64,000 nucleotides of DNA, taken from positions 806,001 through 870,000 of the forward strand of contig CP114122.1 in assembly GCA_029959195.1 (NCBI GenBank), in the 5' to 3' direction. Shown in pieces: positions 1 through 64,000 of this stretch. The notes beneath the pieces are model-generated. The model searched no databases. It had not been told where the DNA came from and saw only the letters and a list, made by a program, of their open reading frames with translations. The position numbers and the translations under genes are program-made. Source of the stretch: Dictyophora rubrovolvata (Eukaryota; Basidiomycota; Agaricomycetes; Phallales; Phallaceae). Within the stretch, counting starts at the first letter, position 1; every line of letters starts with the position of its first letter.

Positions 1-1213
1 TACATTGACAATTATTCAGCTTGTCACTGTCGCCCTGGTTGAATTGTAAGACATATCATACTCTTCATATCGACTCAACAACCTTTTTTTATCAAGTTCT
101 TTTGCGATTAGAGTATACACATGTAAGTGTCCGACACACGGACCTTAATGTCATGCCCAATCTAACATTTCCGTATTTATAGTAAGCGGCCGCCAGAAGA
201 AATTCCTCATATCAATCGTACGCTTTTCTTCGATGATCCTTTAAATGTTAATTGTATTCAAGATGGCGTTGTCCTTGTTATCTAACGGTGGGTTTTATTA
301 ATAACCGTTGCGTTAAATCATATTTTTATATAAACACCTGTAGGAGCCAAAATTGGTCAGCTTTATTTTATTAAACTCTCTTACTTTTCTCACTGAAAGG
401 CTGATCATAATAGTTGCCATAATAGAGGCGTGAGTATCTTCTCGTGTCAATCTTATAGGATCAGAAAATGACGTACTGGGAAATTTCCTAGGGGTCTCCA
501 TACTAGTCTTGGGGATGATCCTGGAAAAGATGAACAAGTATGTAGCGCGTTCATTATATTCTGAGCCCCGGTACAAAACCACGACTGCACAGATCCCCTC
601 ATGCATAGCATTGGCACTAAGCGCACTCTGTAACTGTGTCATTTCCACTCTCCAAACGTATTATTTGCGTAAAAAAAGGGCAGTGATAAAATGGTGAGTG
701 TATTCAGCTGTTATGGCACATTCCGGCTCCAGAGCTGATGCTGCTCCCCATTATTCAGGACTAACGAGATTATCAATGTTCTGATCATATACACTGTCAG
801 CACGGGCGCATTAACCAGGTAAATGTGCAAATTTTCATTGGCGAGAAGTTTAACAGAGTCTCATGTCAAAACCATTAGTATTACAGCGATATTTGGATTG
901 GCCTTTGTGAGTGTCCTTACAAGCTTATTCGATGAAGCGTACGTGTCTTATCATTTACACGCTTCTAGTTTGCAGCTATGCCCAAAAATACCATATTTTG
1001 GGCGTTTGGTTCTATCAGTTCAGGAGGTGTGTCCGGGTAAAGTTACTCATTAATGATTTGATGATTTCACTATCACCAGCGTACTCGAACGCCATGTTAG
1101 CTTTGTGAGTTTATTCTCAGCATAAATTACAACGTTGCTTAAGTGTTACTCGTAGTCTCAATGCCGACGGAATCTTCAGTCTGAGACGCCTGCCGGCAAC
1201 ACTGTCAATCTGA
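1..1213 (+). CDS. DUF6534-type seven-helix membrane protein, 5' end outside window, C-terminal frame break
   Basis: Exons joined by short introns read as the C-terminal half of a DUF6534 protein. The exons give EFSFAIRVYTLSGRQKKF (about 70-215), then a helix around ERLIIIVAIIEA (about 400-440), then the block ALSALCNCVISTLQTYYLRK (about 610-690). These are followed by INVLIIYTVSTGALT (about 765-818) and MPKNTIFWAFGSI with YSNAMLAF (about 978-1105). These match the family's membrane helices and its conserved YxNSLLAxLNxR end. After LNA the frame closes at 1213. A frame shifted by one base would instead give RRNLQSETP and an acidic tail to 1302, as in relatives, so a one-base loss is likely. 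The start lies left of the window and the exon between 215 and 400 is unclear. The molecular function of this family is unknown. Confidence 0.72.
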
Positions 1214-1302
1214 AAGACTTGGACATTGAGACATCTAACCCGTCCGTCTGTGTTAGCGATAAACCTAGGATGTCGGAAACTGTTGATTCTGCAGCCGTAT
1301 GA

Positions 1303-2811
1303 ATTCGCCTTGCTTTTATTGTTAGATTTTTATTTGGTTTGTTTCATAGGGAACTTTTTATTTGTCCGAATCAACCTTAGCAGCTCACGCTGAAGGGCAA
1401 AAAAATGGCCTCTGAAATGTAAATAATAGGGAGAGCTTAACAGAACTGACGTTTTTTTTTGTATAGATATATCCGTCTTGTTTTTTGTTGTGTTGAGTTC
1501 AATCAGTATTAAATGTATGTTACCTATAACCAATGGTGACCAATGTATAAATATTCTGTCAAATTTAACACGCAATGTTAGGCACTAGCTTCTGATATAC
1601 TACACATCACGATGTTCGGAATCTAGTTGATTGTAGAGTAGCACGATGGCACCTAGTTATGTTAAAAACCATGCCTGATGTAAATGCTATTATCAAATGG
1701 AGTGAAAGACAAACCTTAAGGTGACCACAGATCAATATATTGATAGGTCCCATCGGCGCCGGCTTAGGTGATGTTTTTTCGGTCTTCTGCAGTTGGTTCG
1801 GCACGGCACCAACGTCCTGTAGAGCTCGCAGGCGCCCAAGTTCCTCATCGTGCCTTTTGCTCCCCACCGTCGTTACGTCCTTTACCACCAATCCATTTCC
1901 GTTGTTCGAATTTCGTTCCCACCATCCCACTCAGATCCTCACGGCATTATTCATGCCGTAGTTAGGCGTACTACAGTCTTGTATGACTCTGGAGATGGCG
2001 TCCAAATCCGCCGAGCGAGGAGCCCGCCCACAGCTCGATCCCCCAACCTACCACGGACAACATCACGAGGAGCGGGACGAGACAGGATGTGTAAATGTCA
2101 TAATGTTGTTTTTCAAGCTATGTAGTGGATGTTGGCATCAGACGCTTCAGTATCTGTCACCCCCTTTCCCTCAATTGAGGTCAGTTTAGAGCGTGTTTTG
2201 ATGTACACAAAAGAGGTTACTACCTGATTTCATCAATGATCTGCGAATGCCGTCTAACGATCTATCAGCACGAGGCTCTCGCCGGAACCCGAAAGAATGA
2301 CTTCACTAGTTAATGGCTGCAGCCCAACTCGAATGCGGGCTAACCTGTTCCACACATAGATTGATCGGATCGTGAGTGATTGTTATTTGTACCGAGTTCA
2401 ATGTGAGATAACATCTACTTATAGCAAGCCATTGTACGAATTTATGGGGTGGTTAGACTTGAGCTTGAGCTTTCTTCCGTTATTGACGACATAGAAATTG
2501 CACTGGCGGTACCGTTGGTAACTAATACCCACCGTATCGATACCTATTGCATGTGATAATTATTTTGACTGTTCAGACTTTTGGGCGCAAGTGTTATAAA
2601 CAGAACTAAATAAAACCCATCTTCTAAATTGCTTTCGTATGATCTGAGCTGGTATTGCGGCCGAGAGAAAATAGGTGTGATTGGAGCTCTAAGCAACACA
2701 GTTCTAACAAAATTGTGTAATCGGTGGGATCTCATACAAAAAAACTTTTAACCACGGCATAGCATCTTCAGTCCAGTCCCTCGTTTTGTCCACACCTAAC
2801 TACTAGCTGGC
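1303..2811. other. no recognisable gene
   Basis: No family motif or exon chain was found. A 107-codon minus-strand frame at 1607-1930 is richer in GC than its surroundings and runs through a stretch also open on the plus strand (1740-2189). Neither product is recognised and neither has clear splice partners. The last few hundred bases presumably include the promoter of the DUF6533 gene that starts at 2812. Confidence 0.5.
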
Positions 2812-4724
2812 ATGGACACAAGTAGTTTGAATGCCACCTCCATTGCGGAAGAGATATCGGCACTCCAAGCATTCACACAACAACTTCGCTTGTCCCGTTC
2901 AATATCTTGTAAGTCCTTAGCTCTCTCGTGTCGACCATGAGATAAAATTGAGCGATCTCTTAGGCTGTCTTCTTACTCTCATTTTGCTTGAAATATTATT
3001 TACATTCGACGAAGAAGTGAGTCTTCGCACTTATTTCGTTCCCAGCTTAGTTAAACCCTGTTGTTTTTTTCTCAGATAATATACATTTGGAGGTGGTTCA
3101 TCGAGCTTGTTTACTTCTTCGGAGACTCAGTCCAAAGTTTTACAGGCGTCCTTGGTCACTTTTCAAGATCTTCTTTATACAATGCAGATATCTCTCCATA
3201 ATACCAATGCTGTAAGACTTCCATTACTCTTCCAGATAGACTGAATATATTAGTTAATGGACAACAGTCTCATAATATGTAAGTGTATTTCCATCTCCGT
3301 ACAATAACAATATTCTCAACAGCCATTAGTTCCCCCTGCGCCTAGTAATGCTGTAAGTATTTTGTGTTTGATCTCTCCTCTGATTAATCACCATAATTTA
3401 TTCAGTAGTAAGATATCAACCACTGCGCCAACCTGAACTAGCACAGTGAATCTATTAATTTATAGCTGTGTGTTTTTTGAGTGGTACATTAGTTTGTGCG
3501 TAATATTTTTAAAATGTTGTCACTTCCTAACAAGTCAAATATTCCAGCGTTATTGTAGTTGTCTCCCTCCTGCCTAGCAGCGGTCTCTTAGCTATTAGGC
3601 TGGATAGATTGTATGCCTCTAAACCCAGTATGGTGCTATAAAGACCTTGTATGCAATTTTCTAATCAATTTGGTTTTTAGTGCGCGTAATATTGGTTACG
3701 TTGGTGTTCGGTCAGTCATGTCCTCTGTGTTTCTTGTTCAATGCTTTGTTGAAATCAAACCCTGACAGTTGAAATTACTGTGCGAGTCCATTTTAATCTC
3801 GAACATCCCTGATTGTATGACCGCTTATTATAATTCCCAAGTCACAAATGGCAGCCGCACTGTCCATTTTGTCTCATTATTCCCAGACGTACAACTCGAG
3901 TGCTCATATATGCGGTGGAAATACCTCAGAACTTTCAGAGCTACTATGGATCTCTAAAAGTCTCATTATGTTCGTGTTTGAAATATTGTCCAAACATTCA
4001 GGTTAACTGTTATGATATAGGCTTCCATACTTGGTTCTAATTTGTATGTATCCGCTACTAGTACCCCGGGCCTGCGTTGTTTTTGAAACAATTCGACTTG
4101 TGAATAGGTATATATATCGGCATAGCCACACATGCATTTATTCGACATTGTCGGGAAAGGCGATTGATGTGCAGAGTGCAGGCTGTGCGGAGAACCTTCG
4201 CACCGTTCTATATTCTTTTCATCCGGGATGGCGTGGTTTGTTATATCGTGTAAGTTTTATATTGCTTCAGAGTTCGATTCCACCCAAACTCACGTCTAGC
4301 TTTTGTAGGAATTTTTGTATATTTGTTTTACTTGTAATTCCTTTGTCGTATGCTAACAAAAGTTTAGTCGGGGTATTGTGTGGTTTCGTCATTATAACGT
4401 CTACCTCTCGCACAGGTGTTCTGGGTTATGTTGGACCCGCGTACGTTTTTTCCCTATAAATGGTTGACTTGTATAGTTAGATTGATAACCCGTCCACTAC
4501 AGCATAATTGTTGGGATTACATCTCTATCCGTTCGTTACAGTCGCATTTCAAAAAGAAAAAAATTCTAATTTGCTTTTTTGCTCAGAGTTGTCGATTAGC
4601 AATGCTTCTGCACGGTGATCCGGGACATGCGACTGGGGTTTATCAGGTGGATACCAATGAAGTCCATATTGAGAAATTGGTGATAGAAGATACGAATATT
4701 TCGTCAATCTGTACGTCTTTGTAA
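2812..4724 (+). CDS. DUF6533-domain seven-helix membrane protein, copy 1
   Basis: The start is MDTSSLNATSIAEEIS at 2812. The spliced N-terminal domain reads LLTLILLEILFTFDEE, then IIYIWRRPWSLFKIFF and QCRYLSIIPML. This is the DUF6533 pattern (helix, acidic residue, IW, basic pair, W, K and RY). An intron that interrupts the IWR codons is shared with the two copies at 20567 and 24165. Later exons include CVFFEWYISL, SLLPSSGLLAIRL, LFIRDGVVCYIV and the last exon SCRLAMLLHGDPGHATGVYQ. The protein is inferred to cross the membrane about seven times. Its substrate or ligand is unknown. It lies downstream of a DUF6534 gene, an arrangement echoed at 17118-22443. Internal exon borders are approximate, and small breaks in the middle cannot be excluded. 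Confidence 0.75.
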
Positions 4725-5079
4725 AAGTTGAAAAAGATGTCTAGCCTGTCCACTGCTAGCAGCCTTGTATCGAACCTAGAGTACTCAAAACATCACATAA
4801 AAGTTAAATCTTGCATCTGTTTTGATATATCATTAAATTCAGACCTTTTTGATTCTTCTCCAATTGTCGCAAATTGAATCCTAACCGCCTTTTTTTGCTA
4901 AGCGAACCGATCAAGGCCTCTAACAAGCTTTATAAGGGAAACCTACGGACAATAAATCGATTTTTACATATATATTTTGGCAATCGCTTCGTATACCCCG
5001 CGGCAGAACAACAATTGTTCAAGGTGCGGATTGCGCGGAAGATTTTCGCAGCCCTTGATAGTATTTTGATTCAGTCTAA
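4725..5079. other. intergenic, with a transposon-end-like motif
   Basis: No gene is seen. At 4865 the sequence TGTCGCAAA repeats the first bases of the proposed element end at 5080. At about 4907 ACCGATCAAGG repeats a motif found just inside the right end of the element (about 16625). This may be the debris of a second, related element end. Confidence 0.4.
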
Positions 5080-5105
5080 TGTCGCAAAAATCGAAATAGG
5101 TTTAT
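5080..5105 (+). repeat. left terminal inverted repeat of the element
   Basis: The 26-bp end matches the reverse complement of 16668-16693 at about 22 positions. These comprise the first 11 bases, the last 8 (AGGTTTAT) and three in between. Confidence 0.6.
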
Positions 5106-6447
5106 TTATCATTATAAACCTAAAAAAGCTTGTCAGGCGCCGAGGCAATTTATTAACCGTAAATTTTTAACTCAAGGCACCAACAAACCTAAGGACGGAA
5201 TTATTAACTAAAAACTTGGATAATTTTGGGACGAGGTCAATTTTTAAGTCATTTACTGCAACTCAAGGTTAAATATCGGCCGGTTTAGTTTTTGAACACT
5301 CGCTCAAGATAATTAGTATAACGAGTAGATTATTTTATGTTGCTTTGGTTATTATACGACACAATGTGTTAATAAACTTCAGTATGTTCAGACAAGGATT
5401 ATAAAGTCAACGTTTTGTTATTAGATTCTAAATCGCCGCTTATCTATCTACTTTAAACATTTGTGGATTACATAATCACATCCAGCTATCAAAACTTCAA
5501 CGACTAGAACTATAAAAGCGATGTGCAGTGGACCTGAGTGAGCGATGAAAATCCAAGTACCCTGTGAAATTAATTGGATTTATAGATTGAGTGAGTTAAA
5601 TGCATACCTAATCGAATAATATTACGTGCAACGTGATAGTCTAGCAAGGAGTCTACTTGAAAGACATTAATTTTCACCACAGCCCCAATGAGACGGCAAA
5701 TTACTTACCTTACCTCCTGAAAATGAAGCCTGAAAATCTGATAAAATTTCATTAGTATAATTGTGAATTGATAAACATGCACAGGACACATTACCGAGAG
5801 GGAAGAGCTTGAGGCATGAGGATCACATTCTTGTTTTCAAAATAATCGAGCGATGCCTGTGTTTGATCTAGCTTGTGACATAAGCTTGCAAAAAGAGATG
5901 TACGGTGCTACACACAGAAACATCTCCAATGAGCGACGTTGCTCATCAAAAAGAGCCGGTCCGCTAATCAAGTCCAAGTCAAGTATCATGGACTGACACA
6001 CCCAATTTAAATGCGGAAACCTAGCAAAAATAAATTAAACTGAAAGGTTCCAGCCTGGGAGATGAAATGGCACACTTCTTTTTGAAGTCTTTGATCTTGG
6101 GGTTATTCGTTTGGAAAGATTGCTGCAATAGAAATGAGATGCGTAGGAGACTTTCTGATAGTAGAAAAGTGTTAACATACATTAAAATTGCATATTGGAA
6201 CACTCCAATATCTATCCATTCTAATAAAAATTGTCGAGGAATGCTATATAAAATGTATAAATGACTTACTGGGATTGTTCACTGCTGAATCTCATAACGG
6301 TGATGGTATGATAGTAGCAGGAGAAAGGAGAAAAGCGGAGCGTGAAAAAAAAAACTTCAGCCGCTAGAAAGGAACTTGTGATTGGGCGTCTATTCTGAAC
6401 TGTGCTTGAGCCAAATAAACCAAAATTCAAAGCTCAACATTCGTATC
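5106..6447. other. AT-rich left arm of the element
   Basis: No coding frame was supported. The first part carries ATAAACCT-type subterminal motifs. The rest is AT-rich, with short frames in both directions that match nothing recognised. Confidence 0.45.
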
Positions 6448-7100
6448 ATGCCACATTTGACACCTGTTTTCCATCCCCGTTCTCCGGGAAATACTATCAT
6501 TCCTGAGACGGAATCTCAAGTCTCAGTTCAGGACAGTGTATCCGATCATTCCGCCATTTTCCCGACTTCTGAATCAAATTGGGGCTTGGATGAAGGTGGA
6601 GTTGGTCGACAGAGAATGATATCTGAAATCTGTTTAGATCGTATCGGTATGTCTAGCAGCTGATAAATGGATTATCCACTCAAAATATATATAACAGGTG
6701 CTACACCTGAAAGACTGACAAAAGTCTCGAACCGTTTGCAACAACTTGAAAATAATGGTGGATTTCAGCATGGTACCAGAGAGGAAAGCAATGTACATGC
6801 CATGGTACACTAATTGTCAACACTGATTAACGTTTGCTTAACTGAGTTTTATTATAGGATATCCCTCCCAGTACTGAATCAAATATCAGACGCGAAGCAG
6901 AAGAAAAACAAGACAACCCAACGCTCATTGCATTGGAACTCATAAAAGAGTTGAGACACACTGTAAAGGACTTGCGAGCGATGTATGAGATAATGCAGAA
7001 TAATTATGAAGATCGGAAAAAGGAGGAAGTGATGCGACTAACAATGTATAATGATATCTTACATAGTTTTACTAGTCGCGATTGCTGTGAACTTTGCTAG
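6448..7100 (+). CDS. small coiled-coil protein carried in the element, unknown function
   Basis: Three exons join cleanly. Exon 1 (6448 to about 6645) starts MPHLTPVFHPRSP and ends at a GTATGT donor. Exon 2 (about 6699-6804) reads ATPERLTKVSNRLQQLENN. Exon 3 (about 6859-7100) reads from DIPPSTESNIRREAEEK to HSFTSRDCCELC and then stops. The product is about 180 residues, with an acidic Ser/Thr/Pro-rich N-terminus and a C-terminal helix with coiled-coil character (LIALELIKELRHTVKDLRAM). No family is recognised. It is convergent with the gene at 7217-9279, and both lie within the proposed element. It could be an accessory protein of the transposon or captured host sequence. Confidence 0.55.
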
Positions 7101-7216
7101 TCGACTGGACATATAATCAAATTGTCATTACGTTATGTTGTAATAGAATTTGGTCAAACATATATGTATCGAGGACAAGGAAGTCGGATCCTAAAAAATA
7201 CTAAACTAATCCATGT

Positions 7217-9279
7217 TCATTTTTTTGCTTTAGCCTTCCCTTTTCGACCACCGTCTTTTCTAACATCCCTAATAGCATCTTTCTCAGTCACTGGATTCGA
7301 ATTAGTCCTTGATCTCAATCTGCGTGTGTAAGTTTCAGTGTCGGCTGTATCGTTGCCACGTTTTTGCCCACCATGGGCACGTGTAGTTTGTGGCATGCTT
7401 GGTTTATCTGCAGCAGGAATGCAGCCATAAACGGTCATGGCTGAGGGTCTTGTGCTTGTGGATGGACTAGCTTGAGACATTATGGAAGCCTGAGATCCAG
7501 CCGAAATATGAGGTTCAGTGATGGGAATACGAGATCCAGCAATGGGAATACGAGATCCAGCAATGGGAATACGAGATCCAGTGGTGGGAATACGAGATCC
7601 AGTAGACATACGAGATCCAGTAGGAGCAGCTGAGGGCACAGCAGGAGTTGAAGATGTTGTGGGAAATAAGGTGGAAGTTGGAGAAGCCGGGAGTTCAGAA
7701 GAAGCCGGGAGTTCAGGAGAAGCCGGGAGTTCAGGAGAAGCCAGAAGTTCAGAATGTTCAGGAGAGGCGGGGGCTTGTGGTGAAGCGCTGGGGGCTGGAG
7801 GTGCAGTAGAGGATGTCACAGTGCTTTTGTTCTGAAAGTGTCTTTGGATGATTTGCTAAAGTAATGATCTGAATATATCTTACTCTAGATATTATATGAG
7901 GATGAGGCCTAGGTACATCCGTTTGGGGCTGATCATTCTCATTCTCATTCATTTCCCTCATTTCCCGGCTATTTTCATCATCTTCGTAATCCGAGCTCCG
8001 TTCTCCCATAGCTTTATCTATTTCTTCTTGATCTGAATTAATAGAGGAGTCATCGGCATTTTGATGTTGAGGATATAATAATCGATTGGCCCATTCAAGC
8101 ATACTTTCTAGCTGCAAATGCTTACTGCGTTTTGCACAAAGCTCCATGTAGGTATTAAAACACTTGTGATATGAAATGCCTGGCTCATAATCCGTTTTCG
8201 TGGCATTGAAATCATCCTCAGTAAGCGCGCATCAAAGCTAAGGGTCGCAAATCAACTTAGAATATAAGAACCCGTAATAAATACTTGGAGCTTACAATCG
8301 TCACAACAATAGCTAGCATGGTAGGAGTAACCTCTTTCAGTCCCCACACAATCCCAATAGGTTTTCGACCACCATATTTGCCTCTCACTGTCTTGAAGTC
8401 TTTTAAACCACGTATTCCGTAATAAAGTAATAGATATGTCTGAGAGAAATCTTGTAAGTAACTGGCATTCTTCTTTTAATATAAGACTTACGCGAAGTAT
8501 GACCATATTATGGAATAGTCTGGTATGGCCATCGCCAGGATTTACTTTGAAGTCCTCATAAGCGATTGGTGCCAGCCAGTGAAAGCTTCCGGTCTTGCCT
8601 TCTTTTTTCGACCAACCATTTAGCTCAAGCCTCACCTCTTCCTTCTCAATTGCAAAACCTGAACCTTCAAATATCATATTCAACCCATTCCGTATATGAT
8701 TGACGGCAGTTGCTCGTTGTTGATTCATTCCTTTGATGAACTGTATATTATTAATAATTAGGAGTCATCAATGTTACACGAATAAATACCTTGGATTGAA
8801 ATCTTACATCGCCAAAATGGCCATGTAATTCTTCTGGGACTAATTCTTTGAGATCACGCAACTGGCCTTGCATGATCATGTCATCACGATACCGTCTGCT
8901 AGGCCTGTACCCTGGATCTTCTTTGACTGTGAAAGCAATTTTTTGATTATGAAGCCACAGTGATACAGTGAGAACATATTGTTTGCCAAGTGCATTATAT
9001 CTATCACTGTCTTTTGTAGGGAGTTCTTCTTGTGGAGGCTGGGGCGTCTTTCTGCTCTTCTTCAAAAACTTTAGTTTTGCTTCCAAATCCAGAATTTCCT
9101 GCTCGCATGCGATCATCTCTCTTGATGACATAGCTATATCGGCCCTGAGATCACGATACATCTAAAAAGGGTTAGTGTGGATAAATTTATATCTCAAATC
9201 TTACCGCAACTACTTCACTCAGCTCTGTCACATCATCATCATCATCACTGAGGAGTGCTGGAACAGTATATTGTGGCAT
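7217..9279 (-). CDS. acidic, repeat-bearing protein carried in the element, unknown function
   Basis: The start at 9279 reads MPQYTVPALLSDDDDDD and joins a coiled coil (MYRDLRADIAMSSREMIA, EQEILDLEAKLKFLKKSRK) at 9161. A globular part follows, with YRDDMIMQGQLRDLKELVPE, FIKGMNQQRATAVNHIRNGL and GERQ-type Trp-rich sequence around SERQIWWSKTYWDCVG. Then comes FNTYMELCAKRSKHLQLESM and a long acidic stretch. The C-terminus is Pro/Ser/Ala-rich with tandem repeats (GSRIPIA and ELPASP units) and ends in a basic tail, GGRKGKAKAKK. Introns of about 45-85 nt separate five or six exons. The middle resembles uncharacterised proteins I associate with transposon-rich regions of mushroom genomes, but I cannot name a family. 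It could be a second element protein or a passenger. Confidence 0.6.
7521..7622 (+). repeat. 21-bp tandem repeat inside the acidic gene
   Basis: The unit ATGGGAATACGAGATCCAGC plus A recurs four times and then once in shortened form. On the minus strand it encodes the repeated GSRIPIA peptide. The unit length is a multiple of three, so copy-number change keeps the frame. Confidence 0.85.
7686..7757 (+). repeat. 18-bp tandem repeat inside the acidic gene
   Basis: Four units of GCCGGGAGTTCAGGAGAA with small changes encode ELPASP-type repeats on the minus strand. The frame is preserved. Confidence 0.85.
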
Positions 9280-9483
9280 TTTTATGTTCAGTAAGTTCAG
9301 TAAATGAAATGAAGAAGTTGGAGGGATAAGCAGTCTGGGCGTTGTCATGTCACACGTTACTCTTTGACTTTAAAGTATGAGGATACAAAGACACTTCAAA
9401 AGAGTAAAAACCCTCAAATGGCACATTATAAGAGGGTCTCATTTAATTGGATATAACAAAAACATATTTATATACTATAACCA

Positions 9484-12400
9484 TCAATCACTGCTGCTTC
9501 TTCTAGAATTCATTGGTTCTGTATCTCCATTGTATATGTTTAGATGATTGGAGGTATCGTTAGCAGACTGTTGTTGCCACAGTGGTATGGAAGGGTTTGA
9601 CAATGACTGTGAAGTAGTGCGACACATAAGCAGGCCCCGAAGCATCCCCCCTGCCGACGAGTGTGTATGAGATAGAACAGGAAGACTCCATTTGTTAACC
9701 TGCACAGACAATGACAAAGATTAATACGACAACGCCATGAAAAGATAATGGCCAATCACGTACCCCGCCACTTCCGGCAGTTCCAGATCCTACAACAACA
9801 TTGAACACTCTCAGCTTATCCTTTTTAGCATGAACACAGCGCCACTTGAACTCGGCTTCCCTTTGCATCTCTAAACCCATACCCGGAAGGACTTTGGTGA
9901 CATGAGCAAAGACCATGGCAGGTGGACCATTCGTTACAGTTCCTTGATCAATGGCACTATGATGAATTCACAACGTTGAAGCAATTAGGTGTTACAGGGG
10001 CTGGAGAAGCATTTGCAGAGGCGAACGGTGAAGGAACTTGAGGGAATTGAGGGGAAGTAACAGTCCGCATGATCGACATTATATGGGATGCTGTGGAGGG
10101 AGCTGCGCTGGAGGTCTCTGACGGAGTACGGCGCGAAGTTGTGGAAGCAGAGCTGATGGTTACGTTGGAAGGAGCAGGAGGATTGACAATGACCTGTCAG
10201 ATTGAAAGAGCTAGACACAATAATAAAAGGAATGATAAGTGTCTTGACTTATGAAGTCTGAAGCACCTTCTGCCCGAGCATCACTGAGAATCTCAGGTTT
10301 CCTCCTCCCGAGACTTCGCAGTCTAAACCAATTCATCACCCCTTTAGCCAAGAGAGTCGACACGCCAGTGTTGGTGGTGATGCCATTGAACAAGGCTCGA
10401 GGTAATGTAGGATTGTGGATACCACCCAGCAGTGGACTGAGCAGTGCCTCAGGAATATTATTGATGGGTATATCAGCCTTCACAGTACCACCACTGGTCG
10501 GCATAGGAGTAAGAGTCAGAGTCGGTGGTCTTTTGCCATTCTTCGCCTTCACCTGCTCTTTCTGGTTCTCTTTCTGGTTCTCTTTCTCTTTATTGGAATG
10601 CGAAGTATCCCGAGATTTGTTAGTTTCGACGGTGACGGAGTGGTTCTTCCATTCTTTGATAGTCCTATATCAAAGCGCCATCAGCCTCAGAGATACTAAA
10701 AGAAAACACAAAAGTTACTTACTGACTCAAAGGCTCAACCATCAAACTTAAGGTCTTTCGCCTATTCTTCGCCTTCTTATCATCTTTCTCCTGCTCAGAT
10801 TCTCTATCCGTCTTCGTATCGGTCCCGTTGACTTTGAGATTTTCTTTCCTGCTTGGGACAAGAGCCGACGTGGAAGACGACATGTCATTATTCTTCACTC
10901 CATTGGGAACCATCTCTTCTCCGGGTATGTCAGTAACGCTACTGCTTGCTTTCTTTCCAACACCAAACCCAAACCTATCCACTGACAAATCTCGACGGAG
11001 TCTCTTGCCACCACTTCCTCCAGAGTTTGTTGATTCCGCATTGCCACCTTTACCAGCTTTGCGCGGCATAGTTTGAGGACTGGGCACTTGAGCAACATGT
11101 TCTCCAGGATGAATGGTCTGATCTGGACTAGGTTGAGACAACGTGGGTTGCTGTTGCTGTTACTGTTGAGCATGTTACGAGGGAGGAGTAAATAGAGCCT
11201 CAAATGATGAAGGCATAGGATGCGCGGCTGTCAGCATCTTTGGAGACTGTTGGGCAGACGTCTCGAAAGCTGTCTTATGCGCCTTAGGTGTGGCTGGTGA
11301 ATCTTCAGCTTCAGCGACCGCTTGAGGAGCAATTGTAGTCGTCATGATGTCAGAAACAGCCTCTTGTGGACGCTGAGGCATAGGAACTTGAGGAGAGGCA
11401 GGGATGTCCTCTGCATACTCAAGTTGAAGAGTATGATGTTGATTGGTCTTCTTCCGCCGGCTACCAGTCTCTCTATCCTTGTCCAGAGTCTTGGCCCATT
11501 TTTCCTTAAACTTGGAGCGTTTCGACCGTGTAGAGCTCCGGTCATGTTCAGCAGTAGATGTAGCAGGTGAAAGGGTATCATTCGCTGCCGCCGAGTCGAC
11601 AAAAGATTCGGCTTCTGGATTAGAACCCATTACGATGGCACTAGCAACGGCATGCCGTGGTGTAGGTGCATTTGTAGCAGATGAGTTGTAGTATTCCTTG
11701 GTCTGGGACTGTTGCTGTGAGGCGGTGGTGTGTATTTGGCGTTGATAAGCCTGCTGCTTCATAGTCTGTTGCTCCAATGTGATGCGTTCCAATTCAGCAG
11801 TGCTTTGTTCGAATAAGTGCTTGTACGCTTCGAGCCATCGATGCTGTCCAAACTGGCACGGTGTTTGGGATCCGGGATGAGCATTTGGGATAGCAAATCG
11901 CGAGCGTCAGTGGAGATATAATCCGGGAAGGTAAGAGGGGTATTGATGATATACTTATAGAGGAGATTGATGTTGTCACCTTCCGGATTGGCTGGGTCAT
12001 CGTCAAAGGGTAAATACCCAGCCAGTATGGCATAGAGGATAACGCTGCAAGACCAAATGTCGACTGCGGAGCCAACATAGAGCCCTTCGGAAATGACCAA
12101 TTCCGGAGTCGCATAACATGGAGAACCGCATGATGTTTGCATGTCTGCATGATGTTCAAAGCGATTGGCGAATCCAAAATCAGTGATGATAACATTTCGG
12201 GAGCGGTCGAGTAATAAATTTTCGAGTTTGAGATCGTGATGAACAATTTTCTTGGAATGGATATACGAGACACCACTAATGAGCTGCGCAAATAGCTTGC
12301 AAGCGTCTTTTTCTTTCAAGAAGTGATGCGCAAGGATGTGGTCGAAGAGTTCACCTCCAGAGGCATATTCAAGGATGATACCGATGTACTTGTCTGTCTC

Positions 12401-12806
12401 GATTACATCGTATAATCGTACAATATTTGGATGTTTAAGAAGCTAAAAAAAAAAGTATTATTACAAATGAGCAAATAATAACAAAGAAAACAAACTTTAC
12501 CCTAAGGACCTCAATCTCTCATTCAACTTTCGACAATCGCAGATGGTTATCAACATTGCCTCGTCTTATCAACTTGACAGCAACTTCTTCGCCCCATTTA
12601 GAGTGAAGACCCAGCTTCACTTTTCCAAATTCACCCTTGCCCAAGTTTGCAAGAGGAGATAGGGGCCGAACTTGGGTATCGTCCGTCGTGGATGTGCAGC
12701 CGCAAATGTCACAGCTGCAGGATGGGAGTAAACGTCCCAATAAGTACCACTGCTCTCTTTTCCTTGCTCTCATTCTCGTTCGTCCCTTTGTGGGGAGGAT
12801 ACCCAA
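9484..12806 (-). pseudogene. decayed Kin4/Frk1-type serine/threonine kinase, intron-bearing, inside the element
   Basis: Kinase subdomains are clear. They are the glycine loop LGKGEFGKVKLG, AVKLIRRG (lysine about 12570), an intron at about 12440-12500, HPNIVRLYDVIETDKYIG, the catalytic region, DFGFAN, and the Kin4-specific insert DDDPANPEGDNINLLYKYI. The C-terminal tail keeps VMNWFRLRSLGRRK and the KA1-like VTKVLPGMGLEMQREAEFKW. Kin4-type kinases of yeasts regulate mitotic exit and the spindle-position checkpoint. This copy looks dead. The catalytic HRD is HHD and the APE motif is TPE. In-frame stops lie at 12519-12521, 11175-11177, 11160-11162 and 9968-9970. A frameshift near 11850 separates RASLDSI from QHRWLEAYKHLFEQ. 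All four stops can arise from CGA or CAA by one C-to-T change. The retained introns point to DNA-level capture. Confidence 0.82.
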
Positions 12807-12949
12807 GTGGACGGAAAAGCGGAACAGTGAAGTTTACTTACTGTCACGTGAAGTCAACTGAGCTCACTGCTCTGCTTTCAGGCATGAAAACACAGTATAA
12901 TCGATAACGTCGATCCCTCATACACAGCAGTCGTAAAGTATTAGGACAC

Positions 12950-15900
12950 CAGCGATTTTGCCAATACTGCAACAAAGTAAAGAAATACCATCGCTTCGAT
13001 AAACATCAAGAGGCATGCAGAATCAAACACTTGCGCAACAATGTGCTTCGGACACCGACCCTGGGTCTGAACGATCGTATGGGTACATTTGGTCTATCTC
13101 AATATTCTCAAACTAAATTATTCCATATAGAGCGATATCCAGGCTCACATTTACAAGTATCCGAGGGTGTAGGTGTCGATCGGAACACGTGGTCTGTTGG
13201 TATGGTAGATGACGTTTATATGCATGGTAAGCAGCGTTATCATCCATGCTTATGCAAAATTTTACCAAGTAATTTCTGGATCAAATATTAGATCAAATAT
13301 TAGATGACGAATCAGCTTCTACTCCCCCTGTAACACCATCAAGTTCAGATGAATATATTGAGATTATACATCATCCGCATAGCAAACTACACGAGCCTAC
13401 AATCATCCCACTAGACACAGAACAGTTTCCCAAAACAAATTCCGACAAACCATCAGTTTCTCAGCACACTCCTGATCCTGAACGGCCATGGGCCCCTTTC
13501 CACACACACGCAGACTTCGAGTTTGCCGAAATCGTAGTGACTGGCTGTTTAAAGAAGGATATAACAGACAGGATTCTCAATGGTATTCACGGCGGATGGG
13601 CAAAGAACTCCTCATTAACATTCCGAACACATCAAGATGTTCAAGACTCTCTTACCTCAGCCCGAAAATTTATCCAGCAAGTATGAATTGATTTCCTTGT
13701 CTGATCGTTGCCGTATGTCTGATCTATTTGAAGTTTACCGAAGCTGAGGTTTCGCATACCTTTCAAGGAAAAACTCAAACTTTCAAGTTCCTATATCGAG
13801 ATCCGTGGCAGTGGATCATGAATTTAGTCCAGGATCCAACTCTGTCCGAAGATATTTCATGGTTTCCGGTGAAGAAGTTCCTACATGTTGGCGAGGAAGT
13901 CACGCGAATATATGATGAACTTAATTCAGGCGATGCGTGGTGGGAATATCAGGTATTTACAATTTTGTTGAGAATCATATCATATTGCTTTAACATTATA
14001 ATTTAGGATTCTATTAATCCCGACTCAGAGCATCCACACTGTTATTTCCCGCTGCATATATGGCTTGATAAGAGCAATGTGTCCACTAATAAAAAAATGC
14101 ATCCAATTATCTTACACGCATGTGCACTTCCAAGCCAAATACGGAATGCATCGGGAAATGGAGGGGGCATATTAATTGGTTACATGCCCATCGTAATTTT
14201 CTTTCAACATCGATTATTATTTTTACTAATTAGATTATATGGTTTAGGTTGGCGATCCAGCTGATTCCCCTCATAATGAAGATGACTCGCTCTCGTCTAT
14301 TGAATTGGCACAGTACAAACGTGAAGTCTATCATAAAATTCTTAGCATAATTCTCCGGTCTCTCAAAAACTGATCGATCTTTGGCGAAGCAATTATGTGT
14401 GGTGATGGGACGATCCGTATTATTTTTCCCGGCCTTTTGATCGCTTCTCTCGACTTAGAAGAGGCTTATTCCTTCTGTGGAACACGAGGCTGTCGTGCGA
14501 ACTATCCTTGTCCACGCTGCCTCGTTCCACAACAAGAACTACATTCCATAATCACCGCGTATCAAGAACGTACTGATACAAGCATGGCCGAGATCTTCAC
14601 GAAAGCAAAATCGCTGCAGCAAAAGCCTGCTGAACTTTTATTGAAAAATAATGTGCTTCATTTGATACCAGTAAGATCGTGACTATTCTATTGAAGGATA
14701 ATTAACTCTCTTTAGAATTGTTTTTGGAAATTGTGTAGATCCTGTCCTTATCATGCATATTCATATGATATTTTACATTCTTTTGACTCGGGCGAATGGG
14801 GGAAACACCAATGGCCCCTGCTGTTGAAAGTCTTGAACGCTAGTGAACAAGCACAACTATCTCGAAAGTGAGTTTCATTATTACTTTGGTATATTATCAT
14901 CTAACTCAACGTCGAGCATAGCATGGCACAAGTACCACCTTGGGCCAGATTAAAACATTTTGATCATGTCACTAAAATAGATTATACCGACGGAAACTCT
15001 TTTCGCGACATTTTAAAGGTATACATGGTTCAACACAATTTTTGCATGATATTCAAATGAATCATTATTCCAGTGTATTATTCCATGTCTCGCTCCAATT
15101 CTTCAAGCGCAATCTCCCATTTTTCAAGCAATTCGTTGGTGTGGCATATTTCGTGCGGTTCTCAGTCTCAAAGTTATATCTGAACGTAATATTTTATATC
15201 TGGAACAAATTGTTATACCCGAATATCACAAGCTTTGCACCGTGAGTCTGAATTAATTCTAATATTCTAGACGAATTAACAATGTAAAGGATATCACGGA
15301 ATTACATGGAAAGTCATATAGCTATCCTAAACACCATATGATGCGTCATGCTTTAGCCGATTTGCGTCGGAAAGGATGTATTGACGGCTATTCAACCCGT
15401 CCTGGTGAAGGTTTCCAGCAAGAAGTGAAGCAGGCATATCGCCAAACAAACTTCAAAAGTGTTGAAGCTCAGGTAAAATATCTCATCTATACTGTTCAAA
15501 GATTAACCAAATAACTTCTATGGTTAGATGACCAGAATCGATGAAAATCAGGAGGCGATAGCCCAAATACGAATGTTTGTCGATCAATTCGAAAAGGAGC
15601 GCAACTCCGCGGATGACGAAAACCCCGTTGATGAAGACACAGCGCGGGAGAAGCATGAAATCGAAAATCATTATAGCTTAGGCTCCCCTTCTGCCACCAT
15701 GAAATTATCCGAGGTAGAACAAAATAATTCACCAGATTCCAACTTCTCTCACTTTGCATCAAATCTTCTGGAGTTTATGAATGAGATCCCAGATGAACAG
15801 AGGCCGTCGATAAATCATAATACTACTGTGAGTGCCGCGTATATCTGTTTCTGTATGAACATGATCAATTCTTGTTTTCAGATTCAACCTTTCAAATGTC

Positions 15901-16313
15901 TCTACATTACCTTTCGGTCAATGGAAGACTGGCGACCATCAAAGGACATCCTCCGTTGCAATACTGAATTCCATGGACACCCACGCTTTGATTTTGTCGC
16001 AATAAACACAAACCCAATTTCATTTGCTCAGCTTTTATTCATTTTTACCTGCAAAGATTCGAAGGACCAACAATGTGACCTTGCACTCGTGAAAATGCTT
16101 GTACCATCAGTCTTGAAGTCAGTTCGGTGGGAAGGAATGCAAGCTTTTGAAGAACAAGACGTTCAGTTCATTTGTCTCGAATACGTCATTCGAGGCTGTC
16201 ACTTCATTCCCTTTTTTTCTCCAAGCAAAAAGAAAGTCTATTTTCTAAATGATGTGGTTGATAATGACACTTTTGTACGTTTTTTCCTAGATTCGCAGGA
16301 GTTATATCAATAA
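12950..16313 (+). pseudogene. Plavaka-type transposase with at least one in-frame stop
   Basis: The frame opens with a C2H2 finger, CQYCNKVKKYHRFDKHQEAC (about 12960). A disordered region (about 13300-13640) follows. The Plavaka core then reads FTEAEVSHTFQGK, FLYRDPWQWI, YFPLHIWLDKSNVSTNKKMH and GGILIGYMPIV. Next come MCGDGTIRIIFPGLL with CPRCLVPQ, then DLRRKGCIDGYSTRPGEGF, and a C-terminal domain with SMEDWRPSKDILRCNTEFHG that stops at 16313. About eight short introns are seen. This order matches basidiomycete Plavaka transposases (CACTA/CMC superfamily), which cut and paste the element. The TGA at 14371-14373 sits just before the MCGDG motif where relatives continue, so this copy is probably inactive. 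The exact start codon was not found. The ends at 5080 and 16693 would be its substrates. Confidence 0.85.
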
Positions 16314-16667
16314 AGATCCATATTTTTATTCGTCATTTTGAATTCTATGCATTTCTTTATATTTTCCCACCGAGGTGAATCACTAATGAACCGCTCGTCT
16401 TTCCCAGTTTCCACCGCTCGTTAAAATCCTTCTTCCGCTTTCTCCTTCTCTTCCCCTTCCTTTTCTCTCATTTCTTCTCCAGTTCATATCGGTACTGATC
16501 GCAAGTCGTCGTCTCACAGCATCCGCTCGCATCAAGCCTCCGGCTAAGTTACCAATTCAATCTCTATCCGCAATATTTAAATCAAAGTATATTGCGGAGA
16601 AGAGTAATTAAATCAATATAACTTACCGATCAAGGTTTATAAAGCGTTTATAAACCTCAAAAGGATT

Positions 16668-16693
16668 ATAAACCTGTTAAGGTTTTTGCGACA
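16668..16693 (-). repeat. right terminal inverted repeat of the element
   Basis: It reads as the reverse complement of the left end, with AGGTTTAT followed inward by several more TTTATAAACCT-like copies (16632-16675). The stretch 16314-16667 between transposase stop and terminus is noncoding and AT-rich. Confidence 0.6.
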
Positions 16694-17117
16694 AACGATG
16701 ACGCCACCCGGTACTTCCCCCAAGTCCTCATTCACCGTTTCTGAAAGCGGCGAAGATTTATGATCGAGACTCCCGACTTCCGAATTTTTCCGTATGTTTA
16801 AATTCCCTTTTCTGTTTCTTACAATTCTATGTTCTTATGATAAATTATTTTCTTCTGCTTATTGTTTGCACGGCGATCCGGGACATATTTCTAAATTAAA
16901 TCAATGAAACTCGTCGTGTAGAGCCCGAGGTGTCGATGATATTATGACTATTAGTCAATGGTTGGCCGTTACTGTAACGGTGTAGAATGTTTTTAGTAGT
17001 CTTCGTAGTAAGTTACATGCTACATGCAATTAGATACAAATAATAAACGCATAAAAATCCACAGAAGTCCTATATGTTTCTCTTTTATCATATTCCAAAC
17101 GTCTTTCCTGCTTTCCC
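16694..17117. other. intergenic, with orphan fragment of a DUF6533 last exon
   Basis: Bases 16867-16886 (TGCACGGCGATCCGGGACAT) match the last exon of the DUF6533 genes with one change and encode LHGDPGH. A stop follows shortly after (about 16909). No other exon of that gene is visible nearby. The rest shows no coding signal. Confidence 0.55.
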
Positions 17118-18846
17118 TTAGACTCTGCCGTTTAATTGAAATCCGTTGCGCTCAACTTTTAATTGCTCGTACGATTTGTCAACTAAGTATTCTCCATGCG
17201 AAAAGCGGTCCACCCTGCCAGACTGCCTCGATACATTGAAACCAGATAAAGATGCGGAGGGTTCGGTCGGCATAACAGCTGTGTTATCGTAACGAGCCCT
17301 AAGGTTTGCTCTGGAGTTGAGCCTATACATGAAAATTTTACCAGAAAACAGAATAAAAAGAAATCGAGTACTAAGGCTAGACGGTGACTTACATGGCAAG
17401 GAGACAATTGGAGTATACTTTATCAAAAAGTCAGGAATTTTTGTTGAAGAAGGGGCAGATAGATTCTTACAGTGGGGAAGAACGAAAGAAGCACCGGTAT
17501 ATATTTGAGTGTTGGGTTTGCTGAGGTACTGTGACAATCTCTCAGTAGAGTTCTATATGAGGAAAGAAGAAAAAGCCCACTGTGGCCAGGATTACTGCAT
17601 TGGATACGACTGTTAACAATCCAGAGGTAAAGGTATATAATGTGAGTTTATTAAGTAGAGTTTGTGTGCTGTGCGCCAGGGAGGGTAGATGTGTGAGTTC
17701 GGGGTCCGGGGACTTACATAAATATAAAAACAAAAGCTACTAACCTTTTGATTTCACTACGATTAATGTAGAAGAAATGAAACATGGCAAGCGTGATGAT
17801 TACGTCTAGTATTAAACCGATCGAGAGGCTTGCATTTGTGAGTTCCACTGCAATATTAGCCTTCGCTGCTGTGAATTCCCCTACAGATAATCTGGGCTCT
17901 GTGTGGGGTTACTGTTGTGATTATTCGGGTGGGGACACATACTTAAGTCCGCTTGCGGCTTGTAAAATTATGGATCTTTGTGAGTTTGTCTCTAGTATTA
18001 AACAGAGTATGGAAGAGCATACCTAAAACGAGAGCTGTTCGGCGTGACCATATAGATGCCAATAATCATCATCTAACGACTCCTTAATGAAAAAATGACT
18101 TGCCAGTGTGTGTCAGTGTAAGAAATAGCTTCAAACCGGAATGTTATAAACATAAGCAGAGATGCATGATACGTTCCATTACCCACCAGCAGACCAGAAA
18201 GCGCATAGCTCCTCTGCACTGATCAGTGATCAATCAGTTTATTTTTGTATGTGAGAGAAGGTTATGATGTTACATACTGTAGAAGATTCTTACAGCGTAA
18301 AATCTAGGCAATTAATCGAGAATGAGAATCGTCAGACGAAAATCTAGACTCACAAGTGGGTTAAAGTTACAGCTGCTTCCTTTTCTCAAATCAGGAATTA
18401 TTTTAATGTTTCGGTATGTTTCACATACTGATGCCCATGGTTCGGCTTTGAAGCTCCTAATCGATAATGAGTTCCGGGGTAGGGATAACTTCAAGTTCAT
18501 CAGGACACAAAAAAGACATACCAGACTATTTCAACCAAAGCTTTAGGGCTGCCGATAGAGCTTATCAAATAGTGATAATTTGTATGTGAGGTTAGGAAAA
18601 TAAGAAGAAACCCCAGGATCCTGCCAAAAATAGTAAATGAATAAACGAGAATTTGCTCCAATTAAAACGGAGTCCGGACTGCGTAAAGTCTTACAGTGAC
18701 AATGATACAACCAGCTTGAGGGAAATTGGCTCTTGGTTCCAGTTATGACAAAAGTTCCAGTACTGAAGAAGCAAGAAACCGAAGGCAACGAGGCTGATTT
18801 CGTTTCCAACGAACAAGGCTCCAAACATGTCGTCAGCTGCTGTCAT
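17118..18846 (-). CDS. DUF6534-type seven-helix membrane protein
   Basis: The start at 18846 reads MTAADDMFGALFVGNEISLV. Splicing continues FGFLLLQYWNF, KLVVSLSLILGFLLIFL, TSHTNYHYLISSIGSPKAL and VEIVWSFKAEPW. Later exons give VGEFTAAKANIAVELTNASL, IGLILDVIITLAMFHFFYIN, LLNKLTLYTFTSGLLTVV, VILATYLSKPNTQIYTG, and ASFVLPHLYSNCLLAM joined to LNSRANLRARYDN. The order, the seven hydrophobic segments and the closing YSNCLLAMLNSR fit DUF6534. One 26-nt exon near 17400 carries TYSNCLLAM. The exons between about 18050 and 18440 are not fully resolved. The gene is divergent from the DUF6533 gene at 20567. Its function is unknown; a receptor or transporter-like role is only inference from topology. Confidence 0.83.
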
Positions 18847-20566
18847 AGCGGTGCTAAAAAGTGTGGGTAGTCAGAAACCCTTATTATATCCTCCGATTTC
18901 CAGTCGACTGCAATGTATTGAAGAGGGTGACCCGATTCCCAATGAACGTGTCTGAGCTGATTACCATGCCACCCTTAGACCAGCTTCTCTTTTTAATTTA
19001 AAGACATGACAACAAAACACAGCCCCGAAGAAACAGAGGGCACCCTTTATGACGTCCACTGGATCCGAGTAAACAGACGTAAGCTAGCTATCAGTGTACG
19101 GTGAATTACCGGGAATGCCAGTTGATGGACGGAGAAAGACGGAGAACGATGACAACGATAGCAAATTCGACATTGCATTCGAAACAAAAATGGAAAATAT
19201 ATCAGATATATTATTAAAAGGAGTGCTATGATACTGCATGATAATTGATTAGCAAGTTAGGCTGGCGCGGTAGAATTTATTATTAGGCGCAGACTAGCCT
19301 TCCTACAAGTTTACCTCGTATGCAGGCCCCCCAATTTAATGCGCTGCGAAATAATCAGGACAATTTTGTTTTTTTCCATAAATGGTCCCGTGTCTGTTGA
19401 CGCCTGTAAATATCTCAGCCCCAGGTTACATTGTTTGACGATGCAACCCTTGTGGGACTTACTACTCCATATCAATGGTCATCATTACATTCTCCGAGGC
19501 GATGAAATTGAAGAGCTAACGCCGGGGGACTCGTTCGCAGTTTCGTAGTCCCTGAAGACAAGAGAGATGAACCGATCAACATTGCCCCACCTTTTGGGAG
19601 GACCTTTTTGACATGAGATACTGTCACTTTCATGGCTCATTTGACTGCTTCGTAAAGACGCGAGATATTTTTGATAGGGAATTGTTCTTTCCTAAACTAA
19701 GAGGGTTCAAGATAGTAGAAAGGAACAGGCAGACGATTCCGACATCTGTGTTAGCTCAAATGACACCTTGATGGCCGTGACACCACTTATCGCGTTCCGC
19801 CTGAAGGTGAAGTAGATGTTGATGCCAAACTCGAAGGTTAATAATAGTTGGACAGGAAGTTCGTCTGCCAATTTATGACGCTGCCTCAGGCGTCCGCGTC
19901 CGGTACCGTTTTTTCCTCCGTAACGGGGCTCTGATGATTGCGTACTCGGGACCAGAAGCTATTTGAAGCGTGGCTCAAACAGAAAATCAACTGCAAAAAC
20001 TGTGCAGGAAGAGTTAGTGGCTCGAGTGGGCGACTATGGACTATTTCGGCAGATCCCTTGCCATTCGCTCTCCTTTTCTCAAGCTAGCACAGCTGCTGCC
20101 TCGGATCTTTCGCAAGCTCGTCAAATATAGAAAATGCGGGAACTTCTCAACTGAAATCCCCAAGGTTCCGTTTTAATTTGAAGAAGACGCGAAGGTTCTG
20201 TGTCAAACCATTTTCCACTGGTTTTTTAATGCTCACATCGTTCTTGGTTGAAGTGCTATCGCCACATTATATCGAACACTCCAACCATGATGTGTAATAA
20301 TCGCGCAAACTATGATCACACTGGTAGTGACTTGTCTTTTTTCTCATCCGATTTGGGTGGTCCGCGCGTGAAAAGACCACTTCCAAATCAAAAATGATCT
20401 CACAAATCAGAGATGGCATCAAGTGAGATTTTCCCGTGGCAGTTTGCACAGGTTGGCCATTGGACTCCAATCATAATCTTGCCGAAAAATTCAACTGAGC
20501 TTCCTCACATGATGGTTTGTTTCAATAAATTCGCTGACATGTTTATTTTACCGCGATTTTGCTGCC
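18847..20566. other. intergenic, right third duplicated upstream of copy 3
   Basis: About 19920-20560 is similar along its length to about 23500-24160, so the upstream region was duplicated with the DUF6533 gene. A 69-codon plus frame at 19339-19548 (contains WDLLLHINGHHYILRGDEIE) matches no family I know and is followed by stops in all frames. It may be gene debris. Confidence 0.5.
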
Positions 20567-22443
20567 ATGGATATGCCAGGTACATCAAATGCATCCGAAA
20601 TCTTAGTGCAGGAGCTTGAACGAGCTTCAATCGTACAATCTCGTGCTTTCATTTCAATAACTTGTAGGCTATTTCTCATATAAAACCGAAAATCAAGAAA
20701 GGCACCGACATGTTCTTTTAATTCACAGATAGTATTCTTACTCTCTGCGTCCTTGAGATAATATTTACGTTTGATAAAGAGGTGGGTTTTGTTCTATAGA
20801 CGAACTTTGTGTCCCATCAAAACATTTTCTGCTAGATCATATACATTTGGAGGTGAGGAATCGGGAGTACCGTTTCCTTTCGTCTCGAAGACTCAAACAC
20901 CGGACTTTTATATGTAAAAGACGACCTTGGTCTCTGTTCAAGGTTTTCTTCCTGAGCTGCAGATATCATCCATTAGTATTTGCCGTGTAAGGTTTTAAAT
21001 TCTGGATGAGAGTTAAATAATCACTGACTTACGACAGCCTCGTCCTGGGTGAGTGTTATCTTTGTCTCCAATGTACGCACCACTAATACCTCCATGGCGA
21101 CTACTAGTTCCCTCTGCGCCAGATGAAGCAGTGAGTATGGACTCGTGATTTTCTTGTCCTTACATTTATTCATAAATTTATTCAGTAGTAAGAGAACCTT
21201 ATCTTCTCCGCTTAGCAGGTAATAAGATTTTGATTGTAGTTGTCAATTCATAGATTGGTATCTTGGTCTGTGCGTAGCAGTTTCATGACGTCGCTGTTTC
21301 TTTGATAACGCAATTACTGCAGCGCTGTCATAGTTTTCTCCCTCCTACCTAGTAGCGGCCTTTTGGCCATCAGGCTGGCTAAACTGTATGCTTCCACCTT
21401 GAGTATGACTTTAGGTTTCTGCATAATTCTTTTTCTGACAAGCGCTGTCTCCAGTGCGTGCAACATTGACTTCTTTGGTGTTAGGTCAGTCGAGTCTGTT
21501 CATTTCTTAATCATCAATTTGTTAAAGTTAAAATTCTAAATTATCAACAGTTGAAGTTGCTGTACGAGCCGCAGTAACAATTATTATCCTGAATCTCCAT
21601 TAAGCCGTTATTTTTCCAGTCACAGATAGCGATTGTGATGTTATTTTTGCCAAAGTCTCGAATAACCTATGGTTCGACCGCCCATGCATGCGTCCCAAAT
21701 GTCTCAAAATCACTCTGGCTCTCCAAAAGTTTGATTATGTTAGTAATATAAATGCTTTCGCAGCCAAGAATAACTGAGCAGATGTAGAATTCCATACATG
21801 GTCCTTGTCTGTGCGTAATAATCCGCTCTATCAGGCTGTGGAAACGCGTTGAGCTCTGATCCAGGCATATATATTGGTATTTCCTGGCACGCATTCATTC
21901 GACACTGTCGCGAAAAGGCATTACTGTCTAGGGTAGGGGTTGTAAGGGAGAACTTCGCTCCTTTATACATTCTTTTCATTCTGGATGGCGTAGTCTGCTA
22001 TATTACGTGGGTCTTTCTTTGCTTCAATTGCACCTCGATTTAACAACTTTACTTTATGATAGCAATTTCTGTAAAATCCCTCTCACTCTTAAGCCAACCG
22101 TGTGCTAATTGTTTTTCAGTCGGGCTTCTGGTAGGTTTTCTCCTGCTCACAACCTTTCCCAGTACAAATATCTTGACTTTTGCTGGTCCCGTGTACGTCT
22201 TTGCATATAATACGCGTCCGTGTTCAGCTGATAATATTCCACAGTGTAATCGTTGGGATAACATCTGTATCTGTTCGTTACGCTCTGACTCGCGCTCAAT
22301 TCGTAGAGCCATAGTTTTTTCTTAACTTGCTTTTTATTTAGTGTTGTCGATTAGCATTGCTTCTGCATGGCGACCCTGGGCACGCGACTGGGGTTTATCA
22401 ATCAGGCACTAGTGAAATTCACATAGGAATGGGAAGGTGTTAA
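19920..22443 (+). repeat. segmental duplication unit A (pairs with 23500-26060)
   Basis: The unit covers upstream sequence plus the DUF6533 gene of copy 2. Start codons of copies 2 and 3 lie 3598 bp apart in the same orientation. Long near-identical runs occur, for example around the LLPSSGLLAIRLAKLY exon and the HACAPN/HAWAVEP region. Confidence 0.75.
20567..22443 (+). CDS. DUF6533-domain seven-helix membrane protein, copy 2
   Basis: The start is MDMPGTSNASEILVQELERA. The DUF6533 domain is intact after splicing: SILTLCVLEIIFTFDKE, IIYIWRRPWSLFKVFFL and SCRYHPLVFAV. Downstream exons include CQFIDWYLGL, SLLPSSGLLAIRLAKLY, VEVAVRAAVTIIILNL, VGLLVGFLLLTTFPSTNIL, and the final LLHGDPGHATGVYQSGTSE before a stop at 22443. 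Splice positions match copies 1 and 3. The protein is predicted to be a polytopic membrane protein with no known substrate. It is the closest relative of copy 3 in the window, and differs mainly in the upstream region and the tail after GVYQ. Internal exon borders are approximate. Confidence 0.75.
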
Positions 22444-24164
22444 AGGAACATTATAGTCTCCCCTTTCGAAAAATCGGGGGGATGCACAACGGGTATTTTT
22501 TCCTTTATGATCCACTAAACCGTTTCGGATACAAATCATTGGCATAAGACGTATTTATTGTTTCATCTATGTACTATAAAGTGATAATTTGGTGATTTAC
22601 GAGTGCTGGACTACTAGGTTCAAGCACTTGAAAGACTATACATAGCTCCATAAAGGAAATAACATTTCGGAGACGCCGGGAGACAACGAATATCCGTGCT
22701 TGCAGCGAGAATTCACCCGCCGCGGGTGATTGAAGCTTAAGAGATGCTACAGCATTGCCAAACTGGCCGCGCCGGGAACACGGTTGAACAAGTGAGTTCA
22801 TCTGCTATGTGTCTTTTGAACATGTACATAGCTAAGGACTGTTGGATTGTAACTCTGGCCCTCCGAAATTTCCCAAATGCTATGCCAACAGACTGCCAAT
22901 GATCTGCAAGTATCTCAATGCATATTACTCGTGGGGCATGCACTCACCATACTCTTCTTAGCTAATAGGGATGCTCGTATGGTCCTTGATAGTGATTGTT
23001 TTTAAGTGCCATCAAAGAGGCAACATCTTCACGGCAGCATTGGAATATCACGCCCACTAGTGGCCCATCAAATTCTGGTCTTCTAACTTGTCTGTCTGTT
23101 CGATTAGCAGCGCACTACTGGACTGCATTTTGGGATTTATTTATACTAATAGTAGATGATCTGAACGTGTCATTGTCATGTATTGTCTCGCTTTAGCGCT
23201 CAGTTGGCTTTATTTCAGATCCTGCCTCGTCTTGCTCTCCGTGATGGCATCCGTGGTCGGGGAGCCGAGCTACGCTCGGAATGCGAAACAGAAGACCGCC
23301 GGGTGGGCTCCTTGCTGGGCGGATTGAAGCAAGTTGTGATGAATGGGTGAGATGGTGGGAAAGAAAAACTGAAAAGATTGTGAAAAAGTGAATTGATGCT
23401 CGAGCGTGCTGACTCGGATGGTGAGAGCGACGAGCAAAGAGCGTCTGGGCGCTCGCGAGCTCAGCGTTCGTGCCGGCGCCTGCCTATCAACGTTATCTCC
23501 GAGTCGGTAACCGTATAATCAAGAGCATACTTGGTCTGAATTCACCGCAACATGGGAGACGCACAACTCAAATAGCCCGAACTTCGGCAAATCCTTTGCC
23601 TTTTCCCTTGCAACGCCTCCCAAGCTACCATATTACCAACCGCTGCCTCGGAACTTCGCGCAAGATCAGACCTTTTTCAAATATGGCAGTGGGAAGTGCG
23701 AGGACTTCTCAGGTCCGACTCAGAACCCAAGAATTCGTTTCGTCAGATTACTTGCGGCCGATAGTAAGTAATTCATAAGAAGAGGCTGTTCCACGTCACC
23801 TTTGCTGTTCTTTTAATGCTCACGTCATTCTTGGTGCTATCGTCCCTGTTGACATTATATCAAACACTCTAGCCGGGATGTTAGTTCAGCTTTCAATGCC
23901 CGTGCGAATTTAAAGCTATCACATTAGTGGTAACTAGTAACTGATCTTTTTCTCTCCTTAATCCGAGTCGTACGCGCGAGAAAAACACCTAATTTCGGAA
24001 TCATTTCTAGATCTTTGATTTAATTTTGACAGGCTCCACCAATTTAATGATGAGCCATAACATCAAGTGAGATTTGTCCGTGGCAATTTGTATTGGCTGC
24101 ATACTAATTTTCTTTCTTGATAAATTCGCCATCATAATTTGCATTTGACTGTAATTTTACTGCC
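22444..24164. other. intergenic between DUF6533 copies 2 and 3
   Basis: A GC-rich patch lies at about 23220-23480. A short perfect inverted repeat (CACCCGCCGCGGGTG) lies at about 22709. The interval from about 23500 on is the duplicated upstream unit. The 102-codon frame at 23470-23778 falls in the duplicated noncoding part and is not kept open in the other copy, so I do not call a gene. Confidence 0.5.
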
Positions 24165-26060
24165 ATGGACGTTCCGGGTGCATCCAATGCATCTGAAATC
24201 CGAGTGCAAGAACTGACTAAAGCCTTGGCACAATCTCGTGCTCTCAGTTCAATATCTTGTGGGTTGTTTCTCATATAATAAAGAAAAGCTTTGACAGATT
24301 CTTTTGATTTGAAGATAGTATTCTCACTCTCTGTGTTCTTGAAGTAATATTTACGTCCAACAAAGAGGTGAGTTTTTTGTTCTATAAACGAACTTTGTGC
24401 CTCATAGGAACCTTTTTTGCTAGATAATGTACATTTGGAGGTAAGGAATTAGGCATACCGTTTCCTTTCGTCCTGAGAAACTCAAAGACCGGGCTCTTTT
24501 GAAGACGTCCTTGGTCACCATTCAAGACTCTTTTCCTGTGCTGCAGATATCTTGCTATAATACCTGCCCTGTAAGGCTCTAACTTTCGAACCTCAGCTAA
24601 ATAATCACTGACTCTACGACAGTCTCGTCATAAGTAAGTGTCAACTTCGTCTGTGTAGTATCACCAATATTCCAATGGCAGTTACTACTAGTTCCCCCGG
24701 CGCCAAGTGATGCAGTGAGTATAGACCCACGATTTGTTTGTACTCGAATTGATTCATAGGTTCATTCAGTAGTAAGACCTCAAAACTATGCTATTCGCCC
24801 AAAATTTCATACAATTATGATTTTATAGCTGTGAATTTCTGGAGTGGTATCTTGGCCTGTGAGTAGTAGTAGTTTTATCGACGCCGCTGCTATTTTAATA
24901 ACAAGGCTATTACAGTATAATTATAATTTTCTCCCTCCTACCTAGTAGTGGTCTCTTAGCTATCAGGCTGGCTAAACTGTATGACTCCACATTGAGTATG
25001 CCAGTTTCGGGGAAAGCTTCTGCGTACTTTTTTTTCTGACTAGTTCTTCTGCCACAGTGCGCATAACATTGGCTTTTTTGGTGTTCGGTGAGTCGAGTCT
25101 TTTCGTTAGTTGATTATGAATTTATTAAAACTCCAAATTTTAAACAGTTGAAGTTGCTGTACGAGTCACGGCGGCATTTATATCTGAACTACCTTCATTA
25201 ATTCATTATTTTACCAGTCACAAATAGCGATTGTGATGTCAGTTTTACCAAAGTCAGAGACGACGTATAATTCGGTCACCCATGCATGCGCCCCAAATGT
25301 CTCAAAATCACTCTGGCTCTCCAAAAGTTTGATTATGTTAGTCATATAAATGCTTTCACAACCAAGATTAACTGAACAGATGTAGAATTCCATACATGGT
25401 CCTTATCTGTGCGTAATAATCCGCTCTATTTGACATGCTGTGGAAACGTGTTAAACTCTGATCAGGCGTATATATCGGTATTGCCTGGCACGCGTTCCTT
25501 CGACATTGTCGCGAAAAGGCATTACTGTCTAGGGTAGGAGCTGTGAGGGAGAACTTCGCTCCGTTATACATTCTTTTCATTCGGGATGGTGTAGTCTGCT
25601 ATATTACGTGAGTCTTTTCTTGTCTCGATTGCGCCTCGAGTTGAGAACCTCACTTTACTAGCAATTTCTGTAAAAATCCCTCTCATTCTTACGCTAACCT
25701 AACCGTGTGCTGAAGATTTTTCAGTTGGGCTGTTAGTAGGTTTTATTCTGCTGACAGCCTTTTCCAGTACAAACATCTTGACTTTTGCTGGTCCCGTGTA
25801 CGTCTTTGCATACAATGCGCGTTCGTTCATGTTCAGCTGATAATTCAAATCCACAGTGTAATCGTTGGGATAACATCCATATCTGTTCGTTGCGCGTTTT
25901 AGGGGAGTCACAATTTTTTTCTAACCCGCTTTTTATCCAGTGTTGTCGATTAGCATTGCTTCTGCATGGTGATCCAGGACATGCGACCGGAGTGTATCAA
26001 TCAGACACTAGTGAAATTTACCTAGGAAAAAGGCATTCAAGATCGTCTTCCCTCTATTGA
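23500..26060 (+). repeat. segmental duplication unit B (pairs with 19920-22443)
   Basis: This is the second unit of the direct duplication. It contains upstream sequence and DUF6533 copy 3. The divergence is visible throughout, so the duplication is not very recent. Confidence 0.75.
24165..26060 (+). CDS. DUF6533-domain seven-helix membrane protein, copy 3
   Basis: The start is MDVPGASNASEIRVQELTKA. After splicing the domain reads SILTLCVLEVIFTSNKE, IMYIWRRPWSPFKTLFL and CCRYLAIIPAL. Note FTSNKE where copies 1 and 2 have FTFDEE or FTFDKE, so a conserved Phe/Asp pair is changed. Later exons give CEFLEWYLGL, SLLPSSGLLAIRLAKLY, VGLLVGFILLTAFSSTNIL and LLHGDPGHATGVYQSDTSEI, with a stop at 26060. 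The tail after GVYQ differs from copy 2. Function is unknown. Whether the altered domain is still functional cannot be judged from sequence alone. Confidence 0.74.
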
Positions 26061-26772
26061 ACGACGTTCTTGTTCTTCGCTCTGTATTCTGTAGTGTTGT
26101 ACTTTTGGGGCTTTTCAGCGTAATAATGTTATAACGCAAGTCTCACATTGCTATGGACTTGAATAACATGCGATGAACGGGATTAGAGATATCTTCTCAT
26201 CAGGCAACTAGAGGTGCACATCAGATATCAACAGCATGCATGCGCGCATCATTTCCCAACAACATCAATTCTTAGCTAATGGGCTTCTTTTGATACTGAA
26301 CCAATGTTTGATTGACAGAAGCCTTTCAGAATACAAGTGCCATTTGATGTTCTAATTAGTGCTGGTCCTTTCTCCTTATAATTCCTTTCCGTGGTAATTA
26401 TGAATTGTGTGCCGCCAACCTGTTTGCGAATTCTAACGGTCCACACTTTTGATTCCGGCTTTTTCTTTTTTCCTGTCCTCGTCCCGGGTCCGTTTTGTTG
26501 TCTGCATTTTTTTTAATCTGTATTCAAAGTGACCGTCGATTTGCATTTCAATATCAACGTAGTTCAACTTCCTCCTATCAGTGGGGAATTTTGGAGGTTT
26601 ACGTATTCGATTTACCTTGTGGCAATATTGGGACAGTTTCTTGATGCATCACAGTAAAGCAACTTACTCACGTAACCAAGAGATTCTTCGGAACCGAAAC
26701 AGCGGATTAAAAAACATATTATAGAGAAAAATGGTACTATGCATGCCGCGTTCAATGAATTGAGCATTGTTT
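26061..26772. other. intergenic, no gene seen
   Basis: The interval lies between DUF6533 copy 3 and the 3' end of the dehydrogenase gene. Only short frames and T-rich tracts (about 26460-26510) are present. Confidence 0.6.
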
Positions 26773-28787
26773 TTATTGAGATGGATACAAAAACTTGTAA
26801 GGGTTGAAGATACCCTTGGGGTCTAAGATCGCTTTGATCTGGTGCATTAGATCAACGCTCAAAGGCGGCTGGGAAAAGCCGATATGAGGTGCTTTTTGAA
26901 GACCTAGTCCGTGTCTAAACTATCGGTTAAAATACATTCAGTTATTTTTTAAAAATCTGAACTTACTCCGCGCTGATAGAGCCACGATGACTGGCGACAA
27001 ATTTATATACAAAAGGCTCCAAAGCTTCTTGAATCTCTGGCGCATAAGAATCCGCTATGACATTAAGGTGTATATTTCCTGTAAATAGATTATAACACAG
27101 TCCAAGCCTCACGAGAAAGTCACGCACCATCTCCGAAGTGCCCAAAACCGATGACTGATTTCACTTTGCCCTCCTTTCCTTCGCCTTTATATAAGCCAAG
27201 TTCTCCCAAATGTTCTCTGGTTCGTTCGACGACAGAATACATCGAGGACACTGGTAAAGAGACATCATATTTGAAAACTTTGCCCGTTTTTCCCGCTGCT
27301 TCCGTTATAGTTTCACGAAGCTCCCATAAGGAAGTGAACTGTGTGTTATCCTGGGCAAGGACACCGTTGGTAACAATCTCAGATTCTAATAAATCCTCCA
27401 ATAAAGCGGTAAGTTTCTAGGGAAAATTTAGAACATATTCAAACGTGTAAATAAAGCCATACTTGATCGTCATGATCTTTATTGCTGCCAGTTGTTTCGA
27501 TTAGTACGAAAAATGGAGCATCTTCTCCTTCTTCAAAAACTTTCTTCGGGGTTCCCGAATGAGCTTGTTGAATTCTATGTCCAGCCTGGTCGAAGAATTC
27601 AAATGCCGAAAGAATCTCCCCGACATGTTGACGGGTTTTGGTGAATGCTTTTTGAATGGCGTCATAAGAATCTAAAGACAATACTGCGACATTTTTTGCC
27701 TGAAGGAAAAAAAAAAAGGTCTTGTAAACTTTCTTTCTATTGTTTCGATATTGATATATAAGCATTACTTTCAATTTCGGAGCCCCCAGTAGGGAAACAC
27801 CTGTAATAACGCCAATGCTACCTTCGCTGCCAATGAAAAGCTGTTTGAGGTCAAATCCAGTATTATTTTTTCTTAATGCACTGAGGTTGTCCAATATTCG
27901 GCCGTCGGGTAATACAACTTCTAGTCCAAGCACTGTTCCTCGCAAAGATCCATAACGAATTACTCGAAGGCCACCTGCGTTAGTAGCTATATTTCCTCCT
28001 ATCTGACAGCTAGTAATGGTTTAATAAAGGAAAGGCATCGATGGAGTAATTACTTACCTGCCCTTAGCTCCCAAATCGAGTGGAACAGTATAATTATACT
28101 CGGCCAAATAATTGTCCAGATTTTCTAGAATTATTCCGGCATCACAGGTGACGATTCCGGAAACCTCATCAAAATTTCTGACTGTATTCATGTTTCCAAG
28201 ATTAAGAACTATTTCGTCATGAACAGGAACACTACCGCCTTTAATGTTGGGTTCTCAGCGTTTGAGAGAGCGAAAGGAGAAATGATGCCTTTTACCAACT
28301 AAACCAGTATTACCTCCTTGAGGAACAATGGCGAGATTGCAGTCATGACAGTACTTGACGATTTTACTGACTTCTTCAGTGGTTTTGGGTTTGAGAACGA
28401 CCTTGGAGTTTCCTCGGTATTTTCCCATCCAATCAACGTTAAACGACTCTAGTTCGCTTTCCGGGACAATTTCAACGTTAGCGTCGCACCCTAATGACTT
28501 TAACGAACTTCTGAGACACATAAAATCGATTCCCAACCTTCTACAGATGTTAGAAGTGACGCTTTTCCGGAGAGGATGTCACGAAAAGCATGAATGTCTT
28601 CAGGTTGAACGGTCGAATAGGTACCCCTCGGAGGATGAGAAGTTCCTGAACAACAGAAGCTGGAAGTGGTGAACATTCTCAAAGAACGGCATTGCAATGA
28701 TATTCGAATGTTCGCGACATTACTACGCCAAAGCTGTTTCGTCGCTGCGACTCGGACTCGTTTTGCAGAAATGGGGAAAAGTTGCAT
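26773..28787 (-). CDS. mitochondrial FAD-linked D-2-hydroxyglutarate / D-lactate dehydrogenase
   Basis: This oxidises a D-2-hydroxy acid and passes electrons from FAD towards cytochrome c or the respiratory chain. The start at 28787 gives a basic, hydroxylated leader typical of mitochondrial import. An intron of about 48 nt leads into [19 protein letters not shown]. The FAD-binding core reads [55 protein letters not shown] and [16 protein letters not shown]. The C-terminal cap has [14 protein letters not shown] and [17 protein letters not shown], and ends [10 protein letters not shown]. All hallmark motifs of the DLD2/D2HGDH family are present over about seven exons. The choice between D-2-hydroxyglutarate and D-lactate as main substrate cannot be made here. 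It is divergent from the CofD-family gene, with only about 85 bp between start codons. Confidence 0.9.
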
Positions 28788-28872
28788 GATGTCACAGCGT
28801 TTCTCACGCCATTGTCACGCGCCTGAACAGAATTTGAATACCGATGTCGTGGCGTTTTGCGAATCAATTGTT

Positions 28873-30844
28873 ATGCATGTTATGAATTACAAAAATTCAG
28901 ATTTTCTCCACCCGCCTAATCCATCCTATTCCGAAGATAAAATTATAGCGTCTAGTCCTAGCTCATCTGTATTTGATTTACCTCTGGGCTCATATAATCC
29001 ACCGCCGTCAAGTCAAGACAAAACCGTAGAAAATAACGCGACTGCTCCTGATGTCGACTATTTGGAACCCATACGCTCGTCATTGCTAGTTATATCCGGA
29101 GGAACAGGTGCCAATTCCTTATGTGCTGCTTTTGGAAGCGACGCTTGCTATGTGTTGCCGGTGTCCGATGATGGAGGCTCAAGTAGTGAGATAATCCGTG
29201 TCATCGGTACGTCAACCTGAGATTTAACTATTAGCCACGACAATAATGATGCTTTCGCAGGTGGTCCGTCAGTGGGTATGAAGTCACGGTTTGAGTACTG
29301 ATACATGTCTCTAACGTTCATCGAAAGGCGACATTCGATCGCGTTTGATACGTCTTATCCCAACAACACCACCCGATTCACCCTTGCATGCTATTCGCAC
29401 CCTTCTTTCGCATAGGCTTCCAAGCGATGTTTCTGATACTAAGGCGAGAGAGGAATGGAGGAATATTGTCGAAGGATCTCATCTGCTTTGGAAGGGAATC
29501 CCGTCCGACAAGAAAGAAGCAATTAGAGGTATATCTATACGCTATAACTGCTCATTTTAGTCACTTGATATATCTGTGATACAGGATTTCTGGTTCATTT
29601 TGAAAGCGAAGTGCTAAAGCGAGCTCATAAAGGGTTTTCTTTCCGAAACGGAAGTGTCGGCAATTATTTTCTAGCTGGAACTCGCGATTTCCTGCGGTCA
29701 CTCCCAGCCGCCATATTTTTGTTTTCTGCCATCACTCAAAGTCAAGCCAATATTCTTCCTGTTTTGATGACAAACCATACCGTCACGATTGCTGCCGAAT
29801 TGGTCCGTAATCACACAAAAAACGGGTGTGTCCCGAAATTAACAATGCCTTAGGAAAATCATTCTACTGTTATTGGGCAATGCAATATTTCCCATCCGAT
29901 AACTTCGTCTCATCAAGATACCCAACTCACTGTTGAAAGTGATTCCCTTGACAGTGATAGATTATTACCTTCCCGGAATGTCAGCTTTTCCAAACTACCG
30001 ACTCCAGATCTCTCATATGAACCGCTTTCTTCTCCAATATCACGTAAGTCATTCGTTCTCTCAAAGTCTGCGGAACCCCACCAGTTTTATAGGTGTATTT
30101 TATATCAATTCCTATGGCCACGAGATTCAGCCGTGGCCTAACGCGGAATACCTAACACAACTGAATAAAAGAGAAATTTTAATATACTCTTGTGGCTCTT
30201 TATGGACTAGGTTTGCGACTGTTTCCACACTTTCCGAATTGGTGGGTTCGATTCTCTTACCCCTTTCATAGCATCATGCCATGCCTCGCACTACAAGGCC
30301 TCGGACAAGCCATCGCTGGATCGAAAACATTAAAGGCAAAAGTACTATTACGTTTGTACTCCTCTTGATACCCTGAATGTCCACGGTCTAACAAATTTTT
30401 ATAGTGAACTCGATCAATGACCGTGAAACGCATGGGTATATCGCTATGGATTATATTTCGTAAGTGATTACAGATATCAGATGATGATGATAAATAATTC
30501 AAATGGCTTCGAAGAGCTATAACAAGAACCCTTAGAAGACCTTATCGTAAAAATAGTTTAGGGAATACACCCTTGTCCACGGAAAACTATCCCGTATCAG
30601 CGTTTATTACCCATCTTGTTTATATCTCAGACTCCGAAGTGCAAGTGGATGTTCAGAAAATACAGGTAATGTGGCTTTCGTCATGGATACACAATGGTTT
30701 CATTGATAATGGCTCTAGAAACTTGGTATCAAATGTATCAAAATTACTGGGAAGGATCGGAATGGTCAATTTACTGCAGGGATGGTACATAGAGTTCTTT
30801 TTGATATTCAAAGCGAAATAGAGAAAGAAAAATGTATTATTTAG
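28873..30844 (+). CDS. CofD/YvcK (UPF0052) family protein
   Basis: The core reads LLVISGGTGANSLCAAFG, ACYVLPVSDDGGSSSEIIRV, GGPSVGDIRSRLIRLIP, FLVHFESEVLKRAHKGFSF, GSVGNYFLAGTRDFLRSLPA, VTIAAEL and YINSYGHEIQPWPNAEYL. It continues ILIYSCGSLWT, IMPCLALQGLGQAIAG, DRETHGYIAMDYI and FITHLVYISDSEVQVDVQKI. The last exon, KLGIKCIKITGKDRNGQ, stops at 30844. This is the nucleotide-binding fold of CofD (2-phospho-L-lactate transferase) and YvcK. The fungal members are uncharacterised; YvcK binds UDP-sugars in bacteria. I chose the ATG at 28873 because earlier in-frame ATGs fall inside the divergent dehydrogenase gene. A disordered insert (about 29874-30041) follows IAAEL. About nine exons are seen. Confidence 0.85.
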
Positions 30845-31094
30845 TTGAGCTTTTTTTGCATTCAGGTAAGAAAATGGACAATGCATGGACAATAATTATT
30901 TATAGATGATTACTAAGCAATATGTATCACCTGCTATCATTGTGGGCCAAAATAGGGACATACAACAGCTAGTAGTTTTTGTGTCTAAAAGCAATTTATA
31001 AATTATAATGATAGCTTAAGTCTCATACATATTTTTTTTTTGGGCTAGGTTATTATGTAACCATACAATACACATTTTTAAATAACCCTGGATT

Positions 31095-34000
31095 TCAAAA
31101 CATTTGTCCACGACAATTGGCAGCACCACAGAGACATTTACGGTGTATAGCTTGTTGCTTATGTGGAGAAGGGCCAGCACCCTGCAAAGTTGCAAAAAAA
31201 TATTATTATATCATAAGCTTTTACAATCCCCAAATAAAAAATTTGTGCACAGACCACTTTAACTGTTTTGTCTTCTAACTCTTCATCTGACATTTCTTCA
31301 TCATCATCACCTTCACCAAAATAGGCAAAAGTAATCTCTTCTCCTTTTTGAATATCGCGCGAAGTAAAGATTGTTAGTGCGGGCTTTCGCACATCAGGTT
31401 CATTCACATAGGTGGCTGTTATTTGACAATTAGGGTCACAAGAGTGATTCTTTTAGTGCTCATTAGGTTCCGTAGGGTGAAAAAAAAAATTGAAACAAAT
31501 TTCACCAAAAATCGCGTGAACTGTGGGTGTTTTAAATACGTGTCATCTTTAGTCAGGATAAGATCAAAACTCACATTTCCAACATGAAAAGCATCAATTG
31601 TGTATGTATTACTCCTTTCTTCATCTTTGCCTTCATCTTTGCCCTTATTAACGTCTTTGTCCAGAGATCGGAGATGATAAAAATCAACATCAAATAAATA
31701 AGTCCGACCGTAACGATCATACAACCTGCATCACAAGATTAGCCAGTGAGTATTCCTACATTGGTTACACTTACTTCCCCCGCTCATCCGCCTCCGCTTC
31801 TAAAATTATTTCTCCGGAATATATACCTAAATAAGTGCCCCGGGGGATCTTTTCTTCCGCAAATACACCTACCCAATATTCAGACATGAGCGGAATACCA
31901 TGAAATGTATAACATATTTATTTGATATCTTACCCCAACCTTTACTTTTCGTGAGAACAATTGAAATACGATGTTTACGACCATTCTGAACCACCTTTTA
32001 TGTAAAAATAACCGCACGCAGTTCAGTAGTTGTGCGTGAAGCAAATTTTCTAAAGCGCTTACTCTATTCATGCATTCCTCCGAACATTCACAAGCGTCGT
32101 TACACTCGAAAACTGGATAATGTGGATGCAACAATTTTTCTTTCTTGTACAAAAAACCCTTAACTTCACCACCAGTCCAAGCCATTTGTCGTTGGACGCA
32201 AGCACAAGTTTTGGATTTGGGATCACAAGGCCCAACACAATCACATCCTTGAAGCAATTTCTTATCCGACCTCGGCACACCTTCACCGTAAACAATCCTA
32301 TTAGTATAATAGAATTCCCAAGGAGGCGTAACCGGCCCATTTTTACGACCGATGATAGGAATTTTAGGGGCCAGGGGCTCGTCATCCGCCGTATTGTCCT
32401 CTATCACTGCCTCAAAAATGTATTTCATTTGAGGGTTAAAAAGATAGTGAGGAGGAAGACGGTTAATCATGTCGTGCAATTCCGTAGGGAGCTTCTCAGC
32501 TGGCCATTTGATTGAGGCAACTAATCGGTCACTGTAATCCGGAACTGGCTCAGTGTCACCAGCAGATATCTTGCTGAAGTCTGGTTCCTTGACAAGCGTC
32601 GGACGTTTTGGAAGCAGTTCGTTGTCTGGAGTTTTGGGGGTGTTCGAAGTCTATAAAATAAACAGTCTAGACCTTCCTGTTAATGTTAATGGTAGATTGA
32701 AAACGTACGGATTCATCGGAAGATACACAAGGAGCGTGAAAATTACCGCGTAAATGCTCTTCTTCATGCTGTATGTTTCTCGATAAACGATATCATTTTT
32801 AGGTAAACGAGAAACGAGAAATACCTTCACTAATGAATCATCTTCCAGGGGCTAATATACAATTATCAAAATCGAAGTAGAATCTCAAAAGTATGTAACT
32901 AACAGTAATAAGCTGAGAAGTTTCGCGTTCGGAAGTGTTTCGGTCCGCATCAATTTGTAATTCAGCGATGGGATCTACCAAGTTTGTAATGACATCCTCA
33001 TTTTTAGGGTGTATCGGCGAAGGCGGAGATTGAGAAAGGGTTTTGGCCATTGGCGACTGTGGGGGTTCTAGAGCACGACGCTCATTTGAACCGTCACTGA
33101 AATTTTGATTGGTCTCCCTTGAAATGACCAGGCCAAGTGTTTCTTCCACTAGCCTTTCGGCAGGTGAATCGTGACCAAAACTAGAATGATCAACAATCTC
33201 TGCATCCAGTTGTATGGCAGACTGAAACGCAGTTGCCTCCGATTCAATAGTTTGGGAGAGTCCACTGCTCGACTGTTGTTCTTCAGGATGATTTGACAAA
33301 GTAGAATGAACCGATGGCGGTACTAATTGAGGGTCGCCCGCAGGTATATTTACCGAAAATGAGGCTTCGTTGTCATAAGATACATCAGTCTCACCCAAAG
33401 ATCTTTAATAAACTCACGGGAATGAAGTCCTTTGAGAGGTAAGGGTTCCGGGTTCACGTCAATAATAATAATATCATCTTCATCGAGATCTAAAGTTAGA
33501 TCAATAGCGTCCGCTTGACTTGTACCATTCCTCGGTGGTTCATTAGCTGTCGAGATAGCCGTAGGCTCGTCTTCGGAATCAGAGGAGATCGAAATAATAT
33601 CCTGCTGAGTCAAATTCATAAATGATTCACGCCTGCGTTGCTTGTCCGAAGAAGAACCTGAAGAAAGCCCCCATAAAATATACATCATTGTAACATGGAT
33701 GACATGAACGGTCACAAACCTGCTTTGGTTAGGTTCCACGAACCATTGAGACTCGACGATGAAGTTTTCCCTACTTTTCGCATGAATACAACTTGCATTC
33801 ATTTTTTGAAAAAAAAAGGGGTAACCTTTGGGTAAACTCCGAAAAACAGACAAACGTTTCCTATTATTCAACAAGGATGATGAAGGATATGAAAGAACTG
33901 TGTCCTTGTTTGGCGGCGCTTCTGAAGAAGACTCGCTATAGAGGTCTGAAGCCTTTCCCTTTCCTTTTTGACTTGCACCTTGAAAGGGGGTAACCTGACC

Positions 34001-34255
34001 CGAAGGGCTAGCGATAGTCTTTTGTCCCTCCGGCAACGACACCGAAAAAGAGGAGCCAGAGGAGCTCGCATGGTCATGATTATCGTGACCAATACTACTT
34101 TTGAAAGATGAATGAGTAACTGTGCCTCCGGTCTCGGTTGGTGTTACATCAGGTTCGGAAGTCGTCGACAGACGCAGCCTTTTGATGACAGAGGACGCGT
34201 CTGTAGCGGCGTCTGATGCTTTCCGCTTCAAATTCAGAGTAGCATCGTCCGCCAT
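31095..34255 (-). CDS. SET-domain histone H3 lysine-9 methyltransferase, Clr4/DIM-5/SUV39 type
   Basis: This is predicted to methylate H3K9 and build heterochromatin in the nucleus. The start is MADDATLNLKRKASDAATDA. A long disordered N-terminus carries acidic SUMO-interaction-like stretches (DDIIIIDVNPE). Pre-SET cysteines are CDCVGPCDPKSKTCAC and CNDACECSEEC. SET reads ISIVLTKSKGWGVFAEEKIP, GTYLGIYSGEII, GKLYDRYGRTYLFDVDFYHL, GNFTRFLNHSCDPNC and GEEITFAYFGEG. Post-SET is KCLCGAANCRGQMF. Between SET and post-SET there is an unusually acidic insert (about GDDDEEMSDEELEDK). The motif is FAY, where most relatives have FDY. No chromodomain was seen, as in DIM-5. A 15-nt exon (31506-31520) supplies FTRFL. 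Confidence 0.92.
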
Positions 34256-34389
34256 TTCAGGACCACAAGAGATGAGTCTGTGTAGGTTGCAACTGCCAAT
34301 TAGAACTTGTAGGAATTTGACATGAGGGTGCAATGAGGGTGTGGGATCAAGCTAAGGGGGTGCGGAGTTTGAAACAGCAGAATGGCGCA

Positions 34390-34677
34390 ATGCCACCAAC
34401 ATTGCCCGAAGAAATTTCTTGTCGTGCTCCAGGTCTAATATCACCATAAGTTGGACAGAAGTATATTCACGCAACGGCGTGTAGAGCCAATAAACCCTCT
34501 CGAGATTGACGGGCGCAGTGTTCGTTCGGGGTACAAAGTGATGCGCGATTTTGGGGATTTGCTATTCCCAACACCTCCAGATGAACTTGGTTGGAATCTG
34601 GCTGGTAAATTCCAATTGCATGTCCTGTTTACCCCGCCGTAAAGCAACGCCAATTGACAGCACAAAAGAGCAAGTAA
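34390..34677 (+). CDS. small protein of about 59 residues, unknown function
   Basis: Exon 1 (34390-34432) encodes MPPTLPEEISCRAP. A 52-nt intron ends at GTGTAG. Exon 2 (34485 to about 34605) reads EPINPLEIDGRSVRSGYK, then VMRDFGDLLFPTPPDELGW. A further intron gives the end AAQKSK and a stop at 34677; without that splice the frame ends at 34642. Splice phases agree, and the Gly/Pro/Trp-rich sequence looks protein-like, but I know no family. It sits between the divergent methyltransferase gene and the carrier gene and was too fragmented to show as one open frame. Confidence 0.5.
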
Positions 34678-34758
34678 GTCGTGCGGTGAATTCTCTCGAT
34701 CAGTCACGCGTTATGCGTCACATGTCGCATGTCACACTAGAACAGGAGTTCAAGTTGA

Positions 34759-36052
34759 ATGTCCTCCAGCTCGGAATCGACTATTCAAGAAAAAACCGTC
34801 GGCCTAAAAGCTGCCCTAGCTAGTACGGCAACAAGGTCAGCGAAAATAATAACCATATAAATAAGAGCTAATTCGCCTTTAGGATCCTAGCCCTATACTT
34901 CTCACGTCCAATTCGTCTTTTTCGACCATCAAAGATCAGCGGATGGCATTCGCTAGGAAACCAATCTCTTCCATTACTGATTAAACAAAAGGGCGTAAGT
35001 TCGTTCTTTCGGAGCGTATGAGAGTAATCGATTGACTCTACAAGTGGATAGTCATACCGAGCCATTTCGTTCCTCCCCTCGTTGTAAACGCTTTTCTTGG
35101 AACTGTTCTTTGGACGACATATTCCGAAGTTAATTCCTTATTGAACACACATGTACCGACACTGTCCCCTACAGCGGTAGCTGCATTGTCCGGGAGTTGT
35201 GCAGGTTCCGTACAAGCACTAGCAGCTGCTCCCGCTGAGAATGTACGCATTCTTCTTGAAGGAGGACAAACTCGTAGTAGTTGGTCCACAGCATGGAGAG
35301 AAGTGTTTGCGGGGACTGAATCTCTAAGTACCAAATCTTCCGAGCCCGCAAAGCACCGTGATGAAGTGAGACGCGTGCAAGCTTGGGTCAAAGAAGCCAG
35401 AGAAATGGCGGGACGAGGCTGGCATGGATTAGGTTTCGGAATGGCAAAAGATAGCTGTGGTAAGTAGCCTACTCATGGTTTGAAGTTACAATAACTGTGA
35501 ACTGATTTCTTCCTACGTCCAGCTTTCGCAGTCTTTTTTGCTATCTTTGAAGTTTCTCGACGTGCAGCAGCTCGTGCACGATCTTTCAGCACTCGAGTCT
35601 CCCAGTCTATACCATCCAGACATATTTCTCCTCACGTGAAGTCCCACATGCCTCGAGTTGCTCACGGGGTTGTAATTGTAGGAGGAGGTATGCTTGCGGG
35701 CCTTTCCTACGATCTCGTATGCAGACCCTTTGAAATCGCACGCCGCACGGTTCTATCTCACCGACCACGTAGATCCAAAACAAAGCCCGTTCCATCAGCG
35801 AGCAATATAAACTCACCTCCACCACATTCTCCCCTATTCCAGACACGATCAATCGTCAACATTCTCGCGCATAAGCTCGAGTCGGAAGGCTTTCTGTCGT
35901 TTTTCGAGAACCCATCTAGATCAGCACTCTCGTCAAACTCTGGTACCAGCACGTGGCTACGAACCTTAGGCCGTTTGGGTCCATGGGGAATTGCATTCCT
36001 AGCTTGGGAAACGTTTGGTCCCGAGTTGTCTCCGGCCCATAGTTTGCAATGA
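34759..36052 (+). CDS. mitochondrial carrier-type protein (SLC25 family, divergent)
   Basis: The start is MSSSSESTIQEKTVGLKAAL at 34759. Exons end at 34835, 34994 and 35459; the last runs from 35523 to 36052. Three repeats carry variants of the carrier signature PxD/ExxK/R. They are SRPIRLFRPSK (acidic residue lost), PAENVRILLEGG and RPFEIARRTV. Other family features are GWIVIPSHFVPPLVVNAFLG, AALSGSCAGSVQALAAAP, GWHGLGFGMAKDSCGFAVFF, GGGMLAGLSYDLVCRP and LRTLGRLGPWGIAFLAWETF. The inferred location is the mitochondrial inner membrane. The substrate is unknown. The degenerate first signature and an extended loop (about 35740-35840) set it apart from classic carriers. Confidence 0.8.
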
Positions 36053-36867
36053 CTGGGATGGTTCTTACGAATTACCGTTCCTCTGTCTCGTGACACTCTC
36101 GAATCGCTGTAATATACCCTAGATTTCGAGATACCCCAGTGTAGCACGTAAATAACAGCACAATGGTACGTGTACAAACATTTTCTATACCGAATACACC
36201 TACACAATTTCTGAAATGGCCGGTCCGGCATTCAAATCCGCAGTGAATTAGATCCTTGATATCAAGACATCGTCTCAACACGTAACCTACACAGACAATA
36301 TTTGATACGTAAATTTGGACTAGAAACGAGTGGAGCTTTGACCTCATGTAATTACCCTCAAGTACGTGTACATATCAGTCAGTCAACTCGATGCTTTTGC
36401 AAATTACTCCGGCATCGGGAAACGTTTTCTCAGCTCTCAGCTTTATTTTGGTGGCAATCCGGCAACATAACCGGTGCCCCAGATTCTAAAAAAAAATCCC
36501 CCATTTATGAAATAGGGTCGAATATATTTGGCCGCTACTATTTGAAACTGGAGCACAATGCATATGATCACATGTTTGAATAACCATAGGTGATAAATGA
36601 ATTTCAACTCAAAACCGCGAACCGCGCTTCCTGTGTGTAATTAGAATCGTCTTTTGATATTTTGACTTCAACTTCGACGAACGTTTCATTATTTTGACGT
36701 AATGATCTTTCTACTAATACACATGTCAAATCTTTTCTTCTAAATTCTTAATCATTTGATAGTAGAAACGTATGTATATCACCAATAGAGAACCAATAAA
36801 AATTTAATACCGAAAATCACCAAAAAAGTCTCTTTGATTCGGTTCTTATTTCAGTCCCCTCTTCAAG
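36053..36867. other. intergenic between convergent genes
   Basis: This is 3' flank of the carrier gene (+) and the bHLH gene (-). No coding signal is seen, and the short frames lack splice partners. The stretch near the bHLH stop is AT-rich. Confidence 0.6.
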
Positions 36868-38229
36868 TTATGCTCCCGGAGATCCGGAAGGCATTCCCAA
36901 TAATGAGCTAGGCGTTTGAGCCTGCATAGAGTATTGACGGCGTGTGTGCACCGCATCCGATACAACATTATTATCATCCGAAGCTGAACTACTGCTGTAA
37001 CGGCGTGATGACATGTTAAGAAGCAAAGATGCAGCAGTGTGCTCATCTCCCGACCAATTTTTCGGGGGCTGTGCCGAATTTAGCGAAAGTGGGCTCGCGC
37101 TTCTTGGTATACCATATCCTTTCGAGGTGAACTGAGCAATTTGATAGGGTGATGTCGGAGATGGCAGTAACACTGGCGATGTCGTGACATTGGTCGGATT
37201 CAGGATATGGGAGATTGTATAGCCATGTGCCGCGTACGCCGGACTAGGAAGAATGTTGGGAGAGCAGTTTACCGAGGATGGAACGGAACGAGAATGGGTT
37301 ACAGAATCTGAAGAAGACCGAGATGTGGTAGACGGCGTGAGTCCGAGAGGCGGAGGAAGAGTGAGACCCGGCAGGGAACTCTTCGCCATCGCTGTGGGAG
37401 CAAAGGGCACAGACTGAGGAGGCGAAGGTAATTGAAGGATAGGCGAAGAAGTGGGTGAACACGAGAGTAATGAAGATATGGAAGGAAGACGGGTTCTGCC
37501 CGTGCCGGCATTAGCATGGTCGGGAACGACATCCGGTTGTATTGAAACGTTCGTACGACCATAATACTCCGTAAATTCATCGTCAAAATCGCTTTCAGGA
37601 TCGTCGACAGGGTCATCCTCCTCCACCTCCTGGACTTTCCGCTTTCGCTCCAAACCACGTTCACGCTCATGCTCTACCGAGCAAGCTTCCCCCCGAAGAG
37701 AAGAAGAGAGCGATGATAATGTTGGCGCTTTGGTTAATGGCAATAGCTCGCTCCCGCATCTCTGACACAAACCCTGTTCGAGATCCTTCATCTTATCAAC
37801 CATACTGCGCAAATAATCGACAGTTCGAACTAAGATCTCGAGCTTGAATTCTTTATCTTCTTTATCCTTCTTCTCGTGTGCCCTTTCGTTAGGAACCAGC
37901 TGGCGCAAGGCAGCAAGGGCTTCATTGATCTTCTCTCTCCTCCGTTTCTCAATGACTGAATGGTTTGTCTTTCGTAATTGTTCTCTAGCGGTCTTGGATA
38001 AAGGGCCTGAGGGTTTTCGACCTCTTCGACGAGGGGCTACCGTCGCAGGAGGAGAGTCTTGAATAGCTTGTCCGTCAGGGACAGGCGCGACCATTGATAA
38101 GTGGAATTCGGCCGAAGACTGCGATGGTTCTTTGAGAGCTAGCTCCCTTAGGCGCTTAACTTTACGAGGAGGATTGTAGTCTTGTTGTGAAAGCGAAGCG
38201 GATGACGAGGAAGAGGCAGCCGGCGGCAT
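36868..38229 (-). CDS. bHLH transcription factor with AT-hook-like basic segment
   Basis: The gene is a single open frame of 453 residues without introns. Residues about 68-75 read RRRGRKPSGP, an AT-hook-like segment. The bHLH basic region is TNHSVIEKRRREKINEAL, where the H, E and R positions that contact an E-box (CANNTG) are present. Helix 1 is ALAALRQLVP, the loop is charged (about 15 residues) and helix 2 is FKLEILVRTVDYLRSMVDKM. A CxxC pair (GLCQRCGS) follows. The remaining 250 residues are Ser/Pro-rich and probably disordered. The domain resembles fungal Esc1/DevR-type regulators, but I am not sure of orthology. It acts as a nuclear DNA-binding regulator. Its targets are unknown. Confidence 0.88.
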   Translation of the reverse strand: MPPAASSSSSASLSQQDYNPPRKVKRLRELALKEPSQSSAEFHLSMVAPVPDGQAIQDSPPATVAPRRRGRKPSGPLSKTAREQLRKTNHSVIEKRRREKINEALAALRQLVPNERAHEKKDKEDKEFKLEILVRTVDYLRSMVDKMKDLEQGLCQRCGSELLPLTKAPTLSSLSSSLRGEACSVEHERERGLERKRKVQEVEEDDPVDDPESDFDDEFTEYYGRTNVSIQPDVVPDHANAGTGRTRLPSISSLLSCSPTSSPILQLPSPPQSVPFAPTAMAKSSLPGLTLPPPLGLTPSTTSRSSSDSVTHSRSVPSSVNCSPNILPSPAYAAHGYTISHILNPTNVTTSPVLLPSPTSPYQIAQFTSKGYGIPRSASPLSLNSAQPPKNWSGDEHTAASLLLNMSSRRYSSSSASDDNNVVSDAVHTRRQYSMQAQTPSSLLGMPSGSPGA

Positions 38230-39337
38230 GGAGGTGAATCAAGTTAACGATGGTGATGGTGGTAAGGAAAAATGGTGAGGGAGAGAGCTGACAAGCGTAG
38301 ATATTTCGAGGGCTGAGTTTTGAATATAGTGGGATAGAGCATGCCCCTATTATTTCGGTCGTGTGCCTTCTTAGACCCTCAGGGTTTGAAGGTACAACGT
38401 GCGCGTGCTGGACCAATCAGCGTCCGTTACCATAAGGGTCGTGTGCGACACAGCAAACGTTTTCGCCCTGGCCCAAGGCGAAATCAAGACTTTCTATTTT
38501 TGTGAATAGAAAGATGATGTCTTGGGAGGGGGTCGACTCGGAGCTCGCAAGGATAAACATGGATCAGTGATCCCGGTTCCCGCATACGAAAGGCCTTGTG
38601 AATTATGGAATGATAATAAAAATATAACTCTCAATGCTACCAATTAAATAAAATTGATCATTTCTGTTATAAAAAGGAATTTCGATGAACACACGTTCAG
38701 CATGCATTTCGCAAAAGATCATATGAGTGTGGGATAAGGAAATGGGCTTACCGGTTCATGTTCAAAAAATGGAACTGTTCCGATAATAATGGGAATGCAA
38801 CTACTCGGCATTTTGAGGTGAATCTCTAAACATAATCCCCCGTCAGCCCGACATATCGTCACTATTAAGACTCTAAGTAACGCACGTGTGTTTTGGTTTT
38901 CAGCCTATTTTCCTAGTATGGACGTTCTCAGCGGCTTTGTGGCATCTGGTGACCTGCGACCATTGTTTCCCGCCTTCGGTGAAATAGCCCAGTCGAGATT
39001 GGATATTATTGCATGTAGATAAGGAGGAAGTCACCAGTGTTTCAAATCTCAGCCGGGAGCAAATAGAAGGCAGGGGATGTACCATACGATCATTGATCAC
39101 TAGCACACTAGCACCAGTATGGCAGTGTAGCCACTCTAGGAAATTCAATATCAATCTGCCAACTATCAAACGCTCAGACGGGGATTATTGACAACTGGAA
39201 ATGAAATTGGGAGCTTTTAGACAGCTTTCGCTTGGTTTTCGCTTTCCGCGATGGTTCACGGCGCGCTGAACATTTGAAACGATTACGTAAACAAGTTACT
39301 TACGTAAAGTAACTCAGTGAACGAAGTCGAAAGCGAA
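38230..39337. other. shared upstream region of the bHLH gene (-) and BRF1 (+)
   Basis: No coding exon was found in 1.1 kb between divergent starts. A palindromic E-box CACGTG at 38883-38888 is a candidate site for bHLH factors, possibly the neighbouring one itself (inference). Short ORFs around 38900-39190 overlap on both strands and match nothing. Confidence 0.5.
38883..38888. promoter_or_regulatory. E-box CACGTG between bHLH and BRF1 genes
   Basis: A perfect CACGTG palindrome lies about 650 bp upstream of the bHLH start. Such a hexamer is expected by chance every few kb, so this is only suggestive. Confidence 0.25.
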
Positions 39338-41714
39338 ATGGTATGTGTACAGCATATGCTAACTCATTATCAGGATTTACTTTTATGTCTCTTTTGAATC
39401 TAGCCTGTCTGTGGAGACTGTGGCGGAACGACGATTGAATATGACACCGCTGCTGGGAATGCTTTCTGCATCCACTGTGGTACGGTGGTAGAGGAGAACA
39501 CTATTGTGGCGGAAGTTACTTTCGGAGAAACTTCAACGGGTGCTGCAATGGTTCAAGGATCATATGTTGGTCAGGGCCAAAGTATGTTCATTTTTCGTTG
39601 CAGTTCTCCTAGACTTCGAACACTGAATTTCAACAGCGAGAGCCCGTATAACTGGACCGGGAGGCTTCAGAGGATCAGGAGAGTCAAGGGAACAAACACT
39701 GGCAAATGGTATGTGTATGCCTTCATAATTTCTAGTTTGAATTTTAATTTTTATAATCAAGCACGACGGAAAATTCGGCAGGTTCAAGCTGCGTTACATA
39801 TCTCGGAACATACAGGTGACCAAGCGCAACGATGGTACACTTTGGCCGTAGAACATCGCTTCACGAAGGGTCGTCGAAGCGAACTTGTCGTTGCCGTTTG
39901 CTTATATGTTGCATGTCGTATGAGCAATACTAGCCACATGTTAATTGACTTCTCAGACATGCTCCAAGTAAGTTCGGGCTTTACCATATCATTTTTATTA
40001 CCCATGTCTTTACATTTTTTCATTCTCACATTTTTATCACACTTAGGTTAACGTTTTTGTTCTTGGAATGACATACCTTCGCCTCGTACAAACTTTAAAC
40101 ATCAAGCTTCCTCTCATCGACCCTGCACATTACATCCATCGCTTCGCCGCGCTTTTGGAATTCGGAGAAGAAACTAGCAAAGTTGCAACAGACGCAGTTC
40201 GTCTAGTCCAACGCTTTAATCGTGATTGGATGACTGCCGGAAGACGTCCAGCTGGCATATGTGGTGCATCTCTTCTTCTCGCTGCCCGCATGAACAATTT
40301 CCGCCGCTCGGTCCAGGAAATTGTACAAGTTGTAAAAATTGCCGATGTAACTCTCAAAAAGCGTCTTGAAGAGTTTAGGAAAACTTCAAGCGGCAATCTG
40401 ACCATCTCCGATTTCAGAAAAGTTTGGCTGGAAGAAGAGATGGACCCTCCTGCGTTCACGGAAGGCAAAGACAAAGAAAAGAAAAGGTTGCAAGTCAAAG
40501 TATCAAAAGGAAAACGTAAAAGAAAGAAGATGAAAGAAGATGAAGAAACCGCCGAAAGTAGTGAAGAATCTGATGAGGAGGAGCGAGAGGAGACTGAAGT
40601 GTCCCAATCGCAATCATCGACTATTAATCCTACCTTGTTTAATCAAGGCATACTGTCTGGTACTCAAAGTACACCTGCGCAAGAACCACCTTCACACCAA
40701 ACCCGAGAAATAAATCCGCCTTTATTTCTGCCAGATCCCGACGAAGAAAACTTGTCATTCGAGGGCAACGTCGAAGACAATATTGACCCTCGCCTTCTGG
40801 AACCGACTTCGTCTTCACTTCTCGAATCTAAGATAACGTCAGAAATGGACGAAACATTAGATTCTTTCATAGCTGAAGAGGTATCCGAGTTCATCGAGAA
40901 CGAGCAAGGCTCTCTTTTGGCTGAAGCGTTAAGCGCCGCCCAGAGACAGCACCAAACAACTTTGGACGATCTGGAAGGACTAGATGAGGACGAATTAGAT
41001 AGGATGTTACTGTCTGAGGAGGAGGTAAGAATCAAGGAACGGATATGGGTGGAGCTGAATAGAGACTATTTGGAAAATCTTGCCAGTAAGTGAAGGCAAA
41101 AAATGAAGTTTGTTTTTGTTGTATGCTCACGTATTGATAGCAAAAGCTTTGCGAGAACAAAATGGCGAAACTAGTGCACCAAAGCCGCGAAAGGTATGCA
41201 CGCCTCCAGATATCGTAGAATTCAGCCGGGACTAAAATTGTTTTTACAGCGGCGAAAACCGTCAGCTAACAAGCCTCGGGATGCCTCAAATGCTCATGGT
41301 TCAACCGCCGCCGAGTCGGTTCGGACTTTGGTGACCAAGAGTAAAAAGTTCAGCCGGAAAATTAACTATTCAGCTTACGACTCATTATTTGGGACGAACA
41401 CTAGTGCTCAAGTCTTGGGGTCTCAGAAGAGCGATGCTCTCGATGATGCTGGTCTATGTCGAATGACACCAGATCAAGATGATAAAGAAAATGAAGAGCC
41501 AATGTTAGTTGTCGAAGAGGAAGGGGGCGGTGTTGGTACCGGTGCTAAACGACCTTCGTCGAAGACTGCAAACGGTAAAGGATCACAATCTTCGGCTGCA
41601 GCGAGGACGTATAGCGACGAAGAACCAGATCTTGACGGGGAAGCAGATGGGGAGAAGAACAATGATACGTGGGGCGTAGATGATTATGTGGAACAGTTTG
41701 AACAGGAAGTATGA
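39338..41714 (+). CDS. BRF1: TFIIIB subunit BRF1 (RNA polymerase III initiation factor)
   Basis: This is a TFIIB-related factor that recruits RNA polymerase III to tRNA and 5S genes. The coding sequence starts with an exon made only of ATG (39338-39340). A 63-nt intron leads to the zinc ribbon VCGDCGGTTIEYDTAAG and CIHCGTVVEENTI. Next come ARITGPGGF and the two cyclin folds (RRKIRQVQAALHISEHTGD; RSELVVAVCLYVACRMSN; NVFVLGMTYLRLVQTLNIKL; RRPAGICGASLLLAARMNNF). A long acidic disordered stretch follows (about 40500-40990). The BRF1-specific C-terminal homology block includes KKFSRKINYSAYDSLF, the region that binds TBP and Bdp1. The gene has about seven exons and an acidic tail ending WGVDDYVEQFEQEV. 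Domain order and length fit the family. Confidence 0.93.
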
Positions 41715-42580
41715 GCTCAAATTATTTCATCAATTCTTTGGTCTATTGTTATTGTATGTCTTCTGGTGATGCATTCAATGTTGGGATGCTGACAATGTTC
41801 AGCCCTAGTTGTTTTAACTACTCGGCTTTCTCGGGATCCTATTTCTTATCGTCTTGTATTCGAGAAATGGGTTATAACCCTTCACCTTGAAGATATACGC
41901 ATCCACCCTAGGATATGTGGCGCTAAAGATGGCAAGGCTCGCCTTCAATAATCATAACCCGCTTTCAAGCAGGATATTTCGATTGTCCCGGAAGTTTTTG
42001 CCTTTTATCAGAGCTGCCATGTAGACATTACAAGATCAACAAGGCCAGAACAAAGAGGGAATACGAACTTCGTGAGAGTGGCACTCGGCAAAGGAGTTCG
42101 GACTTCCATGCCCGTAGACGATGAAAACCCTTCAAAGGCGTCAAGTGATTTTATTTTTAGAAAGCTAGTTAACCGGCGACCCACCTATCATTCCGCCCGC
42201 CCCAAACCTAAGAGATATGGGCGGGATGAGCTGAAAATGCCTTAAGTAGAGGCGGGGTGGTAGCTCCCCACGCCAAACCCTCCAACGTCTCCACCCGCTG
42301 CTAGCTTCGAGACCAGATGCGTAGACGACAAAACGAGTGGGCAGGCAGGTAACATTCAATCTGAACAGTCCTCCCGCCGCCGACGATTTAATCTGCACCA
42401 TGCACAACTGCCATAGCTTAGATATTTCAAATTTACTAATTTACTTATTTACACCAAAATCTATCTAATGTTTGATGGAATATGCCAGCATTAGGGTTTA
42501 CAAACCTACCGTCACATCCAGCCCCCACCACCCAGCAAACCCGCCAAAGAGGAGCTGAAACCTAAAAATGAGCCATGTAT

Positions 42581-42611
42581 GAGGGGGAGAGGGGAGAGGG
42601 GAGAGGAGAGG
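42581..42611 (+). repeat. purine-rich simple repeat (GAGGGG type)
   Basis: Repeated GAGAGGGGA-like units with small changes span about 30 bases. Confidence 0.8.
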
Positions 42612-43588
42612 TTGCAGCGTCCACTCTAGCTAAAACCGAGGTACATGAACAAAAAAAAACGTTAAAAAGGTGAAAAAAATTTTCACTAGGCAGATGCTTA
42701 CTATTGATCCATTGCCGGCCCTCATCCATACATATCTATCCGAATGCTGCACATTTTCGCATCTACTAAAAGATGCAAACGCGGGGAGATGGGCGCAGTT
42801 GGGAAAGGAGGTAGTGATGGTCGAGAAAAGGTTTGGGCCGTTCGGCGCCTGTCGACTTGGTCACGTGATGGAACTTTCCTCGGTTGCGCCTCTTGTACCA
42901 TAGTCAACTAGTCGCCCCGCCCTGTCGGTTCCCGCCTCCCGCTTAATTTGGGCGCACACGGGCATCTGCACGCGCCTACGGTGAAAAAAATAGCTATATA
43001 CACGCTGCGTGATACTCGATTATATAATAGCTATCTACGAGGAGCTCGGACTTACGAGTACCACGTATCTCGTATAGACCCCAGAACAAAGGATTCAGCA
43101 GACGGTGTTTTCGACAATGATGGGACTGGGCCGCGGGTGCCAAAGGCGTCTACGCGCCACTTCATGAGTTAGCACAAGCTGTGCAGTTGGGTCAGGGAAA
43201 TTTGGTCATTTTCCGTACCCCACCGTTTCAACCCAATGAATACATGATACTTTACAAGTGTTGACGTCATTCAGGCGTGTCTTAACTTCCGGAAGATCCT
43301 ACATGTCTCTTATTTATTACTATAATCATAAGCCCGCGATAGATTAGAGATGGAACGACGTTTTATTTCCTTTTCGCGCATGATGCATGACCCTTGTGTG
43401 GAGACCATTGCATCAGCTTTTTTGGCATATACAAATTTCAACGAATCATCATCGAGAAAATAATTGGTTATCTCTTGGATCTATCTTCTCTATTGCGATC
43501 GATCGTTTGTTTGTCCTTTCAGTTGAGCTCCCATTGAGTGTTCGGTGTTGCCCTTCATGTTTCACAATGACGTATTATGCATTATGAC

Positions 43589-43876
43589 TCATGAGCGGCA
43601 TGAATTGCCAGATCCAAAATTTAGATCCTTGCAAATTGAATAGGGTATCATTTCTTGAATGCTGAAATGATCAAAGCTTCTTGAATTGTTCAACAAGCTT
43701 TTTACCGAGAACTTGTGGTAGAAATGAACGTTATTCTTACCTTTAAGATATTGATCGTTTCTTAGCTTTTGTAAAGGTAGTTTCGTTGTCATTTGTTGTC
43801 CCGTGTACTTTAATTTCCATTCCACACCCATTTCCGCTCTACCAACCCTTTGTAGTGGTTCGCCGTTGTCCGCCAT
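43589..43876 (-). CDS. tentative small hypothetical gene
   Basis: The frame begins MADNGEPLQRVGRAEMGVEW and runs to QKLRNDQYLKG, where a good donor (GTAAGAATA) follows. Possible later exons continue to the stop near 43589. The first 45 residues look protein-like and have normal composition. There is no family match and no supporting neighbour, so it may be spurious. Confidence 0.25.
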   Translation of the reverse strand: MADNGEPLQRVGRAEMGVEWKLKYTGQQMTTKLPLQKLRNDQYLKGKNNVHFYHKFSVKSLLNNSRSFDHFSIQEMIPYSICKDLNFGSGNSCRS

Positions 43877-45893
43877 TTTGTATAGTATTACATATTATCT
43901 GAACTCGACCCTGGCCTTCTAATCAAGAAATGGGCTCCATGGCTTCTTTTACGTGTTCTCTCTTGTTTTCGGAAGTTCCCCCGCCCTGATCCTGGCATAT
44001 AACATCAGGAAGGCAAGAGCCGACAAGTTGAGGCGACGAGGACCAAACCTTGCAGTGTGTATGTGAGACATTGCATGTGCGCTATTGAGTATAGAGTGTT
44101 TCGAAAAGCCACCACAGATGAAAAGATACTAACAATGGTCCTGAAGGTGCCGTACGAGCCGGTGTATCACAGGGCATCGTTTACTACCGCTCCTCGCTCC
44201 ACCAGGACTCCATCAAGATCCCAGTAGAAGTTCTTGCCCTGGAGTGCAGTGATTTGTGTCTTGCTGCAACTTACCCCGCTGTCCGGATCCGAGGCTGTGG
44301 GTGTTGTCCAAAACCTTCGTATACCAAAACTTGAATATCTCTATTACTTTCTCGTATTCTCGGTGTCATATCCCCAGGTGTCGTATAATTAGGGTCTACA
44401 TGGTATAATTAGTTTCCTCATGGCAGCGTGGGAGTGTGAAAGACATACCTTAGAGTCAGTATACTTAGAGTCAACGTCCCCAAAAGTCCGAGTCCGAACA
44501 GAAAGGGACTCGTTTAAACTTATGATAGAAATACCTAGAATTCCTGTCAGACCTCGGATATTTGCCGGACAATTGGACTTCATGCATAGATTTGCCTAGA
44601 CGTGTACCATAGGGTGCTTTCAATAAGAATCACAGATTTTCGTATCGGGACCGGCTGGTTGTCTTCCTATCTGTCAGAAAAAATGTGACATTATCCTCAA
44701 ATGTGGCATGGAGGAACTGTCCCAGCTCTGTGATCTTTTGCATAGATGATAGGCCATTGGATTTCCAGCTCACCATTGCCAGTCATCCTAGCCAGGTCGA
44801 TTTTGATTGACGCCATTTACAGTGCGCACACCCATCAGGACTCCCAGAGAGCCAACGGCCGGAATTCCCGCTTGTTTTTTCTGAGGTACGTTCTATACCA
44901 TTGAATTCACAGTTTGGACGTTGGACATTATTAAACCCCGCATCAATGTTGAACTATACCGTCACACTATTAGTAAGCATAACATGGTTACAACGGACCA
45001 TAGCTACAGCATCTGTTCCTTGGCATTTGAGTGAGGTACATTCCTTTATTTAGTTGAGTCTCTTTAATCTCTTTACACATGTCAATCAACAATAAGCATC
45101 TTTACAAAACGCTCGTGGAAATATCACGGGAAGGACACCGACGATGATTTCTATAATAAGTAGACCCTGGCTTGATGTATTTTGATGTGGTATATGCGAG
45201 CTTCGTTTCTTTGGTAAACCACCTTCTAAATCAAGGTCTCGCTAGCTAACTAGCTAACTACGTATGTGAATTTGGGCTTCTAGGGATTCGCTTCCAATCT
45301 ATGTGAATAATACGAGTTCTAGCCGATATTGAAAAGAAGCCTGAAGAGACAATATCTGGTCCAAAACAGCCATTACCGGAGGGCTGCTTTCTCAAAAAAA
45401 ATCGTCAAAGCGCTTTTTCTGAATATGTGGGCTGAATATCTGATGTTGCGGTTGAAAGTTTTTCGAAAGGTGCCAATACCAGCCAGTCTGGTCGGTGCCA
45501 ATGGCATGTTCTATAAACAGAAAGCTAATATCAGATCTAATTAAGCGTCGATTCGCAGTTGATACTGATTCAGATACTGGCCCACTTTCCGGTCAAAGTT
45601 ATCGACGATTGGCCTCATGGCTGAGAAAAAATTATGAGGGGGCTTTACCCGAACATACAGGGCTAAAAAAGATCATCAGGGCCCATGCTAACCCCTTGCA
45701 AGTCATCGGCCGATAAATTTTTTTGGTTGATACCCCAGTCCAGGTTTATTCGACACGAGGCATAGGATACCAAGCAAATAGAGGATTTTAACTTATTATG
45801 TGGTCCCTATTTCTTCGCATATAAAAAAGTGGCTTCTACTTCAAAATTTGCGGGTAACCCTGTCCCGGTATCGAAAACTCTGTCTACGTCCCC

Positions 45894-46671
45894 ATGGCTG
45901 CCATCTTGAAAGTCCCAGTTCTTATCCTGGGTGCTTGGCTCATCGAGGTTGGAATTAAACCACCGACTCCTGCTGCCAAGAAGGAGAAAGGAGACAAAGT
46001 TAGTAGTACGTCGCAGAGGGACTTCGAGAAATACGTCCGCATGTGGTCTATGGTAGCCCGAGTAAGTTTAGTCACGTCAGCTATTGTTCTCTCTTTTAAC
46101 TCAAATACCAACGTAGTATGGTGGTAGTGGACTCCTTATAGTGGAGGCTATCTTGGTGGGATTTTCCCACTTTGGGGGCGAACGCTGGTTGTCGAGCCAA
46201 CTATTTCCGGTCCTACCACCCAAAAGCGATTTATCTGCTTTCTCGCCCTTATTCGTTTTAGGTTTGACGAGTATTCACCTGGGCGGTTTTCTCCGTCTGT
46301 GGTGCTACCGAACCTTGGGGAATTTCTTCACCTTCGAGATCAGCATCCGTCCGGATCACAAGCTAATCACCCGCGGTCCGTACGGAATAGTTCGACACCC
46401 TAGCTACCTCGGTGTAGCTCTCATTCATACAGGCGCGATCATATTTGGATCAAGGCCAGACAGCTACTTCAACACGTGCGGCGTATTTTCCGCTTATCCC
46501 ATCGTAAGATGGGTATTCATTGCTTGGGCGGCGATGCTCGGGTGGTTTGTGTATTCACTGGTGGTTGTTAGACCAACTGTTGAAGACAGAAATCTGAAAG
46601 CCGCGTTTGGAAAAGAATGGGATGATTACCACCAGCGTGTGCCTTTCAAGATTCTTCCTCGGCTCTACTGA
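45894..46671 (+). CDS. protein-S-isoprenylcysteine O-methyltransferase (ICMT/Ste14 family)
   Basis: The enzyme methylates the prenylated C-terminal cysteine of CaaX proteins (Ras, mating pheromones) in the ER membrane, using S-adenosylmethionine. The start is MAAILKVPVLILGAWLIEVG. One intron (about 46061-46114) joins MWSMVAR to YGGSGLLIVEAILVG. The catalytic C-terminal part reads FLRLWCYRTLGNFFTFEISI, then HKLITRGPYGIVRHPSYLGV, the SAM-binding signature of the family. It ends EDRNLKAAFGKEWDDYHQRV. Hydrophobic segments lie before and after the motif. It could also be a fungal ICMT-like paralogue rather than the Ste14 orthologue. It is convergent with the MFS gene that follows. Confidence 0.88.
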
Positions 46672-47139
46672 GGATGGGGGTCCGGAACGATTACCTGAAA
46701 TTACGACTCCTTCAAATATACCGGGCTGCCGATGTAGAAAGGGTTTGGATTATATGACTTTCTTGTTTTTTTTTACCTTTTCCGATCACCTTACGTATTC
46801 ATGTTGTATGTGTGTAATGTTTAACGATTTGGTCCGCTCAACTGTGTAAGACTCGAATAGTTCAGAAATAATAAACGAGAGTGAATGTTTTCCGCAAAGG
46901 AATGGGTAATCGAATATCGATTATGAAAGATACTGAATGAAATGAACGAAAACACCGAACTAAAGGAACGTAATTCCCTACACAGGGTCCGTACTGATTG
47001 AAAAATGCAGGGGAAAAAATGCGTTGGAGCTAATTTCGTCAGACCCGAAAGCTGTGTTTTTTGAGGGAACAAGTATCACCACGCAGTTAATGACTTCATT
47101 TTGTGATTATTATACAAACTAATGCGCAGATTGTTGGAT
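46672..47139. other. intergenic between convergent genes
   Basis: This is 3' flanking sequence of the ICMT gene (+) and the MFS gene (-). No coding signal is seen. Confidence 0.6.
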
Positions 47140-49125
47140 TTAGACCTTCCACGTACCACGCTTTTTGGCTAATAATGTCCGAGCTATCAGTAACAGTGAG
47201 GAGCCTGCCAACATTACGGTCTGTTTTCCGATGTCAGGTTTTGATCACTTGAGAGCTCTTAAACGATGAGATACTCACCCCACAAAAGATGACGGGTCTT
47301 TCCCATTTGTATTCTGGCACATGTAACAGGAGACCCACGATAGGGTTTCCTGTCAGCAGTGCCATGCTTATAGCGCACATGCATACTCCGGTGCGAATTC
47401 TATAACAAAGTTTTAATTATACGAGCTAGTGTCGAGTGGATTCGACGCACCCCACTTCGCTGACACTATCTGCGAACGCTGTTACTGCTGCCAAGCTTAG
47501 CGCAAGACCTGAAACATTGAGAGTCTCAAAAATTTCAAGTAAAATTCAGGGAATTCATTTCTTACTAGAACCAGAAAAGAAACCATACAATATTGCAAAT
47601 ACGATGAGTCCCGGTACGGTTTTGGCGCCAAGCATAGCGAATAATAGTGCACCAGACAAAAAAGCTGATGGTACCGTAGCTGCATATGTATATGTGGGTT
47701 GTCAATTTGGTTTTGAAACATATGCACGCACCATTCATCACTCCGATATATTCCGCAACAAGGTTGGGAATGATTCTTCCAGCGAGGGATGATGCGTTCA
47801 AAATAGTGATCTACATACATACACGTTAAGCGGAGAGTTTGGGGTTTTCAAAGCGTGATGAATTGTGAATATGAAGCTTACGGAGTGGAAGGCCACTGTG
47901 CCGTCTATTCCATGTAAGACGGCAAATAACTGTAAATAGAAAACTGTCCACATTATGTTTGGAAAATCCACGCTAAGGATTAAATCAAAACAGACTTACA
48001 GGGTACGTATAAGCCCCAAAACACTAAAACAAGCCTTATAAGAATATTTAATCAATGACAACTTTTGTTATGTCAGTTGGAAATAAGTACCCAATAATAG
48101 CGATGATGTAAGGGACGTCAGTGGCAAGCTTCCTCAGTAGCATCATATTCTCTTCTTTGGAAGGCCGACGTTTTGTCTTAATACGGGGTTTCATCATTAG
48201 ATTGGCTATTATTAGCATTCCAAGGGCTATGAAGCCTAAATATCTGGTAGAAAGACCATAATTAGACGTAGCAAAGTGACGCATAATATGAGCTACCGAA
48301 CACCCCAAGCGAAGCCAACTCTACCGTTGAAAAATTGGTTGAGGATAATAGGCAACAATATACCCGCCAGGGACGATCCTGAATTCGAGTTATTGATTGT
48401 TCTTTTAAAGAAAACAGTCGAGAAAAGCACCAGAGATCCCCAAACCTAACATTAATGATCTACGAACGGAAAAGTATTGGGCCAAAATTGACACGCTGGG
48501 AAGGAACATGAGACCCATCGCCACTCCCTGTCCAACACCTTGTGAAAGGAAAGCTTGATAATATTGGTGCGGTTGGGCAAAAGAAAGTGAGAAAATGCTT
48601 GTAAATATTAGAACAAGAGGCCTCGTATTTCTTTGTGAGAAGACTCACCAAACGACATGTAGAATAGATGAGCCGAGAAGCATTTCACTGAAGTATCCAT
48701 CGTCCAAAAGTTTACCAGAAATGGGAGTTATAAAGAACGATAAGAATAATTGTGTAGATCCGATCCAGCTAATTTGTGAGGGTGAGAATTCGCTTAGGCT
48801 GTGCCTCTGAGGACAAGTATCAGAGAACTGTTCTGAAAGAGACTCAGATGAGACAGACCGTGTAAAAATCTTGGAAAACACCGAAAGACTGCAGGAATCC
48901 AAGACTACAGAAGCAGATCAGCATGCTATAGAAAATCTTGTAGTTGGTAATAGAAAAAAAATCTAAGATCAATTTAGCGTACCTTCCGATAACATTCAAC
49001 CAAGCTGCCAGTCCCCCGTTCGGGAAAGCATGCTGACTCGGAGGCGCCTTTATCGACAAAGTAATGGGTTCAGCAGTCTCAGCTTTCTCAAGCTCACCGG
49101 AGTCGTTTTCGAATCCTTTGTACAT
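47140..49125 (-). CDS. monocarboxylate-type MFS transporter, paralogue 1
   Basis: This is a member of the fungal MCT-like (Mch/Esbp6) branch of the major facilitator superfamily, inferred to be a 12-helix plasma-membrane protein. The start is MYKGFENDSGELEKAETAEP at 49125. An acidic cytosolic leader ends at FPNGGLAAWLNVIGR, the conserved entry to helix 1. It continues SLGFLQSFGVFQDFY, LSEFSPSQISWIGSTQLFLS, PISGKLLDDGYFSEMLLGSS, GLMFLPSVSILAQYFSVRRS, FIALGMLIIANLMMKPR, ATDVPYIIAIIGYL and ILNASSLAGRIIPNLVAEYI. The end reads SLLLIARTLLAKKRGTWKV. About ten short introns are seen. The substrate is unknown; family members move monocarboxylates, riboflavin or related anions. A paralogue lies 2.8 kb upstream on the same strand. 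Confidence 0.85.
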
Positions 49126-51953
49126 GGTCAAAGGAAGATAATATCTGCCTAGGGCAGTAATGTGATTAAGTTCACATATTGGCTGAACTTTTATACATAC
49201 ACAGTTGATCGGAATATCCATATCAGACCTGCGGGTTCTGGCAAAGGGTCGAGCTTCAAGATGAACACGGATAACAGGGGTGTTGTAAGGACTGAGAGGG
49301 GTGTAGTTGAGCCAGGTCGGCTATGGTTGTCCGGCAAGAAGTAAATCCGACGAGGAGATTGGGTACAAGACGTCGAAGAATCATGACAAGGATGGATGGC
49401 AGTCTCTTGACCAGGAGCCGCTCTAAAGGTAGCCCAGTTATTGAGTGAGGGATTAGGCATAGGCCTCATCAAAATGATTGTACGCGGTGCCATCTCCCAC
49501 ATTGGTGTATACTTGACACTTGGTTATCGATGTCCTGTCAGGGTGACACATCTGTCATGTATGTCCCATTTAACAGATTCGCACTCACACTCACACTCAC
49601 ACATGTATGTCCCTTATGACCGAATTGTTAACAATGGCAAGGCATTTAGGGGCTAGGTACTCTAGGTTCCCGTTCATATCTAAATTCAGACGAACCTTAA
49701 ACATCTCCTCGAGAGTCTTGACGCTTCCTTCAACAACGAAGAGAACGTATTGGTGACGGCCGGTGATATACATAAGTAGGTCGGCACAGTATATTAACGG
49801 CTTTTATTAACCGAACTGAAGTATTTGCAACCCCGTATCTATAATGAACCTGACATCAGCTTCGAAATTCAATTACTTAGAGTCTGGTATACATACGTAA
49901 GTGACACATGTGGAGTAAATTACGAAATGGACTAAAAGATAAGGACAAGTGCTTGAAGCAACCACCTTTCCTTGAGAAACTCTGCACGGAAACTTGAACC
50001 AAGAATTGAGAGGGTGGTCGAGGGGGCTGTCTGAGACTCTGAGAGATACGTAGGTATAAAATGACGACAGGACCTTTAAAAGGGAAATCTTGAACTCGAA
50101 AGCTTTGGAGAGAAAACTGATCGTACAAGGGTGTTCCAGAAGGTACCTTGCTTGCACAGACTACTAGTAAGCCTTTTTGGAAAGTCGCATAGTGGAATAG
50201 CCATTCAATTCATCATACAGCGGTGAGCTTCATTAGGCTTTTAGACCTACAGCTAGGTACTCTGGTTCCGTCGCGACGATATGTACAAGACGATGCTTGA
50301 TACAAGCCCGTGCTAAACGTCCTGTACCGTTTCGTTTTTAATTTTTAATTCCCTAAGATTATCAACTTAACTTAGTAACACACGGACATGTCGTTTGAGA
50401 CACCTTCCTGCCAACACGCCAGTAGTAATGTGTCTTAGGACAACTGTGAGAGACATAATAATGACATTGCTGAGATCGAATTTAAAGTTTGACATGGTCA
50501 CGGTAACTCGGACGCCCGCGGCGGCATTTGCCTTGACCCTTGCTGCACTGAAATTTGAACACAGTTCGGAATCCCTCTTTTTAAATCGTATTCTTTTCAA
50601 GTGTAAATTGTTCTTTGTTTACACGTTTTTGTAAGAAGTATCGGCGCACAAGGCTGCTGCGGTAGGCGATGTACTAGTAATATTAGTATTCTTAGAAATT
50701 CAAGTTGCTATAATAAAGATTGATGCGAATTTTATAAGGGCGAAAGGAAAAGAAAGTGTATCATTGAAAAAAATAGGTTTCTTTGGCGTTTGACCAGTTT
50801 AATAACTTTCGATGCTGAACCTAAATCAACCGGGGTTGGACCGCGATGGCAAGACCATTTAGAGCATCTGAGGACAACAACACTCTGAATTCCAACAATA
50901 TACGTAGTGTTATTCAATGTAATATAGATGCGATTTGAATGCATATAACCAGCCTCGCCGAACATTCCGACTTGGTGCAGACTTAACGGTGCATTAGAAG
51001 AGTAATTTCAGGATGAGAAGTAGTAGCTTACTGCCAACGACCAGGTAATATAAGAGTGGCTGTACAACAGATCTATGACAACCGCATTTATCCAACATTA
51101 ATGTACGACTTCTTAACGGAGAAACAATGTTTGAAGAGGACAGGGTTATAAGAAAGTTTTTTTTCAAGTGAATTGTTCTCATTTTAGGGCGTCCTACAAA
51201 AAGACTGGCAACGCCGGAGCGACCGTCAAGCATAAAAGAAGGCCAGACACTTCGTCAAATAGCCTAATACCTGAAACACCGTCAGCCGACGAAAAAAACG
51301 AACATAGAAATTCGGACGCATAATAATTGATCCGATTCAAGCCACAAACTCTATAGTCACTTACTTAGCCTTCTAAAAATTCATCTAAAACTTGCGTTTC
51401 ACCGTCGAAATATGACACTCTGTTCAGCTTCTGTGAATTTAATACGAGAGAACTCGAGCCCACGCCGACGCTCCGACACAAGCACTCATGTCCATATGTA
51501 TGCCATATAAGCGAAAGTGACGCCAGAAAATCTTTGATCCCAATCACGGCTCAGAGGCTTGTTGCAAGAAGAGCGTGCCCCAATTTCATTTCTTTGCACT
51601 GCCAGTTCATTATGAATTCCGTATTTTCAAGGGTCATCATCAGTTCATAACTCTTGAAGCGTCGGCGTCGGAGTCACGGAGTGCCACCGTTGATGCATTC
51701 TACTTTAGGCACAAGTAACGGACAGCGTTTAAGGTCATTATTTGACTTCCAAGGTAGATATGAGAGATATTGGATATTGCATGCGTAAAGACTTCACTTT
51801 GGCGGTTCATATCACGCGAATCTGATATAAAAGACCAAAACTTTGATGTGAACAATTTCAACGATACTTAATCAGAAGAAAAACAAAAACAGGAAACTTA
51901 TATTACGCCTCATAAAAACAAATAAATACCCACGTTTTCCTAACCAGCCGGTG
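49126..51953. other. 2.8-kb gap between the two MFS paralogues
   Basis: No conserved gene is recognised. The short frames at 50367-50634 and 51365-51547 lie on AT-rich sequence without splice context. A CACTCA microsatellite lies at 49582-49603. The interval includes the promoter of paralogue 1 and the 3' flank of paralogue 2. Confidence 0.55.
49582..49603 (+). repeat. CACTCA microsatellite
   Basis: A short perfect tandem of CACTCA units (three and a half copies). Confidence 0.85.
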
Positions 51954-54107
51954 TTAAACCCGCCATCTTCCTCTTTTTTTGGCCAACAACATACGTGAAA
52001 TCAACAAGAGAACAGAGCCAACTAAAACGAGAACCTTAAAATTTTCATTAATAATCAGAAATTTTGCCTTATTGCGTAGATGAATGCCTGTAACTTACTC
52101 CACTTAGTATGATCGGACGGTGCCAGGTGTAACGGGGTGCGTCAAGGAGAGCACCCATCAAAGGATTGCCGATTAATAGCGCAAAGCTTTCGAAAAACAT
52201 CACAAATCCGCAACGTATCCTATGTGGGAGTGATTAATTGGGCGGCGACATCCTTCTGCATTCGTCAGAAATAGAGAGGTACATACCCTACTTCACTGAC
52301 ATCGTCAGCAAAAGCTGTTACACCTGCCAGAGTCAAGGCTAAAACTACAAAAACCAACTTTGAACCAGCCGGTAACCTAGGTAGTCAGAGAGTACTTACT
52401 TGCACCGGAAACGAATCCGTAGAGAATTGCAAAAGTCACCAATCCCTTAACAGTCCCGGCGGTAAACATCGCGAACATCAAGAAACCGCAACATATTCCT
52501 GTGGGACCGACGACTAATCGGGTTTTTACAATGATTTTTGGTTTTCGAGAATAAAGAAGGCTTCTTACTGTTCATGGGTCCATAGAAATCAGCGATAAAG
52601 TTCGGTATGATTCGACCGACCAAAGAGGAAGCGTTTAAAATTGTAATCTTTTCATTCGGTTAGAAGTGCCGCAAGATAGAGCATGTGGGAAGGTTGCCTA
52701 CTGAATAAAACGCTAAATTCGCCTCTATCCCATGAACGACAGCAAATAGTTGCAAGTAGAAAACTAAAGTTACATAAACGGGGTGATCTGGAGCATATGG
52801 TGCGCGAACTGACATGGAAAGAACAAGCCCCAATAGACGAGTGTGAAACTAAATTAAAATTTAATGTCCGAAACATGGAAAGGAGGGGGGGAAAGAAGCA
52901 GTGATGACATACCCTGCAACCGTTAGCATATACGGAAGATCGGTAAAGAGTTTTTTGAGTAATCTAAGCGAGTCTTCTTTAGGAGAAGGTCTACGACCAG
53001 GGAAGCGCGGCTTCATAGTCAAATTTGCAATTAACAGTAAACCAGCGAATATGAAGCCTAGATAACTGTGAAGAACGATATATCGTCAGGGTCCTGGCTT
53101 CTCAAGAATGGAAGCCCTTCATCACACTCTATTGAGAGGTGCGATAAGAGAAGTTACCACATACCGGACTCCCCATGCGAATCCGACTCTTGAATCATTG
53201 AACAAGTGATTGAGCATGATAGGAATGAGAATTCCTCCAAGGGATGATCCTTATTTCGCAATTGTTTTTTTTTAGCTGTGTGAACAATAAAGAAAACAAT
53301 GGATGGCGAACCAGCGATGGCTATGCCCATGATGAAAGAACGTCGAACAGAAAAGTAATGTGCGATAATAGAAACCGAAGGAAGAAACATCAACCCGATT
53401 GCCGAACCTAGACCGAGACCTTGGGAAAGGAAAATTTGGTAGAAGTGATGAGGTTGCGTTATCGAAAGCATGAAATGGCTAATTAAAATGAAATGTCAGG
53501 GGCGGAGTCAGTTTCCTGAGATGAGCGAGAAGCGCACCAAAACAAGTACAGAAGCGAGGATGAGAGGAGCAATGGTTTGAAATATCCTTCATCAAACAGT
53601 TTGCCAGAAATTGGACCAAGGGAGAACATTAAGAATAATTGCATCGATCCTATCCAGCTGATTTGGGAGGGAGACAGCTCTTTTAGGAAGTCTCTCTGGT
53701 TATCAAACGGAAGATGAGACAAGATGAGGAGAGAACACAAAGAGATCGACCGAACGCACCGTATAAAAGTCTTGGAAGACACCAAAGGCCTGAATGGCGC
53801 CGAGGGTGGTGAAGCATACCAGCACACTTGAGAGAGAGGGAAGTTAATCCGAGTGAACCACTTGCACGTGAAAGTAATGAACAAATATCCACCTTCCTAA
53901 CACGTTCAACCAGGCGACCCAGCCTCCGTTGGGAAATGTAATTTCTGGCAAGGGAGTCGGGGTTGGCGTCGAAGCCACAGTGCGTGGACTGCTCGTCTCA
54001 GACCGCGGAAGGTTGCCATAGGACAGCGGATGCTCGGTTTTGCCGGAAAGAGAATTCGTTTGAGCCTCCAGCGACGACGCCTTGAGATGTTGTTGGAACT
54101 GCTGCAT
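51954..54107 (-). CDS. monocarboxylate-type MFS transporter, paralogue 2
   Basis: This belongs to the same branch as the gene at 47140-49125. The start is MQQFQQHLKASSLEAQTNSL at 54107, with a Ser/Thr/Pro-rich leader and then FPNGGWVAWLNVLGR. It continues LVCFTTLGAIQAFGVFQDFY, LSPSQISWIGSMQLFLMF, PISGKLFDEGYFKPLLLSSS, QPHHFYQIFLSQGLGLGSAI, GLMFLPSVSIIAHYFSVRRS and GSSLGGILIPIMLNHLFN. Later exons give YLGFIFAGLLLIANLTMKPR and FTDLPYMLTVAG, and the end SVLLLISRMLLAKKRGRWRV is nearly the same as in paralogue 1. Many introns are at corresponding positions, so the pair arose by tandem duplication. The intron near 53280 lies in a T-rich stretch and its exact ends are uncertain. Substrate is unknown. 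Confidence 0.84.
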
Positions 54108-56083
54108 CCGCGTTCAAACTGGAATCTGAAGCCGGGGATTCAATGGCAAGAGCGAGAGAGAGAGAGTGAGCGAAAGTTGAAAATTCTGGTAACTCCCATC
54201 TGATCCTTATAAAGGGCGACCGAGGCGTGATGATTGACAACCGCCATTGCCGTTTATTACACGATTATTACTCGAAAGAAGAAATGAATTGATGAAATCT
54301 ACGTCGGAAATTCTCCTATGGAGAAGTTTCACGAAATGCACTTGAGTCGTTTAGGGTACTGCAAGAAACGCGTCACGTACTGTCACATCCGCCGAGGCCA
54401 GTGTGCGGGGTCTTTTCGAGCTGGACTCGCACCACAACACTGGTTAAGTGAAGCATCTGAATCATTATGCCCATGCTATGCTAATATCCCAATCTGTATT
54501 CAAATATTCCCTACCCCCAGGAAGAACAGACTCTTGATTTCATTTCGGCTCATGCGTGTCAGAGACGGTCCGCTTTTGGTTGTACTCAACATGGTTGCCA
54601 GAAAAGTGACTACCGCCACAAGTTTTTTTATAAACAATCAGCTCAGAGTTAATTCCCTATCAACTATTAACTCGAGCCTTTAATATGTGCGTCCGACATC
54701 GAGTGGTTTTAAGGCTGAGGCCGGCGAATACTATTCCTGGATGCTCAATATTTCCAACAGATCTTTCGGCATTCGGATCAACCTAGGAAAGGGTTCCTCT
54801 CCTCTTCACATACACACGGAGAAGAAGAAAAAGAAGAAGAAAAACAAAAAGAACACAGCGACACCACCCAGGAGCCCATAGCTGCTAGCACAACATGCTC
54901 CCCTTTTATTCACATATCGGGACAGAATTGTTGTCGCCACTTGGTTATGTAACTTGCGAGCATCATCAACTAAACAGGGATGGAGCCGTATGTACGTGTT
55001 CGGAATACTCCATCAGACCCATTCTCGACAACACGCACGATAGGCATGTCCAATCTCACTATTCATCCCGTTCGTCTTTTGAGTCAGGCTTTTCTTTCCT
55101 TGTTCGAACGTGACCCACTGGACATGACCAGTGACCTCAAAGAAGAAGTTTCATTCCGGCACGTGTCTGGAATCGCGAGTTCGGGCGGATTTCATTTGGC
55201 ACCGTCTTTCTTACTTGTAAGTAATGATTTTTCATACGTTTAGTCGTAAGGATAAGGGAGGGTCTGGACTGACTACTTCAAGAGAAGCGGTTTCTGCAAT
55301 AACGACCCGCTTATGAAGTCTTTGTCCGGAAATCGCTATGCAGCGCATGGGGTCAATCGATTTCGTAGCCTTGAAAGGACATTTTCTAGTCATCTGACCT
55401 CATCTGCCGCCTCTGATTGGCATTGCTTGACAATCATGAACGGCGGAGCTGAGATATATGAATACATGACCTCCTACTCTTAACTTTACTCAACTGGATT
55501 CACCACCAAAAATGCTTCAGAGCTATGTATGTATCCACATCGTCTATTATTGGAGGTCGCTTAGTCGCTTAGTTTTGCCTGTTAATAGCGAGAACGCTGC
55601 ATATGGTGGGGGTATTGTCAGACCAATCAACTATTTCATTAATTAATTCCTTCATAATGCTTAATTCATTCGTCAAACATGTTGATCATCAAATATTGGT
55701 CCTCGTCTGGAACCAATGTGACTGCTGTTGAATGGACGCCTCCTATACGTGTGTTCTCTCCCATGCATGCACTATGGGAAATCGATCATGTCGCTTATGT
55801 GCTGAGCACCTCTAAGAACTCTGGTCATGCTATCTCGCTTTGCACAACGAAATAACGTGTCCCGATTCAAGGGAAACAAGGTATGTATGCCTAAATCAAA
55901 GACGTCCAGAAGCAAGCTTTGAATGACTGACAGCAATGACATCCTGGAGGGGGGGACAGCGGGGATGGGGGACAATTGTGACTATGGGACTGTTTTAATT
56001 CTCTAACTGTAAGTTCCGCTGCTCGATAAAATAAAAACATCCGTAGAGGAGTTTCTAGCGACAGAAAAGAAAAGTTTGCTGCA
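54108..56083. other. 2-kb intergenic region
   Basis: A GA-rich leader lies close to the MFS start (about 54155). A purine tract lies at 54819-54853. An 87-codon plus frame at 54980-55243 begins MEPYVRVRNTPSDPFS, has gene-like composition and ends beside a donor-like GTAAGTAAT at 55215, but nothing convincing follows. I call no gene. Confidence 0.5.
54819..54853 (+). repeat. GAA/A-rich purine tract
   Basis: Imperfect GAAGAAGAAAAAG repeats span about 35 bases. Confidence 0.8.
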
Positions 56084-58078
56084 TCAGAGAAAGTCAATTC
56101 CAACACCGGCTTGCAATCCTCGCTGTAGCCCATCCGACCGCGCAGCAATCACTGGGAAGGCGAAGTTCAATTCCACTCTGACAGGACTCAGATGATACAT
56201 TATTCCGACTCCAACCGAAACGGAGGGCTTTGAAATACTAGCATGGATCGCGCGAGTTAAGGAGCTTCCTGGATACAGTAAATAGGCTGCTGCTGCGGCA
56301 TGAAAAAAAAAAACGCCTACGAGTATCTCTGGTATCAAGTTGACCTGCATTGATGAAAAGATGGGTTTTGATTGGCCAGTGAGCTTTTTTAGGTAGATCC
56401 CCGAACAGACTTGCGCCTACGGACCAATAGATATCACCACCTAGTGAATCATCTAAATAATTACATTCTTTAGCATGCTCTTATCTGAAACGACAGCTGA
56501 AAAAAATCACTTTTATCTCTCGGGCCTAATGCGTTCGTTTTGAATGAACGCAAGCTGAATGGTCCTCCCAATTGAAAACGGTCATTAAAGAACGTTTTTC
56601 CCGATGGCATCAAGGAATGTAAAACGCCACCACGTGCAGATAAGGAAAGTCTCTAGGTAGAAAAGTATCAAGATTGTTACCATGGTTTAGAAACGTTTTT
56701 GTCTCTCTCTTTCAAAACGAGTCGCTCATATTTACCTGACCAAATCCTAACCACTGCACGACTTGTGATTCAGCTTCGAATTTTAAAAACGAGGCATCTC
56801 CTCCGAGACCGGCTAGTTCCTGAAAAAGTTTCAAGTATGTCCCCTGGCTAGGTGCAGCGGGTGTATCTCGAGTATCTCGGACAAATGTATGTGACAGAGA
56901 AGACTTGAGCGAGAATCCCGCAGCTTCGCGCATACTGTACGTAGATCGAGGGTGAAAATCAGATCATCATACATCGGAAACGTTAGATCCGAACACACCT
57001 GACAGATGCATCCGGTGCGAAGTCAGTCAAGTGTCGCAACACACCATCGTATCCAAATTCGTGTGAACCAAAAAGGGATGCCGTCTATAGGGGTAACATA
57101 AACAGCGCCGAAGAAGGAGAAGCAGAGAGAATGAAAAAAACAAGGTTCTTCAGTCAGATCCCCTATTGCGTCCACGCTCGATAAGGAACTCACTCAGCTC
57201 ACCCTGATTGTCGCCTTAGCCCCTTTGAGAACCTCCTTGCAACTAGCATAGCTTGAAAGATCTCGATCGTTAGAGTAGAACGCCAAAGTTCCACTCGTAC
57301 GGAGATCGGGTGATAAAGGTGCTGTTAGATGTGCAGAGAACGCATGTCGCGTGAATGAACCGTAAGACATGGCAGCTTCGAAGTTCTCTGCTCCTCCAAA
57401 GATATTCCGCAAACGGGCAGTGATCCTCTATACGAATTCAAAGAATAAATCATTCTCATCGCGCACGTTCTATGATTTAATTCAGAGGGCATACCGCTGT
57501 TCCTTCATTATTCCCTACTTCTGTAGCTGTTTGGAGAAACTTTCGGCTCCGCTCTCGACACCCAAAGACAATATCAACGTCCTGGCTTGTTGCCAACTCA
57601 TCTCTGCTTCTAATGATCGTAGGATTGACGGAAGAAAAAATATCCGTACGGACAAGAACGTCCGCAAGACGTCGGGTAGTATGTAAGATGGATTCCAAAG
57701 TTTTCGGCTGAACACTGGGTGATTCCGGAAAGGGTATATTTTGAGAATGCAATACAGGTTCTATTATCGAGGAAAGGAATGAATCGCGGGTATAATTTGC
57801 GCCTTCTACGCGCACAGCTCGAATCCGTAGGGGAAGCTTGAGATTTGCGTTCACCTGGAAAACAACGTGCGTAAAAATGCGCAATTTGTGAGCAACAAAA
57901 AGAAAAACCATACAAGTTCACCCAGTCTAATCATTTGCGATTCATATTCACCCCGCAACCGACGCTGCATACGCTCTTCCTGCCATTTGGCCAATACATC
58001 TTGCTCACTCGATAGTGGTTCTGAATCTCTTGGTGCGGATGTGTTCGCTAAAGGAGGTCTTAGTTGAGGTGAAAACAT
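56084..58078 (-). CDS. Sam50/Tob55-type mitochondrial outer-membrane beta-barrel assembly protein
   Basis: This is the core of the SAM complex, which inserts beta-barrel proteins into the mitochondrial outer membrane (BamA/Omp85 superfamily). The start is MFSPQLRPPLANTSAPRDSE. Exon 2 carries the POTRA domain (LPLRIRAVRVEGANYTRDSF) and ends GCRERSRKFLQTATEVGNNE. The barrel follows with ARLRNIFGGAENFEAAMSYG, SSLSHTFVRDTRDTPAAPSQ, DRFQLGGPFSLRSFKTNALG (the conserved loop-6 region), LGGDIYWSVGASLFGDLPKK and HLFINAG. It ends with the beta-signal VELNFAFPVIAARSDG and GLQAGVGIDFL. The loop motif reads LRSF, where many relatives have VRGF. About seven exons are seen. It is followed in the same direction by the BCS1-type gene, 291 bp away. 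Confidence 0.9.
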
Positions 58079-58369
58079 ATCCTCCTACGCAGTGGCCATT
58101 AGCAGATATCCTCGACAGCACAAAAGAGTGATTTACCTCATCGCTGAACATAATGCAGATGGTTTTGGGGTTAGAGAAAGGAATTTTTAGCAGAGTCTCC
58201 ACAGGTGTCCATAACGCGCCGTCCCGTCAAACTCTGTTATGTTCTGCGTACTATGCTGGGAATCTTCAAAAGAATATTTGTATTCTATTTTAATGGTATC
58301 ACAAGGCGAAACCTCAGGATATAAGCCATATTGTTTATTACACGGAATATATACTCTGTAAATTTACGA

Positions 58370-60047
58370 CTACTTTTGACGCTCCTTCTCCGTCAAGGCA
58401 CTCTCACAAGCCTTGACAGCTTCCAAAGGGCCGTGGCGTATGAATAAGCCCTGCAAAGCAGCCATACTTATCCGCCGTCCCCGCTCCATATGTCGTCGCA
58501 CGATCGATTCCAAGTCTGCAGCAGTATTAGCCAGAACAGTATCGGATTTCTCTGTGTCTCCGCCTCCATAGAACTGCAGAAACAACTGTTTAGCTTGTGA
58601 TGGATTAGCATCATCTAGAAACTCGATGAGATCCACGCGTCCGGGTCGAATCAATGCGGGGTCGAGGGTTTCGATATGATTGGTAGTCATGAAGATTATG
58701 CGCTCTTCGCCTGAGGCGACGCCATCTAGAGCATTTAAGAATCCAGAAAAGGTTATGGACGATTGGTAGCTGGATTGAAATATGACTCTCGAAACAGAAA
58801 AAGTGCAAAAGAATGTGCCGTACCCATCTCCAGTCACCTGCACCCGCTTATTGAACGCCGCGTCAACGTCTTCAATCAAGATAAAACTATGTTCAGGAGC
58901 ATTGGACAATAGATGATTTATTTTATCATCACCCAGCCCTCGTTCCGACAGATTAAGAATGCATATATCATATGACAAAGCTCCAGCCAGCGCCTGAATG
59001 AACGAAGATTTGCCAGAACCAGGTGGACCGTGTAACAAGTAACCTCGTCGATAAGGAATGCCTGTAAAACAGATGACTAAACTTGCACTGAAGCAAGTTG
59101 GCGAGAGTGCGCACCCCTATCAGCATACCACTGTCTACGTCGCAAAAAGGCCTGAATATCAGACATAACACGATCAGATATCCCAGCTTCTAAAACAACA
59201 CTGTTCAAAGATCGCTTAGAACGAGGTTTACCGAAAGCTTTCCAGGAGCCTGCCCAAGGTGTATGGATGACAATTTTACCTTCTTGGTCGTTCAATGCCA
59301 ATTGTCGGGCTTCACTCAACAGTAATGGGAAAAGGCGACGATCTTTTGAAAGAGCGGTAAGAGTTACTGTCTCCCATGGAACACCGACGGCCATTGACAT
59401 CGTTTTGGTCTCACGTTCCCGTTTTACCTTGAAGAAATGGGACAGATGAGACAACCAGGGAGGCGAGAAAATTGCATGGATCAAACCTGCATCCAAGACC
59501 CTCGATATTTCAGCCAGTGGACACCCGGACCAGCCACTAAATTAAACACGGCTTCCGAACTTCCATTAGGTCTTTGTCGGTATGCAGTTTCGACGCTGAG
59601 CTCATGACTGGGTATAAACTTGGACGCAGACGACGCTTTTCCCTGTTTAGCTTGCCAAGTTAGAAACCAGTCAAACGACTTGTCTCTGTTTGGGATTTCA
59701 AGAGTAACCAGCATTCTCCGGCGAGCAATGTGAGCTAGAAAAGCACCAGATCGCCGTAAGGCAGCTAACCCAACACCAACGCCCTGAATGTTTGTCTAAT
59801 TTTCCTGACATTAACCGTGCGAGAAAACTGACCATTAAGCCAAAACCGGCTGAAAAGTAAGGGCTTTCGGGAGTAAGTATTACACCAGACGCGAGTTTTG
59901 CAGCATTCCTTACTTTGAGACCAAAAAATCTTCTAGAAAAGATGGCATGAAATTCGACATAATTTTTGGGGATGATAAAGATGCATCTGAGGAAGAATGT
60001 CGTTCTACATGCTCTATGAGGCTCGCGGAAGCAGACGAGCTGTCCAT
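58370..60047 (-). CDS. BCS1-type AAA ATPase
   Basis: BCS1 proteins sit in the mitochondrial inner membrane and help insert the Rieske protein into complex III. The start is MDSSSASASLIEHVERHSSS. The BCS1 N-terminal domain reads SPYFSAGFGLMGVGVGLAAL, ARRRMLVTLEIPNRDKSF and then VKRERETKTMSMAVGVPWET. The AAA module has Walker A HGPPGSGKSSF, Walker B FILIEDVDAAF, then FSGFLNALDGVASGEERI, MTTNHIETLDPALIRPGRVD and a C-terminal helix to the stop at 58370. Five exons are seen. A 54-nt intron at 58770-58823, between Walker B and the sensor region, has no stop and keeps the frame. It could be BCS1 itself or one of the BCS1-like paralogues common in basidiomycetes. Confidence 0.9.
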
Positions 60048-60451
60048 TCGTAATGCTTCAAAGCGGGGTCCGAAAATATTTCACGGCGGCTCTCCGCATC
60101 GACGTCCGAGACGTTACGGAGACGACCATAATACTCGAGCAAGTCATGAATATGCAAATATCTGAATGCTATCACATAATACCTGTGCGTTATTGCATTC
60201 TACGGAAGCTTGGTAACGCGACTCGGAACGACACCGAGAATTTGAGCGCCTTCTAGACGTTTCCGCCGTCTTCGACTCGGACGATACGCAGTGCAATGGC
60301 TGACGCGTCCGACTTGGGCTTACGCATTTGCTGACATAGCACAAATTTGGAAAAGCCCATAAAAGCGGCGCGCAAGTTTCTCCCGAATGTCGTCAACCAG
60401 AAAACAGTATCTTCATTTCATTTCCACCTCTCACAATCACCAGCACATCTC
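60048..60451. other. shared upstream region of BCS1-type (-) and BAG (+) genes
   Basis: These 404 bp lie between divergent start codons. Open frames here are extensions of neighbouring frames, with no motif of their own. It probably holds both promoters. Confidence 0.5.
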
Positions 60452-63211
60452 ATGCTTGCCGCCTACTCAACTCAATTTCACCCTGTGTACGCACGCCCTG
60501 TCGTATATAGCGTCCCGATTGCACGGCGTACACCGATTTACCAAGAACCGTACATGAATGCCGTGTCAGACGCAGAACTCTACTTCGCTCTCGAGCAATA
60601 TGCGGAGCAGCAGCGTGTCCTGGCTATGCGACAAGCTCAGCAGAAAGCAATTCTTCGAGAAGAATATCGTCAGAGACAGCTTCATGCCTTGCAGAACAAG
60701 TTTTATGGTCGTAGACTTGCTCGTGCTCCGGTCGTTGGTTACATTCAACTTGAAGCTCCCGGTCAAAGTCCTCCTTCATTACGGGAGGGATCTAACTCCG
60801 AAGTTATTTCCTTACCTGCACACGGTATCAATCTATATGAATCAGACTATGAAACGTTCAGAAGGCGCAAAGCGCAACAGGTGCGTGTGTTTATTCACTA
60901 ATTAATCAGATTATCTAATTTAGTCATGGTAGGCTCGGGCGGAATACTTAAACCAAGTTGAACAAGAAAAGAGGGTACGTATATGTCAGCACCCTCTGTA
61001 TTAATGTCCGCTTATGTGCTATTTTAGGCTTGTAATGAATGGGTCAAAGAACTGGCTGCTGCCATCGGACAAACACCCAGTAGCTTGCACGCTAGGTCCT
61101 TAAACCGCAACGTTAACGATAATGCTATACATGGTACGCCTGCCGAGGTACCATTAGTGAAACATGTGAAGACTCGGAGAATAGATGATAGCGACCGGCT
61201 TAGGAAAGCAGCTATTCACAATGCTCGTACTCGTGTCATAGAAGAATTGCAAGCTCTTGCCAACGAGGTGAATAGCTTTGAGTGTTTCACAAATATAGCT
61301 TTATCTTATATATTACAGTTTAACACAAAAGTCTCGAATCCTGCTGGCATGACAGATAAGGCTCCGACAGCTAGTCCCGTGTCCGTTCCCCAGAATCCTG
61401 TTAATAATACACCTGCTGATCCTATCGCACCTCTTAATGAGGACGTCCTCAAAGGTTCCGAACCACGTACGGAAGGTGTCAAATTGCGTCGTCGTCGCGA
61501 AATTGCAGCCCGTGCCATCCAGAAACATTGGCGTTTTCGTTTAGCCGAAATTGCTGCAGCAAAAGATGCTCTTAATACCATTAATGTTCTCCGTTCTCGC
61601 TTCGAATTCTTACAATCCTCGTTTGTCGCTCCAGAACACTTGGAATTCCGTGAAGATTCCGAGAAGCCGATTTTGCTCTTTTCTTCCGATAATGTACCAG
61701 TCAACACGTACACACACGAGCTGGACAGGTTACTATCTTTGGCTGATGGGGTTCCTAGCTCGGGCAACGAAAATGTTCGAAGTGCCCGGAGGGCTTTTGT
61801 CAAGTCAGTCGAGGAAGCTTTGGAGAAAGTGGAATCTTTGATCCAAGATATATGGAATCGACAAAGATCTGAAACTGTATCCGTTCCTATATCGGACCCC
61901 GAAAATGTTCCTATCGAATCCACCGTCGACGCCGCTCCCGACTTGGTTACTAGTGACATATCGGTTGACACCTCATCATCCATCGCACCTCCTGAAAGAA
62001 GTACAGATGGCCCGAACGCACCATCAATAATAATCAATGACGAGTTGTGTCTACAAGGGCCATCTTCTTCGAGTCAAGATGCTACCGCCATTACGATGTC
62101 GATGGGTGACGTGAACATTGCCAAGGTACCGGAAGCGGATATTGCCACTTCTCCTGTTCTGGCTGACGTTTCGCCCAATGCCCCGACTACTCAATCTTCT
62201 GAAGATGTTCGCCAATCGTCCGCGGAGGCTAACACTATTTCCATTTTTGTTCAAGACATTGAAACCCGTCAACCCTCGCATTCTTCCGATGCCTCAGATG
62301 ACGATCCGGATAGCAATTCTTATCCGACAGTCGCCGAATCTTTGTCTCACGTTGTATCAGAAGAATCCGAGATCTCCCTGTGTGCTGGAGCTGAAAAGAA
62401 CAATAACGATGCCTCTATTGGAGTCCACCACGTCTCCGCGCTCCAGACCATTGACACACCTGTCCTTGTGACTTTCGACTTAATTAACAAACCAAATCCC
62501 GATGAAGAAGTCGCAAATGATCACGCAAGATTAGAAGCTCAAAGAGGCGCGGACATCAACATCATTAGCACCATTAGCGGCAATGGTGCTTCTTCCCCGG
62601 CATGTGATTTAGACTCTATGACAGCCATTTCTGAGCCCTGCCAGTACCCTCAGACCAACAACATCCATGCCCATACCTCGTTGCTTTCCAGTGATAAGGT
62701 TGACTTTGTTTCCGAGTCAACACAGCCCACCCGAATGGAAATAAGTGGAGCTTCCAATCCAGTGGCTGAACCCGGCAAGAGTCGGAACGAGGACGTACAC
62801 TTGTTTGAGGCATTATCGTCGTCTGACAATGTCAAATTGACTTTAATATCGGAGGCCGTGAAAACGTCATCTAAACCGGATTTGAATGGGGCGTTAGACG
62901 CGGTGCAAAGCGTTCCGGTGGTGTCAAGCTCGCCATTTCCGCCGGATACACTACCAGAAACCATGTATGTTCCTCGTGAAAATGAAGATACGTCGACTTC
63001 TTCGGACCACCCTTTTGTTTCACAAAAGGTGGACGTGAATAATGAACAATTTGACGTTGTTTATCCTGATTCGTCGTCCGATAGTGATTGCATGGACGCG
63101 GACACACAACAGAACGTCGAGACTGCACGGTCCGAGTCTCCAGATCCAGACGTCGAGGTGCTTGAGGCGAAGAGTATTAGCGCTGGCTCAGATGAATATG
63201 AAATCGTCTGA
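60452..63211 (+). CDS. BAG-domain co-chaperone with IQ-like motif
   Basis: BAG domains bind the Hsp70 ATPase domain and promote nucleotide exchange. The start is MLAAYSTQFHPVYARPVVYS. A Gln/Arg-rich helical region (EQYAEQQRVLAMRQAQQKAI) and two short exons (ARAEYLNQVEQEKR; ACNEWVKELAAAIG) follow. Next comes an IQ-like AARAIQKHWRFRLAE helix leading into the BAG domain: FSSDNVPVNTYTHELDRLL, SLADGVPSSGNENVRSARRA and FVKSVEEALEKVESLIQDIW. The remaining 430 residues are acidic, Ser/Thr/Pro-rich and probably disordered, ending SAGSDEYEIV. Three introns are seen. The last, a 51-nt intron at 61268-61318, has no stop and keeps the frame. An earlier ATG at 60347 is less likely because the conserved N-terminal style begins at 60452. 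Confidence 0.87.
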
Positions 63212-63499
63212 GATAGTTTTCATTTCGCTTTTAGGTGGAGAGATATGTACCCATATATGCATCCATATTTTTAGTTCTATTTATATATGTATATTGTAAT
63301 AATTAAACAATAGATGAATGAGATCACTATGGCGAAGTAATTCGGTATAAATATCAAGCCGAAATAATATTTACCTCAGGAAACAAATACTCAAGTAACA
63401 CTTAACACTTTTCAAACGGAATAGACATCACATCATTTATTAACTGCGACTAATACATGACCGGTGCTCGCACAACCGATAACTCAAAAATACTTATTT

Positions 63500-63969
63500 T
63501 TAGAGGTTAAGAGGGGTGCATCCGAGGTTGATCTACAGAGTCATCAGCATTGTATTTTTTTCTTATAACAAAAAAAAAACATACCAAGCCTTGGAATTGT
63601 GCATCAGTGCAGCAGACGGCTTGTGAGCTGCAGGAAGCACCACCGCCAATGCCACTGAATCGATACGTTAATTAATGGTCTTTTACCTTACGAAATGAGG
63701 CTTACACAACGCTAATGGGGGTGCATCCAATACCGACTTGGCCGGTGACACCACCGAGGGAGATACCAAGCAAGCCCTCTAGCTCTTGAACAATCTCACT
63801 AGATGACTCTTGGACACTGTTGCAGCAAGTTTGCGAGCCTGTTTTCTCTGTGAGTATTTAGAAGGCTAAGAGAGAGGGAATCATTTATACCAGTGTTGCA
63901 TTGGGAAAGTGCTTGAGGAGCAGCAACGGCGAGGAGAGCAAGAGAGAGAGTAACGAAAACAGCCTTCAT
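63500..63969 (-). CDS. class I hydrophobin
   Basis: This is a secreted amphipathic coat protein of hyphae and fruiting structures that self-assembles at air-water interfaces. Four exons join to about 105 residues. The signal peptide is MKAVFVTLSLALLAVAAPQA. The eight cysteines follow in order as CNTEKTGSQTCC, then GIGCTPISVV, GASCSSQAVCC and LGCTPLNL at the end. Spacing is C-9-CC-32-C-13-C-5-CC-12-C-5, the class I pattern (the long C3-C4 gap and lack of class II regularity decide this). The first gap of 9 is one longer than the common 5-8. The start ATG is at 63969 and the stop at 63500. Only 31 bp of the upstream region are in the window. Confidence 0.93.
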
Positions 63970-64000
63970 TGTTGAGTTAGAAAGTGTAGTAGTTCGAATT

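Follow-up and report, generated by a model that had tools for sequence, protein, structure and literature searches.

We report here that the 64,000-nucleotide stretch of DNA analysed (hereafter the window), located at C6:806001-870000 in an 11-contig genome totalling 28,239,528 bases, contains a complete PlavakaA-type transposon at window positions 5080-16693 (C6:811080-822693), and that the copy of a host kinase gene carried by this element is a pseudogene. Comparison with the host gene indicates that the captured kinase is a mosaic, its core having separated from the host line recently and its 3′ end long ago. With moderate confidence, we favour a history in which an old capture was followed by replacement of the core with host-gene sequence, by CpG-type decay and then by a recent spread of the element.

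The element and its relatives

The following features were delineated (window positions; the C4 relative is an older element on contig C4, described below):

5078-5079, no strand: left target duplication AA, from equal 2-bp flanks
5080-5105, plus strand: left inverted end, TGTCGCAAAAA-N7-AGGTTTAT, from inverted-repeat and pattern searches
6446-7100, plus strand: small accessory gene of several exons with approximate borders, aligning to the C4 relative
7217-9279, minus strand: accessory gene of several exons with approximate splice joints, aligning to the C4 relative
9528-9827, minus strand: 3′ end of the captured kinase, apparently old and differing by about 19% from its host counterpart (dS 0.67)
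9828-12769, minus strand: apparently young core of the captured kinase with introns 1-4, frameshifts and stops (dS 0.09 versus the host gene)
12770-12802, minus strand: more diverged 5′ edge of the captured kinase (weak evidence because of its short length)
12908-16313, plus strand: Plavaka transposase gene of several exons, from PF18759 and reading frames
16668-16693, minus strand: right inverted end, from inverted-repeat and pattern searches
16694-16695, no strand: right target duplication AA, from equal 2-bp flanks

The inverted ends that an earlier note on this DNA had placed at 5080 and 16693 are borne out by a 26-nt inverted repeat (5080-5105 and 16668-16693, 85% complementary), which heads the list of 119 pairs for window 4500-17300, and by the AA duplication around it. 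With up to 3 mismatches, the pattern TGTCGCAAAAA-N7-AGGTTTAT occurs in the window at the two element ends only, where 0.03 occurrences are expected. Genome-wide, with up to 2 mismatches, it was found at 74 places and the reversed pattern at none. These other ends are mostly paired around short elements, rather than standing alone as the earlier note had said they should if its reading were wrong. Many of the short elements measure about 0.7 kb and have the same ends (e.g. C2:2818644-2819348, C3:476580-477327 and C11:659605-660321), and they are probably miniature forms mobilised by the same transposase. In a count that took in 24 loci, 11 of the 26 listed pairs of short-element ends are flanked by a 2-bp target duplication, for an expectation of 1 in 16. 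Nine of the 26 pairs, including one of those 11, use an end with two mismatches; the remainder give 10 of 17.

The further copies that the earlier note had called for do exist. Three near-identical elements are found, at C6:811080-822693 (the window element), C7:393358-404944 (minus strand) and C7:704052-715674 (plus strand); the two young copies on C7 are about 99% identical to the window element, and the target duplications that flank them are AT and CG. Aligning the three revealed 99 substitutions and 4 indel events. An old, decayed fourth element, with the duplication TA, lies at C4:2659564-2672790. The termini TGTCGC..GCGACA and a 2-bp target duplication (AA, AT, CG, TA) are thus present in all four full-length elements. 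Pieces of the kinase are also carried by all four, and searches that scored the best candidates only met no kinase-free full-length relative with these ends.

According to its defining passages in PMC12730594, the PlavakaA group (CMCT clade) has 5′-TGT..ACA-3′ ends and a 2-bp target duplication. The window element shows both, together with a PF18759 domain, and its assignment to PlavakaA rests on the domain, the ends and the duplication. Cut-and-paste movement would follow from the family, the ends and the duplications. A placement in CACTA/EnSpm in the narrow sense was rejected: the same passages give CAC..GTG ends and a 3-bp duplication for that group (PMC12730594), where we find TGTCGC and 2 bp.

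The Plavaka transposase proposed from the reading frames is confirmed by two PF18759 blocks above cut-off, at 13692-14006 (9.4e-12) and 14374-14682 (1.3e-7). A search with the transposase protein retrieved 74 relatives at E <= 0.001, and those shown carry PF18759. The window transposase has an in-frame stop that is absent from both C7 copies; one C7 transposase has a stop in its last large block, and in the second the frame is uninterrupted in all blocks examined. The genome holds at least 33 matches to PF18759, counted by exon. The best of them (C6:897030-898061, minus strand, 1.6e-115 over the whole profile) belongs to a different lineage from the window element.

The backbone of the C4 relative aligns to the window element in blocks that are 65-82% identical. 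Between their transposases, dS is 0.60 and dN 0.14 (771 codons, 9 blocks), from which it would follow that both element lineages have long evolved under constraint. The two unknown genes of the earlier note correspond to two gene-like stretches (plus strand, about 6446-7100, and minus strand, about 7217-9279), both of which align to the C4 relative. The accessory gene at 7217-9279 gave, by block against C4, dN of 0.31-0.35 and dS of 0.78-1.24; with a dN/dS of about 0.25-0.46 in three blocks, it appears conserved between the two lineages. No relative of its protein was found at E <= 0.001 among 1669 candidates. Elsewhere in the window, Pfam matches mark host genes with Pre-SET (31880-32650, minus strand), helix-loop-helix (36868-38238, minus strand), TFIIB/BRF1 (40047-41093, plus strand), BCS1-type AAA ATPase (58370-59116, minus strand) and BAG (61028-63211, plus strand) domains.

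The captured kinase and its decay

The donor is an intact gene on contig C11, open through six exons and coding for 1172 amino acids. Its product has a Pkinase domain (1e-72) and a KA1 match at residues 1126-1164 (22.6 bits versus a cut-off of 23), and several of its 120 listed relatives are named CAMK/CAMKL/Kin4. With its kinase domain, its C-terminal KA1 and its Kin4-named relatives, the donor is a Kin4-type kinase. Its nearest proteins are P0001, from an environmental contig (88%), and P0002, from Clathrus columnatus (75%), which points to a stinkhorn-like fungus as the probable source of the DNA. An oxysterol-binding protein gene is located directly upstream of the donor.

The window sequence 9528-12802, on the minus strand, aligns to C11:378607-381890 with 93.6% identity over 3263 aligned bases, and keeps host residues 74-1087 together with introns 1-4. 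An intron-containing copy of a host gene inside the element and an intact donor elsewhere are what defines a transduplication. The proposal of a transduplicated, intron-containing Kin4-type kinase is therefore supported by introns 1-4 and by the C11 gene, which is also the intact Kin4 with the same introns that the earlier note had asked for. An intact kinase at this place, which in syntenic relatives would have told against a capture, is not what this genome shows, the intact gene being on another contig. The C-terminal KA1-like region that had been claimed for the element is absent: the copy stops at host residue 1087, and KA1 spans residues 1126-1164.

Frameshifts, stops, HHD in place of HRD and the lack of KA1 rule out a working kinase today. 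Read in the host frame, the window kinase is interrupted by five in-frame stops, and six indels are identical in all three young copies: one intronic, two in frame and three frameshifting (1, 10 and 2 bp). Since these six are shared by the three copies, the kinase would have died before the copies spread; the sharing suggests that decay had begun by then.

The spectrum of changes points to the way in which the gene decayed. Relative to the host, 192 substitutions are common to all three copies; 130 of them are C-to-T or G-to-A changes, 83 of these at CpG. Among changes of the C-to-T type that are not common to all copies, 31 of 42 are at CpG. The observed/expected ratio of CpG is 0.71-0.73 in the element kinases versus 1.06 in the host gene. 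RIP acts at CpA, and it is disfavoured as the main source of decay by the predominance of CpG among these changes, both shared (83/130) and not shared (31/42). Decay of putatively methylated CpG fits better than RIP because the C-to-T changes lie mostly at CpG and not at CpA.

A mosaic of two ages and its possible origins

Leaving CpG changes aside, 74 of 2870 core sites differ between the host gene and the element, against 33 of 283 in the 3′ zone. None of 1000 shuffles reached the change point, which lies at host position 381591 and delimits a core of about 2.95 kb. Between host and window element, dS amounts to 0.094 for the core (908 codons) and 0.67-0.69 for the 3′ zone (78-85 usable codons). 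The latter is close to the transposase dS of 0.60, which suggests that the old part of the kinase dates from about the time when the element lineages split. Within the 3′ zone, dS is 0.57 between host and C4 and 0.65 between window element and C4 (85 codons), and the 3′ end of the window kinase thus appears to match the C4 copy in age. Some sites are identical in P0001 and P0002 but different in the host; of these, the window element has the host state at 26 of 27 in the core and at none of 3 in the 3′ zone. The 5′ edge, with 4 differences in 20 sites, goes in the same direction as the 3′ zone but is too short to rely on. The host gene itself was considered as the mosaic partner and rejected, as its identity to P0001 is no lower in the 3′ zone (74/79) than in the core (816/919).

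The C4 relative carries its kinase pieces in the same slot, between the accessory gene and the transposase, and in the same orientation as the window element. At ten residues derived in the host, its kinase has the host state at 4, the ancestral state at 3 and another state at 3; with only 4 of 10 in the host state, the C4 kinase would have left the host line before the window core did. In detail, the slot holds a fragment of the oxysterol-binding gene fused to the Kin4 3′ end, a second Kin4 fragment from the middle of the gene, part of a BAR-domain gene from C5 and about 120 bp from a locus near C4:187 kb that has no Pfam match. The oxysterol-binding, Kin4 and BAR pieces are all on the minus strand of the element, and the order of the first two is swapped relative to the host. 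The oxysterol-binding piece may date from another time, its pS (0.235, 63 codons) being lower than that of the kinase pieces (0.427, 190 codons). Seen as a whole, this cargo (C4 element positions 4469-5899 and about 8216-8709) comprises parts of three or more host genes and of an additional, fourth locus, and a 217-codon open frame extends from the end of the kinase into the oxysterol-binding sequence. The slot is interrupted by an insertion of about 2.3 kb (element positions 5918-8202), a 95% identical copy of which is found downstream of Kin4 (C11:383866-386141); this insertion is probably another transposon.

An old capture, with a later overwriting of the core by the host, is the simplest explanation for a single slot, a single orientation and two ages. 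In this history, a PlavakaA element would have taken a piece of the host Kin4 into the slot between accessory gene and transposase, around or before the time when the window and C4 lineages parted, and most simply by copying host DNA during repair of a break within the element. The route of uptake proposed for Pack-CACTA elements of plants, in the passages of PMC13317346 that deal with it, is aberrant excision of neighbouring copies; here, repair on a host template seems likelier, because the transposase and both ends were kept. In the window lineage, as the mosaic suggests, ectopic gene conversion from the resident Kin4 would then have overwritten about 2.95 kb of the kinase, so that older sequence survived at the kinase end. 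The kinase would next have decayed without selection, mainly by C-to-T changes at CpG, and lost its frame; finally, as the shared lesions show, the element spread to at least three places with the dead kinase as a passenger.

Other histories have to be weighed against this one. Inverted ends that happen to surround an ordinary cluster of host genes, or an error of assembly, have next to no probability, given identical borders with different flanks and 2-bp duplications at three places on two contigs. We regard as rather doubtful, though worth serious thought, that Kin4 was captured twice independently, the window lineage having taken an allele whose 3′ end had already diverged (a recombinant, or one from another lineage), so that no conversion took place in the element. 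Such a history requires the same gene, slot and orientation twice, and the host 3′ end looks ordinary (the identities to P0001 given above), so that a strange host allele is not indicated. It does account for the fact that, in the 3′ zone, window element and C4 are not nearest relatives: sites there group host with window in 35 cases, host with C4 in 36 and window with C4 in 23, which counts against one shared capture (in the core, the corresponding numbers are 57, 10 and 5, which places host and window element together). The C4 element shows that uptake from several loci can recur, and the pN/pS of 0.239 with no stop in 78 codons in the 3′ zone of the window element fits a long stay in a living gene. 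At the base level the joints of the slot differ, 139 and 106 bp beside the window kinase being unmatched in C4 or in the rest of the genome.

The same pN/pS raises the question of whether the kinase was selected cargo for much of the element's history and was lost only recently, which we consider quite improbable. With neutrality over the whole path between host and element, none of 2000 simulations reached a ratio as low as that of the 3′ zone, whichever of three spectra was used, and, as mentioned, kinase pieces are present in 4/4 full-length elements found. However, the known copies are dead. When the simulated path was constrained for its host half but neutral for its element half, 64 or 35 runs in 1000 gave the ratio of the window 3′ zone, and 532 or 292 in 1000 that of C4. 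Selection within the element is therefore not required, since neutrality over half of the path fits C4 readily and the window element marginally. The pN/pS of the core is also below full neutrality (2 of 300 simulations), as would be expected if the host half of the path was constrained. A useful kinase in the element at some time is possible. It is improbable, taken as a whole, that the cargo slot of this CACTA-like element repeatedly takes up host genes, that the living Kin4 rewrote the stolen copy and that this copy once worked for the element. Returning to the single old capture with later overwriting of the core, we retain it as the reading that we favour.

Gene capture by Plavaka in the light of known systems

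Plant Pack-CACTA and MULE-derived elements are usually non-autonomous. The element described here differs from these plant systems in being fungal and in having its transposase within the same element. It resembles them in carrying pieces of host genes, in some cases from at least two genes, within inverted ends (passages on captured sequences in PMC13317346 and PMC4858842); in relatives of rice, some MULE-derived genes join pieces of two or more parental genes (same passages, PMC4858842).

Within its own group, it has in common with the PlavakaA elements of PMC12730594 the Plavaka transposase, TGT..ACA ends and 2-bp duplication. The cargo mentioned in the relevant passages there is a TET/JBP gene, in PlavakaB only (PMC12730594), whereas the window element holds a captured host kinase. 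Among fungi, transposons are known that multiplied a housekeeping gene into inactive copies; in Pseudocercospora fijiensis and its relatives, the gene that a hAT element took up and amplified is histone H3 (PMC6710886). As far as the passages on hAT-H3 go, both cases are fungal transduplications in which the amplified copies were inactivated by mutation and an intact donor was kept (PMC6710886). They differ in that hAT-H3 has hundreds of copies and RIP (PMC6710886, same passages), whereas here a Plavaka element with three young copies holds a multi-intron gene and, unlike hAT-H3, shows CpG-type decay and a mosaic that appears to be of two ages. Helitrons with captured genes occur in Pleurotus ostreatus, according to the relevant passages of PMC4289320, and are likewise DNA transposons capturing genes in a mushroom-forming fungus; they move by rolling circle (PMC4289320), whereas the window element has the inverted ends and duplications of a cut-and-paste element.

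Gene capture by fungal transposons is thus already known, and the window element is of interest for its readable history and not as a new class. In the titles and abstracts found in open-licence literature, no Plavaka element with a captured host kinase is described. The element extends gene capture to Plavaka, a widespread and little-studied transposon group of mushroom-forming fungi, and its donor, copies, borders and order of events are all legible from one genome. If the mosaic reflects gene conversion, a living parent gene can rewrite its stolen copy, and this would bear on captured genes that look young and host-like long after their capture.
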